Shown here: positions 1 to 64,000 of the stretch, in pieces | Layout of the letters: each line of letters begins with the position of its first letter | Position numbering within the stretch: the first letter of the stretch is position 1 | Source: Petrosia ficiformis | Lineage: Eukaryota; Porifera; Demospongiae; Haplosclerida; Petrosiidae | Length of the DNA: 64,000 bases | Direction: 5' to 3' | NCBI GenBank assembly: GCA_947044365.1 | Contig: OX345636.1 | Coordinates: 9,506,001 to 9,570,000 of the forward strand | The notes under the pieces: generated by a model | The model's input: the letters and a program-made list of their open reading frames with translations, nothing else | Told to the model about the DNA's origin: nothing | Database searches by the model: none | Program-made: the position numbers and the translations under genes

Positions 1-59
1 TGTTGCTAAGATACCATCCTTATCTTGTTGATGTGCTTTGATATTCTCAATGAAATATT

Positions 60-250
60 TTTATTATGGCCTGGTGGGCCATCCCTATAATTGCTTGTGA
101 GGTGTGTTAATGTATACATTACATTCTTTTATCACACAGTACACATTGTATAATTTATGTAATTAAGGAAGTTACATTATTCAGGTGTGGTTAATTAATG
201 GGTGTGGCATGTAAAGAATATGTGCTTGAGTTGATGTACCAGTACTACAT
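60..250 (+). repeat. Partial MITE, GGCC-head family
   Basis: The segment begins with a near-palindromic GGCCTGGTGGGCC head followed by CATCCCTATAATTGC, then an AATTAAGGAAGTTACATTATT block and AATTAATGGGTGTGGCATGTAA. The same ordered blocks recur near 13.7, 28.1, 40.9, 55.2, 56.4, 57.4 and 59.4 kb. This copy is diverged and lacks the 3' terminal repeat. Confidence 0.6.
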
Positions 251-703
251 GTAGAAAGCAGATTATAGAAAGTATAACTAAATTCTTGTCAATTAAAAAT
301 TATTATAAGAACAATTAGAATCAAGTAATAATAATAACAAACACCGTCGGGACGGGACCCTCGCCTACATGGCAAAGTAAAACAAACTATAATTTTTTTT
401 TCTATAGGCCAAAGATTATAATTATACATATATATGTATCATTGCTCATTTGTATGGTCATATAATAATGAAAACGTTTACTTCAGATGGTTTAGTTTAT
501 GTGTATAAAACATATAAAGTAATAAAATTGTACTGGCATGTTAAGTTTGTATAATAATAATTATTATAATAGTTCATATATAATATATACTATATATATA
601 TATAATTATATAAACTAACATGTCAGTACTTATTACATTATAACTGAAAGATTTTAGTATGATTATACTAGTCTCTTCCTTGTCTATACTATAAGTCTTA
701 CAT
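251..703. other. AT-rich intergenic sequence
   Basis: Low-complexity AT-rich DNA with a short TATATA-rich tract around 575-610. No exon-like reading frame or terminal repeats were recognised. Confidence 0.5.
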
Positions 704-1359
704 TTGTTTTATCTCAAAGATCAGCAAAGACATTGGAGAGGGGGAAGCACGGCCTATTACAAAAGAGGCAGCAGAGACCGCCAGTATTTCAGGAGGAATA
801 CAAATTTCCAAAGACAAACCCAAAGTCTCCCACAGAACAGAGGGAAGAACTGCGGCAATTTTCCTCAAATAAAAAATTTGAAGAATACAAAGTCAATCAA
901 CTTGCACCTATGGGGATAGTTCAGGTACATTAGTAGCTAGGAGGCTACAATATCATTTAACCAACTGGAAGTTGGTGACAAAGGACAGGTGTATATTAAA
1001 CAGTCAAAAGTTATTGCATAGATCTAATATCAGAACCCTTTCAGACAAAAATAACTACCCTTCCTAGATTCAATCAGGATCAATCACAATCGATCCATCA
1101 GGAAATATAAGAATTATTAAGCAAGGGTGCAGTTCAGAAATTCTGTAACCACAAGACGGGTTTACTCTAATCTGTTCCTAGTACCGAAAAAGGATGGGGG
1201 GCAGAGACCTGTGATACATTTGAAAGCTCTAAACCAGTTTGTTCAAACACAACACTTCAAGGTGGAAGAAATCCATACCTTGAAGGCTTGACTTGACATA
1301 TTTTACAACCCCTATTAATCAGATCATAGTTAATATCTCACGTTTGTCTTTCAAGAAAA

Positions 1360-1690
1360 ATGTTCAGTTTCAATTGCTTTTCCTTTGGTCTCTCATCAGC
1401 TCTATGGGTCTTTATCAAGACCCTGAAACCTGTATCAGCCCTCCTACGAGAGTTAGGTGTACGTATGGTTGTCTACATAGACGACATATTAGTGCTGGCG
1501 GGGTCCAAACAGTTAATAGAAGACCAAGTATCAGGACTAGTTTATTTTTTGGAATGTTTGGGATTCATGATCAACAAGAAAAAATCAATCTTAGAGCCAA
1601 CTCAATCACTGGATTTCCTTGGAGTGGTAGTAGATACAACATCAATGGAATTAAAACTACCTGGGGAAAGATTTGCTCAGAAGTGAACAG
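1360..1690 (+). pseudogene. DIRS reverse transcriptase fragment
   Basis: This frame includes VVYIDDILVLAG, the metal-binding YxDD box of reverse transcriptases, followed by LGFMINKKKS and LDFLGVVVD, the usual RT motif order. The frame is lost at about 1686 and the element continues in an overlapping frame, so this is a broken fragment and not a gene. Confidence 0.75.
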
Positions 1691-3273
1691 AACTTTGAGG
1701 GCAGAGTCAATCTCAGCGGGAGACCTGTCCCACCTACTAGGCAAAATGAATGCAACCTCTCAAGTCATACCACCAGCTCCCCTCTTTTATCACCATTTAC
1801 AAATGAGCCTAACTCAGACTCTAAACTCTACCACACAGGATTACGAGGCAAACATTACACTATCTCAGGATTGCACAGAGGAACTCAATTGGTGGATTGG
1901 CAACATGAGCAAATGGAATGGGAAAGCAAGAGGGAAATCGACTTGATAATCGAGTCAGATGCATCTCTGACAGGATGGGGAGCAACATGTTCTCATCAGA
2001 GGACCGGAGGTCCTTGGTCGAGAATAAAGAGAAAGGTGCACATAAATTGCTTAGAACTACGGGCAGCAATTCTTGCAGTTCATACCTTTGCAAAGAACAG
2101 GGACAAAATATTATTACTAGTGTGCCTAGACAACACCACAGCAGTGGCATATATCAACAACTTGGGTGGGACAGTATCCAAGGAGTTAGTCACCCTGGCA
2201 AAGGATCTTTGAATGTGGTGTCTGGAGAGAAACATCCGCATATCTGCTCAACATAGAAAGCTGGAAAATGATGGACCATTCAGACTGGAGATTGAACCCT
2301 CTGATTTTCAGAAAGATAGATCAATTGTTTGGCCCACTAGAAGTGGACCTCTTTGCCTCCAGGTTGATAAACCAACTACAGAAATATTTCAGCTGGAGAC
2401 TCGACTCTTATGCAGCAACAACAGATGCCCTTCTCCAGGATTGGAGAACAGTGAAAGGATTTGCCAATCCACCTTGGTGCAGGTCGAACATTGTCTCATG
2501 TCTGAGACCAACTAGCTCAAATCATCTTGGTAACCCCAGTTGGAAATCTCAACCATGGTACCCAGTACTATTGGACATAGCAATAGATTGTCCAAGGTTG
2601 ATAGTAGATTATCCAGTAATAGTCGACCAGCATCATGCAGAGATGGTGCCTCAACTAGCCGTATGGCATATTTCAGGGAGAGATACACCAGTGTAAGCTT
2701 TCGAGGGAAGCTACATCACTCTTACTTAAATCATGGCAATCAAAAATCAACAAGTCTTATGACTTGCTTTTTGAGAAATGGAATAGCTGGTGTTGTGAAC
2801 AGGGTTTAGATCCCATTTCTGGTCCTATAACTGAAGTGTTACATTTTTTGGCTGATCTGCATAAACAAGCATATCAATATCGCTCTTTAAACTCAGCCAT
2901 CTCTGTTCCCGAGAAAGTGGATGGCCATTGCGTCAGAGAGCATTCCATGGTCTCTTCCAAAATATATAGTGACATGGAGAGTGAATACTGTTTTGAATTA
3001 TTTAGAGTCTCTTGGAGATAATGGACAGCTGTCTTTACAACAACTGACTTGGAAGACAGTTATGCTTTTGGTCTTAACATGACCCTCAAGATAAGCTGTT
3101 TTGTAACAACTAGATATTAGAGGACGCCATTACAGAACACAAGGAATTTCAGAAGGAAGAAACTAAACTTTTCCTTGTGACTATCAAACCACATAGAGCG
3201 GTGTCCTCTAGTAGTATAGCAAGATGGTTGAAAAGGCTACTGGAAGTAGCTAGAGTGGATACATCAATTTTTA

Positions 3274-3465
3274 GTGCCCCACTCAATAAGAGGTGCGTCT
3301 TCATCTATAGCTTCACACATGGGGATATCTACAAATGATATTCTAAGGACAGCTGATTGGTCTTCAGAATCAGTATTTGAAAAAGTTTATTACAAATCCA
3401 TACAAGATCCAGCATATGGCAGAGCAGTACTCAGCTGTCAACAGTACTCTGTAAGAGTTTGTTAA
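3274..3465 (+). pseudogene. Tyrosine recombinase C-terminal fragment
   Basis: A 63-residue frame with IRGASSSIASHMGIS and ILRTADWSSESVFEKVYY. This resembles the last catalytic box of DIRS tyrosine recombinases (R, then H/W, then Y). It follows the RT and RNase H remnants at the expected distance. It is isolated by frameshifts from the N-terminal part near 2760-3020. Confidence 0.6.
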
Positions 3466-3504
3466 TACAGTCATCAATGGCATTTGGTGCTATACATTTT
3501 GTGT

Positions 3505-4162
3505 ATTACAATCAGGGTTGGGTCAAATACATCATAATAGTATTTAATTACAATTACAAATACTTGAAAAAACTTCAATTACAAATACAAATACTGAAGT
3601 TTGTATTTCAAATATAATTATAAATTCATGCACTTCCCAAGCTGGTTTTCACATGTTTGACTTTCCCACTTAAACCTATTGAAGATAAAATCAACTTAAA
3701 TTACTTATTACATTTAACAAACATCAACATTTCAAATGTTTCATCATTGAGTTGGCATTGGCATCTCTCAGACCTAAAAACGTTACCAGCAGTACTAAAC
3801 AGCAAAGTAATGAGCAACGATTTTAGCAATGCACGGAAAATTTTCTTTGTTAGTCTTCCAATATACAAGAGGGTCTTCTTCCTGCTGCAGCATGGTGTAG
3901 ACAGATACTCATGTATGCCAGGTGTAAATGACTACAGCCAGCAAGTATTATTTAATTGACAGATTAGAACCCTGAAGTGATAACTAACTGTGTATTTGAG
4001 ATGTATTTTAAGAATTTCAAATACTATTGTGATGTATTTAAATACAAATACAAAATACTTGTTGCTGCCAACATCAAACTACAAATACAAATACTAAAAA
4101 AAAGTATTTAAATACGACTAAATACAATTACTCAATGTATTTGACCCAAGCCTGATTACAAT
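3505..4162. mobile_element. Non-autonomous hAT element (MITE) with 8-bp TSD
   Basis: The element spans 3513-4154 (642 bp). Its ends read CAGGGTTGGGTCAAATACAT and, reverse-complemented from the right, CAGGCTTGGGTCAAATACAT, a 20-bp inverted repeat with one mismatch. It is flanked by the identical octamer ATTACAAT at 3505-3512 and 4155-4162. An 8-bp target duplication plus a CAGGG terminus is diagnostic of hAT transposons (family knowledge). The 100-residue frame inside shows no transposase motif, so the element is non-autonomous. The perfect duplication suggests a fairly recent insertion. Confidence 0.9.
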
Positions 4163-4293
4163 GGTTCTCTTCAGAACCACGAATTTTCAATGATGTCACC
4201 TTTGCAATACTAACATAAATAATGTTCATTAAGAGCTAAAAACAACAGCATTGATATGTGAAACTGAACCTTCTGAAATATAATTCGAGAACA

Positions 4294-4600
4294 GCTAAGA
4301 CCACATTAGTTGTAGCAAGCTATTCTGAATTGTATGAAGGTGAAGTTGAGCATATCAATGGTCCCTCCCTTATATTTGCATATTTACTCCCACCCTAAAA
4401 AATATTGTAAGGGAGCTAATAAAAAGGACAACGTGGATGGCTGGTCACGGGTGTGACTGGACACCCCTACTCAATCTCAACCAATGAACTTTAAAGTTAG
4501 CTGTTTTGAGCAGGAAAACTGCCCAAACAAAGTTGATATGCTCAACTTCACCTTCTTCATACAATTCAGAATAGCTTGCTACCACTAACATGGTCTTAGC
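4294..4600. mobile_element. Fold-back MITE with ~65-bp inverted arms
   Basis: The left arm 4294-4358 and right arm 4533-4600 are inverted copies differing by about three substitutions and a 3-bp indel (GAAGG versus GAAGAAGG). The outer end begins GCTAAGACCA. About 175 bp of unique loop lies between the arms. No clear target duplication was found, so the superfamily is not assigned. Confidence 0.75.
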
Positions 4601-4808
4601 CATTCTGGATTTATTCTTCCTTTAGTGTAATTGAATCCAATGCATAGAAAATAGTTTGTTTGTCATGATTAAAAACAAATATAATATTAAGTTGACACTG
4701 GCCAGCAGGATTTATACATGTAATGAATATTATTTTGTTACACATAATAACTTACATACATTTATGATATAATAATTATAAAATCTTACAGACATTGATT
4801 GATAATTC

Positions 4809-5587
4809 TCATTCTTCTGATCCTGATATGAATAGTGATAACTCTAATGGTCTATACTGTAAATTATAAAAGAAAAAGAAATGATTTTATATTTGGTTAA
4901 ATCAATTGTAGTTGCATTTACATTTTATGAACAAGTTTGATGTACTTAAACTATGCTTATGACATAGACGTATCTCCATGGTTACTTTGATGTACAATGG
5001 GGGGAACATAACACTCGTTCCAAGAGGCTATGAACCTTACTGACTAAAACTGTTGACTGCATGTCTACTGCTACATGTACTTGTGAGACCTTATAGTCAT
5101 CGTTTAAAACAAAAATATTAACCAGACTACCATGTGCTATGGGCTAAAAACAACATTGGAAAATATGGTCTTGTGCTTATCCTTAACCACATTTCCAGGT
5201 GTTGTATATAAGCCAATAACACTCACTCAGCAGAATACATAATACTATGGTGCCTGCAAGATTGCTTTCCACTTCAATTAATGTTTATTCAATTATGTCT
5301 GATGTGACACAATATGTGTAATTAAGAAAGTTATAGTTACATGAATAATAAAAAAAGATTTTCAATAAAAATGTAGGGATGTCCAAACTCAAAAAGCATG
5401 TGAGCAAGGTTGGGATGGTATTAACACACGAGGTTAACATAGGACTCAAAATTAAACAAATCACTTCCATATAACCCCACATAAGTACAGCATTTGTCTT
5501 TTGCCTTATAGCAGTGTATATAGGTATAAAATTTTAAAATCGTGTGTAGCAAACCGGAAATACTATTATAGTAATTCTGATAATGAG

Positions 5588-5629
<42 letters not shown>

Positions 5630-7335
5630 GATAGATCAATACAACTTAGATAGATAAATAGATAGATAGATATATAGATAGATAGATAGAGAGATAGCTA
5701 GCTAGTTAAATAGATAGATAGATGAATTGGGTGTTGCAGAAGATACTATATATATATCATGCATACAGTACAATACATGTGCATTCAATGATAGACTGCA
5801 TGCATAACTATTCAGATGCATACAAGCAGCATGCTTGCATGGTCAGAAATGGGAAGCTCAGGGATTATGAATCAAAGGAGTGACAGTGAAATGCACTAAC
5901 TACATGTATAATAATTAGGTTGTACTTGGGTTATCAAAAATACATAAATGTATATAAATCCTGAAGTATTTCCCAATTAAGAAGTGAAAACACAAAATTC
6001 TTTATTTACATATATATCATGTACCTTATGCTGCGGCTCTTGAATTGTCAATGATTTATTCATAGCCATTATGAGTGATGAATCATATAATGCAGTATTG
6101 TACTTGTTCCTTATATCTTGTATTTCTGCTCTTGTTTGCGATATTAGATCAAGAATTTCAAGATCCATTGCTAACTGAATGAAACAAAAATTTGACACAC
6201 GTTACTTTAAAATCAATATTTAATGATACTCAAGAGCATGACATACTGTATAGGTGCAATTTGACAAAATTATTGGATAATTAATTATGTAAACACAATT
6301 ATGCATAAATATGTATAATAATGTAAATTTCAAGTTCGCTTGTACATTGTAGTTGATATCGACAGGCATCAGAGAATTATAAACAAGGCAAAGGCAGGAA
6401 TCCAACTAGGAAATGAACACTGATATCTAGTCAGGCATTCTTACTATCTGAGCAATGGACTATTTGATGAAAGAGGAGTGGCATTGCACTAATCCCAAAA
6501 CTATAATTAGCTTTAAACTCAGTTGTTTCTAACTCACTTAAACACCAAAACTGGTTTAAGCTGGCAAACAGTATCCTGGCCAGCAGAACTGAAGTTTTGT
6601 AACAGTCAGTGAAATGTGTGTATTAAAGGTTAGGCATGTGGTTTTACCAGTCTAATTTGGGTCCAAGGTATTTTAATCAGTTACATCACAGTATTAATTA
6701 TCCATGATTTAATGTATTTTTAGTGTGTGTGTGCTCACAAAAATTTGGCAAAACTGGTGGCTCGAACAAGCTACTGATTTTTTAATAAGATTTGAACTTA
6801 AAATATCAAGGATGCACACAAAAGACAGTTAAAACTGTCTTGTCCTTATTTGTAAAACTGCCATATACACATTGAAGTACTCACTTGTTCTTCATGTGTT
6901 CTTCCTGTACTTGACATGTTAAGTCTTAAGGAATCATTGACACACTCTGAATGATTCAATTTGGATATCTTTGCAGGTTTTTCAGTATTATCAGATAACG
7001 TCTGAGACATTGGAAATTCATAAACATTTGTACAAGAATCTTTATCACAATAATCTATGTTCCCTTTTGTTTGCTTAGCTCCATGTACAGTACCACTTCC
7101 AATATAATGTTGTTTTCTTCCTAATTCATCTGATGATTTCCTTTCTCTTTTCTTCTTGCCATCTGTCATAGAAGACACACTTCTCCCTTTGATTATACCT
7201 TTATTTCCCACAGTGTATTTATATACTTTAGGTACTTTAAATTTCTTCTTCATTGGCACTTTAAACGATCTTTTTGAAGTGACATCAGGTGTTTCAATTG
7301 GCTACAGAGCAATTATATACATACATGTATATATA

Positions 7336-7393
<58 letters not shown>

Positions 7394-10300
7394 ATAGTTA
7401 ACAGAAACATCAAAGAGCCGACAAGGCATATATATGGCATATATCCCCGACCACAGGGCAGTTATACAACCGCAGGGAAGTTATACAACCACATCAAAGT
7501 TCGTTCATGAGTACAGCAGGGATATATGCCATATATCATCCCTGGTACATGTATGACGTCATGGTTTTGCACATGCGCAGAAACTGAAAGTCTAAAGAGA
7601 ATGAAGGCTATGAAGCGTGTTCAACAAGTAAACACACAAAAGAAGCTCTCTTTGTCTCTTAAAAAAAGAAAAAAAGAACCAATAGATGGGTGTTTCTCCC
7701 AGGAACTATTCGTTTGATTGCCCCATATTGCCGAAAGTGTAAGTTGTGGTAGCCTGTTACTCGTGCCCATTGTCCTGAAGCTACATGCAGAGGAAGGGTA
7801 CCTCCCTCCTCTATATGAAACCCTGGAGATAATTAATATCCTGTTTGGCTACTCTCTTTCTGTTTACAAAAATATTGCATGCTACTTTGTGGAGTTTATA
7901 TAGTAGGGTCTGAATGAAAGTTGCAACATTCATTCATTTAAACGGATATTTGAACTTTAGCTTTGACATTCAAACATGGATGGGCGTAGCATTGCTCAAA
8001 ATGCATAATTAACTGTTGATGACTGTTGAATTGCTGTTTCCTTGCTGGAAATGTTTCTTATAATTAAAAGACATTAAAAAATGAAGATCTCATTATGTAT
8101 AAGTTGTCTGGTGGGAGTTATGGGTATATAACACACGCAAGATAATTAGTTGAGGGTGTAGCCCGAGGCAAATTATCTCAAGGATGTTATATGCCCATAA
8201 CTGCCTCCAAACAGGGCTATATATATTTTATACCGTGGTAACACAAAAGTATGCAGTTAAATCACATTTGATGTCATTGTTGTCAATGTAGAAGCCATAG
8301 TACTATACTAATTAGTGTTTACTCCAGTTCAGTTTTTGTAATAGCGAAGTTAGTTCTTTTTGGTAGTGTTCTGTAAAAATGAATGTCGACGAATTGCTAC
8401 AAGATTGAAGAGTTATGTGGTACATGTACTTAAAGTCTGTTTTGTGTTCCCTAGGCCCATATAACAGAGCCATTAGTTCGGGAAGAGACATCAACAAAGA
8501 CCTAAACAGCAATATTTCACAGTTTGTCTACGAGGCAGTAAAGAGAGACAGTACTCCATACCCATGTTGGTCATACATCAAAGACTTATAAAAGTTGACT
8601 GAACCAAAGAAAGTTGTTGCCAAAGAATTTGATGGTATATGCTGTGCTCATGTTGGGGGATCGAGATTTTCTAAAATGTTTAAAGTATTACATCAGCCTA
8701 TCAGAGGCCTGCCAGGTGGATCGTCTGTAGCTTTCAAGTCATAGGGAAAAATGCACTTAATAATCCCGTCACAGGTCACAGTGGCAAAGTCACTTGTGCT
8801 ACTGAGCTCTTTAGTACCTGTACAACAACAGATTCTAATTCACACTGGCCATTGAAGCCGTGAGGTGTTACAAACAACCTGCGCATGACTCACATCAAAA
8901 ATTCTTCAGCCATCTCCTGCTACAAAGTTACCAAATTACAAATCTGAGAATATTAATCCCTCTTCTCTAATTAAATCAACCTCCAAGATGTGTACTAGTA
9001 CTGAAGCAGACTCAGTAGTTTCGTTCAGCACTGTCTAGTCCATCTTTTAATGCATCTCATAGTGGTACTTTGACTGTTAATTTTAATTTTAATCATTGAA
9101 TTCTCAATCTTCATTTATCATTGTCAATTTTGTTTATAAAATCTGCGAAAACAATTAAAATTTTTAGCGGCTAGACACTAAATCTCCCTGCATATTACGG
9201 GCATATATCACCCGGTACATCAAAGGTTACCATGGTGATGTGGTAATGTGTTTGAAGGTGTTGAATGTAGATAATATAATAATTATACTTTACAAAGCCA
9301 GGTTCCAATACCATGGTACAGGTACAGATGTATTAACTTATTAATTTAGATGTGGTAATAGTAAATGCCTGATCTTAATTTAATTTTTTTATATGGCACC
9401 TACAAATAAGTATAGAAATTCTTTCAAAGTTAGTGAGCTTACAGTGTAGTACAGGAGATGTTTTGCAACAAACATAATACGCTAAGGGTAGTTGAGATAG
9501 TTGTTGCAACTAAAACGCTAAGGGTAGTTGAGATAGTTGTTGCAGCCAAAAATACCCTGACTCATTGTAATGTAGTGGAGGGATTCAGAAATGTCAGATT
9601 GTATACGAGAAAGTAGGGGTATGAAATGATTACTAGAGCTGTGGATGAACTGCACAATATTAATGATAAAACAAAACGAGATATATTGAGTAAAAGGTAT
9701 TGCTTTGCAATGAATATGTATCAATCTACCTTTCTGTATGTGTACTCAAAACTGGGGCCTGAAGAAGAAAGTGTAACTGCAGTCTAAGTGCACAAAAAGT
9801 GAAGTATATCCTTCAAGGTTCTAAATTATGACTTTCTCATGTCTGAAACTCAACTTACTTGTTAAAGATTCCTGCATCACCTTTATACTGTTCCTCTGCT
9901 ATATACAACAGTTAGTATTAGTTGGAGTTTTACATTCTTCTACAGTCTTTCTGCTGGTCTATAGCTCCAGCACGCATTCTTTTACACACCCATTAATTGA
10001 CCAAGCCCCCCGGAATGACACAACTTCCTAACTACGTATACAATGCATACTCACTAAGTGACACAAACATATAATTATACACACATGTGTATATAATCAT
10101 ACATTGAACCCGTGGGAAAGCAATTATAAAGATGGCCCTGTGGGCCATATAAATGTACCAACAAGTTTCAAATACTTTGTAGCAATGAAACTAGATATCA
10201 TATTCATTGCAGTGAAATAATGGTGTAATCAAATTTGTCTACAAAGGTCCATGTATAATGTGACTGGCTTGTAATATAATAATAACTAATTTCGTAATTC

Positions 10301-11065
10301 AATCACAATGCAATATCCTCTCTGTAAATGCTTGTTATTTAATCATTATGTAGAAGAAGCCAACAAATATCTATGCAGGAAGAGTAATAATTGTATTGTA
10401 AACAAATGCTGTGGGCTTACTATGCAAATGGCTAAATATTTTAAAGACGAGGTATTGCTTTGTGCATTGAATAGCGAAGGTACCGATTTCTCAGAAGCTG
10501 GTCACATGTAAAGTGTCACATTGTACATGTATATAATTCCAAAATACAAGAATATTCTGAATCCCCTATCATCACATACTTGCTTGTCCTGAATTGTTTG
10601 TTTTTGTTGATGACAGTCCTTTCCTTCTACTTCTGGGTCATTCTGTCTTACTGCTGCTTGTATATTTTCATCCTTTTCCTTTTCAAAATCTCTCACTTCA
10701 CAAGAAGGTTTTGGAGAGTCATTAATCTCAGTATTCTCAAGAGAGTCATTCAGAAGTAATGATCCATATACATGTTCTGATATAATAGCTTCACTTTGGA
10801 CACCATCTTGGCTTGATGTAAGACTGTTAACTGTTGTTTCTTTCACTTGAGAATTACATGCAGAGGCAAAAAAAGTCAAATCAATTGGTTTTTCAGGTTG
10901 ACTTGGCCACGAAGCTTGAGAGCACGAAGCTTGAGAGAAAAAGTCAAAATGACTTAAACCAGAGCTTGAGGACTCATCTCTTGGATTCTGTTTCCCATCA
11001 CTTGATGACTGCCGTCTCAAGGGCGTTACAAACCTAGTCTTGGACTTCTTTCTAGCCTGCATCAT
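4809..11065 (-). CDS. Unrecognised Ser/Lys-rich protein, four exons, ~366 aa
   Basis: The model joins minus-strand exons 11065-10580, 7301-6885, 6174-6025 and 4856-4809; all junctions are phase 0 with GT donors and AG acceptors. The product starts MMQARKKSKTRFVTPLRR, continues as a Ser/Asp-rich low-complexity region, then a lysine-rich stretch (MKKKFKVPKVYKYTVGN; GKKKRERKSSDE). A short helical segment follows in exon 3 (AMDLEILDLISQTRAEIQDI), which could form a coiled coil. The protein ends SLFISGSEE. Exon 4 is only 48 nt but has a strong pyrimidine tract before its acceptor. The two ATGs at 11065/11062 were chosen because nothing upstream in frame begins with ATG. No family was recognised. 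The basic, Ser-rich character suggests a nuclear protein (inference). The gene diverges from the PLC gene. Confidence 0.6.
5583..5725. repeat. (GATA)n microsatellite
   Basis: Imperfect GATA/TAGA tetranucleotide runs within the last intron of the minus-strand gene. They include several uninterrupted stretches between about 5587 and 5635 and again at 5650-5695. Confidence 0.9.
7334..7392. repeat. (TA)n microsatellite
   Basis: An almost pure TA dinucleotide tract of about 55 bp, just upstream (minus-strand sense) of exon 2 of the minus-strand gene. Confidence 0.9.
8105..8216. repeat. Short fold-back element with AGCCCGAGG centre
   Basis: A ~110-bp imperfect inverted repeat. The left arm contains GGGAGTTATGGGTATATAACA and the right arm TTATATGCCCATAACTGCCTCC. 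The centre reads AATTAGTTGAGGGTGTAGCCCGAGG. The centre is shared with the palindrome at 32423-32559. Confidence 0.65.
8450..8760 (+). pseudogene. Possible coding remnant
   Basis: A protein-like frame with stops runs here, including INKDLNSNISQFVYEAVKRD and, after a stop, KEFDGICCAHVGGSRFSKMF. Codon use looks coding-like but the frame is interrupted by TAA and TAG and no family was recognised. It lies in an intron of the minus-strand gene on the opposite strand. Confidence 0.25.
9479..9547. repeat. Two-copy tandem repeat, ~34-bp unit
   Basis: The block CGCTAAGGGTAGTTGAGATA with GTTGTTGCAACTAAAA occurs twice in tandem. Confidence 0.8.
9985..10150 (-). repeat. Partial GGCC-head MITE, reverse orientation
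   Basis: Reading the minus strand gives the GGCC head, then GCTTTCCCACGGGTTC, then GTGTCACTTAGTGAGTATGCATTG and TAGTTAGGAAGTTGTGTCATTCC. This is the block order of the family. The distal part is missing. Confidence 0.65.
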
Positions 11066-11290
11066 GTGGAAGTTCCACGTGGAGTTATTCAATTACCATG
11101 GAAACACACTTTAATTAATTCCAGAACCTCGGTATTGGAACCTGGCTTAGTAAGGCATAATAATTATCACCTACATTAAAACACCTTCTGGCTTCTATTG
11201 CGAAATCTGTCGACCTTTTATTCTCTCCACACATTTGCGATTCTCCACTTTCTTTTAGTTCTGTGTGACTGAACTGATTGTGACGAAATC
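11066..11290. promoter_or_regulatory. Divergent (bidirectional) promoter interval
   Basis: Only 225 bp separate the ATG of the minus-strand gene from the ATG of the PLC gene, so the two are transcribed head to head from a shared interval. A ~60-bp segment of it (about 11125-11205) recurs inverted at about 9240-9320. No TATA box is obvious. A TTTTAG at about 11254-11259 could be an acceptor of a 5'UTR intron. Confidence 0.6.
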
Positions 11291-14200
11291 ATGGCAGACA
11301 CTGAAGAGATTGTTGAAAAGCCTACAGAAGGACAGGTGCAAGAAGATTCTGGTCAGCAGGATCAAACGGATGAGTCACCAACAGAAGGTTAGATAAGGGG
11401 GCAAAAGGCAATGCAAGAAAGTTTGGTAACTTCTTCATGAGTTAGTAGCTTGTAACCTCGCTTGTAAATGTTGTTTTAATGTGCAGTGAAGTATTACAAT
11501 TCTACATACAACCTATTGTTAGTTGTGGCTAATGATTTTTTCTAGCCCAACTGATTATAGTTGGAACCAAATCCCCTTATACATAGAAATGATTATAGAT
11601 ATTTATGGTATAATAATTTGATTGATATATATTATATGTAATTATTTATAATTATAATACTGACATACGTACATGTGTGCCCATATTTATATAATTATAT
11701 ATTTATAACTCTAATTAGGACTATATTTATACAATTATTTATTATACATTAATTTTAAAAAAGTCTTTTCTGTAATTACTGTACATGTGACACTGAACTA
11801 TGAATATGATTATAGTGATAACCAATGAATATGTAATTTTCGCATTTTTTTTAATTTCACATTTACTATTATTACCTGCATTTTTGTTTAGTATTTTACT
11901 TAGTCTTAGGTGCAAAGTTCAAGGTATAATTAATTAATTAAACCTGTAATAGTTTATGAGTGTTTGAAAGAGAATCAAGAGTTACCAGACTGCATGTCCA
12001 CTTTGTAATCATACATGTACATGTACAGTTGTATATGTCATTCTGAATGGTTTGAATATATACAGTGGAAAAATCCCTTTTCTTCTGTTATGATAATAAG
12101 CTATTCAGTCATGTTGCTATGTGTATTCATGTTGGTATGCAGCTGTACTGTAGTTATTAATTAATACAGTCCACATGACCAAATTATCTGATGCTACTAA
12201 TGTCATATCACTAACTGTGAATTTGGAAAGTAATTCATAATTGATAATTTTACTACTAACAAGTGATTCTTACCATCTGTACATCCGTAGTATTACAATT
12301 ACTTTGTCACTACACTTGATCGTGTTTATAATAACTGGAAGATCCTTTTGATAAATTCATCTTTATACTCTTTCATCCATTTTTTAATGAACCTACTGAA
12401 ATACACAATCTAAGAAGTTTAATGATTAACCTTCCTGTATATCAAATTTTAATAGGTTTCTGCACAAACATGAAACACTTTTAGGCAAACATCTTCCTTC
12501 AAATATTCTGTTTTGCAAACATGTTCACATACATGTACATGTATTACACATTACCTCAAACCTACTAATAATTGTGTCGTGCATTAATAATGTTAGAAAA
12601 TTACTCAGGCATGCCTAATGTGACTATTAAAATGACCACGAAATATACTTTTTAGCCTGTAATAATTTTATTAATATTATTATTACATTAGTTGCTAAAA
12701 TCACTAAAAGTAATACATGTACATGCAATTAAAAGTAGATTTAAGGTACACAATGAATGTTCAGTGGTGGATCTGGGGAGGGGATCCTGGTGTGCATTTG
12801 CACCCCTTTTCTAGACTCATATTTGTCACTATAACAACTGTTATTTTATTGACTACAAGATGTACATGTTGTATATAATTATTATACATGTAGTTTGGAA
12901 ATTCCCACACCTGCTATTCCTAGTTGTAGAATTGTGCATTATGTTTCTGAGCCAGTTTAATAAACAAGAGAAAGTAGAGAATTTTTAACTCGTGTAGCAT
13001 GTGCTTCATGGTGTAGTAATATACTTGAGTGAGCAGTGAACAGTACATCTATCTTTTATGTATAACACACTTCAGTGAGCAGTTGATTTGTAGGTTGTTT
13101 CTTTTACTACAGTATCGTCAATCAGCCTTTTCTTGACATTTCAAAATGAATTGTAAATATCATGATACTATATCAGATACTGATATTTTTGGTTGGAAGA
13201 GCAATATTTATTTTATAGGTTTAAGTTCATTTAACATACATCACTACTGAAATGTTCATAACTACAGCATAAAGAAAACTTCATGTAAGGATAGTCTTGT
13301 AGCTAGCTACATGTATATTACACATGCAAAAATATACAAACTCACAAAAATTAATTCAACAGATACATTGCCAATACACCTAACATACATGTGTACTTTA
13401 TATACCATATGACACTACATGTATATAAATCATTTTATGACTCCTTTCATTAATTAAGTAAAAACCAAACTTGACATAATGTGTAATTTACATGTACATG
13501 TACATACATGTACATGTTCATTTACATGGGCGTTCATATGATCTATTGTATGCACAGATATCATTATACAGTCTGGTAACTGGGAAGTACATGTACATGT
13601 ACATTGCATTACATTACAGTTTTATGCTCCTTTGTAACTAATTCACTGCTCGTAAGCTCCTGTTTTAGTGTTAATTTTTTTTTATTTCTGATTTTTAATG
13701 GCCCATAGGACCATCCCTATGATTGCTTTCCCAGTTCGAACTATATATATATATAATTATATATTCTTGTGTTCACTTGCGTGAGCATGCGTTGTATACA
13801 TAATTAAGGAAGTTGCGTCATTCCTGGGGGCTCAGTCAATTAATGGGCATGGCACGTAATAGAACGCGTGCTCTAGCTCTGCCACTTGCAGGAAGAAAGA
13901 AAGAAAGAAATCTGCTACATAGAAACTGGAACTACATGTAATAGCAATCTATTCTACCTGAAATATATTTCTAAAGTTTTACAAGATCCTTTAAAATGTA
14001 AGGAGAGTAGGTAATCAAAACAATAACTATAATAGCCTGTTGTGTTTCAAGCTTGATAAAGTCAACCAAAATTACTGAATGCTGGACACCAAGCAATCAT
14101 AGGAATACTTTTTTCTCTATATATCATGTTTCTTTCCTTGTCTCATGTGAAACAGTGACTACCACACAGCCTGAATCACAAGACCAATCACCTAATACTC

Positions 14201-14527
14201 CAGAGGAAGGAGATAAAAAAGAAGAACCCAAACAAGAAGAGCCCGAACAAGAAGAACCCAAACCAGAAGAATCCAAACAGGAAGAACCCAAACAGGAAGA
14301 ACCCAAACAGGAGGAACCCAAACAGGAAGAACCCAAACAGGAAGAACCCAAACAGGAAGAACCCAAACAGGAGGAACCCAAACAGGAAGAACCCAAACAG
14401 GAAGAACCCAAACAAGATGGAGATATGAAACCTGAAGAGAATGTAGCTCCACAAACTGAGGGAGAAGAACAAAAAGAGGACGAAGTTACTCCAAAGGAAA
14501 AGCCACAACGAGCACCCATCTCCATAT
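11291..14527 (+). CDS. PLC exons 1-2: acidic N-terminal extension with QEEPK repeats
   Basis: Exon 1 (11291-11387) starts [15 protein letters not shown]. Exon 2 (14156-14527) encodes about ten EEPKQ pentapeptides (residues about 55-120) and then more Glu/Lys-rich sequence. The region is predicted to be disordered. Typical PLC-delta proteins have no such N-terminal extension; PRIP proteins have a long, disordered one. The start is set by the first ATG after the divergent promoter. Confidence 0.85.
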
Positions 14528-17500
14528 GTGAGTTTCAAATTTGTACTCGTGGAAAGGAACTTATTCATTCCCTCGCAAAATGTATAGCTTCAGCATACAG
14601 TACATGTACATGTATTCATGTACATATACATGTGTACATGTACATGTCCTGGAGCCATTACTGTATATGAGATATAGAATTAACCTACTAAGCTATAATG
14701 TATATCAGCTCTTGACTAATAATTAATCTCGCTGTGAGTTTACTGTACTTAAGTGTAAGTTATTTATTTTCTTGTATTGTTCTTATAACTAATCTGAAAA
14801 ATTGTCCAGTCAAATGCAATTTTGTCCTGCAAAATGTCTGGAAACTGGCCAATTGCTGGACGTTATTTGAACACTGTGTTATATGTACAGTACATTATTT
14901 TTTTTTTGAAATCAAAGTTGTAATTTTAAGTTCATTTTTACACATACATGTAATTACTTACAGTTTCTCTTGATTGGCTTATGTACATGTACCTGTAGTA
15001 TTGTAGAGAAATAGGGCCCCAGTTACATGTACACATACAATGTACATGTATAACATCTTAGACCTTTGAGAATACTGCATATCAGTCCACTGTTCACTCC
15101 ATTCAATTTTTTAATCCACCTTTTCTAAATTCTACTAACTTCTCATTTTACATGTATCTTTTAGCTGGTAAACAGATCAAACAGCTCTTGATTGGTACAG
15201 AGATGATGAAAGCAAAGAAAGGAAGAAAATTATTCCCTCGTGTGTTTTACATAACTAGTGATCTTGTTCGTATAATTTGGAACTCAAAAACGAAATCAGT
15301 GGCTAAAGCACAAAGTGAGTGATTCATGTACATGTACATTTATGTGCCAAATAAACCACTTTCATATACATGTACATGTAAATGCGGTAAAATAATTATA
15401 GTGCATATGCAGTGTAAATACATGTACAGTAGAGTAGTGGATTGGTACATGTAATTACATGTACAGTATATACAAAATACATTAATGCAGCAACCACTTT
15501 CATAATTAACAAGATACATGTACATGTATATAGAGAAAAATATATCCCTATGACTGCTTTGTGGTGTCCAGCATTTAGTAATCATGGCTGATTTTATAAA
15601 TTTAGTAATTTATTATGCCTTAGTTTAGTTTCCGTTATACATACATGTACATGTACATGTACATGTACACATGTAATTACATGTTGTAACTAAAACAACA
15701 CTAGTGCATATACAATGTACATGTAGCTATGCTTAATACACTATAGGATTATGTGATGTACAGTAGTGTAGTAAGTGGATTGGTAATTATGTGCAAAACA
15801 AATTAATATAACCACTTTCATAATTATGAATATACATGTACATGTATATACTACTATACATGTACATGTAGATGTACAATGTACATGTATACATGTATAT
15901 AGTGCATATATATGTACATGTACCTATATGTATGTTTATGTATACTATACATGTACATGGTTATGTATACTATACATGTACAATGTACATGTATGTGTAG
16001 GATTATATGATATAGATTAGTGGATCAATAATTATACATGTACATGTATATCCACTTTCATAAAACCCTTACATACATGTACAGTGTACATGTACATACA
16101 TGTACATGTACACTGTAAATTAATTATCATTTGAGCACAGATTATCTCATACATTGTAACTGGAAGTGTGTATATCTAACATTTGCTAAATTTACACTCT
16201 CAGACAATACTTACATGTACATGTACTTTCTCATGTACATGTACCTTCTCATGTACATATGTGTACAAATGTACATCTGTCTGTACATACATGTACATGT
16301 ATTACCAGACTTGAAGTCAAATATTTCAGTGCTTGTTTTCAGTTGTATTTAATACATGTACTTTTAAAAAAATATTTGTATTTGAATTTTTGAGTTTTGA
16401 AATAACAAGTTAATTGAAAATGTATTTCAAAAAGCTAAAACACAAATACATGTACATATACATGTACATGTGTACTTGGTAAATACATTGTCCTTCCTTG
16501 AAATTTGATGGTGATAACTGCTGGAAGTTTGATGTCGCATTGTGACATCATTGACACATTAAAGCAAGCACAAGTTTACATATACATGTACATGTACATG
16601 TACATGTACATGTACATGTATATACTGTTAATTACAGAAACTTTAATTTAGCCTACATAAGAAATAGTATTGGAAATACTTTTAAAGTATTTTTATTTCA
16701 AATACATGTACATGTACATGTACATTGAAAAGAAATGTACTCATATTTGTGAAGTACTTGTTCAAATACTATGACATATACATGTACATGTATTTGATCT
16801 CAAGTCTGGATGTTACTCTGATAACACCTCCATACTAATGTACAATACATAAAAGTGTTAACTGACCTCTGACTGATAAATTAAAAGATAATTCTAGTTC
16901 TAGGTGTAAGGTTACTCATAATGTGCAACCACATGTAACAGCTCATTTAATCTTTGTTTCATTTTGGTATTAATTACATGTACACATGTAAATGTTGGGG
17001 AAACATTTCTGAGAGTTTGGTTCCAAGCTCCATGACAACACATAGCTCTAATTATTGTGGCTCATTAAGTAACGATAATTGTATCTCAGACATGGTACAT
17101 GTACAAGTACAACTACGGAATTAAGAACAATTTAAGTACATGTACATGTAATAACAAATTACAAGCTAGTTTTGCCAAATACAAGACAATCACTGTTTTG
17201 ACAATAGTAATAATGTACATGTAAGTTGTTCTTAAGTTGTTGTGTAACCAGCACTATAGTTATATATACTGTATAGTGGGTTTTATTGGTGAAGGTTGGC
17301 GAAAATTGGAAAATTTGCCAAATTCAAGTACAGTTAAATTTAGTAACTGCAAACATGTCACTACTGCATGTTACTTGATTCTGCTACACAAGGTAGAGTT
17401 TTTAAAACAAGAGTATCCCTATAGTGTAGTAAACGTGGTATCCCTATAGTGTAGTAAACGTGGTATCCTCTCACAGTGCTTTCTAGCCTGCACTATGACA

Positions 17501-20500
17501 CCGGCTCCATTATGAAAGCACGTGTGGTTAAAGCACGTGTGGTTAAGTAACATGTGTTAGAATTCTTTGAAACATCAAATTTAATCTTGCCAATATACCA
17601 AAATTTCTTCTCATCAAAAATACCTGGTACATGTATACAGTAATATCAGTTGTCACCTGATAAACATTATACATGTACATACATATTGAGTCTTTCAGTC
17701 AGCTTTGATGATATTGATAATAGTTTAGCACCTGTGTATTGCACAAACGTTGATGCTTTGATGATATTGTTTAGCACATGTTGTGCACAGGTTTTACATG
17801 TACACATACATGTACATACATGTACATACAATGTACATGTATGATAAACAAATTTTGGGCTTGAAAGTATTTGAAAATACCTACATTGTACATGTATAAG
17901 TACAAGTACATGTACATTGTACATGTACATGTAGATGTATTCAAGTACTTTCAAGTAGTGAGCAAAGTACTTACTACTTTAAATACATGTAGACTAGCTA
18001 TGCAGGATGAAATGTTTTACCATGTACTTAAGTACATGTACAAGTACAATTGACCATCATTGTACTTAGTACAGGTACATGTGATTTCTTTAGACAATGT
18101 ACTTAGTACAAGTACATGTACATGTACTTGACCACGTGATTAATACATATACAGTGAAACCTCCCTTAACGGACACTCCTTGTAACGGACACCTCGTTTT
18201 GAACGGACACAACCAATGCACGGATTGAACTGACTACTATTGTTGGACTCTCTATTTAACGGATAACGGACAACGCTCGATTCCCATCAATACAGTTAAC
18301 ACGTGAACAGTACTTCCATTTAACGGACGTAGGGCGTTGCCACTGACAATAGTACTTTCAAACGCTTGTCATAATACTTTCTTGTTACTAACGAAGAGTG
18401 ATTTTGGTATCTATGGCTTTCTTAGAAGGTCTTCTGTATAACTAAGTGAGTTAAAAGTCGTGGTTGCTTAAAATTCAGGCGTTATACAGACTAGACAAGA
18501 AGTGGGCGTTGCCCGTCGACTACTATACTTACAAACGTTCGCATTTCTCTCTTCCTGCTGATAGCGAAGTATAAATTTTACATCAATGGGTTTGTTAAAG
18601 ACGCTTCTTTCCACAAAATAAGTTAGAATGTTGAGTCTTATAAAATATGAGAGTTATAGTGCTGAAAATGTTGATTAGGATATTAAGCGCTCCGCCCACA
18701 CAAAATTTCTTAATTAAATTTGGGTTAATAACAAAAACGCTTATTTCAATTATACATTGTAGTTGGTAAAGAGTTAATATCTTCCTGGTGATTATGAAAA
18801 ATAAATTTTACATCTGTGGATTTCTTAATACATCTTCTCTGAAACAATTCTGAGTCTTATAAAGTCTTAAGTTTGCGTTACCAGTGCCTGAACTAGAGAA
18901 CCTCCTTGTAAAGGACACCTCTGTATAAAGGACAAAGTAAAAATCCCCAAACTGTCCGTTAAATGGAGGTTCCACTGTACATGCTTTAAGTCTAAATGCT
19001 ACTACCTACATGCATATAGTCTTTAAGTCTTACTTAGCTTCAAATAGAGTACAATCAAATACTCAGAAAAACATCTAGCCTAGTGATAAAGGAATTTGAT
19101 ATTTGAGATGGTATAGGTGTTGTGTTAGATCATTTGATTAATGAGATTTGTTTCACAATCAGACTGTTAGTGGAAAAAAGCTCTCTACTTTTAACTTGTA
19201 TATAAATAACACTGATTTTATGTTGTTTATGATGATAATACAGTCAGCCATACATTTTATAACACATTAAGTTAACACATATACAACAAGGATAACTATC
19301 AACACTGAAGGAAAGGAAGACTGTACTCAGTATATTGAAAGAATGGAGCATTTCTTTGTTGCTAACATCAATGTACGTGTACATGTACATTGTAGGTACA
19401 TTTGTATACCCTTTTGAATATGTAAACACTGTTTAGACTTGCCTAGTGATAAAGGAATTTGATATTTGAGGTATCATAGGTGTTATGTTAGATCATTTGA
19501 TAAGATATGTTTAGGCACAATACCACACCTAATACCTGATTGGCTAGTTTTGTTGCTATAGTGACATAACTAACTTTTATTTCTTTTCAAGTAGAAGTAC
19601 AATGTATACATGTATGTTTATACCCTTCTACTCATGCACATGCATGTATGCACAAACACATACATTGTACATGTACATTCACTCTGTAATCTTTAAATAG
19701 CCACTATTTTACTGACAAAGGAATTTGATATTGGATATGGCTGTTATGTCAACTAATCATTTCATTTGATGAACTCCCTTTTGATGTGTTTATTCTTACA
19801 CCATATCACACCTGCAATAAATACTTTATTGGCTAGTTTTATTGCTATAGTGATATACATGTACATGTAACTACAAGTAGTAATACATGTATATTTACAT
19901 GTACAAGTAGTAATACATGTATATTTTATATATCCACACAGTCCACACCCTCCTACTCATGCACTGACACATACACTTACGTACACAAACACATACTCAT
20001 GTACTATATACTATCAATCCTGACATACAGTACCTGACTTTATTAAGTTTTCATACTATGATGGGAGCTACACTTTAATAAGGTGATGGTCAACTGTTAA
20101 TTGTAAATAGTATTGCCCTGTAATGTGTAAATTTCCTTTACACTTGTATGTGATACAGTGTACATGTGTAGCATGGTAGTAAGGTGTAATAGTACATTCG
20201 AAGTACAGTGTACATGTACTTCACTCACAAAGTACACTTTAGTTAATGGAAGTACAGTATGTAAACTTAATAATACCAGTACTATAACTACACACCTACA
20301 TGTACACTAATCATATATGTAGTACAGTAATGATGACTTTGCAGTAAAATATTGCATAAATTACGTACTGCATATACATGTAAATGTATCTTATAAATCT
20401 TATCCTTAATAATTATGACTAGAGACAATAATAACAGATAATGTTTTTGTACATGTACATGTATAGTTGTATTTACATGTATGTACATTGTACATGTATG

Positions 20501-21203
20501 TTCATGTACATGTATTTGTATGTAAATATAGTATGTACCATATGGTACATACTATATTTACATGTACATGTACATGTATGTTCATGTACATGTATTTGTA
20601 TGTACATGTAAATATAGTATGTACCATATGGTACATACTATATTTACATACAAATGTATATACACACTTGTACAAACATGTACATGTACATGTGTATATC
20701 ACATTGTAAATGCCATGTTCATGCAATGTACATGTACATGTATAATACACATGTGTGCAGTATATATCACATGTACAATGTGTATGTATTTGTGTAGATA
20801 GATACATGTATATACAAGTACACATATTATACATGTAAAATATACTACATTTTACATGTATAATATGTGTAGTATCGTACATGTACATGTACATGTACAC
20901 AATGTATGTAAATTAGTAATAAACCACACAATCCCATCTCTCTTAGTTCCCTTATCTCAAATTGATGATGTCCTACCTGGACGTCAGACTCAATCATTTG
21001 GTCTGTATCTTGGAACTGACGATGAAGATTTATGTTTTTCTATAATATATCGAGATGGAGGAAGGCAGAATGCTTTAGATCTTATTGCTAGTACTCCAGA
21101 AGAAGCTGATGTGTGGGTAAAGGGTTTACTGGCTTTGACAGGATCTGGTTAGTTCATATACATGTAACATGTGTATATATGTACATGATGTTATCGGAGA
21201 TGT

Positions 21204-21242
<39 letters not shown>

Positions 21243-24200
21243 CACCTGAGGCAATGGAAAAATGAAAATGACATGTAATAGTTATTAGCAATATATATCC
21301 TGTTTTTTGTAGGAAGTGCATGCACATGTAACTCATTCTTCATGTGACCGTTTTCATTCACTACTTTAAATACAAACCATGTATTATTACAATTAGAAAC
21401 CATGATTTTAGCCAAAGCTCAGAGAAAGGAGAGTGGAATGTCAAAAGTATAAGACACACAGCACAGTACATTTGTACCTAGATCAGTGTTTCCCCCAAAG
21501 AGTGGTACCCCACCCTTTAGCCATGAGCTTACTGTACATGTACATGTAAATTGCATACTGAAAACATTTTTTTACAACACTGCATAATTGAACATTAACC
21601 AAACATCATGTACATGTGTTGTATCCTGGGGAACACATTGATATACAATGTACATCATGTACATTTGTACATGTGCATGTACATGTACACATGTACATGT
21701 ACAATGTGTACATGTAGGAAATGATTACATGCTCTTTTATTTATAACATATTCCTGTTCTGTGAATTTAATTCTTGATCATTTTGTGATATCATACCTTT
21801 GGTCATTTTGATGACACACAGCATTGTTTACTACAACTTATACTACAGAATCCAATAAAGTGTCAATCATTGGACTTTGTATTTGCATTGTCAGGGATTC
21901 ATACAGGCAGGGGGGATATCCCCCCTAACTTGAGTTTCCCCAAAAGATTTCAGGCTAATTTTTATTTCAACATGCAGCAACATCTCAGCTACAAGCCTTC
22001 TGGGGCCCCAGAAGCCACCTGAAAGAGCCCTAAGTTAAAACATTTCCTAGAGGAGCATACCCCAGACCCACTACCACCAGGAATAGTGTTTTTGCATGAA
22101 TGATTCTCTACTAATATAACATACATGTATAGTGTTTACAACTTTACATGCATGTAGTCATTAGAAGACACATCAGAGAATGCTATCATAATTAATACCC
22201 AAAGTTGTATGGTTGAATTTTGTAGTACAGGTTTTTAGTAAATGGTTGAGTTTTTGATACATTTTGAAGCATGGGCCAAATTAGCTCAACAATGTTTAGT
22301 GTGTGCGTTATTGGTACATGTACATGTAATACATCTTGAGAGCCAATTAACAAAATGTTAGTGGCAATATTATCATTATTAACTGTGCCATCTTGGCCCA
22401 AAGAGAGAAATGTACTGTGCCAAATGAGTGATTTTGTACTTCAAGAAATACACATGTACATGTACATGTACGTACTTACATGTACATGTAAGTAGTCTTA
22501 CTGTCTTGTACATGTACATTTTTGTATTTGATAAGCTTATCAAATACAAAAATGTACATGTACAAGACAGTAAGACTACTTACATGTACATGTAAGTACG
22601 TACATGTACATGTACATGTGTATTTCTTGAAGTACAAAATTACTAACATTAAGAGAGTTTAATGACAAAGACACAAAGTAAATGTATATTGTACATGTAC
22701 AATTAATTGTTACATTTTTACCTAATTATTACTGTATACACAGGTGTTCCTGAGAGTACCAGTGAAGTAAGGAGTAGGTTAGTAAATACACATGTATATG
22801 CGCATGTGCTACATTGTATATGTGATACATGTACATTCAAATTATAGTGTGAATTAATATTGTTTTAATATGACTATAATGACGTTATACATGTACATGT
22901 ACAATGTAGTTATACTTGTAATACTGGTTTCTCCAAATTTTGGTTATATGCTAATAATTAAAGCCTAATAAAAGGGTTTTAGTTTGTTAACTAACTATAC
23001 ATGTACATTGTACATGTACATGTACATGTACATATTAGGGCTGGGACGAAGGTAGAAAAACAACCTTCGAAGCTTCATCGGGAAAAATGAACAAACCTTC
23101 GAAGATTCGCACGTGTTTTTATCAACGTTGCTCTTACCTTGTTTGGCAATATAATGCCTCCAAAACTGGCTTTATAATAAGTACTAGTCTTGTTCCTGTA
23201 ACTATTTCTACTTGGATTTAGCATCACTTGAATAAAAATTAGGCAGAAACAGCCAACAACACAGCCTCTACTTTTCTTGGACACACCCACAATTTTAACC
23301 ACACGTTTAGATTGCAAAAGTGCACATGTGCAAACATTGAAGTGGGCGTGGCAGCGAAGCTTCGAAGGGAGAAATTTAGCTTCGAATGCTGAATAAACGA
23401 ACAAAGGTTCGAATATTCCAAACTTTTTCCCAGCCTGTGTACATGTACAGTTACATCACTCAGAGCTACTGTACATGTACATGTAACATCATTAAACCTT
23501 GTTAGTGTATACATTATACATGTGGTTTAATATCATGAGGTTAATACATGTACATGATTATGCTGTAACTCAATAATGAAGTAATGGATTGGAATTTAAC
23601 ATGAATGGGAAGGAATATCATGTACATGAAAATGTTAAATGTAAAAAGAGAATTAGACTTTCCAAACTTATAAATTTTTCTGATGTCATGGTGAATGTAA
23701 AAAAAACCTTTACTTTATAATCACATGAACATGTACATGTACAAATGTACATGTATGGTATAATGCTTTTAGGTTTAGAGTACATGTACATGTACATTGT
23801 ATACATGTACATGTATGTACAGTATGTGGCTATTAATGTAATGATACGTGTGTATTTTTAGGTGGTTACGTGCTCTGTTTGATGAGGCTGATGTAAATGG
23901 AGATGGTACTTTAGATTTAAAAGAGATTATTAGGATGATGAAAAGACTGAATGTTGGAATTTCTCAGAAAATTCTCAAAAAGAAGTTTAAGGTTAATGCA
24001 TGTAATAAGAGGACAACGAAAACACAATTTCTCATTCCCCAATCAAAATAACCTTGATGAGCATGACTGCTATAGAAAATAGAATCCAAGGACTTTGTTA
24101 TAGAGCTACACTGTATGTGACTTAATTCTGGCTTTGAATGTGATGTTTTGGCACTAAATAATTACACTAATTGTAATACATGTAGCTAATAATTATAAAT

Positions 24201-24452
24201 TAAGTAGGATTTATAATATAGTGTACTACAGTAGCTTTATTCCAATACAAACATGTACAGTAAGTCTTGATTTCTCAAACTTGTTGTTTAATTAGCCTGT
24301 TCATACAGGCGTATGAGATGTTTGATTCGGACCCTGCCAGCTGAGCTGCCTTGGTAGCTCAGTTGGTAGAGCATCTGTCCGGAGTACAGAGTGTCTTGGG
24401 TTCGAATCCCACCTGAGGCAACTCTCATTTCATTTTTCCATTGCCTCAGGTG

Positions 24453-24483
<31 letters not shown>

Positions 24484-27400
24484 ACATCTCTGATAACATC
24501 ATGTATGTATCCGACTATCACGCTTTGTCCAATCTTCTATTGTCATTCTTTCCAAACTTATAGGATGCTGACAGTGATGGTAATGCAATTTTAGATTTTG
24601 ATGAATTTTGTGGTCTGTTTCGTGAACTTTCAGATTACCCAGAAACTAGAAAATTATTCAATCTGTGAGTTATTAATTGTGCATTTCTTCATTGTGAGAT
24701 ACAATGAACATGTACATGTACATGTATGTACATGTACACATACATGTTTCTATACCTATTGCTAGCATGCTAGGCACATGAATTTTCATGTATTCTATAT
24801 TGTTTTATTTCATAATTATAATCATTCCAGAGGTCTCAATCAACTGATGTGCATGGAGTAATGAATGTGTACATTCAGTGTTCTCACCAAACTACATTTG
24901 TATGTAGTTTGGTGGGCAAATTCATTTAGTGCTGTTTACCCAATGCATGTACATGATGATACATCCATGTACATACAATGTATGTACATGTACTTAATTC
25001 TATCTCAGTAGCCTGCATACATGTACTGTACATGTACATGTAAACACTGTACATTTGAATAAAGCTACATGTACTGTACACTGTATTGTAAATTGAAAGA
25101 CATAATTAGATTTAGTTTAATTCATGTTGACAATCTGTAGCACTGTGTACATTCTACTACATGTACATGTACATACATGTACATGTACATGCATGTACAT
25201 GTACATTCATGTACATGTACATGTACATTGTGTATGTATTATCTAAACATTGTACATTTGAATAAAGCACTGTATTATAAATTAAAAGTCCTAATTAGGT
25301 TCATGTTGACGATCTGTAGCACTGTGTACATTCTACTACATGTACATGTACATAAATCTAATTAGATATTATCATTACATATCCTCACTATAAATAAACT
25401 GATATTCCCATATCATTTGTGTTATGTACACTGTACATACACATGTACATGTAGCACATTTTCTACTAACAAATGTACATGTACTTGTATGTACATGTAC
25501 TAGTCTGTTATTACAAATGATGTAATGATATTGTGTTATGTAAAGATACATGTATGACTGTCATCCATCCACCAAACTATCCTTCCATCTATCCATCCAT
25601 CCACTAAACCATGCATTCATCCATCCATCCACCAAACCATCCATCCATTTATATATCCATCCATCCATCCATCTACATGTACATGTATCCTTCCATCCAT
25701 CCATCCATCCATCAATTCATAAATCCATCCACCATCCATCTATCAATTCATACTGTATATCTACATGTATATTCATTCATCCATCCATCCATCCATCCAT
25801 CAATCCATCCATATACATTGTACATGTACATGTACGATGTACATGTACAATGTACAATATATCCTTCCATCAACCCATCCATCAATTCATTATCCATGTA
25901 ATTAAATGACCTCTTATATTTTCTTTTATGACAGTCATGCTACAGCTGAGAATGGTAGTTATATGACAGTGGATGACTTTCTGGATTTTGTACTTCATGA
26001 ACAAAGTATGGAGGGAGCTACTGTTGAATACTGTCAAAGTATAATTGAAAAATATGAACCTTCTGAATATGGAAAGAATAATTTATTACTGAGTTTAGAT
26101 GGTGAGTACATTTAAGATTTACGTACATTACTGTACATTTGAGAGTATATATACATACTGTACATGTACATTACATGTACATGTACATGTTGTACATGTG
26201 TACATATACATGTACATGTACATGTAATTGCTTGACTTGTAATTCCACTCTATTCTCTCCTTCTCTCTCTTTCCTTTGTCTATCTCTACATTATACATTG
26301 TACAGTACATGTATGTATGTGTATGTGTGTTTGTCTTTCTGTCATGCATGTACACACTGTACATTGTATCTCTCTGTCTTTCTCTATTCCTGGCTCTGTC
26401 TTTGTCTCTCTTTTTCTATAATACATGTATGCAATAAAGATACAAGTTTAATTATAAGTATGACAATGTTACCTCCAGTATGATACATGTACATGTACAT
26501 GTATCTTTATACATGTATGTTTTATACATGTACATGTACATGTCACTGTAGGATTTGGTCAGTATATGTCAAGTGATGATACTGATATTTTCAAAAGAAG
26601 TCATCATCAAGTTTATCAAGACATGACTCAGCCTCTTGCTCATTACTTCATTGCATCATCACATAACACGTAAGTACAGATGAATGGATAGATACACATA
26701 CATGTACATGTATACAACATGTACATTGTAGATGGATATATTGATAGCTGGTGGGATGGGATTGAGCGATAGATGATTACATGGATGGATGGATTGATTG
26801 ATGACTGAGAGATGACTGAAGGGATGGAATGGAACAATGGATGGATGAGGATGGCTGGATAGATTAATGGATTGAAGGATGGGATGGAACAACAGGCGAG
26901 ATGGAGGCCATGGGTGTGGTACATTGTACATGTAGATGTAGATGGTTAAATGGATTTATGTGAGAGTATATTAATTGATAGGTGGATGGATGAATCGATA
27001 GATGGATAATGGTGGAATTGGTACAAATACATGTACATGTACATGTACATTTACTTGTAGAAGTCTACATACATTGTAATGTACTTCCTTCCTGTTTTCC
27101 TTTTTTAGTTATCTGTTAGAAGATCAATTGAGTGGACCATCTTCAATAGATGCATATATTCGTGCTCTTAAACGTGGTTGTCGTTGTGTTGAGTGTAAGT
27201 GTAGCATACAAATACACACATACAGTATGTACATGTACATGTACCTGTACTATACAAGTACATGTACATACATGTACATGTAGCAGCTGTACATAATTGG
27301 GGTAGTCTTGATCAAGCCCCACATGAATGTGTATCTCATCTGACTGCCAGTGTACATGTACAATGTATATATACATGTACATGTACATGTACATACAATG

Positions 27401-30400
27401 TATATACAGTATATGTCAATAAAAACTTTACGTTTCGTTTTGTAGTACGACCGTTCTACGCTCCATAGTACGCTAAATCCTCGTCAAAAGTCAGTTTAAA
27501 CGGTAATTAAATATTCAGTGATAGATCGTAAAAACGGTATACGGAACGGTTTATATAACGGAAAATTTGACTGTCAAGTATTCACCAAGAAAAATGAAGC
27601 TTCACATTTGTAAAACTGAACTTCAAGATTTGTCTACATACTCAACAGTCCTTATGCTAACTTCAAAGCAAGCTTCAAGCCTTACTAACATCTATGAAGG
27701 CAGGAGAATTGGATATACGTAACTCGACCGTCTTTAGCGGTCACGCCCATCTTTGTCAAGACAATCGTTTTGCTATTTCCACATCGAATGAAGAACTGTT
27801 ACTGCAGGTGAAGCTGGACAGAGCCTTAACCTTCTATAATATCAACTTTGTTTATGTCTGAATTCTTCTGAGAGAATGTAGCAGTAAAATCCTCGCCGTT
27901 TAGCTCGTTAACCACGCCCATATTTCAGCAATTATTAATAGCAAACGTTAATTAAACGTTTAAACGCCAATAAAAACGTTTTAACGCAACGTTAATAGTA
28001 CGATACGATAGTTTCGTACTATGATCGTACTACGAAAACGAAACGTAAAGTTTTTATTGACATGAACTGTACATGTACATGTATATGTATATGTTTGTTG
28101 CTGTCTGTATACTTGTTCATGTATATTTAATTTTTATGGCCCGTAGGGCCATCCCTATGATTGCTTTCCCACAGGTTCGATGTATGTTTATACATGTATA
28201 TATATACATGTACATGTATGTTTGTGTCACCTACGCGAGTATGTGTTGTGTACGTAGTTAAGGAGGTTACATCATTCCCGGGGGGGGGGCTCAGTCAATT
28301 AATGGGCGTGGCACGTAATCTTAGCCTTTGAAGGGATTTCTGGACATCACTGAAACATTTTGTTTAGTTAACTATAAAAAAAATTAAAAATATCAGTCCT
28401 TTTCCAAATATAATGTACATGTCTACATCTCCTGTAACATCATGTATACATGTACATGTACATTATATTGTACGTATTACATGTACATGTATTTTAGCAT
28501 TCTTAGGTTACATGTGCATGACGCATTCTTCTAGTATGATGTACATGTACATGTTAATTATTAAAGAGAGCTATATAGCTGGTTTTTTTTCTTTTTTTCC
28601 CTCCTTTAGTGGATTGCTGGGATGGGGATGATAATGAGCCAATTATCTATCATGGACATACACTCACATCAAAGATTCTATTTAAGGATGTAATTGCTGC
28701 TATTAAAGAATATGCTTTTGTGGCAACTCCGTAAGTTTACTACATGTGTGTATACTGGTACATGTACAATGTATGTGTACATTTGTTTGTGTACAGTAGT
28801 GCACAATAGCACTTATCACCATACAGCATATACAGTGTACATGTTACGATGTAAACATGTACATGTATGTACAATGTACATGTATGTAACGTAAATGTAC
28901 ATGTACATGTACATAATGTACATAAATTATACAGTATGTATACATATACATGTACATGTACATGTACATGTATGTAACTGTACCTACATGTACATGTATT
29001 CTAATCTAGTTATCCATTGATTCTGTCCATTGAGAACCATTGTACATGTACATGTATTCCCTCTAGTTATCCTTTGATTCTGTCCATTGAGAACCATTGT
29101 ACATGTACATGTATTCTAATCTACATGTATTCCCTCTAGTTATCCTTTGATTCTGTCCATTGAGAACCATTGTAGTGTTGCACAACAACATGTAATGGCT
29201 GATTATATGTCTGATATTTTGGGGAACCTTCTTTATAAGGAACCCAGAAATGAAAGCTTAGGAGATCTACCCTCACCAGAAGAACTGAAATATAAAATCC
29301 TCGTTAAGGTATGCAAAATGAAATCTTCATTCTTTCATGTTTATACTGATATTGATCATAAAATGATTAAATGTAAATATTACATCTCTCTAGTCTTGTA
29401 GATTGTATCAATTATTACTTGTACAGTACCTGACATTATCAAGTTTACTTACACTGTACTTTAAATGAACATGAAAATTCATGTGCCTAAACATGCTAGC
29501 AATAGCAGTAGAAATGATTACATGTTGTCTTTAAAATGTCACCATACAGTAGCCTTAGTTCTACTGTCAGTATACACATGTAGTATACATGTACTAATTA
29601 CTGTATCACTACTGTGGTGACAAGTACATGTACTTGTACTTGTACAATGTACATCAATTACTGTCAAAACTACTGTTGAACTACTGTAGAGTGGTACTGA
29701 GTAATTACTGTATTGTATGGTGACCTTTTATTGACATACACATGTACATGTACTGTACATGTATTCTAAATGTATACATTGTTTTTGTTTATAGGCTAAG
29801 AAGCTACCAAAGGAACTTGAGGAAAAAGATGATGATGATGGAGAAGTGTCTGATGAAGATGAAGGGGCTGATATTGATGAATTGGTAAACTTATACATGT
29901 ACATGTACATATACATGTACATTGTACGTGCAAACATAATGACAACACATGCAACACAGACACCTCATGTACATGTATAGTACATGTACATGGATATTAT
30001 GATTTATCATACTATAGGAAGTACAGAAAGTTAAACAAGAATCAGCTGCACCTACTGATGGTACTGAGCCTGACGGAGTTCCTCCTGAGGAACCTCGTTC
30101 TTCACCTTCACAACAGCTGGAGGTCAGGACTGTTATCACTGAGAAAAGGAAGAGATCTACCAGAAGAGGAAGAGCTAATACTGTAGTAGCCAAGGTACAT
30201 GTATTACAGCTATTTTCATATTGCGCCTTCATCTACTGTGTACATGTACATGTACATGTATGTGTCAATAAAATGTTGCCATAAGGTAACAGTAAATACA
30301 TGTACATGTACATGTACATGTACCTTGGTTCTACTGTCAGTACAGTACAGTAATTACTTCTTACTACTGTTATGTTGAATTCACAAGTACACAATGTATA

Positions 30401-33400
30401 TAGCAATTGACTACTACTATTGAAATGTACATGTAAATGTATTGTAGTGCAAAAATGAAACTATTGAATAGTTACTGTACAGTATAGTGATGTTTTATTG
30501 ACATACGCATGTACATGTACATGTACACATGTACATGTACATGTACTTTAATTACTAGAGCTGGAACGGATCCTGTCTTTTACTATCCAGATATCCGTTC
30601 ACAATTATAACAGTTACATGTAGGTAACCAGATACATTTTTTGTACACACATGTACATGTACATGTAATTGCTCTAACAAATTCATGACTTGTTTGCATT
30701 ACAATATACAGTATTACCTCACCTTTTTGCAGTAATCAACTGCAATACATGTAGATGTTTATACAAGCAGTATTGGTATTTTTACAAATTGTTCTGTACT
30801 CTGCAAGCCAAAAAAAACTGGTAAAACGGAGCAAGACACTTATCATTTTATTGCAATTTCGATTTCATGTGTTTGGTTTCTGCGTCTGTGCAAACATTAA
30901 ACGAGTACTTGGATACAAAGAAACAGTTCAGTTCATGTGCAAACATTAAACGAGTACTTGGATACAAAGAAACAGATCCATATGTTCAGTTCATGTGCAA
31001 ACATTAAACGAGTACTTGGATACAAAGAAACAGATCCATATGTTCAGTTCATGTGCAAACATTAAACGAGTACTTGGATACAAAGAAACAGATCCATATG
31101 TTCAGTTCATGTGCAAACATTAAACGAGTACTTGGATACAAAGAAACAGATCCATATGTTCAGTTCATGTGCAAACATTAAACGAGTACTTGGATACAAA
31201 GAAACAGATCCATATGTTCAGTTCATGTGCAAACATTAAACGAGTACTTGGATACAAAGAAACAGATCCATATGTTCAGTTCATGTGCAAACATTAAACG
31301 AGTACTTGGATACAAAGAAACAGATCCATATGTTCAGTTCATGTGCAAACATTAAATGAGTACTTGGATACAAAGAAACAGATCCATATGTTCAGTTCAT
31401 GTGCAAACATTAAACGAGTACTTGGATACAAAGAAACAGTTCCATATGTTCAGTTCATGTGCAAACATTAAACGAGTACTTGGATACAAAGAAACAGATC
31501 CATATGTTCAGTTCATGTGCAAACATTAAACGAGTACTTGGATACAAAGAAACAGATCCATATGTTCAGTTCATGTGCAAACATTAAACGAGTACTTGGA
31601 TACAAAGAAACAGATCCATATGTTCAGTTCATGTGCAAACATTAAACGAGTACTTGGATACAAAGAAACAGATCCATATGTTCAGTTCATGTGCAAACAT
31701 TAAACGAGTACTTGGATACAAAGAAACAGATCCATATGTTCAGTTCATGTGCAAACATTAAACGAGTACTTGGATACAAAGAAACAGATCCATATGTTCA
31801 GTTCATGTGCAAACATTAAACGAGTACTTGGATACAAAGAAACAGATCCATATGTTCAGTTCATGTGCAAACATTAAACGAGTACTTGGATACAAAGAAA
31901 CAGATCCATATGTTCAGTTCATGTGCAAACATTAAACGAGTACTTGGATACAAAGAAACAGATCCATATGTTCAGTTCATGTGCAAACATTAAACGAGTA
32001 CTTGGATACAAAGAAACAGATCCATATGTTCAGTTCATGTGCAAACATTAAACGAGTACTTGGATACAAAGAAACAGATCCATATGTTCAGTTCATGTGC
32101 AAACATTAAACGAGTACTTGGATACAAAGAAACAGATCCATGTGTTCAGTTCATGTGCAAACATTAAACGAGTACTTGGATACAAAGAAACAGATCCATA
32201 TGTTCAGTTCATGTGCAAACATTAAACGAGTACTTGGATACAAAGAAACAGATCCATATGTTCAGTTCATGTGCAAACATTAAACGAGTACTTGGATACA
32301 AAGAAACAGTTCCATATGTTCAGTTCATGGATAATTATTTGGATAATCGAGTATCCGTTCCAGCTCTAATAGTTACAATTTTAATTTTTTATTGACATAC
32401 AATGTAATGTTATACATATAGGTTAGATACTGTATTCGAGGTTTCTACGTGCAATAGAACTACCGTGGAAACAGTTTAATTGCTGAGGGCGGAGCCCGAA
32501 GTAATTAATGTTTCCAAGGTAGTTCTATTGCGCGTGGAAACCAAGAATACAGTATCTAAGCAATTTAGATTATAGCTATTACTGTGTTGGATAGAAGAAA
32601 TAACAAGAAAGTCATGTAGTACTCTTTTTTAGTTGCAGAATAACAGCAAGATGATCCATAGCGCGAGTGTTTTGCTCTCGAAGGCAACGCCCACATCTAT
32701 CTTTTGTCAGCTGTGTAACTTACGGATTTCAAAAAGCTTAAGATTTTAGCTTACTTAGTTGGACAGAAGACCTTTTAAGAAGGCCGTGGATATTAAAACC
32801 ATTCTTCGTTTGTTGATAGAAAGCAGCTAGACGAGTGTTTTTACAAATGCAGTAGTCAGCGGTCAACGCCCACACTTTAGCGACTTTCTCAGTCTATCGC
32901 TTGTAAAAATCAACAGATCCAGCCTTATAACAAACTTTGCTTCTGTTTGTTGTGTGAAATTCCTATAGCAACATTGCAACAGGTTTACTAAGTAATTATA
33001 GGTTTACTAATCAATTAAAAGTAGGTTTACTACGGGATTTAGAAACCTCTAATTGACCAATCAGATTGCAGGATTTTAATGAGCTATAATCTAAACATGT
33101 ATATACTGTAATTAGTTACATTGATGTTGATGTACAGTGTACATCTTATTTGATTGATGTCTTTTTTATAGCCTCAAACTAAAAGAAAATTATCCAGCAA
33201 ATTGTCAAAGTGTGTGAATTATGTGCAGTCTGTTAGTTTCAAGGGATTTGAAGAAGCTGTTAATAGTAAGTAAGAATTTGACATTGTACAGTACATGCCA
33301 TTAGTGATGTTTAGTTACCTACATGTACATGTACAGTGTATATGTACTGTACCTGACTTTATTAAGTTTACATACTATGATTAGGATCTACATGTACATG

Positions 33401-36400
33401 TACACTTTAATATGATGATAGTGAACTGTACTTCTAAATACTACTGCACTTTGCAATCATAGTAAATGTGTGAATTCCCTTTACATGTACATGTACATCA
33501 GTGTTTTTGATAAGTTCATATGGCGCATTACAATGTATAAACATGTACATGTACAGTACATGGCTAAAATTGTGAAAAGAATCATTAATTTTACACTACA
33601 TGTACATGTACAGTATATCCACACGTACAACTTGTACATGTACCTCTCTCACTACAGTTCCTTTCTATCACATGTCATCATTTGGAGAGTCTTCTGCATT
33701 CAAACACTCTGAAAACTCATCTCATAGTTTCATTGAATACAACAAAAAACATATCAGTCGTATTTATCCATCTGGTCGACGTATGGACTCAAGTAACTAT
33801 GAACCAGTTGATATGTGGAACTGTGGATGTCAAATAGGTAAGAAGATACATTTACATTTGTACATGTACATTACATATACAACTTTTTTGGCACTGAATG
33901 AAGCATTTACACATACATGTAGGTGGAGCTGGAAAGTGACTGAGACATTCATCCTGTTTTTAGCTACATGTACATACAAGTACATGTACATAAAAAGTAC
34001 TGTAATCTTCTGCATACATGTACATGTACATGTATGTAGTAATGCATGTAAATATAAATCAAGAGTACCATATGGGCGGGGTACTCACTACCTGTACATG
34101 TAGGTCAAATTTCTTTACCATACAGGCTGATGCTAGAACATACTGGTCTCTTTCATTATGCATGATGTCAGAATTGTTCTTTCTCAAGATATACATGTAC
34201 ATTGTACATGTGTAATTGTGTATATGTATATGTATATGTACATGTATATGAACATGTACACTGTACCTGTACATACATGTACATGTACATACGAACTAAA
34301 ATTGTTATGTCAATAGTTCATTTCCACACTAAAGTACATGTAGTTCAATTGGTGTACTTGTCAATTCAACACCACGTAATTACTATACTATACTGACAGA
34401 CTGACAGTAGAACTAAGGTTTAATTTACCAACAGACTGGATACATGTACAAGTACATGTATACATGTATATTTTGTACTCGCTCTCACTTATCAAACCAC
34501 TGGTAAACCAATGGACTGGAGTATGAGTTACATGTACATGTATATACAATGTACAATGTATTTTGTAGTTGCTCTTAATTATCAAACCCCTGGTAAACCA
34601 ATGGACTGGAGTATTGGCAAGTTTCTACAGAATGGGAATTCAGGATACATCCTTAAACCAGAGATCATGAGAGAAGGTAACTGTCATGTTAAATAATAAT
34701 AATAAACATTTATTTATTTTTTTGTTCTTCTAGATTTTGCTCATTTTAATCACAAAGATAGAGATTGTACTCCTGGTATATCACCAAAGGTATGGAATTC
34801 ATATTACATGTACATGTACGTACATGTACATGTAAATAATACATGTATATACATGTATATACTAGTCTTAGTGCAATTATACTATATTATACATCTACAT
34901 GTACATACATGTACATGTGTACATGTAGTTACACTGTATGTATATATATAAACACAGGGGTGTGGAAACATTGAGCCAACTGCCGGTCATTTTGGCCTAT
35001 TTTCACCACTCTTGTCCTGCTCCCCATATACTTCGTATACGGTTCAGTTTCAATTTACCGGACATTCACTAGATTTATCGGACAATGTCCTGCATGAGTG
35101 GCTGTTTCCACACCACTGCATGTACATGTACATGTAGTGAACTAAAAAAACACTAATGTACACATTATGTACATGTACATGTACATGTACATGTAGGTCA
35201 CAATTAATTCAATAATTGTTTCTTTTATATTCATAGCTTATTACCATTCGTATAATTGGAGGCCAGCAGCTGCCTAAACCTGAGGGTGGTAGTGGTGATG
35301 GAGAGGTTATTGATCCTTATGTGGTTATCCAATTTGCTGGTATACCTAATGACAGGGCTGACTTTAAAACTAAAGTCATAAATGATAATGGTAAGTAATT
35401 AGGCCAATTAATGCAGGAAACTCCTCCCATTTGATGATCACTTCCACATTGTACATTATTTGCTGTTACATGATTGAAAATCGCATCTACATGTACGTGT
35501 AAAAGAATATCTTTTGGTATAATTGATATCACAGACATACATGTACACATTGTACATGTACATGTACAATTGATAATCAGAACAGTTTTCAATATTGATT
35601 GATTAATTAGTATGTATTTATTTAACTGGTTATTCTGAACAAAATTAATCTTTAAGCATTCATTATTTTGTTGTTTTGTAGTGGAGCTGGGTGATATGTA
35701 CATGTAGCATTAGATTAGTCCATAAATGTTGCCATTGAGGTGGACAATGTTCAATTTTAAAGTTCTAATTAGCTACAATTAGAACTTTAATACTTGAAAC
35801 TGAAATAATCACCAGGCAGGCAATGCCATCAGTATCTTTGCACTTTCTGTTGTCAGATGTGTACAAGTACAAAAAGTGTACAAGTCAGCATACACATGTA
35901 CATGTTCATCATACATACATGTACATGTACATGTACATGTACATGTAGAAGTATTATACACAATGTAGTGAATGTACACTGTACATGTACATGTACATGA
36001 ATAAACATGTACACGAGCATGAATAAAGTATTACCTTATACATTGTACATGTACATGTACATTGTGTATTTATCTATAAAAAGTCACCATAGAGTACAGT
36101 ATTTACTCAGTAGTGTAGTTGTACACAATGTACATGTACTCTCATATACACAATATAGGTTTCAATCCAGTTTGGAATGAGACATTTACTCATTTGGTCA
36201 CATTTCCTGAATTGTGCCTCATCAGATTCAAAGTCATGGATTATGATATATTATCACAAGATGATTTCATTGGTCAATTTACTCTACCATTTACAAGTAT
36301 TGAAACTGGTAAGTAAAACATACATGTACATGTGACATGTATACATGTACTGATGTACATGTATATAATTCTAAATACAATATTTAAATGTACATTGTAC

Positions 36401-39400
36401 ATGTACATGTAATTTGTACTAGTGCTGCCACGATATTGAAAGTTTAAACATGTTGTAGTTTTTAAGCATAACTACATGTACATGTACATGTAGATAAAGC
36501 TATGAACTGAAGTGGAGGTACATGTTGTATGTATCCCATTCTCCTTAATTGATATATACATTGTACATGTATAAGTTTTGAAATTGAAACAAAGTAAAAG
36601 TTAATTAAAAGTGCCTGTTTTGGGCTTTTGTTTTATAGTTACATGTACATGTACATGTATTATGGTAGGTCTGTAAGACTTATTATTTATAATACGATAA
36701 ATACACATGTACATGTACACGTACATGGTACAAGTTTTGCCATACTGTATCGCAATAAAGTAAGCAACAATACAGTATGATACATGTACAGTAGAGGACA
36801 TAAAAAAGTTAACGTTTCGTATTCGTTCTACGATCGTTCTCTGATTCGTTCCGTTTTTACGATTAAAAATCGTTTTTACGATTACAATCGTTTTTAAAAA
36901 CGATTGAAACCGTTAACGCAATCTTTGCGCATGCGCATGTCAACAACAAAGCAAAATATGGACGCATCCAGTGACTACTTACACTTTCAAACGCTCGCCT
37001 TGCTGCTTTCTTGCAGCTAACGGAGCATACTTTTGGTATCTCTGGCTTTCTTAAAAGGTCTTCTGTCTAAATATGTGAGTTAAAAGTCACTGCTGTTTAA
37101 AATGCGTAAGTTATACAAGGTTGTACAGAGGTGGGCGTTGCCCATGGTACTACTATACATTCAAGCGTTCGCCTTGGACTCTTCCTGGTGATAACGAAGC
37201 ATTAGTTTGACATCATTGGCTTTGTTAACAACTCTTCTGTCCAGCAAAGTAAGTTAAAATCTTCTATCTTATAAAATACGAGAGTTATGGAGGTGAAAAG
37301 AAATAGATGTTAAACGCTCCACCCCAACGTATTTTTAAGAAAATGTGAAACGCCCATTTCAATTATTCGTTACTTATTAACGCGAACGATCAGCATCGTT
37401 CTTTAAAACGAATGCAACCGTAATTTGCAACGAATGGAGCCGTAAAACGATCGTTCTACGAATACGAAACGTTAACTTTTTTATGTCCTCTACTGTACAT
37501 GTATAACATTTAACGTATCGATAATGAAATATATGCATGCAGTTGTGAAAAAAAGGTGTTGTTTTTGAAATACATGTACATGTACATGTACATGTACATT
37601 TATGTAGTCAAAATCTAAATTGCAATTTTTCTTGCATGGAAAGAAAATATTCATGTTGATTTTCCACATGCTTAAGGTGTCTGTAGCTCTCTAAATTTTA
37701 ATTCTTGAACATGGAAAGCAAACTGCCCTTGACTTTCTGAAAAGTGGGCATTGACCATGAGCAAGATGATGACCAAGATAGGCGTCCAGCTTCGGAACTT
37801 TTAAAAAATTTTCATTACTTTATTTCAGTTCATACATGTACATGTAGTTAAGTTTAAAAGCTACAGCAAGTTTAATGTGCAGAGGATAAAAAAATTAATT
37901 GTTATCAATATCAATGAATAATTAATTATAATTATATAGTGATATGCGATATACATGTACATGTATTGCATTATAAACAGCTACGATATACAGATGTACG
38001 TGTACGTGTACATGCATGTACATGTACATGTGCATCATTTGATGCAGTAATATAATTCTTTTCTGATTCTTACATGTAGGTTATCGTCATATCAAACTTC
38101 GCACCAAGGAATGGGAACCCATTGAAGGAGCTAATATTTTTGTTGAAGTTACAATAGATGATTGGGTGGGACCACCACCAAGAACTAAAGTATGTACATG
38201 TACATGTGTACAGTGAATATACATGTACATTGTGTGTATGTTCTAAAATTTGTATGAAATCTACAAATGTACAATCACATACAACTGTACATGTATACAA
38301 TGTACATGTATATACATGTACATATACATTATATACAGGGTTTCATACACAGGGGAGGCCCTAGGATTTCCCACCCCCAGAGCAAGTTACCCCCCTCCCA
38401 AAATTTATGTGAAAAACTCTGGAAAGTTTTATATATATTATTAGCTACAGGCCCCAGACGTCACCTGAAGCAGCCTTAAAGAGCCTAGATTTTAAATGTT
38501 TTGTGGAGGATATCACAATGTACAATGTAATGTATTGTCTGCATTTCTTGTACTGCATGCCTACTACAAAGCACACATGTACATGTACATGTATGTGTAA
38601 TAATTAGATGATTAATCCTCACCATGTGCATGTACAATGTACATGTACATGTACATGTACATGTACATGTACATGTACGTACATGTATATGTGTAATAAT
38701 TAGATGATTAATCCTCACCATGTACATGTATGTGTAATAATTAGATGATTAATCCTCACCATATGCATGTATGTGTATTAATAATTAATTTGTAATATTT
38801 TCTATAGGAGAAATTGAGATTATCTAAAGTGAAAAAATCCAGACAAGTAAGATGCATGTTTGTACATGTACGTACATGTACATTGTTCATGTCTACTACA
38901 ATGTACATATAGTGTATAATCCTTATATGTACATTATAAATTGCTGTTACATGTATACATGTTACATGTACAATGTAGATTACTAAAATAGTTAAATTTA
39001 CATACAGTTTACATGTACATGTATATACACATGTAAACTAAGTACATGTAGGTTCATGTATACATGTACATGTGTATGTACATGTACATGTAAAATTACT
39101 AATACTTTACTGTTACAGTAATGTACTGTAATGTACTGACTGTACTACATATACATGTACATGTACATGTGTATATTGTGATGTACATGTGCATGTACAT
39201 TATTATTAACTCTACTACAGTATTAGTCAATAAAATGTCACCGTACAGTAACAGTAATCACTACCCCACTACTGTGGTGTTGAATTGATAACTATACACG
39301 TATACCAATTGCTGTCAAAAAAAACTACTATTGAACTACTGTAGTGTGATAATGAAACTACTGAGTAATTACTGTACTGTATGATGACTATATTTTACTT

Positions 39401-41920
39401 ATACTGTACATGTACATGTACATATACATGTATATCACATTGCCATTGCTTTATATACAGTATAGAGTATTAGTAGTTTTGTTTATAGTACAATGTACAT
39501 GTAGTAGTTATTTGACCTAAACAACACTTAATCTGTACATTATAAACTAACAAACATTTTATCTCATTTTTATTCTCTACAGTATCCTCCTATCAAACCA
39601 GTCTCTTTCCCTGCCCTCGATCCACTGTTTAGGAATAGTGGTCCTACTCTCCATACTGCCATTAATCTGAAAGAAGACTTCAAATTTGCACTACTAGTTT
39701 TCAAGGTAATATTGTCATGTGATGTACATGTGATCTCGTTACTCAGCCATTTTGTATATGAAACTAACTAAATTTTGTGGACCAAAAGTTACTTTTCCTG
39801 GATACCAGATTTACATGTACATTGTACATGTACAGTAGTTGGCTGCCTGTACAATATGACTGAATAACGACCATTTAAAAGTACAGTACCTGAAATTATC
39901 AACAATGTACTATCACTGTACTTCCAGTGTACTTTGTGAGTGAAGTACACTGCACTTCAAATGTACTACACAGTATTACACATTAGTACTATGCTATCAC
40001 ATACAAATGTAAAGGGATTCACACATTACAGTACAGAGTAGTATTATAGTACTATTTAGAAGGGCAGTTGGCTATATATCACCTTATTAAAGTATAGCTC
40101 TCATCAAACTTAATAAAGTCAGGTACTGTAAGTAATTAATGACTGATTTTTGCATCCACACCCTCCATAGTCACTTGCAACACAATAAATTGCGAGTCCT
40201 AAATACATTTATATACACGTACATGTACAGTACATGTACATGTATATGTATAATCAATTATACATGTACATGTAGATGTGTGTGTATCCATGTCATGTAC
40301 ATGTAATGTCCCTTGACCCAACACAAGAGGAGATTCGAAAAGTCTTTGAAAAATTTTATATTGTAACTGTAGATTGAAATTACTCTTGAAAAGAGTAAAG
40401 AACCCAGTCAGAGTTTCATACATGTATGTATCAATTGTAATTTTATTTTTTACAGGAATCTTGCGGTAAATCTTCTCAAACTAAAATTCAAGACTGTATC
40501 GAAGCCTTGTCATCAAAAGCTCATGCAGCAAGAGTCCAATTGAAGATTACAACACACAATACATCTAAAGGAGTCAAAGTATATCAAGTCGAGGTTGCCG
40601 GGGAAACCACAACTACCCCACAGACTGGTGTATCTGGAGCTCTGCTTCGTATAATGGCCAATTTTGACAGGGTGAGTAAAAATTGTTACTATGAATGAGA
40701 GGATCGTTCACAATAATATCTGTGATTATAATTACATGCATGTATGCAGTGCTTGAAATAGTTTTTGAAAGTATCCCATGAGCAAATTGTGGATTTTGTC
40801 TGAAAAAAAGTCTCACAAACCAGCATTGTACCCATTTATGGCTTAGGAGATATACATGTACATGTAGTCATATACATGTAATTGTGATGTCAGCTGAATA
40901 TTTATGGCCTGCAGGGCCAACCCTACGATTCCTTACAACTGGGTTGAAGCTACGTGATTGTATATTTGTGTCACATGCATGTTGTATGCATTGCTTATGA
41001 AAGTTGGGTCTTTTCTGGGTGTTTGGTCAATTAATCCATGGCCATTGGACATAGACAAATGAATGTGCACTCCAGCTACAGCAGACCACCAGTTAGTGTG
41101 CATGCATTTATTAGCTGTTGTACAATGTACCTTGTAAAAACATATGCAAGAAGTGTTAACAAGTAAAAAGAATGTAATAATTATTATAATAATAATTATG
41201 TTGTTTATCTGAAAATCATTAGGAATGATGACTAGTCATTGCAAAGCAATCATATACATGTACATGTAAAACTTCTCAAAAATTTGGAACAATAATATTT
41301 ATAGCACATGTACATGTACATGTACACGTTACTACATGTGCATTGTATTTACTAATGTACATGTACTGTACATGTATAATCATTAATGATTTTTTCATTA
41401 TTATTATTTAGCTGAATGCTGTCATACTAAATCTATTGAATATGGCTGAACTTAACGCCTCAGAGGTATATCACATTATATACATGTACATTGTAATTAC
41501 ACATACACATGTACATGTACGTAAACATACAAGAACACACATTCATCTCTGCTACACTTCTTTTTTCTCATTTCAGTTAGAGGATGCTTATAAGCAAACA
41601 TTAAGTCAGAAGGTAATATTATATCTACTTTATAATTATAACTACACTGTACATGTATACTCTTATTTATTATTCACACTATTTACATGTACTTTAGGAT
41701 GATTTTTACGCTTCTCTTTCACAACCTGGTGTTCAACCAAGAAGAGCTCTTCAGGTAATAAATAAAACTAATTATTGCATATACATGTACATGTACATGC
41801 AATATTATATTTATACTGCATATACATGTAATTACATGTACATATATAATAAAACTATTATCATTTATGTGAATTAAAATTAGATATCTTTAATGTACGT
41901 ACCGATACATTTTATTACAG

Positions 41921-41963
<43 letters not shown>

Positions 41964-42448
41964 AGTCCAAGACAATCTATTCAGGAAATGTTCGTACATT
42001 TCGAAACGAATCTCAAGAACTAAGAGCTGCACTTGAAGATGCTAAGAAAGTTTTACAATTGGTAAATACATATACTCCATGTACATGTAATTTATAGTAA
42101 CAAAACCATAACGCACCTGCTACATTGTATTTATAGTACATTAACAGCTTGGAATGTGACTTGATGCAATGATTGTTCAGAAGCAATTCTCTCAGAGACG
42201 CTAATAATATAAACTATTTTGAAAATATTTTTCAGATCTCTGAAGCAGCTGTGAAATGTGGTATACCTATTGTTGATCCTCCTCCCCCACAAACCACCAC
42301 AAATCAAGATGAGGGGAAACGAGATGACCAAATTACTGAACCAGATACCAAACAAGAGGAACAGAAGGATGAACCTAAGGAAGAACCGAAAGAAGAACCA
42401 GAAGAGGAACCGAAAGAAGATGCCAAAGAGGAAGGGAGTGATTTGTAA
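11291..42448 (+). CDS. PLCL-like: Phosphoinositide phospholipase C with PRIP-like tail, 29 exons, 1,232 aa
   Basis: Exons: 11291-11387, 14156-14527, 15165-15314, 20947-21147, 22744-22777, 23862-23991, 24564-24664, 25935-26101, 26552-26669, 27109-27194, 28610-28730, 29140-29308, 29795-29884, 30018-30194, 33172-33265, 33658-33837, 34569-34676, 34734-34789, 35237-35390, 36159-36308, 38080-38189, 38808-38846, 39583-39705, 40456-40671, 41412-41465, 41577-41612, 41698-41754, 41966-42061, 42236-42448. All junctions are GT-AG and phases agree (3,699 nt). Order: acidic N-terminus, PH, EF-hands, X, acidic/basic linker, Y, C2, C-terminal helical region, acidic tail. Catalytic residues match PLC-delta1 spacing: H455, N456, E485, D487, H500, E534. 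It should hydrolyse PIP2 to IP3 and diacylglycerol at membranes, Ca2+-dependently (family knowledge). The region after C2 resembles PRIP/PLCL proteins, which are normally inactive. The subfamily call needs a phylogeny; the PLC call is secure. Confidence 0.93.
13691..14125 (+). mobile_element. GGCC-head MITE in PLC intron 1
   Basis: A full-length copy. The head is GGCCCATAGGACC followed by ATCCCTATGATTGCTTTCCC; the end reads GCTGGACACCAAGCAATCATAGGAAT. The two ends form a ~17-bp inverted repeat (ATCCCTATGATTGCTTT). The trailing TTTTTTCTCTATATATC runs into the pyrimidine tract of PLC exon 2, whose acceptor is at 14154-14155. Confidence 0.8.
14221..14414 (+). repeat. Coding minisatellite, 15-bp unit (EEPKQ)
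   Basis: Near-identical 15-bp units (GAAGAACCCAAACAG with GAA/GAG and CAG/CAA variants) repeat about 12 times, in frame, inside PLC exon 2. Because the unit is a multiple of three, copy-number changes would keep the frame. Confidence 0.9.
15165..21147 (+). CDS. PLC exons 3-4: PH domain
   Basis: Exons 15165-15314 and 20947-21147 encode residues about 157-273. They include [20 protein letters not shown], an IIWNS strand, [12 protein letters not shown], and the C-terminal helix ending [13 protein letters not shown] with the nearly invariant PH tryptophan. The lysine-rich beta1-beta2 loop (KAKKGRK) would suit phosphoinositide binding (inference). Confidence 0.85.
15525..15600 (-). repeat. 3'-end fragment of GGCC-head MITE
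   Basis: Reverse complement of the family's 3' end: AAATCAGCCATGATTACTAA, then TGCTGGACACCACAAAGCAGTCATAGGGATA. Only this terminal ~75 bp is present, in PLC intron 3. Confidence 0.75.
18152..18977. mobile_element. TA-flanked MITE (Tc1/mariner-pogo type)
   Basis: The ends are CAGTGAAACCTCCCTTAACG and, reverse-complemented from the right, CAGTGGAACCTCCATTTAACG, each flanked by TA. TA duplication and a CAGTG terminus fit Tc1/mariner/pogo elements (family knowledge). The ~830-bp element has no transposase frame. Its core resembles those at 32564-33095 and 36789-37495. Confidence 0.85.
19078..19870 (+). repeat. Degenerate direct repeats in PLC intron 3
   Basis: CCTAGTGATAAAGGAATTTG with ATATTTGAG and TTAGATCATTTGAT recurs at about 19078 and 19440, with a weaker third copy at about 19710. 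GATTGGCTAGTTTTGTTGCT recurs at about 19545 and 19828. Confidence 0.7.
20028..20284. mobile_element. MITE with CAGTACCTGACTTTATTAAG ends
   Basis: The left end reads CAGTACCTGACTTTATTAAG after TA. The right end carries the complement (CTTAATAATACCAGTACTA). It is homologous to the better-preserved copy at 39884-40128 and to a partial copy near 33345-33470. Confidence 0.65.
20520..20661. repeat. Two identical 44-bp palindromes in tandem
   Basis: ATGTAAATATAGTATGTACC followed by its exact complement in reverse occurs at about 20520-20563 and again at about 20607-20650. Each is centred on CCATATGG. The intervening sequence is (ACATGT)n, and the flanking TTCATGTACATGTATTTGTA is also duplicated. Confidence 0.85.
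20818..20873. repeat. Hairpin-forming inverted repeat
   Basis: ACACATATTATACATGTAAA is followed within a few bases by its reverse complement, giving a ~23-bp stem just 75 bp before PLC exon 4. Confidence 0.8.
21185..21280 (-). mobile_element. 5'-truncated SINE copy with (CTTT)n tail
   Basis: The minus strand reads CATTTTTCCATTGCCTCAGG, then TGTC(TTTC)n and TACATCTCCGATAACATCAT. This equals the 3' part of the SINE at 24348-24510. The tRNA-like head is absent. Confidence 0.75.
21895..22080 (+). repeat. Interspersed repeat copy (CATACAGG...CCCCAGA family)
   Basis: Shares ordered blocks with 38338-38510: GGGATTCATACAGGCAGGGG, AGCTACAAGCC, GGCCCCAGAAGCCACCTGAA, AGAGCCCTAAGTTAAAACAT. Both copies lie in PLC introns. 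The family was not identified. Confidence 0.6.
22431..22640. repeat. Perfect 210-bp palindrome
   Basis: Every base of 22431-22535 pairs with 22536-22640; I checked all ten-base blocks without a mismatch or spacer. It is centred on AAGCTT, contains several (ACATGT) runs, and lies in PLC intron 4. Symmetry stops at 22430/22641. Confidence 0.97.
22744..26101 (+). CDS. PLC exons 5-8: EF-hand region
   Basis: Exons 22744-22777, 23862-23991, 24564-24664 and 25935-26101. The first loop [12 protein letters not shown] is a canonical EF-hand with all ligands. In the second, the best register is [12 protein letters not shown], which has Ala where Gly is expected at position 6. The rest (exon 8) is the non-canonical second EF lobe seen in PLCs. 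Exon 5 is a 34-nt mini-exon. Confidence 0.85.
23036..23436. mobile_element. hAT-like MITE, TAGGGCTGGGACGAAGG ends
   Basis: The left end TAGGGCTGGGACGAAGG and right end TTTTTCCCAGCC are partly complementary. The interior (ACTAGTCTTGTTCCTGT; TCTACTTGGATTTAGCAT; CAGCCAACAACACAGCCTC) is shared with 60701-61041. Left-end similarity to the element at 30556-32368 suggests a common superfamily. Confidence 0.65.
24348..24420 (+). tRNA. tRNA-like sequence (SINE head, probably not functional)
   Basis: A 73-nt cloverleaf. The 7-bp acceptor stem pairs fully including two G-U. The A box TAGCTCAGTTGG and B box GGTTCGAATCC are canonical, and the anticodon stem is TCTGT/ACAGA. The loop CCGGAGT would give anticodon GGA, but position 33 is C rather than the nearly invariant U, and a serine tRNA should have a long variable arm. 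The T-stem has one mismatch. I read it as a tRNA-derived pol III promoter, not a decoding tRNA. Confidence 0.6.
24348..24510 (+). mobile_element. tRNA-derived SINE
   Basis: A tRNA-like head at 24348-24420 is followed by a short body containing the reverse complement of the head's 3' end (TTGCCTCAGGTG versus CACCTGAGGCAA). A (TCTT)n tail and TACATCTCTGATAACATCAT end the element. A second, truncated copy sits inverted at 21185-21280. It lies in PLC intron 6. Confidence 0.8.
25560..25905. repeat. (CATC)n microsatellite
   Basis: Imperfect CATC/CCAT tetranucleotide runs interrupted by (ACATGT)n, immediately upstream of PLC exon 8. Confidence 0.9.
26552..29308 (+). CDS. PLC exons 9-12: catalytic X domain
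   Basis: Exons 26552-26669, 27109-27194, 28610-28730 and 29140-29308. Key motifs are [12 protein letters not shown] (H455, N456), GCRCVELDCWDG (E485, D487), [12 protein letters not shown] (H500) and LILSIENHC (E534). Spacing H455-E485 (30), E485-H500 (15) and E485-E534 (49) equals that of PLC-delta1 H311, E341, H356, E390. All acid-base and Ca2+-ligand residues are present, so the enzyme is predicted active. Confidence 0.93.
26680..27010. repeat. (GGAT)n microsatellite
   Basis: Degenerate GGAT/GATG tetranucleotide tract in PLC intron 9. It is the complement of the CATC tract in intron 7. Confidence 0.8.
27414..28062. mobile_element. MITE with TGTCAATAAAAACTTTACG ends
   Basis: TGTCAATAAAAACTTTACGT at the left is the exact complement of the right end. 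Imperfect inversion continues inward (TTTCGTTTTGTAGTACGA; TCGTACTACGAAAACGAAA). 649 bp, CpG-richer than its surroundings, no transposase frame. Lies in PLC intron 10. Confidence 0.8.
28131..28330 (+). mobile_element. 5' half of GGCC-head MITE
   Basis: Carries the GGCCCGTAGGGCC head, CCTATGATTGCTTTCCCAC, GTGTCACCTACGCGAGTATG and TTAATGGGCGTGGCACGTAA blocks. The distal half including the terminal repeat is missing. Confidence 0.75.
29005..29139 (+). repeat. Two decoy copies of the PLC exon 12 acceptor and exon start
   Basis: TCTAG plus the first ~35 nt of exon 12 (TTATCC...GAACCATTGT) occurs at 29010 and 29067 before the real exon at 29140. Each decoy copy ends in TACATGTACATGTATTC. Copy 2 lies 57 nt (in frame) after copy 1, while the true exon lies 73 nt (out of frame) after copy 2. 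Use of either decoy acceptor reads into a UAG formed by the genuine acceptor. Confidence 0.9.
29527..29736. mobile_element. MITE, TCAATAAAATGTCACC family, copy 1
   Basis: The left end is a diverged AAAATGTCACCATACAGTA. The right end TACTGTATTGTATGGTGACC, followed by TTTTATTGACA, is its complement. Related copies are at 30263-30503 and 39225-39400. Confidence 0.65.
29795..33265 (+). CDS. PLC exons 13-15: X-Y linker
   Basis: Exon 13 (29795-29884) is strongly acidic ([16 protein letters not shown]), as in autoinhibitory X/Y linkers of PLCs. Exons 14-15 (30018-30194, 33172-33265) turn basic ([22 protein letters not shown]), a bipartite nuclear-localisation-like pattern, before entering the Y domain at [17 protein letters not shown]. 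Confidence 0.85.
30263..30503. mobile_element. MITE, TCAATAAAATGTCACC family, copy 2
   Basis: TGTCAATAAAATGTTGCCAT at the left and GTGATGTTTTATTGACA at the right form terminal inverted repeats. Internal AGTAATTACTG and CTACTACT blocks are shared with the other copies. Confidence 0.7.
30556..32368. mobile_element. Element carrying a 58-bp satellite between inverted ends
   Basis: The termini are TAGAGCTGGAACGGAT and its complement ATCCGTTCCAGCTCTA. Inside, a 58-bp monomer is repeated 24 times with near identity plus a shorter first copy. The end sequence resembles the hAT-like elements at 23036 and 60701. Lies in PLC intron 14. Confidence 0.8.
30887..32329 (+). repeat. 58-bp tandem satellite, 25 copies
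   Basis: The unit begins TGTGCAAACATTAAACGAGT and ends CATATGTTCAGTTCA. Full copies start at 30936 and every 58 bp to 32270. The first copy (30887) is 49 bp. Variants are rare (A-to-T at GATCC, one ACGAG to ATGAG, CATATG to CATGTG), indicating recent amplification or homogenisation. A single diverged monomer with the same upstream flank is at about 56930-57010. Confidence 0.95.
32423..32559. repeat. Fold-back palindrome with GGGCGGAGCCC centre
   Basis: TTAGATACTGTATTCGAGG and the following ~65 bp are complementary, with small gaps, to the sequence ending CAAGAATACAGTATCTAA. The centre reads AATTGCTGAGGGCGGAGCCCGAAG, related to the centre at 8105-8216. Confidence 0.8.
32564..33095. mobile_element. 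MITE sharing an internal core with 18152 and 36789 elements
   Basis: The ends TTTAGATTATAGCT and AGCTATAATCTAAA are inverted. On the minus strand it contains CTTCTTAAAAGGTCTTCTGT and AAGTAAGCTAAAATC, matching the cores of the two TA-flanked MITEs in reverse orientation. The CAACGCCCAC blocks are also shared. Confidence 0.65.
33658..34789 (+). CDS. PLC exons 16-18: catalytic Y domain
   Basis: Exons 33658-33837, 34569-34676 and 34734-34789. The frame contains [32 protein letters not shown], and [18 protein letters not shown], the signature run of PI-PLC Y domains. The substrate-binding Ser/Arg of SFIEYN and YPSGRR are retained. Confidence 0.92.
34471..34524 (+). repeat. Partial duplicate of PLC exon 17 start
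   Basis: 54 bp nearly identical to 34561-34614: TTTTGTA plus the first ~46 nt of exon 17. In the duplicate the acceptor reads GTAC instead of GTAG, so it is dead. It ends in a TACATGTACATG run. Confidence 0.9.
34955..35118. mobile_element. 164-bp MITE, CAGTGGTGTGGAAACA ends, copy 1
   Basis: The left end CAGGGGTGTGGAAACATTGA and right end GGCTGTTTCCACACCACTG are inverted repeats. The interior matches 55840-56003 in the opposite orientation and has the same length. Flanked by CA on both sides. Lies in PLC intron 18. Confidence 0.85.
35237..38189 (+). CDS. PLC exons 19-21: C2 domain
   Basis: Exons 35237-35390, 36159-36308 and 38080-38189. The strands read [15 protein letters not shown], then [40 protein letters not shown] and GYRHIKL. 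Asp residues of the Ca2+-binding loops (DPY; MDYD; QDDF) are present. Confidence 0.9.
36789..37495. mobile_element. TA-flanked MITE, CAGTAGAGGACATAAAAAAG ends
   Basis: CAGTAGAGGACATAAAAAAG at the left is matched by its complement at the right, continuing through GTTAACGTTTCGTATTCG; TA flanks both sides. The interior core (TCTGGCTTTCTTAAAAGGTC; GAGGTGGGCGTTGCCCATG) is homologous to that of 18152-18977 although the ends differ. Confidence 0.85.
38338..38510 (+). repeat. Interspersed repeat copy (CATACAGG...CCCCAGA family)
   Basis: A second copy of the repeat at 21895-22080: GGGTTTCATACACAGGGGAG, AGCTACAGGCCCCAGACGTC, ACCTGAAGCAGCC. Lies in PLC intron 21. Confidence 0.6.
38808..42448 (+). CDS. 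PLC exons 22-29: PRIP-like C-terminal extension
   Basis: Exons 38808-38846, 39583-39705, 40456-40671, 41412-41465, 41577-41612, 41698-41754, 41966-42061 and 42236-42448. After C2 the protein continues about 275 residues with helical stretches ([38 protein letters not shown]) and ends with a proline run and a Lys/Glu tail ([15 protein letters not shown]). Segment order and Cys positions recall the C-terminal region of PRIP/PLCL proteins. PLC-delta normally ends at C2. The stop TAA is at 42446-42448; an ATTAAA poly(A)-like signal follows at about 42456. Confidence 0.85.
39225..39400. mobile_element. MITE, TCAATAAAATGTCACC family, copy 3
   Basis: The left end is AGTCAATAAAATGTCACCGT. The right end carries ATTACTGTACTGTATGATGA, diverged. 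Lies in PLC intron 22. Confidence 0.65.
39884..40128. mobile_element. MITE with CAGTACCTGACTTTATTAAG ends, best copy
   Basis: 245 bp between TA dinucleotides. The left end is CAGTACCTGAAATTATCAAC. The right end, read in reverse, is CAGTACCTGACTTTATTAAG. It includes internal GTACTTTGTGAGTGAAGTAC. Inverted relative to the copy at 20028. Confidence 0.75.
40911..41165 (+). repeat. Diverged GGCC-head MITE
   Basis: Retains TTTATGGCCTGCAGGGCCAA, GATTCCTTACAACTGGGTT and GGTCAATTAATCCATGGCC in family order. The 3' end is not recognisable. Confidence 0.6.
41927..41965 (+). repeat. (CT)n tract serving as PLC exon 28 pyrimidine tract
   Basis: About 16 CT units end at TTTCTAG, the acceptor of exon 28 (exon starts 41966). 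Confidence 0.9.
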
Positions 42449-43537
42449 TAGCATAATTAAATTTTATTGTTAGACTGTTTTACATTATTAGGAACTTGAA
42501 TTTTATTTTTTTTCCTTGAATTTTTAAAATATTATTTTTTTGAGGATTTTGTTGTATTTTTGGAGTGAAATTATTCAAACCTAGATAGGAACATAATTAT
42601 GTTGCTCCTCGCGTTTTTTGTAAGACACTCTGCTACACATTAAGTCAACTAATATACAAATTATTCCAAGCAAAGCGAGGCTTTAGTTCAGTTCAATTGA
42701 ACTACATGTACCACACTCCTGGCTTATATGGGTTTGGTCACTTTGGTGAGCTTTTAGTGTTATTTAACCAAAAAACTGACAACAGCACTACCTTTCGCAT
42801 TGCATCACATCAAAACTTTTGTTGCAAACTCTGAACCTACTGGAACAGTCACCTCAACCTTGTTTACCAATTATTGCTAACACTGCATCACCCAAGTGTG
42901 CAAGTACTCGCTTTTTTATCCCATCATCCATTTCTCCCTCACTAGAACTAATTATATACATCACACATACATTTTTAATCTTGTATTTTTATGAAAGGGC
43001 AGACACTTGATTGAAAATGCTTCCCGACCACATCCAACAAAGTGTGGGTGTAGTATACAATATCTACAATAATTTGGGGTGTGGTACATCCAAGACCAAG
43101 TGATCATGAATTGCAGTGATTTTTTTTATTAAGTAGGTGTATACTTCATGTTTGAGCATCCTATTGTAAAATTACAACCTTATGAAACTCAAAGGGATAC
43201 GAAATCAGAAGAAACTGTAAGGTGAAATCTCTTGTAGTCTGTTAGTTCTCAGAAGAACCAGGAGTAGTATAACCACAAATAAAAAGAAAAAGGGACATGA
43301 TAATATTGATTTTGCACATACATGTACGTCAGAACTAACATTCTCTGCCACAGTGAACGAGATGGACAAGATAAACCTGTGAACAAAAACAAATATTGTT
43401 ATATACACATGTAATTATTATTTCCTCCAAAATTCATTGAAATTGCAATTAAGACAATTAAATCATGAATTCAGTCACGCTTTTCCTAACAACTGAGCTA
43501 GGGCTTGGATGAGAGTTTGCATCTAGGGTCTCAAGAC
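42449..43537. other. PLC 3' flank, no gene recognised
   Basis: AT-rich DNA beginning with a probable 3'UTR (ATTAAA at about 42456). Short frames here show no recognisable motif. Confidence 0.5.
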
Positions 43538-43577
43538 AAGGGTTTAGGGTTTAGGGTTTAGGGTTTAGGGTTAGGGC
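43538..43577 (+). repeat. Interstitial TTTAGGG telomere-like array
   Basis: Four GGGTTTA units are followed by one GGGTTA and GGGCC. The heptamer is the plant-type telomere repeat; animal telomeres are usually TTAGGG (established knowledge), and one such hexamer closes the run. Confidence 0.85.
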
Positions 43578-43639
43578 CTTGTCCCCATGGAATGCTAATT
43601 TTTGCTAAAACAAACAAATCATGTAGGCGGGGGGTTTCA

Positions 43640-44484
43640 CAAGCAACATTCTATGATTCTCAGAGTGCATGATAGCGCCCACTTGACATGGTAGCTTCAA
43701 AGTATTACTGGCCAGGATTATCTAAAGATGTCCAACTCTATGTACGTTGTTTGTGTGACTCTATTATATTATACTGGAGTATTCCCCTTATTTTATGTTG
43801 TTTCAACAGAGAATGCGACTCCCAATTGATAATGAAATTATGCCAATTGATCAACTGCGAAGAGATGATACAACTAGTATTGACCAAGAGATAGACCAGC
43901 TAATGGATGTGCGAAGCAAAGTATTTAAATCAGCCGAACTAAACATTCTCTCTAAACATTCTCTCTGTGCAGAAATCACAGAAAGAGACTTATGACAGGA
44001 AACACGAGGTGCAAGTGCTATATCAGAAGGAACAGAAATTCTTTTAGAGAATACTTATCAGAAACAAAGGAAAGGTGGCAAAATGGAACCACTGTGGTTA
44101 GGACCATTCCGTATCAACAGATGTTTAGGGAAAGGTTTGTATGAGTTGAAAAACGTGAATGGGGAAGTCATGAAAAAGAAAGCGAATATCAATCGCTTAA
44201 AATTGTACAAACGAAAACAAAACATTTCCTCCACACTACCAGGAAATGAACCTTCAGTAAGCAACGACTCTCCTCTGACAACCCATATTGTAGATAGCTG
44301 CCTTCAAATGGATGTACCACCAGTAAACAACAGTCTCATAACAAATACCACCTTAACACTTATAGACAAGTTGGAGAGCTTATTGTTTGACAGCAGTTTG
44401 ATGCGCTTGTGGAGAACAGGAGCATTTGAGGAGCTTTATATGCCTGAGGAAGATATTGATGTTGATGTAAGTTTGTATGCATAA
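43640..44484 (+). pseudogene. Decayed Ty3/gypsy-type integrase region
   Basis: At 43688 the frame reads MVASKYYWPGLSKDVQLYVR, the zinc-binding integrase N-terminal pattern. At about 43985-44075 a frameshifted QKETYDRKHE and ENTYQKQRKGGK segment follows. At 44083 comes PLWLGPFRINRCLGKGLYEL with KKKANINRLKLY, a typical integrase C-terminal module. The catalytic core between them is absent and frames break, so the element is dead. The open frame continues to 44484 with sequence I do not recognise. Confidence 0.65.
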
Positions 44485-44599
44485 TTATGCATGTGTAGTA
44501 TAATTAAGTTTTCATCTATTATTAATCTATTATTAATTATTATGTTGTCAACAAAAGTGCCAATAATATTTATAATTTAAGTGTTCAAATTTTATTTTT

Positions 44600-45000
44600 C
44601 AGCTTACTTAACCTTTATAAAGAAAAAGATCACCATGCCCTCAGCAAGGATGTTGATGTTGCCATTTGGCAAGACTATAGAGCGTATAAGTGTCTAGATC
44701 CAGTTGTGGATGGAACTGACTTTATCGTAATTAATAACCAGCAACATGATGAATTTGATGAGTTCAAGAAAACAGAGATTATGTCATACATCAGCTACCT
44801 CAAAATGAATGAAATTCTACAGCTTTATCTCCAACATAGACCACACCTAGTAGCATCAGTTATAACAAGATATGAACAAACTTACCTTCAGCTTTCGAGT
44901 ACACAAGATGCAAATGGGTGTACAAACTGAGGGACCAATTTGTAGCCAAAGGAGCAGAAGTGTTCAAAGCTGAGGTGGAAGAAGTAAAGCAGGTATATAT
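44600..45000 (+). pseudogene. Coding-like continuation of the retroelement/OTU unit
   Basis: Frames at 44600-44930 read like protein (KDVDVAIWQDYRAYKCLDPV; EFDEFKKTEIMSYISYLKMN) but end in stops, with a donor-like GTATAT near 44993. No family was recognised. Position suggests it belonged with the flanking integrase and CXXC-OTU pieces. Confidence 0.4.
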
Positions 45001-45358
45001 TATAAAAGTAAAACAAAATAATTAATTTATTTATAGCAATTATGCAATACAGAATGATGAACCTCAAGCCACAGCTTTAACCTCATTAGAAGATAAGGTT
45101 TGTTGACTTGGCAAAAAAAAGTATGAAATATTTATAATTGTTTTAGGTAAACAATGACAAACAAATCTCACCATTATTATCATCATCACCTGAGGTATAA
45201 TTATAATTATGCTCCTATGCTCTTAAAATCATGTACTAAACACCATGTAGGCTCTCAAAAGAACGAAGTGCAAGCTAGTTGGGAAAGAAACAACATCGAC
45301 ATCAGGTATAGTGTTGTGGCCAAACAATTATATCATCTATAGAAATCTATAATTTCTC

Positions 45359-45943
45359 TTGAAAGGTGCTAAACGTAAAAGATGTGGACAGTGTAGTGGG
45401 TGCAAACAGAATGATTCTGGAGAATGTCTTTTCTGTAAAGATAAACCTAAATTTGGTGGTGAAGGTAAAAAGAAGCAGTGTTGTGTATTAAGGAAGTGCC
45501 AGGCTTTGGCTAGTTCTACATATCCACTACCATCCCTTAATCATACAATTCCATCCTCGTTCAAGGTTTTAACCCAGGAAACACCACCTACATCAAGTTT
45601 GTCAGCAATTGGGCGTGCTGTGAATAAAATAAAAGCAGATGGTAATTGTTTTTTCCGTGCAGTATCTTTCCTCATAGGTGGTTCTGAGAACTACCATCTT
45701 GAGATTCACAATTTGATTATTCAATTTGAAGAGATGAACCAAGGGATATTTGAAACCTACCTACTACCATTAACAAACAAATCTACTTTTGAAGAGCATT
45801 TACAGCTCTTACATAATCCTACTTCCTAGTCAACCCAGACAGAAGTGCTTGCAGTAGCTACATATTTCAGAGTTCCCGTGTTTTATTATGTTTTGCAGTA
45901 TGAAGAGTATGTTTGGGGATGTTTCAAGCCACTAACTCATTGA
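45359..45943 (+). pseudogene. CXXC zinc finger - OTU protease coding remnant
   Basis: After an AG at 45364 the frame begins AKRKRCGQCSGC, then ECLFCKDKPKFGG, then KKKQCCVLRKC, a CXXC zinc finger with the KFGG box (unmethylated-CpG-binding type). About 55 residues later is KADGNCFFRAVSFLIGG, the OTU catalytic Asp/Cys motif. The OTU frame hits TAG at 45827-45829 and then continues in the same frame with TQTEVLAVATYFRVPVFYYV, the next conserved OTU block, until TGA near 45943. The stop inside the domain makes it a pseudogene or demands readthrough. Confidence 0.7.
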
Positions 45944-46621
45944 AACATGAAACATCCTCTAAACGAACTTGATGATAATCTTTTAAGCACATTATAAGCA
46001 CTTTTAAGCGCAAAGGCTTGAAGTGCTTTATACAAATTTAATCAACACTGGTAATCAGTATAATGTGTGTTTATAAATTGTACAAAGGCCCAATTCAGCA
46101 GTTCTATTCACACTAATTCAGCTGCTATTTCACATGTGGAAATAATTCTTTTGACAGCTGCTATTTTCACGTGTGGAGATAATTCTTTTGACAGCTGCTT
46201 TTTTCACACTTTGAGACTGCTCTTTTCACTGAGAAAAAGCTACCTACTGTTTTAATAACCCTCAGTCTTTGGAAGGCATCTTTTAAGGCCATATGTAAAC
46301 ACTGTGATCAGACCATATCTGGATCTACTAAAGTTTCAACTAATTAGATGAAGCCATACTATATTACATGATATATACTACAGTGTATATAGATCTATAT
46401 GCACTAATATAATTGGCAGAGAAATTTTGGGTGGTTGGCATGACTACCAGTGTACAGTCATTTAGCATTTGACCAATCTAACTCCTCCCAAACTGTTTGT
46501 ATTACTAGTAGGGCGAGTGTAATACTCATAATTAATAAACAAATCTGCAAAAAACAAATTACCTCAAAAAAAAAATCTATCTTGAAAAAAAAATGAAGCT
46601 CGAGTTTTTTTAATTAAATAT

Positions 46622-47508
46622 TTATTTTAACTGTTTAATAAGGGTTCTAATTCCTGTACATATCTCAGAGATTGTTGGTTTACTATACATGTAGTAGTTT
46701 TTAACTGTCATTGGCAAACGCAAATCTAGGACAAACACGTGCCATGTGTTCCCGTCAGACAAAATAGCTAACATAGACTGATACGGATACGGAAAACTGG
46801 ACTTGGTATCCTCCTTCCGAGCATAGTACACCTCTAAAAAGAGCTGTGCAAGCTCTTTCTCTAAATAGCCAATACCTTCACTAATAACTGGTTTAAGCTC
46901 GATGACAACGACAGTTCGTTGGTTAATTAATCGTATGATGATGTAATCAGTTTTCTTGTTTTTTCGGGCATCTTCTATGACCTCCTTGACAATCGAAAAA
47001 ATCTTTATACAGTAGGTATTATCAGAGGGTGATTGCAAGTGGTTGACTATGTGGGCAAGAATATTACCACATATTAGAACGGTAAATGCTTCGTTTTGCG
47101 CTAGAAGTCTTCTTTTAATGATGTGATTTACACTTGTAAATTCTTTCACATCCTCGGTAGTACATATGGAGGTGGAGGAGGAGGAAGGAGGCTCTTCGGC
47201 TTGCAGCATTACCATTGTTGTAAAATTTTGTACAATTCCTCTGCTAAATAATTCACTCCATTTGACAGAGGATGGATTTAAGTCTATCTCCATTTTCTTC
47301 CTTTTTGGGAGAGGTGAATATTTTGTTAATTTCTCAATCTGCTTATCGATAGTTTCGAGTTCCTTATTGTGTTCCTTTTCTTTCTTTTCTCTACTTTCCA
47401 GTAAAGACTGCAGAGTTTCCTAAAAGAAAAAATGTTTAATGAACAATCATAGTTTATTCCTAATCCCATTTAATTACATACTTCTTGTTCGTCCTCCGAA
47501 CTGCTCAT
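46622..47508 (-). CDS. PD-(D/E)XK-like domain protein, ~274 aa
   Basis: Coding exons 47508-47482 (MSSSEDEQE) and 47419-46622 join in phase 0. The intron has GTATGT and TTTTAG ends. The N-terminal half of exon 2 is a charged coiled-coil-like helix (LESREKKEKEHNKELETIDK) with a PLPKRKK basic patch. The C-terminal ~170 residues contain KKTDYIIIRLINQRTVVVIE followed by LKP. The D...ELK pattern across two beta strands, followed by a helix with EKELAQLFLEVYYA, is the usual PD-(D/E)XK nuclease core (inference). A 5'UTR exon part precedes the ATG (acceptor at 47527-47528). Upstream lies an array of exon-like units. Family and function are not recognised beyond this. Confidence 0.65.
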
Positions 47509-47581
47509 GTTAACAAGTAAAGCAAACTGAAAAGAAACAAACCATCAGTATTGTTAGTTATATTGCCAAACAAAGTAAAGC

Positions 47582-47582
<1 letters not shown>

Positions 47583-47658
<76 letters not shown>

Positions 47659-48012
47659 ATATGTACATCAATCTACATACACACACAAATATAGAGATTA
47701 CATACAACATTACATGTATGTGTATACATGTATATTTACCTCTTCTCCAACTATTAATTTTGTTGAAGGTACAAATATTTTGATTCCAGTCAGTTTTATA
47801 ACTAACATTCACAATACCACTAGAATGAGAGAGAGAGAGAGGAACATATGTACATCAATCTACATACACACACAAATATAGAGATTACATACAACATTAC
47901 ATGTATGTGTATACATGTATATTTACCTCTTCTCCAACTATTAATTTTGTTGAAGGTACAAATATTTTGATTCCAGTCAGTTTTATAACTTTAACATTCA
48001 CAATACCACTAG

Positions 48013-48057
<45 letters not shown>

Positions 48058-48224
48058 CATATGTACATCAATCTACATACACACACAAATATAGAGATTA
48101 CATACAACATTACATGTATGTGTATACATGTATATTTACCTCTTCTCCAACTATTAATTTTGTTGAAGGTACAAATATTTTGATTCCAGTCAGTTTTATA
48201 ACTTAACATTCACAATACCACTAG

Positions 48225-48271
<47 letters not shown>

Positions 48272-48455
48272 CATATGTACATCAATCTACATACACACAC
48301 AAATATAGAGATTACATACAACATTACATGTATGTGTATACATGTATATTTACCTCTTCTCCAACTATTAATTTTGTTGAAGGTACAAATATTTTGATTC
48401 CAGTCAGTTTTATAACTTTAACATTCACAATACCACTAGAATATAAGAGAGAGAG
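47583..48455 (-). repeat. Four tandem exon-like units with (CT)n acceptors
   Basis: A ~200-bp unit occurs four times. On the minus strand each unit has a (CT)n run, CATTCTAG acceptor (ATATTCTAG in the 48354 copy), an ~82-nt exon-like block starting TGGTATTGTGAATGTTA, a GAAGAG/GTAAAT donor, and a TATACATGTA tail. Exon-like blocks are 48354-48435 (82 nt), 48140-48220 (81), 47927-48008 (82) and 47740-47819 (80). Spliced to the exon at 47526, the 82-nt form leaves an open frame into the downstream MSSSEDEQE protein but offers no ATG, so they are best read as alternative 5'UTR exons. Joining two copies gives a stop (TAA). Confidence 0.75.
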
Positions 48456-48669
48456 AGAGAGTTTGAGAGAGATAGTAAAACAGACTATGATATGCATATA
48501 CAAGAAAATTAGAAAACAAATTAGAAACCAAAAAATAGCTATAAAGTAACTATGAGAGGATATACTGTTGTAGAGATACCCACTAACGATAGAGAGAGTG
48601 ATTATGATACGCATGCATAAGACAATTGGAAAACTGAGGATTCTATACAGTAACTATAACACACAAGGA

Positions 48670-48785
48670 ACTAACCAAAGTCTTCAGAGAGACTGCTCAG
48701 ACTGGTAGTGCTTGAGAGATTCAGAAAGAGACGACCTCTTCAATAACAACGCACGACGTACACCTCTTTATATGTCAACGTGCAA
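48670..48785 (-). promoter_or_regulatory. Candidate TATA promoter and first exon of the 46.6-kb gene
   Basis: On the minus strand CATATAAAGAGG (about 48771-48760) is a TATA-like box. About 90 bp downstream an exon-like segment ends ...GAAGACTTTG followed by GTTAGT at about 48675. No ATG lies in it, consistent with a noncoding first exon. This is position-based inference. Confidence 0.35.
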
Positions 48786-49254
48786 CGGAAGTATCATCAT
48801 GTGAGTAATTGACCAATGAACACATCACACCTTATTTAATTATTATTTAATTAATTAATATTTATTATTATTATTTATTTTTTGGATTTAATTAATAAAA
48901 TTAATTATAGACAATGCTACAGCCTTATATATTATATCTTATACCCATACATGGCCAAGTAGATCACTACATTGAATCTTTATAATTGCACACAATTCGC
49001 AATTTTTATATTGATAATTTGGTCAAAGAATGTCCTATCAGGCACACCACATTGACATATAAAATTGCAGCTGGCCTGAATTTTTAAATGGCTAGTAGGA
49101 GTTGCTAGGTGTGAGGGTTTAAATTAGTATTGAAATGATACTAATGATATTCACACAGTATCCATCAAATTTCATGCAATCAGATGTGTTATAACTTTGT
49201 AAGGGCAACTGTGGACAATCTGAATTATATGTACACTGATCAGATTGTTTCGAC
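48786..49254. other. AT-rich intergenic spacer
   Basis: TTAATTATTTATT-rich sequence between the two minus-strand genes. No further features recognised apart from the probable 3'UTR of the transposase-PHD-OTU gene adjacent to 49255. Confidence 0.5.
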
Positions 49255-52200
49255 CTATTGGGTCTCATCAGCACAGTGTATCCCAAATTCACAATACAGC
49301 TTGTAGTCTGACTTAGGCATGCAGTGCTCGTTACAAAAGAGGGGGGAAAACTTCAGCCAAGCACGACTGGACCAATTGTCAGAGTATGTACAAACATCAA
49401 TCTGACACAGGGTAGCAAAAGCTCTAATCTCGCGGTCAGTTCCCCATCCACGCTGATCCAGCTTCTTTTCCTTGATGTAACCGGTCATACTCTTAATAGG
49501 CTCATAAAGGTTTGCCTCAAGAGTGTCACCTGCAAAGCAGTCCTTACAGAAACGGTAAGCATTATCTTTGTGTGTCATGAAATTAACAATTGCTTGACGA
49601 ACAGCTTGGTGGTTAGATTCAGTTCCTGTAACTTCTTTAGAAAAAGCTCTGAATAGGCAGTTGTCATCGCCCCGAACACTGTCACGAATGTGGGGCTCGA
49701 TATCTCTACAGGGAATTTTCTGGACTCGTTGAGACCGAGCAGTGAGTTCACAACGAGACAATTTAGCAATAACATATCTGGCAGCACTTTTCCACTCTTC
49801 AGTGGGCAGTGGGCCGGTCACAGTTACTGTGGCTGGGCTTTCGCCTATGCATTCTACACATGAATCGTCGATACTGAGCTCTTGTGAACAGTCATCGCAG
49901 TACCATTTACCTTCGGGAGCTTCAGTGATTCCCACACACTCAAAGTGAAACCACGTGCAATTTTGTCCGTCACATTCCACCATATTCCCTTCATCTCTTC
50001 CTCGGCAGATGCAGTATAGGTCCTCTTCGGGAGAAGAAACGTCTGGACTGAAGGATTTGGCCAGTACTCTCGCACTCTGTGTGGTACTGCACACAGTTGA
50101 GAGTTTGTTCTTCTTGGCTGTGGGAGACGGGGATACTTTAAGACTGCTTCGTTTCCTGTCATTAAAAGGGGTCGAATTTGGAGGACGTACAGGAGTCGAA
50201 TCGACACACAAGTCATCGATATTGAGCTCTTGTGAACAGTCATCGCAGTACCATTTACCTTCGGGAGCTTCAGTGATCCCCACACACTCAAAGTGAAACC
50301 ACTGAAACATGCAATTATGTCCGTCACATTCCACCATATCCCCCTTCTCTTTTCCTCGGCAAAAGCAGTATAGGTCCTCTTCGGGAGAAGAAGAGTCTTG
50401 ACTGAAGGATTCGGCCAGTACTCTCGCACTCTGTGTGGTACTGCACGGAGTTGAGAGTTTGCTCTTCTTGGCTGTGGGAAACGGGGATACTTTAAGACTG
50501 CTTCGTTTCCTGTCTTTAAAAGGGGTCGAACTTGGAGGACGTACAGGCGTCGAAGCAGCAGGTTTCACTTGATACAGCAAATGAGGATTCAAGGGGCAAG
50601 CTTTCTTGTGAGCTCTGCAGCCTCTGCCTTCAGCACCACAAGTACATTGTGTTTCGTCATCGCTGTCATATATCATACTGTCCTCGAGATAGTCTCCTTC
50701 GAGGCTCGAGTCACTAAAGGTCGATTCGTCGTCACTTAACACCGTATGTGTATTTGCATCATCAGAACATTGATATTTGGCAGTGTAAACAACATCTCCT
50801 TTGTCACAAACCAAGTCCTCTGAATGGTCGATACTCGATACGTTACTGTACTTGGTGTTAAGAGGACAGTCCCTGTGGGTGGACCGGCTGTGAGATGTTG
50901 ATCCACACTTGCACAATATGTTTATTTGTGTGGCACCACCTTTACTCTTCTTGGGGGCTTTGGAATCCGTATCTTTGGTCTCGCCATACGTGTCACCTCC
51001 GTGTTTCTTTGACCACTCACGACGCTCTGTCGCATCTCTCACTCGTAACTTCAACAGCTGTATTCTCCTTTTCTTAACCTTCTCTTGTTTTGCTCTGCCC
51101 AACTGCTGTCTTCTTTTTATGTTGGCTGTCGTCACAGCCTCTTGGATACCTTCATACACTGGAAGATTCAGACGTTTATACAGGTCCGGTATCCAGTGAT
51201 ACTTTGGACCTCGTTTCTCGTACATGTAAGTCATGTTTGACTGCAACAGGGCCAAATTAGTGGAAACCTCGTAGTGAAGCCTCTCCAGGCTGATGTCCTT
51301 TGACCTGAACCTGATGAATACGTTGTGCGAGGCTTCCAACCAATTGGAGTGGCCTCTTTTCAGCACGGGATGAACGAGGCTGTCAGCCATTGAGGCTCTA
51401 TAGTCACACTCAATTTCATAAAGGAGAGAGTGAAACGCACACGTGAGCCCGTACCGCGTAGTGTAATCTTTTCCTTCACACACAAAGTTTTCCTTATCGG
51501 CACAATTGCCACAGCTACACACTTTGAGAGGATGAAAATCACAGTGTTCTGTTGTTGGCTCTGCTCCCTCTTCCATCACTTCCCACTCGTGCTCGTCACG
51601 CACATGTCTGGGTAGAACTCTCAGCCTTTTCGCAAATTCTTCAGCAGACTTAGAGTCTGTCAGAATGTAAGAAAAGTTATTACGTGCTCTCATGATAAAA
51701 GCATCAGTAATACAACCACAACCTTGGCTGTGGCGATTAGGACAGTGGCAGCGTGCTCCATTTATTAGAGGGAACCTGTCTTCATGCTTTCTAATCAAAT
51801 CTATCGAAGGTGCCTTCATCTTGGAGTAATTTTCCAGAGCTTTTAAGTGATTTTTGCCGGCATGGCCACCACAGATCATAATTTTGCATTCAGGAAAGCA
51901 TTCCGCTACTGCTTTTGCAGAAGATGAATCTGAATCTTGCCAATGGACAGCGAGTTTCATCCCTTCCTCTCTAGCTCGATGCATAACCTCTCGCGCTGCA
52001 AATCCTTCCATGGATTTAGATGTTCCTTTATATAGCTCTCCTTCTACTATATTGTCCCTACCACGTTGGCACAAGTGTTTGTAATACAGCAATGCTCCAT
52101 TATAGTAGTTACGAACACTGAATGTGCCATTTTTGGAGTGGTAACCACGTGTCATCCATGCTGCGTCTGCACTTGTTACTGCCTGCTTCCACGAGCCAAG

Positions 52201-55200
52201 AGTGTGTTCATCCATTGTCTTCATCTCTTCTTTAGCTTCCTCACACATCTCGTCAACCATCTCCTTCACTACAGGGTACATTCTTGTGACGGTTGAGTAA
52301 AATTTATCCATACGGACGGCATCAAGTCCAAGGGACAGCTTTAGTACTTTACAGTAGGTTGCATGCATACAGCCCGATACAATAAAACCTACTTGAATGG
52401 CTGCACCTATTTCGCTACTGGTAAGTAACTCACTTTTCAGTGAGCTTTCAAAACACACAGTTGAAATATCACAGCCATCACATCCATAATAAACCTTAAC
52501 TGCACCCCCCAAACCCTTTGTATCAAATGACAAAGGAACTAATTGTCCTTTACAACCAGGTGTTACACAGTGGCGAATTTCGTTCGTCATTTTAATAAAT
52601 GTATCTACTTCAGTAAGGCTTCCAACAAAAAGCTTTTTTGGCAGTGTTATTGGCTTGATATTTTTTACCCAATTTCTTTGTGGTGTTGGGAGGTACAGTG
52701 AATCTGTGTTTTCACTTACAAACAATGTATCACGATCCTCTTCTTCATCTTGAAATACTGCCTGTAGGGTAAAATAAACCTGCATGTATAATTACATGTA
52801 TATAACAGATAGACACACCTCTGATAAAGTCTCTTCTAACGGTGAAGGAATACCATCTTTCTATACAAATGAAGTGAAGAGCATTAGTATCAAAGTATTA
52901 ATAGTCTTGTGTAGCCAGACCCTCCCCTACATATGAGATATGGATCTGGTATGTAGCATAAGAAGTACAGTAAAATTTTAAAATTCACTACAACAAAATT
53001 ATGTGTAGGTATTATATATGTATAACTACAAAATTAGCAAACCCTCACAACACTTTAGAAGCACTTGAAATCAAATACAATTGAGGTTACAGCATGGTCA
53101 CTGGCTCAATCTTTCTGTCACATTCTAGCTCAGTTTTCATGCATATTAGTGTTATATACATGTATGCATTGTATGTTATAATTATACAAATACGTACATG
53201 TACATGTATGCAATGGAACCTTCACACCATTGGGACCAAGTAATCATAATTATAGAGATTGTCCTCATTTCAGGGGTGAAGTTGTATAATAAAGGACGTC
53301 TAAATGTCATTAATACGGGTGTGTACTTATTCCAGAGAGTCCTGAATAGAGAGGTTCCACTATATACTTTATGCCGTGAAAATTACAGGAAGGAAAAATT
53401 TAGCTTGGTAAAAAATAATACTGTTCAGGGATCAAAAATCGACATACACAAAAAAGAACAAGAAGGATAATTATATGAAATTGGTGCAGGTAAGATGATC
53501 AGTTAAACACATTTCTGAGGTCATGGTGAACATCAAGTATTAATGAAAATAAAAGGAGACTTGATTGCTTCCTACACATAATACATGTATGTATATGCAA
53601 AAAGATACACTTACATGTTTATTGTCTCTGTTACATATAATTGCAGAAACATCACCCTATAAAAGCGTAAACTTGTAAATGTAAATACATGTATGTAGAT
53701 AAAGTACATGTACAGATTTGATAACTTGTTTGTAACAGCTCATATCACACAAAAGCTCTTTGTTTTTTGAATATTCCAGGTCAGTAATTCTGATGAGTAC
53801 ACTTAAATTCAGACTTGCAAAGGAAGTTTCGTGTTATTGTTGTCTGTTCTGTTCTCTGCAAGCCGAGAAAGACAGTAATATTCCAAAATTTGGAAGATTA
53901 ATTATGTTGCAAATAAGAAATACTAGATAATGCAACAACAAACAAGCAAAAAGAAAGGTATGGCTCAGTGTAAACAAATGCAGTCATGGGCATGTGTTGG
54001 GCTTACTATACTGAATAGCCAATAATTATCTCTTAAACTAGTGGTCATATACCCCACCAGTGAACACTGCAGAATTATATTCTATGGCAATGAATGCAAT
54101 GGTGCAAGAATTTGAAATACATTACGTACACCCTGTCCATGAAAGAGTATGTTTGAGATTTCACCATATTGTTCTCCGTTAGCTAACTACATGTATTTAG
54201 CAACGACCATGACCTTCTGTAATCCATATGATTTGCTTCGGCCTTGTTTTTCAATATCACTTGTTCAATCATTCCCTCCCCCCCCCCATGATGGAATGTA
54301 CAAATGTAGGTACTCTGCAAGAATGTATACATGTGTGTGTATGTGTACCTCTTTCTTTTTCTTAGTTGTTCCTGAATTATTCTAAATAAAAAAAGTTCAT
54401 TATTAATTATAGCATAAAATATCAACTTGGCATGGTAGTTTCAGTTGTTTCACAAAGGGGTGTGTCATAAGTAATACAATTCCTGAAAGGCATTAGGTAT
54501 CGTGCTTAATTGAATTGCATTTTATAGAGCATTTGTTTAAACGATGTCCAACCAGCACGAGTAAAAATTCACACAATCAAAATTACATTTAGCAGTTTTT
54601 CAAGTTTATTTCTTTGTGAGTTATGGTTACAAGAAACAGCATATTCTATACTACTACAGCATGTGTTTTATTCTTTATACCTCCAACTATACAGAAGAAT
54701 CTGGAACAAGAAGGGTTGCATAGTAGCCAGATAGGAATGTATAAGTCTCTCTGCAAGTTTATTGAAAATGGTTGCATAACTAGGAGGATCAGGCCATCCG
54801 TTAAAGATGACAGATGAAGTAAGAGGATTTTGAAGCCCAGGATTATGAAACGTTCGCCTATACCAAATACATGTACATTCATTAAATACTTACTGCTAAT
54901 GGAAAGTTAACATTTTTGTGTCACATAGTGTGTGCATATATATTATATATTATATAAATATACATGTAATATATTACATCACTCATGACACATAGACATA
55001 CATGTTTATCCGCTGATTTCGAAATCTCTTTCACAGTTTCTTCCTGTAAGAATAAAGCGACTTTGTATAAAATACTTAAATAAATAACGTATTTATGAGT
55101 ATCACAGTAGGGATACATATACATGTAGATGGATAAAGAGATGTGACGTACATGTAGTCTTTGTTTAGTAAAATTTCGACATCAGTAGTTTTTATGGCCC

Positions 55201-55237
55201 GTAGGGCCATCCCTATAATTGCTTTCCACAGGGTTTA

Positions 55238-55273
<36 letters not shown>

Positions 55274-58200
55274 TTGTGTCACTTGCGCGACTATGCGTTG
55301 TATACGTAGTTAAGGAAGTTGCGTCATTCCCGGGGGCTCGGTCAATTAATGGGCGTGGCGCTTAAAAGAACGTGCGTTTGAGCTACAGACCAGCCAGGAA
55401 GATTCAGAAAGGATGTAAAACTGCTAATAACTGTTGTATATAGCAGAGAAAGAATCTTTAACAAGTAAGTATGATAAGTTGTTGAGTTTCAGACACGAGG
55501 AAGTCATCATTTAGAACCTTGAAGGAGTACCTCAGTCAGTTCATCAGACACCTGTGTATTTAGACTGCAATTAGGCTTACACTTACGTCTTCAGGCCCCA
55601 GGAGTACACAGAAAGGTAGAGACACTAGTGCCATCAGCAATGCTTAATACACAGTCATCACAAAGCAAATATAGGGATGTTTTTTTCTCTATATACACTT
55701 GTTTACTTTACTAAAGGCCTACTAATTACCATGCCACTGTGGTCAGGGTTCACTGCAGCCTGAAAGTCTGGAAACATGTGCATGTTGAATAGCACAATAT
55801 TATATATGGAAATCCAACTCTATTTTATATATATATATACAGTGGTGTGGAAACAGCCAGTCATGCAGGACTTTGTTCGATAAATCTAGTGAATGTCCGG
55901 TAAATTGAAACAGAGCTGTATACAAAGTATATGGGGAGCAGGACAAGAGTGGTGAAAATAGGTCAAAATGTCCGGTAATTGGCTCAATGTTTCCACACTT
56001 CTGTATATACATGTATATATACATATATATATATATACACAACTACACTAATTAATGTCTGTATCACAGAAAAAACACAATGTAAATCGAAAATAATTCA
56101 TGTTACAATTAATAAATGTGAAAAAAAATTTGATGTGCAAAATGTATGTGGTTTACTCTACCGACGATTAATGTTTTGCTTTACATTCCTAAATTAATAT
56201 CCACGTTGTAGCACACAAGACTGACACAAAGACTGTCATGTAACATGCATATTAGCAGCATTGTATTCTATCATTAAGATAATAATTACTGCCCTATTGT
56301 GCCAGATAAATCACTCATCAAACAGTTTAATATACATGTAGTTCTCACTCAATGTTCTAAAGTGGCTCAACAAAAGTGGCAACTTGGTTTAGAATGGGTA
56401 TCCTACAAGGTAGTTGGAAATATAGAATAGCAGTTTTTTATGGCCCGTAGGGCCATCCCTATGATTGCTTTCCCACGGGTTCGAACTATATATATATATT
56501 TATATGTTTGTGTCACTTACGCGAGTATGCGTTGTATACGTAGTTAAGGAAGTTACATTATTCCCGGGGCTCGGTCAATTAATGGGCGTGGCGCGTAAAA
56601 GAACGCGCGCTCAAGCTCTACAGATAAGCAGAAAGAAAGCAGTGTAGCTTACGTAGAAAATGGAACTAATAGCTAGCTATTCTACCTGAAATATATTCTT
56701 AAAGTTCTACAAGGTTCTTTAAAAGGTAAACAGAGTAGATAATCAAAATAATAACTATAATAGGCTGATGTGTTTCAGGCATCAGTTAGCCATGATTACT
56801 GAATGCTGGACACCACAAAGCAATCATAGGGATACTTTTTTCTCTATATATCTTGTTTATAACTATCCCTTCAGTACGCTACAGGTATGGAAAGCCCGGT
56901 AACACAGAGCAAGAAACGTCTCCGCAGCCTTTATATTGGAATTATAATTTCGATTATAATGTCACGTGTTCAATTTCTGCACATGTGCAAACATTAAACA
57001 AATATCTGGATCCTGAAAGTACATTAAAATATAAAGCAAAATACAGAGAACTATATTTATGTTATTAATCAAGAAATTGCTTGATGTATTAAATTTAGGG
57101 ACTCTAAGAAGAGTCCCCCCAAAAGAATAATCACCAAAGCATGGGCTCAACAACAAATTGCATAATGACAATATTATTTACAGGCAGATACATGTATGTA
57201 CATGACCATGTACAATTGTATATTGTATGTACACGTATATGTATGTAGCTAACATGTACATGTATAAATATATACGTGCAGTACAAGCTACATGAACATT
57301 TGTACATTGTACATACATGTATATGTAGCTAACATGTATACATGCACATGAATATTTATACATTGTACATTGTACATGTACACGTGTAGTTCAAGTGTAT
57401 GTGCAGTACAACATGAATATTTGTAGTTTTATGGACCACGGGGCTATCCCTATATGGTTACTTTCAAAGCCGCTAATAATTTTATATTAATTTTATTTAC
57501 ATGTACATGTACATGCATGTGTAACATATATACATGATACATGTTATTGCACATATACATGTACATGACATTGTATGTACATTAATTAAAGCTCTGTTAT
57601 TCCAGGGGGTTCGGTCAATTAATGGCCGTATATACATGTACATGTATGTAGCACATAAAGAAATGTACAGTAGGGCTACAATCGCTACAACCAACAGGAC
57701 TGTATAGTGTATACATTACATGAAAATTAGCAAAAGGCTTAGAAACGATTAACAAATAAACAGCAGCTAAATGGGTTATAAAATTCATAAAACAAAATAC
57801 TAAAGCAGCCACCCTGGCTTAGAAAAGTAACAATCAGTCACAATACACACATAGTACATGTAACAGCAGAAACCAGTAATACTAAAGCAGCCACCCTGGC
57901 TTAGAAAAGTAACACATAGTAAGTAACTATGTGTATAGACTGGATTAATATTGACATGATTATTTATATAATTAGTACCATGTGGGATGGATTAACATGT
58001 ATCTACTAGACTGTCCACATGTGTACCACATGATATAGAACATTCAATTAGTACCATGTGGGATGGATTTACATGTATCTAGAATTTTCTAGACTGTCCA
58101 CATGTGTACCACATGATATAGACCATTCTGGAAACTTTAGCTATTTAAGTGATTTCTGTAGAGAGGTTGATTTCTGTAAGAGATAGTTGTTGCTATTGTT

Positions 58201-60615
58201 ACTTTGTTCGTTATAATATTAATATTCTAAATAGTCAAAGTCTTTAAGAAGGATCTATCAGTGTATGTAAAATTTGCGACTCAGTTTATTTTCTCTCTCA
58301 CCATCTACATGTATCTATGATCTTTGTTTGTGTTTAACATGAATCTTACATGTTAGTTTCTAGCAAATAACATGTTAACGAAAAGCGGACTTGCAAAAAA
58401 ACTAGCTATACAGTACTTATATACATGTATGTAGGGTGGAAGTGGTGTGTAATTTCATTGCTAAGGTACTATCCTAATCTTGTTTCTGTGTTTTTCAGTT
58501 TCGATACCCCTATATCCTTATTTATTTTATTCTTGTACAATAACAACTACACCAAACAGTAGTGGAATGCCTGTACATGTATTGTACATTGTATATATGT
58601 ATGTTACTATATTATAGATTTCTGTGTCTAATTATAATTATGTTTTACAAACTGGCTATTTTACATGTTCATAATGTGTTGAATTATTAACTTGAAAATT
58701 ATGAAATTGCTGCTTACAAAAAAAGGAAAGCACTTATCACGCAAATCTTGACGAAGATTTGTTGTATTTCTGTCTTGGTACATGTACTTTTTTGTATCAA
58801 CCATGGCTGTCTTTTAACAACTCAACTTTCCAGCAAAGCAATCAAGTTACAATCTACAATTTTATAAAATGTGAGAACTAGAGGTGACAAGATTCATATG
58901 AAACACCTGGCATTAACAGTCCTGCGAATATTTACATTCTACAAACATAACTGCCATAATGTCCTTGCATGCAGTAATTTGCTCAGTCATTGTCCTGACA
59001 TGCACGGATAATGGCAGATGGCCGCCTGTTATTTCTGACTCTGAATTATCATTTCTGTGTCACTTACTGTGTGCATATATACATGTATATATATAATATA
59101 ATCATATATTATATAAATATATACATGCGATATGTTACATCACACATGACACATAGATATACATGTTTATCCACTGATTTCGGAGTCTCTTTCGAAGTTA
59201 CTTCCTGTAAGAATAAAGTGACTTAGTATAAAATACATATATAAGTAACGTATTTATGAGTATCACAGTAGGGATACATATACATGTAGATGGATAAAGA
59301 GATGTGATGTAGTCTTTAATTATTGTAGTTTAGTAAAATTTCGTCATCGGTAATTTTTTATGGCCCGTAGGGCCATCCCTATGATTGTTTTCCCACGGGT
59401 TCGATGTATGTTTATATATATATATTCTTGTGTCACCTACGCGAGTATGCGTTGTATACGCAGTTAAGGAAGTTACATCATTCCCGGGGGCTCGGTCAAT
59501 TAATGGGCGTGGCGCGAAAAAGAACGCGCGATCAAGCTCTACACACCAGCAGAAAGAAAGCTGTGTAGCTTACGTAGACACTGGAACTAATAGCTAGCTA
59601 TTCTACCTGAAATGTATTCTTAAAGTTCTACAAGGTTCTATAAAAGGTAAACAGAGTATATAATCAAAATAATAACTATAATAGGCTGTTGTGTTTCGGG
59701 CATGATAAAGTCAGCCATGATTACTGAATGCTGGACACCATAAAGCAATCATAGGGATACTTTTTTCTCTATATACACTTGTTTAACTTTACTAAAGGCC
59801 TACTAATTACCATGCCACTGTGGGCAGGGTTCACTGCAGCCTGAAAGCCTGGAAACAGTAGCCATGATGCTCACAATATGAAGTACAATTTGTTTACCAG
59901 TAGTTATGACAATGTCATTGCTACACATAAAACTACATGTATATAGATACTACTCTAGTGTGCATATCAGAAGCAGGTTTCTTAAAATTTGAAGCATGGA
60001 AACCATTTTCTATCCTGACATAACATAGTAAAAATATAATTTGATTGGATAAACTGTTGGTAACAGGGCACAACTACTACAATTAGGCTAAGCAGACCAG
60101 ACCATTCCTCCTACAAAAATTTGTGTGTAGATGGAGTTATACTTGTATTTATTGAGAAACGTTAGGCTCTAAACCCCTCCCTTCTATGACCAAGGTGCTT
60201 AGCAGGCATGCCTGCATAGACCCCTCGGCCATTGGCCACAAGAGGCAGGAAACCCTTCCAAAAATTCAAAGGTATAGGTTCTTTGTCTATTTCGTCATCA
60301 GTTCTTTTCTACTTTACTAAAAGACTACTAATTACCTTGCCACATTAAAGAGGGTGTGGTAGCAAAGCTTTGAAGTTTTTTTTACAGGTGAAGTTACACA
60401 AGGTGCACTTACACTGTATGTACTAAGCAGCATCTCAGCTGTGAGTTGCACTTATACATGTACTTGCGACTAGTGTGAATTTGGCTACATGTATATGCAA
60501 ACTAAATTTGTGTCCAAATTACCATGCCTTATGTTGTATTCATACACTGTACATACAAACATAAAAACTAATATGTACACGCAATGTTATATTATATATA
60601 TATATATTATATATA

Positions 60616-60672
<57 letters not shown>

Positions 60673-61191
60673 TAATAATTTATATATATATAATATATAT
60701 TAGGGCTGGAACGAAGGTTGCAAAACAACATTCAAAGCAATAAAAACAATATTCAAAGGTTCGCATGTATTTTTATCAACTATTATTGCTTTATAACAAG
60801 CACTAGTCTTGTTCCTGTCACTGTTTCTACTTGGATTCAGCATTGCTGGACTGAGAAATGAGACAAAGGCAGCCAACAACACAGCCTCAACTTTACAGGA
60901 ACACACCCACATTCTTCACTAGAAGTACACATATTCAAAATATCAAAGCGAGTGTGGCAAAGCTTTGAAGGTAGAAATTCAGCTAAAAATGTGCAGCAAA
61001 CAATCAGAGGTTCAAACATTCAAACCTTTTACCCCACCCTCATATATGTATATAAACATATAATGTCATATATACAATGTATATACATACATTGGTTTTA
61101 TAGGAATAATATTTAATTACATATGTACCTTTTCTTTCTTTTGATGTCTAGCTTCATTTAAATGCCTCATCTGTTTTTTCGTTAGTCCCAT
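49255..61191 (-). CDS. Mutator-like transposase - PHD - PHD - OTU fusion protein, ~1,242-1,256 aa
   Basis: Exons (minus): 61191-61129 (MGLTKKQMRHLNEARHQKK...), 59204-59163 and/or 55043-55002, 54381-54349, 53656-53615, 52860-52819, 52761-49255. All are phase 0 with GT donors and AG acceptors. The last exon alone encodes 1,168 residues: a Cys-rich module (CVTPGCKGQ; GCDGCD), then SADAAWMTRGYHS, YKGTSKSMEG and HWQDSDSSSAKA with CGGHAGKNH, which fit a Mutator-like DDE transposase catalytic region. Further Cys/His-rich knots and a basic coiled coil follow, then two ING-like PHD fingers, then an OTU cysteine-protease domain (RGDDNCLFRAFSKEV). PHDs of this type read H3K4 methylation and OTUs cleave ubiquitin chains (family knowledge). 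The long frame is intact. No terminal repeats were found, and the scattered small exons argue for a chimeric host gene rather than a bare transposon (inference). Confidence 0.75.
49265..49730 (-). CDS. OTU domain of the fusion protein
   Basis: RGDDNCLFRAFSKEVTG carries the Asp and catalytic Cys of OTU proteases. Downstream are QAVRQAIVNFM, the GWGTDREIRAFA segment typical of the second OTU block, and a C-terminal FGIHC near the expected catalytic His. The frame is uninterrupted to the TAG at 49255-49257. Confidence 0.8.
49860..50560 (-). repeat. ~350-bp tandem duplication encoding two PHD fingers
   Basis: Two direct copies about 348-354 bp apart each encode TPVRPP(N/S)STPF, a basic Ser-rich spacer, ARVLA(E/K)SF, then a PHD with YC(F/I)CRG, MVECDG, WFHFECVGITEAPEGKWYC and DDCSQEL. 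Copy 1 (upstream in the protein) has CMFQWFHF where copy 2 has CTWFHF, a 6-bp difference inside the zinc-binding loop. Confidence 0.9.
54900..55790 (-). repeat. Segmental duplication, copy A (exon 2b + MITE)
   Basis: Matches 59040-59870 over its whole length: a TATA-rich block, the 42-nt exon (55002-55043), GTATTTATGAGTATCACAGT, a GGCC-head MITE, and the tail CTACTAATTACCATGCCACT through GCAGCCTGAAAG. The exon here encodes EETVKEISKSADKH. Confidence 0.85.
55188..55697 (+). mobile_element. GGCC-head MITE in duplication copy A
   Basis: Head GGCCCGTAGGGCC, a (TA)n tract, GTGTCACTTGCGCGACTATG and TTAATGGGCGTGGCG. The middle then diverges from other copies until AAGCAAATATAGGGAT at the end, suggesting an internal replacement or insertion. 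Confidence 0.75.
55840..56003. mobile_element. 164-bp MITE, CAGTGGTGTGGAAACA ends, copy 2
   Basis: CAGTGGTGTGGAAACAGCCA at the left and TGTTTCCACACTTCTG at the right, flanked by TA on both sides. Inverted relative to 34955-35118 with the same length. The TA duplication places it with Tc1/mariner-type MITEs. Confidence 0.85.
56434..56850 (+). mobile_element. GGCC-head MITE, full-length
   Basis: One of the best copies: GGCCCGTAGGGCC head, ATCCCTATGATTGCTTTCCC, TAATGGGCGTGGCGCGTAAA, TACCTGAAATATATTCTTAA, and the end GCTGGACACCACAAAGCAAT with CATAGGGAT, complementary to the start. Confidence 0.85.
56880..57020 (+). repeat. Single monomer of the 58-bp satellite with flank
   Basis: ATGTGCAAACATTAAACAAA with TATCTGGATCCTGAAAG corresponds to one monomer. 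The sequence before it (GGTAACACAGAGCAAGA; AATTTCGATT) parallels the sequence before the array at 30800-30886. Confidence 0.65.
57427..57660 (+). repeat. Diverged partial GGCC-head MITE
   Basis: TTTTATGGACCACGGGGCTATCCCTATATG head and GGGTTCGGTCAATTAATGGC block. The interior is replaced by (ACATGT)n. Confidence 0.65.
57758..57915. repeat. Two-copy direct repeat
   Basis: AATACTAAAGCAGCCACCCT followed by GGCTTAGAAAAGTAACA occurs at about 57797 and 57877. Confidence 0.8.
57970..58135. repeat. Two-copy tandem repeat with internal dyad
   Basis: AATTAGTACCATGTGGGATG through GTCCACATGTGTACCACATG and ATATAGA occurs twice (about 57971 and 58047). Each unit carries CATGTGG and CCACATG dyads. Confidence 0.8.
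59040..59875 (-). repeat. Segmental duplication, copy B (exon 2a + MITE)
   Basis: The second copy of the unit at 54900-55790. Its exon (59163-59204) encodes EVTSKETPKSVDKH, six changes in 14 residues relative to copy A, with donor GTATAT instead of GTATGT. The MITE is in the same place, so it was present before duplication. Confidence 0.85.
59354..59778 (+). mobile_element. GGCC-head MITE in duplication copy B
   Basis: Full-length copy: head, TAATGGGCGTGGCGCGAAAA, CTGAAATGTATTCTTAAAGT, and end GCTGGACACCATAAAGCAAT with CATAGGGAT. Confidence 0.85.
60592..60700. repeat. (TA)n microsatellite
   Basis: Long nearly pure TATATA tract with a few TTATAA interruptions, abutting the hAT-like element at 60701. 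Confidence 0.9.
60701..61041. mobile_element. hAT-like MITE, second copy
   Basis: Starts TAGGGCTGGAACGAAGGTTG and is collinear with 23036-23436, sharing ACTAGTCTTGTTCCTGTCAC and GGCAGCCAACAACACAGCCTC. The right end is diverged (TTTTACCCCACCCT). Lies in intron 1 of the transposase-PHD-OTU gene. Confidence 0.65.
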
Positions 61192-63130
61192 TTTTCTTCA
61201 GAAAAAAGGTTAATCAATAATAATAATAATTATACTTTTTGTAATTCAACACAATCATGTGACAATGTGATTTTGTTGTCACATGACATTGACAACAAAA
61301 TTTAACCATTTATTTTAGACATGCAAATTTTAGTTAATTAATAAAATAAAGGGTTCTTGAACAATTCTGAAAGCATATACTCAGAGATAAATTTCGAAAA
61401 TCAAAAATTTTAATAGATGTTATGGAAAGGGTTGCTAAATAAATCTTTTTGTTGTCTTATTGCAGTAGTTTGAAGTACTATTTCGGGAATCATTTTATTG
61501 AACTTTAAAGAGTCAGAGATAAAAAGTGACAATTTTGATGAAGAAAATGTCTTTTTTGCTGTACATGTATATACTCAAAAAGGAATTTTAAGCTGATTGA
61601 ATATCAAAAGTAGAAGGAAATCATGAAGAATCATCCAAAAAAGATGAAGCTGTTGGACAGTAATCATAATTTATCAATACTGAACAAATATATATGTGTT
61701 CGCCTCACATTGATTCAGTGAACACAGTATGTCTTTCCCATCATATTGCAGAGGGGTTGGGTCTGGTTATATGAGACTAGGAGCAGATTGTGTAATGCAC
61801 GTAGGGGTCTGAGGCATGTTGTCCCATACACACACAGAAAATTTTGGATTCCAGGTTCTAGAGGCATCCATGATTACAGCAGCATAGCATTACTATTATT
61901 ACAGAACACAGGGCTTGCAAATTTTACACCAACCCCCATGAACAGCTTATTACAACATCAAACAAAAGGGCTACATAATAATATATGTCTATATAGTCCT
62001 CTCAGAGGCTCTGATTGTATAATGTTAGGTGTTTATATGTACTATATTTTACCTTTTTCCGCTTTGTTGTAGAGTCTTGACAAAAAAGTTCTATAATCCT
62101 TATAATATACTTATCACAAGGATACCGCATATAATAACTCTAATCTCCTCCCGGATCCCACAGTAATTCGTTCATTTAGAAATAAAGTGTAATAATTCGT
62201 CACCACTATTATCTAAGTCTATTCTACCGATAGACGTGCAAAATTTATGTAAATACCATTTTTAATACCGATAGACATACACATTTTTGTAAAAATATTA
62301 TTATAAAATGGAGGATTCTTGAACAACAACGCATCCAAGAACACTCTTTCTAATTCAAGGTAAATAAAAGTAAATTTCGCAGATACGAAGTACAAACAAG
62401 ATACATTAGCAAACTATCTCAAATATAATAGAGAGTTTTTATCCTAAAAATGTAAACCCACTGATAAATTCCATTGTCAGAAATCTGAAAATTCAATAAA
62501 TTGTTACAACAAAAGTAAAGACTTATTTTTTAAAATCTCTCTATTTTGTAAATTGTATTTTTGCAGTAGCTTGATATCTGAATTTCTATGTCAATACAAT
62601 GATTCTTCATGACTTTATTACACTTCAAAGTTTGCAACATCGGAAACTTCTTTTGCAAATAACTCAAAAACTGAATGAAATTTTGATAGAGAGTATGTTT
62701 ATGCAAATATTCTTTGTAAGGTATAGAATTGAACCCTGCGGTAAAAAAAGAAATTGAGACTAACACCCACGCTCATTAGGTTACTAAGTTAATTGTCGTT
62801 CCTTCTCACTTCAAACTTTTGTATTACAAAAATTCTCACTACGACTGCATTGTCTCCAGCTCTGATTCCTGTGTACCAAATGACTTCCCTCTGGTAGAAG
62901 AAAAGGTTGTAGATGTTATAATATTTGATGAATAACATACCAAACTAAGTTCCCACTCAAGTGGTAGATAATAATAATAGTCAAAGTTCATTCAAATAAA
63001 ATTAATATAATTATGCGCTCGTTTAGAGGGTGTGGCTGGCTAGTCATTGGCCTGGCGCGATGGCTAGTGTAGCTATCAACCAGCAACAACACTAGCTGAA
63101 AGACATAACTAGTCTGAACACACCAAGATA
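61192..63130. other. Intergenic region, no gene recognised
   Basis: AT-rich. A short inverted repeat TTTTGTTGTCACATG/CATGACATTGACAACAAAA lies at about 61272-61302. A 108-residue frame at 61746-62072 shows no motif. The promoter of the minus-strand fusion gene should lie just right of 61191. Confidence 0.45.
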
Positions 63131-63284
63131 ATTATAATTGTATGTGCTACACTTCTACTGCTGCATTTATTGTAGTAAGATACGTAATAAACACAAAATT
63201 AATAACAGCCAGCATGGTTTGAAGGGGGTGCCCATTTTACACAGTGGGGTCCCTGTTCGACGTTCGAATAGCAAAATGCGTAAT

Positions 63285-63337
63285 AAAATAGGGACCTGGG
63301 TCCCTATTTTACCGTTAATATGGGGACCCGGGTCCCC
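63285..63337. promoter_or_regulatory. Paired GGGACCYGGGTCCC palindromes upstream of the CARD-like gene
   Basis: A 26-bp near-palindrome (63285-63310, AAAATAGGGACCTGGGTCCC plus TATTTT) and a perfect 16-bp one (63322-63337, GGGGACCCGGGTCCCC) lie 11 bp apart in a GC-rich island. The island includes GGCGCGCGCGCTCCCGG and sits about 220-270 bp before the next gene's coding start. Could be a promoter element or a transposon relic. Confidence 0.45.
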
Positions 63338-63556
63338 AAATGTACGGAATTTTATGACACCGGGTTACCTTCCGCTCCATCTCCGGCGCGCGCGCTCCCG
63401 GTCCCGTGATCCATGGCCCCACCTCCGTTAATTTCATTTAAATTTGCACGCAGGGACTAAATTCCAGAGAGCCTGTGTTCGTACCTCTGGTAAGAGAAAT
63501 GTAACAGCAGTTCATAACTATTTCGCATCCCTCTTATTCCGATTGTAGATTGTGCT

Positions 63557-63988
63557 ATGGCAGCCAAAACATTTAGAAACTCCAAATCAAGAGCAAGTGA
63601 CATTTTGGTAACTCATCATGATGATCTTTGCAAAGCTTTGACCGTTTCTGAAACTGCTTTGTTTTCACTTACTGGAAACCTATACTCAAAACGAATACTT
63701 GACTTTCGTACCAAGTCTGAAATAACATCAAAGGGAGGGTATAAAGGAGCAGATACTCTAATGGACTATTTAGAGATGAGAGTTGATCATAATTCAGCTA
63801 TGCTGTATAATGTGCTACAAGCTATGCGAGAACTGGAAGATCTGAAAGATATTGTTGACAAAATGGACAGTTGGGAAGGAGAAGACATGGAAATATCAAC
63901 AGGTCATTGTTTGTTATTGTCCAAAGGCCGTGGCTGTATAGAGTGCCGTTTGTGTCAAAATTATTTTGTAGTGGAATTTATATGTTAG
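63557..63988 (+). CDS. First coding exon of a CARD/death-fold-like protein (partial gene)
   Basis: ATG at 63557 follows an acceptor (GATTGTAG, 63541-63548), so a noncoding first exon probably precedes it. A donor-like GGTAAGAG at about 63488 supports this. The protein (MAAKTFRNSKSRASDILVTH...) has an amphipathic six-helix pattern: LCKALTVSETALFSLTGNLY, KRILDFRTKSEI, GADTLMDYLEMRVDHNSAML and LQAMRELEDLKDIVDKM. This resembles CARD domains (helix pattern; inference), common in innate-immune and apoptotic adaptors. The coding exon may end at a GT at 63902 or read on to the stop at 63988. The gene probably continues beyond the window. Confidence 0.5.
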   Translation: MAAKTFRNSKSRASDILVTHHDDLCKALTVSETALFSLTGNLYSKRILDFRTKSEITSKGGYKGADTLMDYLEMRVDHNSAMLYNVLQAMRELEDLKDIVDKMDSWEGEDMEISTGHCLLLSKGRGCIECRLCQNYFVVEFIC

Positions 63989-64000
63989 GTGGAATTTACT

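What the first reader, a model, noticed from the sequence alone, without database searches (positions are those of the whole stretch)
49255..61191. Intact chimera of a DDE transposase, two H3K4-reader-like PHD fingers and an OTU protease
One 1,168-residue exon encodes all modules without a stop, and small phase-0 exons supply a lysine-rich N-terminus. A transposase that also reads chromatin and removes ubiquitin could target insertion or protect its own protein. If domesticated, it would be a new type of chromatin factor. I know of no described protein with this exact order, though I could not search.
Basis: partly seen in the sequence, partly recalled or inferred. Interest (0 to 1): 0.8.

Follow-up and report, generated by a model that had tools for sequence, protein, structure and literature searches.

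The report
Mobile transposon with chromatin-reading transposase
This is a damaged copy of a large, recently mobile DNA transposon (probably of a sponge) whose transposase also carries histone-reading PHD fingers and a ubiquitin-removing domain; relatives carry a SUMO-removing domain instead, which hints that such transposons make use of protein-tag removal on chromatin.

Summary
The chimera is real: one exon (49258-52761, minus strand, 1,168 codons) encodes a DDE transposase (PF20700, E 1.3e-15; best fold match ISCth4), two ING-like PHD fingers and an OTU domain. But the OTU is not intact: its end, with the presumed catalytic histidine, is lost here and kept in sister copies. And it is no domesticated gene: it lies in a multicopy transposon, 45987-62788, which includes the upstream exon and sits between two TTAA inside an older integrase/CXXC/OTU element whose empty site exists elsewhere. 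Forty places hold its 5' region; 27 compared flanks are unlike each other; TTAA precedes 14 of 27 clean ends. The DDE region evolves under constraint (dN/dS 0.13-0.21 against diverged copies). Relatives pair the same transposase with OTU or with Ulp1; the tree needs at least three changes of the OTU label. PHD+isopeptidase transposases are published for Ginger1 and Mutator, so this is a new variant of a known kind. The roles of PHD and OTU are inferred.

The parts
45987..62788 (-). Element A: the mobile unit as it stands in the window (16,802 bp, internally deleted)
   Evidence: Copies share its 5' end at 62794/62795 (first bases AATTAA are target); element-A matches stop at 45987 where element B begins; junctions and empty site
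62789..62792 (.). TTAA at the 5' side of element A
45983..45986 (.). TTAA at the 3' side of element A (target duplication, or the element's own)
61129..61191 (-). Putative first coding exon, MGLTKKQMRHLNEARHQKKEK, followed by GTACAT
   Evidence: no transcript evidence
49258..52761 (-). Main exon: DDE transposase, PHD1, PHD2, truncated OTU
51586..52599 (-). PF20700 match, residues 65-402 of the frame; D209, D286/D288, C307xxH310 and E486 (the last at 51334-51336, outside the match) are conserved
50221..50379 (-). PHD finger 1, ING-like
49870..50028 (-). PHD finger 2, ING-like, two residues shorter before WFHF
49295..49674 (-). OTU domain without its C-terminal HYD block
49209..49294 (-). Hammerhead-like ribozyme (below gathering score) at the start of the 3' region joined to the OTU
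47583..48475 (-). Minisatellite of about 210-bp units with (CT)n, found after the same segment in four other fetched copies
46622..47419 (-). Second frame, 265 codons, in element A; only weak Pfam matches (TPR_DOCK E 0.00053, HSDR_N E 0.045, both below cut-off)
43680..45986 (+). Element B, one part: CXXC finger and OTU-like start at 45353-45829; interrupted by element A
62795..63350 (+). Element B, the part beyond element A (91.7% over 556 columns to L084)

Best explanation
It is a damaged copy of a recently active, multicopy DDE DNA transposon. The transposase is an RNase H-fold enzyme of the IS256/Mutator/Kolobok kind fused to two ING-type PHD fingers and an OTU isopeptidase, and at least one small upstream exon moves with it. 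It inserts at TTAA or close variants. Shown: the modules, the copies, the 5' terminus, the insertion into element B, the loss of the OTU end in this copy, constraint on the frame. Inferred: the DDE part cuts and joins DNA; the PHD fingers dock the complex on H3K4me3 chromatin, so that insertion favours open chromatin; the OTU strips ubiquitin from the transposase or from chromatin or repair proteins at the site; the Ulp1-type sisters do the same with SUMO. In this copy the OTU is very probably dead. The confidence given is for the transposon reading; for the chromatin and ubiquitin roles I would say about 0.5.
Against: No transcript or transposition seen. No TIR found; the 3' terminus of other copies is unresolved and they continue past the window's 3' end. 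TTAA is missing or altered at 13 of 27 ends. OTU constraint is uneven: dN/dS 0.18 and 0.27 for L017 and L020 but 0.79 for L022, whose frame shifts near its end. Overall dN/dS against near-identical copies is 0.44-0.51 on 19-24 synonymous changes. L011 and L012 look like one insertion copied with its neighbourhood.
Confidence: 0.9

Rival explanations
1. The transposase is an ordinary Mutator-like element: the TTAA at both ends of the window copy is chance or microhomology at a secondary 3' end, and full copies make 8-11 bp duplications.
For: PF20700 is named Mutator-like; ISCth4 is the best fold match; other copies continue past the window's 3' end, some through TGTGC-TTAA; 13 of 27 5' ends lack exact TTAA.
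Against: In the window the two junctions share TTAA only, so no 8-11 bp duplication is present; TTAA precedes half of the clean ends; k-mer searches for a longer duplication in 7 copies gave nothing consistent.
Confidence: 0.3
2. PHD and OTU are passengers of no use for transposition.
For: High divergence of the linker (dN/dS 0.38-0.42); one OTU comparison near 0.8; 5 of 40 chosen members show neither protease motif, and some listed relatives show no PHD by Pfam.
Against: Protease motifs in 35 of 40 chosen members, the window's label set by hand; PHD matches in 26 of 48 scanned; exchange between OTU and Ulp1; OTU dN/dS 0.18-0.27 for L017 and L020.
Confidence: 0.2
3. A domesticated chromatin factor derived from a transposase.
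For: One long open frame with chromatin-type modules and an upstream exon; purifying selection.
Against: Many copies with different flanks and a recent insertion into element B; this copy has lost the OTU end. Selection on copies of one transposon family gives the same dN/dS.
Confidence: 0.02

Closest known systems
Ginger1 transposases with OTU or Ulp1, and Mutator transposases with Ulp1 (Bao et al. 2010, PMC2836005; passages seen)
   Same: DDE transposase with a C-terminal isopeptidase; Ginger1-9_HM has Ulp1 and PHD; the legend of Figure 1e aligns Ulp1 and PHD domains of Ginger1 and Mutator transposases
   Different: Ginger1 has a Gypsy-integrase core; I saw no PHD+OTU combination in the passages; two PHD fingers here
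Rehavkus (in PMC6446971; passages seen)
   Same: PHD finger in the transposase, minisatellite in the 3' part
   Different: 9-bp duplications and TIRs of 26-400 bp are given for Rehavkus; here TTAA and no TIR found; insects and annelids only are given as hosts
Kolobok (PMC9587614; Background section read)
   Different: Kolobok ends are 5'-RR and YY-3', here C(C/T)T(T/A)G at the 5' end; TTAA here is a preference, not strict
Sponge homologues P0103 and P0104, named by NCBI as uncharacterized proteins of Halichondria panicea
   Same: Same transposase core (48 and 49% identity) with C-terminal PHD
   Different: Ulp1-type protease motif instead of OTU; P0103 shows the Ulp1 only by motif, not by Pfam

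Membership tests
Mutator-like elements (MULE) | Mutator-type DDE transposase | tested here: met
   PF20700 57.7 bits over cut-off 26.5; whole-frame scan did not list it
Mutator-like elements (MULE) | Target duplication of 8-11 bp | tested here: not met
   Window copy: the junctions share TTAA only; true 3' ends of other copies not reached
Mutator-like elements (MULE) | Terminal inverted repeats (some MULEs lack them) | tested here: inconclusive
   None found in the window or fetched tails; 3' termini unresolved
Kolobok | 4-bp TTAA duplication | tested here: inconclusive
   TTAA on both sides in the window; exact TTAA at 14 of 27 5' ends
Kolobok | Ends 5'-RR and YY-3' | tested here: not met
   5' ends begin CTTAG or CCTTG at 27 of 28 examined; window 3' end is ...TGTGC, perhaps not the true end
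Rehavkus | PHD finger in the transposase | tested here: met
Rehavkus | 9-bp target duplication | tested here: not met
   one copy
Ginger1 | Gypsy-type integrase core | tested here: not met
   The core matches PF20700; no integrase family at E<=1 for the whole frame or E<=0.01 for the core
OTU deubiquitinase, active | Catalytic Cys and His both present (triad recalled) | tested here: not met
   GDDNCLFRA present, HYD block lost in the window copy; 7 sister frames keep it
ING-type H3K4me3-binding PHD | ING-like sequence with the aromatic cage (cage positions recalled) | tested here: met
   Alignments to YNG1, ING4, ING3
ING-type H3K4me3-binding PHD | Binding of H3K4me3 | not testable with these tools
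   needs peptide binding
Domesticated host gene | Single, immobile copy without element ends | tested here: not met

The most novel reading that the evidence does not exclude
A separate lineage of very large, gene-carrying animal DNA transposons: an IS256/Mutator-type transposase working at TTAA-like sites, with copies of about 20-55 kb by same-strand pairing of the 5' end with a marker near the 3' region, tails that hold an Hsp70 fragment, a second frame or hammerhead-like segments in some copies, and a transposase that joins a histone reader to an exchangeable isopeptidase (OTU or Ulp1), so that insertion is coupled to removal of ubiquitin or SUMO at H3K4-methylated chromatin.
Probability: 0.3. 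Interest if true: 0.75.

Novelty: new variant of a known kind. Interest (0 to 1): 0.5.

Why it matters
Isopeptidases and PHD fingers are known in several transposons, but what they do in transposition is still a suggestion (PMC2836005, passages). Here one transposase clade often keeps a PHD finger together with an isopeptidase and changes the isopeptidase between OTU and Ulp1. That natural swap separates the shared need, tag removal at chromatin, from the particular tag, and offers related protein pairs for testing insertion-site choice and ubiquitin or SUMO dependence. It also warns that such frames can be taken for chromatin genes of the host.

Tried and rejected
The whole-frame Pfam scan missed the transposase; scanning residues 1-620 found it. 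TIRs hugging the frame: none convincing. Upstream exons by homology to relatives' N-termini: nothing beyond the main exon (one search failed in its tblastn step); only the lysine-rich 61191 exon was recognised, by composition. True 3' terminus and duplications of other copies: no consistent end, because the tails are minisatellite-rich mosaics. My first idea, that a hammerhead retroelement had inserted into the OTU (note), was dropped when its 'insert' turned out to lie downstream of the 5' end on the same strand in other copies too. The many Rfam microRNA matches in the tails are below their gathering scores and look like simple-repeat noise. Literature: nine searches listed no paper that I recognised as describing a PHD+OTU transposase of this clade; the library is open-licence PubMed Central only, and I read passages or one section of four papers. 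Structural neighbours other than those listed are not excluded. Not done: transcript evidence, a tree rooted with outside families, structure of the OTU.
Full report

PHD and OTU. PHD1 and PHD2 are copies of a 118-residue tandem unit. PHD1 aligns to YNG1 and ING4 (1.1e-18, 3.6e-18), PHD2 to ING3 (1.8e-16), keeping the Y, M and W that line the H3K4me3 cage of ING proteins (cage positions recalled). PHD2 lacks two residues before WFHF. The OTU match is weak (19.2 bits, cut-off 23.3) but clear in relatives (best E 7.2e-11). In the alignment of 12 sequences, the six relatives that reach the end finish with NHYDRV, DHYDRV or NHYDHV, whereas the window leaves the family after YKLY and ends after 11 unrelated residues. 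The DNA homology of the copies that reach that far ends at 49295 (49293 in one), and the others go on with the HYD block. With the OTU triad (recalled), this copy's OTU is very probably inactive.

It is a transposon. The own genome (191 Mb, unnamed) gave 55 matches to the frame, counted piece by piece and a lower bound (39 of 307 candidates scored); 9 span residues 1-1167, 8 of them without a stop, the window included. Seven others keep frames of 1,181-1,183 codons ending HYDRVVPSV. In three copies with fetched upstream DNA the homology starts at 62794 or 62795. A search with the first 500 bp gave 42 matches at 40 places, 26 of which reach within 13 bases of the query's end; 14 begin at base 34 or later. 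The 15-base core has 48 matches with up to one mismatch against 0 for the reversed control. I compared 28 of the 5' ends. In 27 (not L063, which lacks the inner motif) no pair of outer flanks was more than 70% alike in an ungapped comparison. In 27 (not L075, which lacks the outer motif) TTAA precedes the element in 14, and 24 are within one mismatch; TTAA makes up 0.7% of tetramers in 100,043 positions of fetched sequence.

The insertion site. Matches to 46250-43500 split at one point: element-A matches run to 45987, and a second family, B, begins at 45986. Two B copies elsewhere (L084, L094) read GGAACRACAA-TTAAAG across that point; the window reads GGAACGACAA-TTAA and then element A, and at the other end ...TAATGTGC-TTAAAAG; 556 columns of B lie beyond the 5' end at 91.7% to L084. 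So A sits inside B with TTAA on both sides. Other A copies go on past this point, some through TGTGC-TTAA, so the second TTAA may be the element's own and the window's 3' end an internal one; a 4-bp duplication is probable, not proved. B has a CXXC finger (E 5.4e-12) and an OTU-like start (Peptidase_C65 E 0.0024, below cut-off; also P0006's OTU by tblastn, 9.1e-08), and an upstream frame with a weak Tf2-1-like SH3 match (E 0.066). I take it for a Ginger- or Gypsy-type unit; that is not tested further.

What happened to this copy. The segment joined to the truncated OTU (49294 downwards) recurs at about 40 places (45 matches). In the window and at 33.03, 24.74 and 60.30 Mb it lies 12.4-13.5 kb from a 5' end on the same strand, and the same minisatellite follows it in the four other copies fetched. 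In the C2 copy the frame and a partial match of the segment are 18 kb apart. I read the window copy as internally deleted. Pairing 5' ends with the marker near 45987 on the same strand, by eye, six copies measure about 20, 31, 43, 48, 49 and 55 kb. I did not read the intervals through, so nested insertions may inflate these lengths. The tail of one copy, with near-identical sequence in others, holds an Hsp70 fragment (PF00012, 90.8 bits).

Selection. Nei-Gojobori counts on 11 frames (L015, L018, L021, L023 and the shorter copies were left out): against L017, L020 and L022 the window gives dN/dS 0.33, 0.32 and 0.33 overall and 0.13, 0.18 and 0.21 in the DDE region; the OTU gives 0.18, 0.27 and 0.79, the last inflated or real, as L022's frame shifts near its end. 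Against the near-identical copies the overall ratio is 0.44-0.51 on 19-24 synonymous changes. L010 differs from L013 and from L014 by one base in the frame, yet their 5' flanks differ, so movement was recent. L011 and L012 share 99.95% of an 8-kb stretch beyond the frame and are probably one insertion copied with its neighbourhood.

The family. Protein searches returned 53 relatives, 49 for the C-terminal part and 158 for the DDE profile, 120 of them listed. Two of the best are named in the sponge Halichondria panicea; that the window is from a sponge is inferred from this. Of 48 members scanned, 26 match PHD, 21 Ulp1 (Peptidase_C48) and 7 OTU at E<=0.01; the window member was the DDE part alone. 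By motif, 40 members chosen by hand, mostly long ones (39 of the 160 proteins held, plus the window, whose label I set), have 9 OTU, 26 Ulp1 and 5 neither. On an IQ-TREE phylogeny of the DDE region the OTU label needs 4 changes, 3 of them forced by well-supported branches; shuffles average 8.3 and none of 500 was as low. The window's OTU clade lies among Ulp1-bearing lineages, other OTU members branch outside them. The root is a midpoint, two end branches are long (P0051, P0137), and three changes may be one gain and two losses. Exchange of the isopeptidase module is the natural reading.

Mechanism. Shown: a mobile, constrained, DDE-type transposase frame with reader and isopeptidase modules. 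Inferred: DNA cutting and joining; docking on H3K4me3; ubiquitin removal from the transposase, histones or repair factors. Bao et al. (PMC2836005, passages) proposed a ubiquitin/SUMO role for such domains in repair after transposition.

Comparison. Ginger1 has OTU or Ulp1, once with PHD, and the legend of that paper's Figure 1e aligns Ulp1 and PHD domains of Ginger1 and Mutator transposases. Rehavkus has a PHD finger, a minisatellite and 9-bp duplications (PMC6446971, passages). Kolobok has TTAA duplications and RR/YY ends (PMC9587614, Background read). Element A shares parts of each but fails the duplication length of MULE and Rehavkus in the one copy tested, and the Kolobok ends, so I file it in none of these; its core is Mutator-type by PF20700. 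Giant eukaryotic transposons are reviewed in PMC6431247 (12 of 22 passages seen; 'PHD' and 'Kolobok' do not occur there). Novelty: new variant of a known kind.

Noticed in passing
43680-45986 and 62795-63350 (+): Element B, into which A inserted: CXXC (CpG-binding type) finger plus OTU-like start, so a second transposon type in the same window pairs a chromatin-related finger with an OTU.
   Followed up: partly
49209-49294 (-); L080-L083: Hammerhead-like ribozyme, RAGATH-1 34.5-34.6 bits and HH9 29.5 bits in all five, below gathering scores of 56.3 and 52; part of the segment also occurs inverted in L095-L099.
   Followed up: partly
L033:1778-2230 (+): Hsp70 fragment (PF00012, 90.8 bits, profile 392-500 of 599) in the tail of element-A copies.
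   Followed up: partly
46622-47419 (-): Second frame of 265 codons in element A with a possible small upstream exon; weak DOCK-TPR and HSDR_N matches; two other nearly full DNA copies at 96%.
   Followed up: partly
own genome C2:5364549-5417524: Four copies of the element's 3' segment on one strand at 17.2-17.7 kb spacing, like a tandem array.
   Followed up: no
1284-2696 (+): Frames that look like a reverse transcriptase/RNase H remnant, perhaps DIRS-type (only a weak RT_RNaseH_2 match, E 0.076).
   Followed up: no
30976-32290: Tandem array with a 58-bp period, seen as repeated chance hits.
   Followed up: no
14124-14534: Frame of 136-219 codons with a PKQEE-type pentapeptide repeat, open on both strands.
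   Followed up: no
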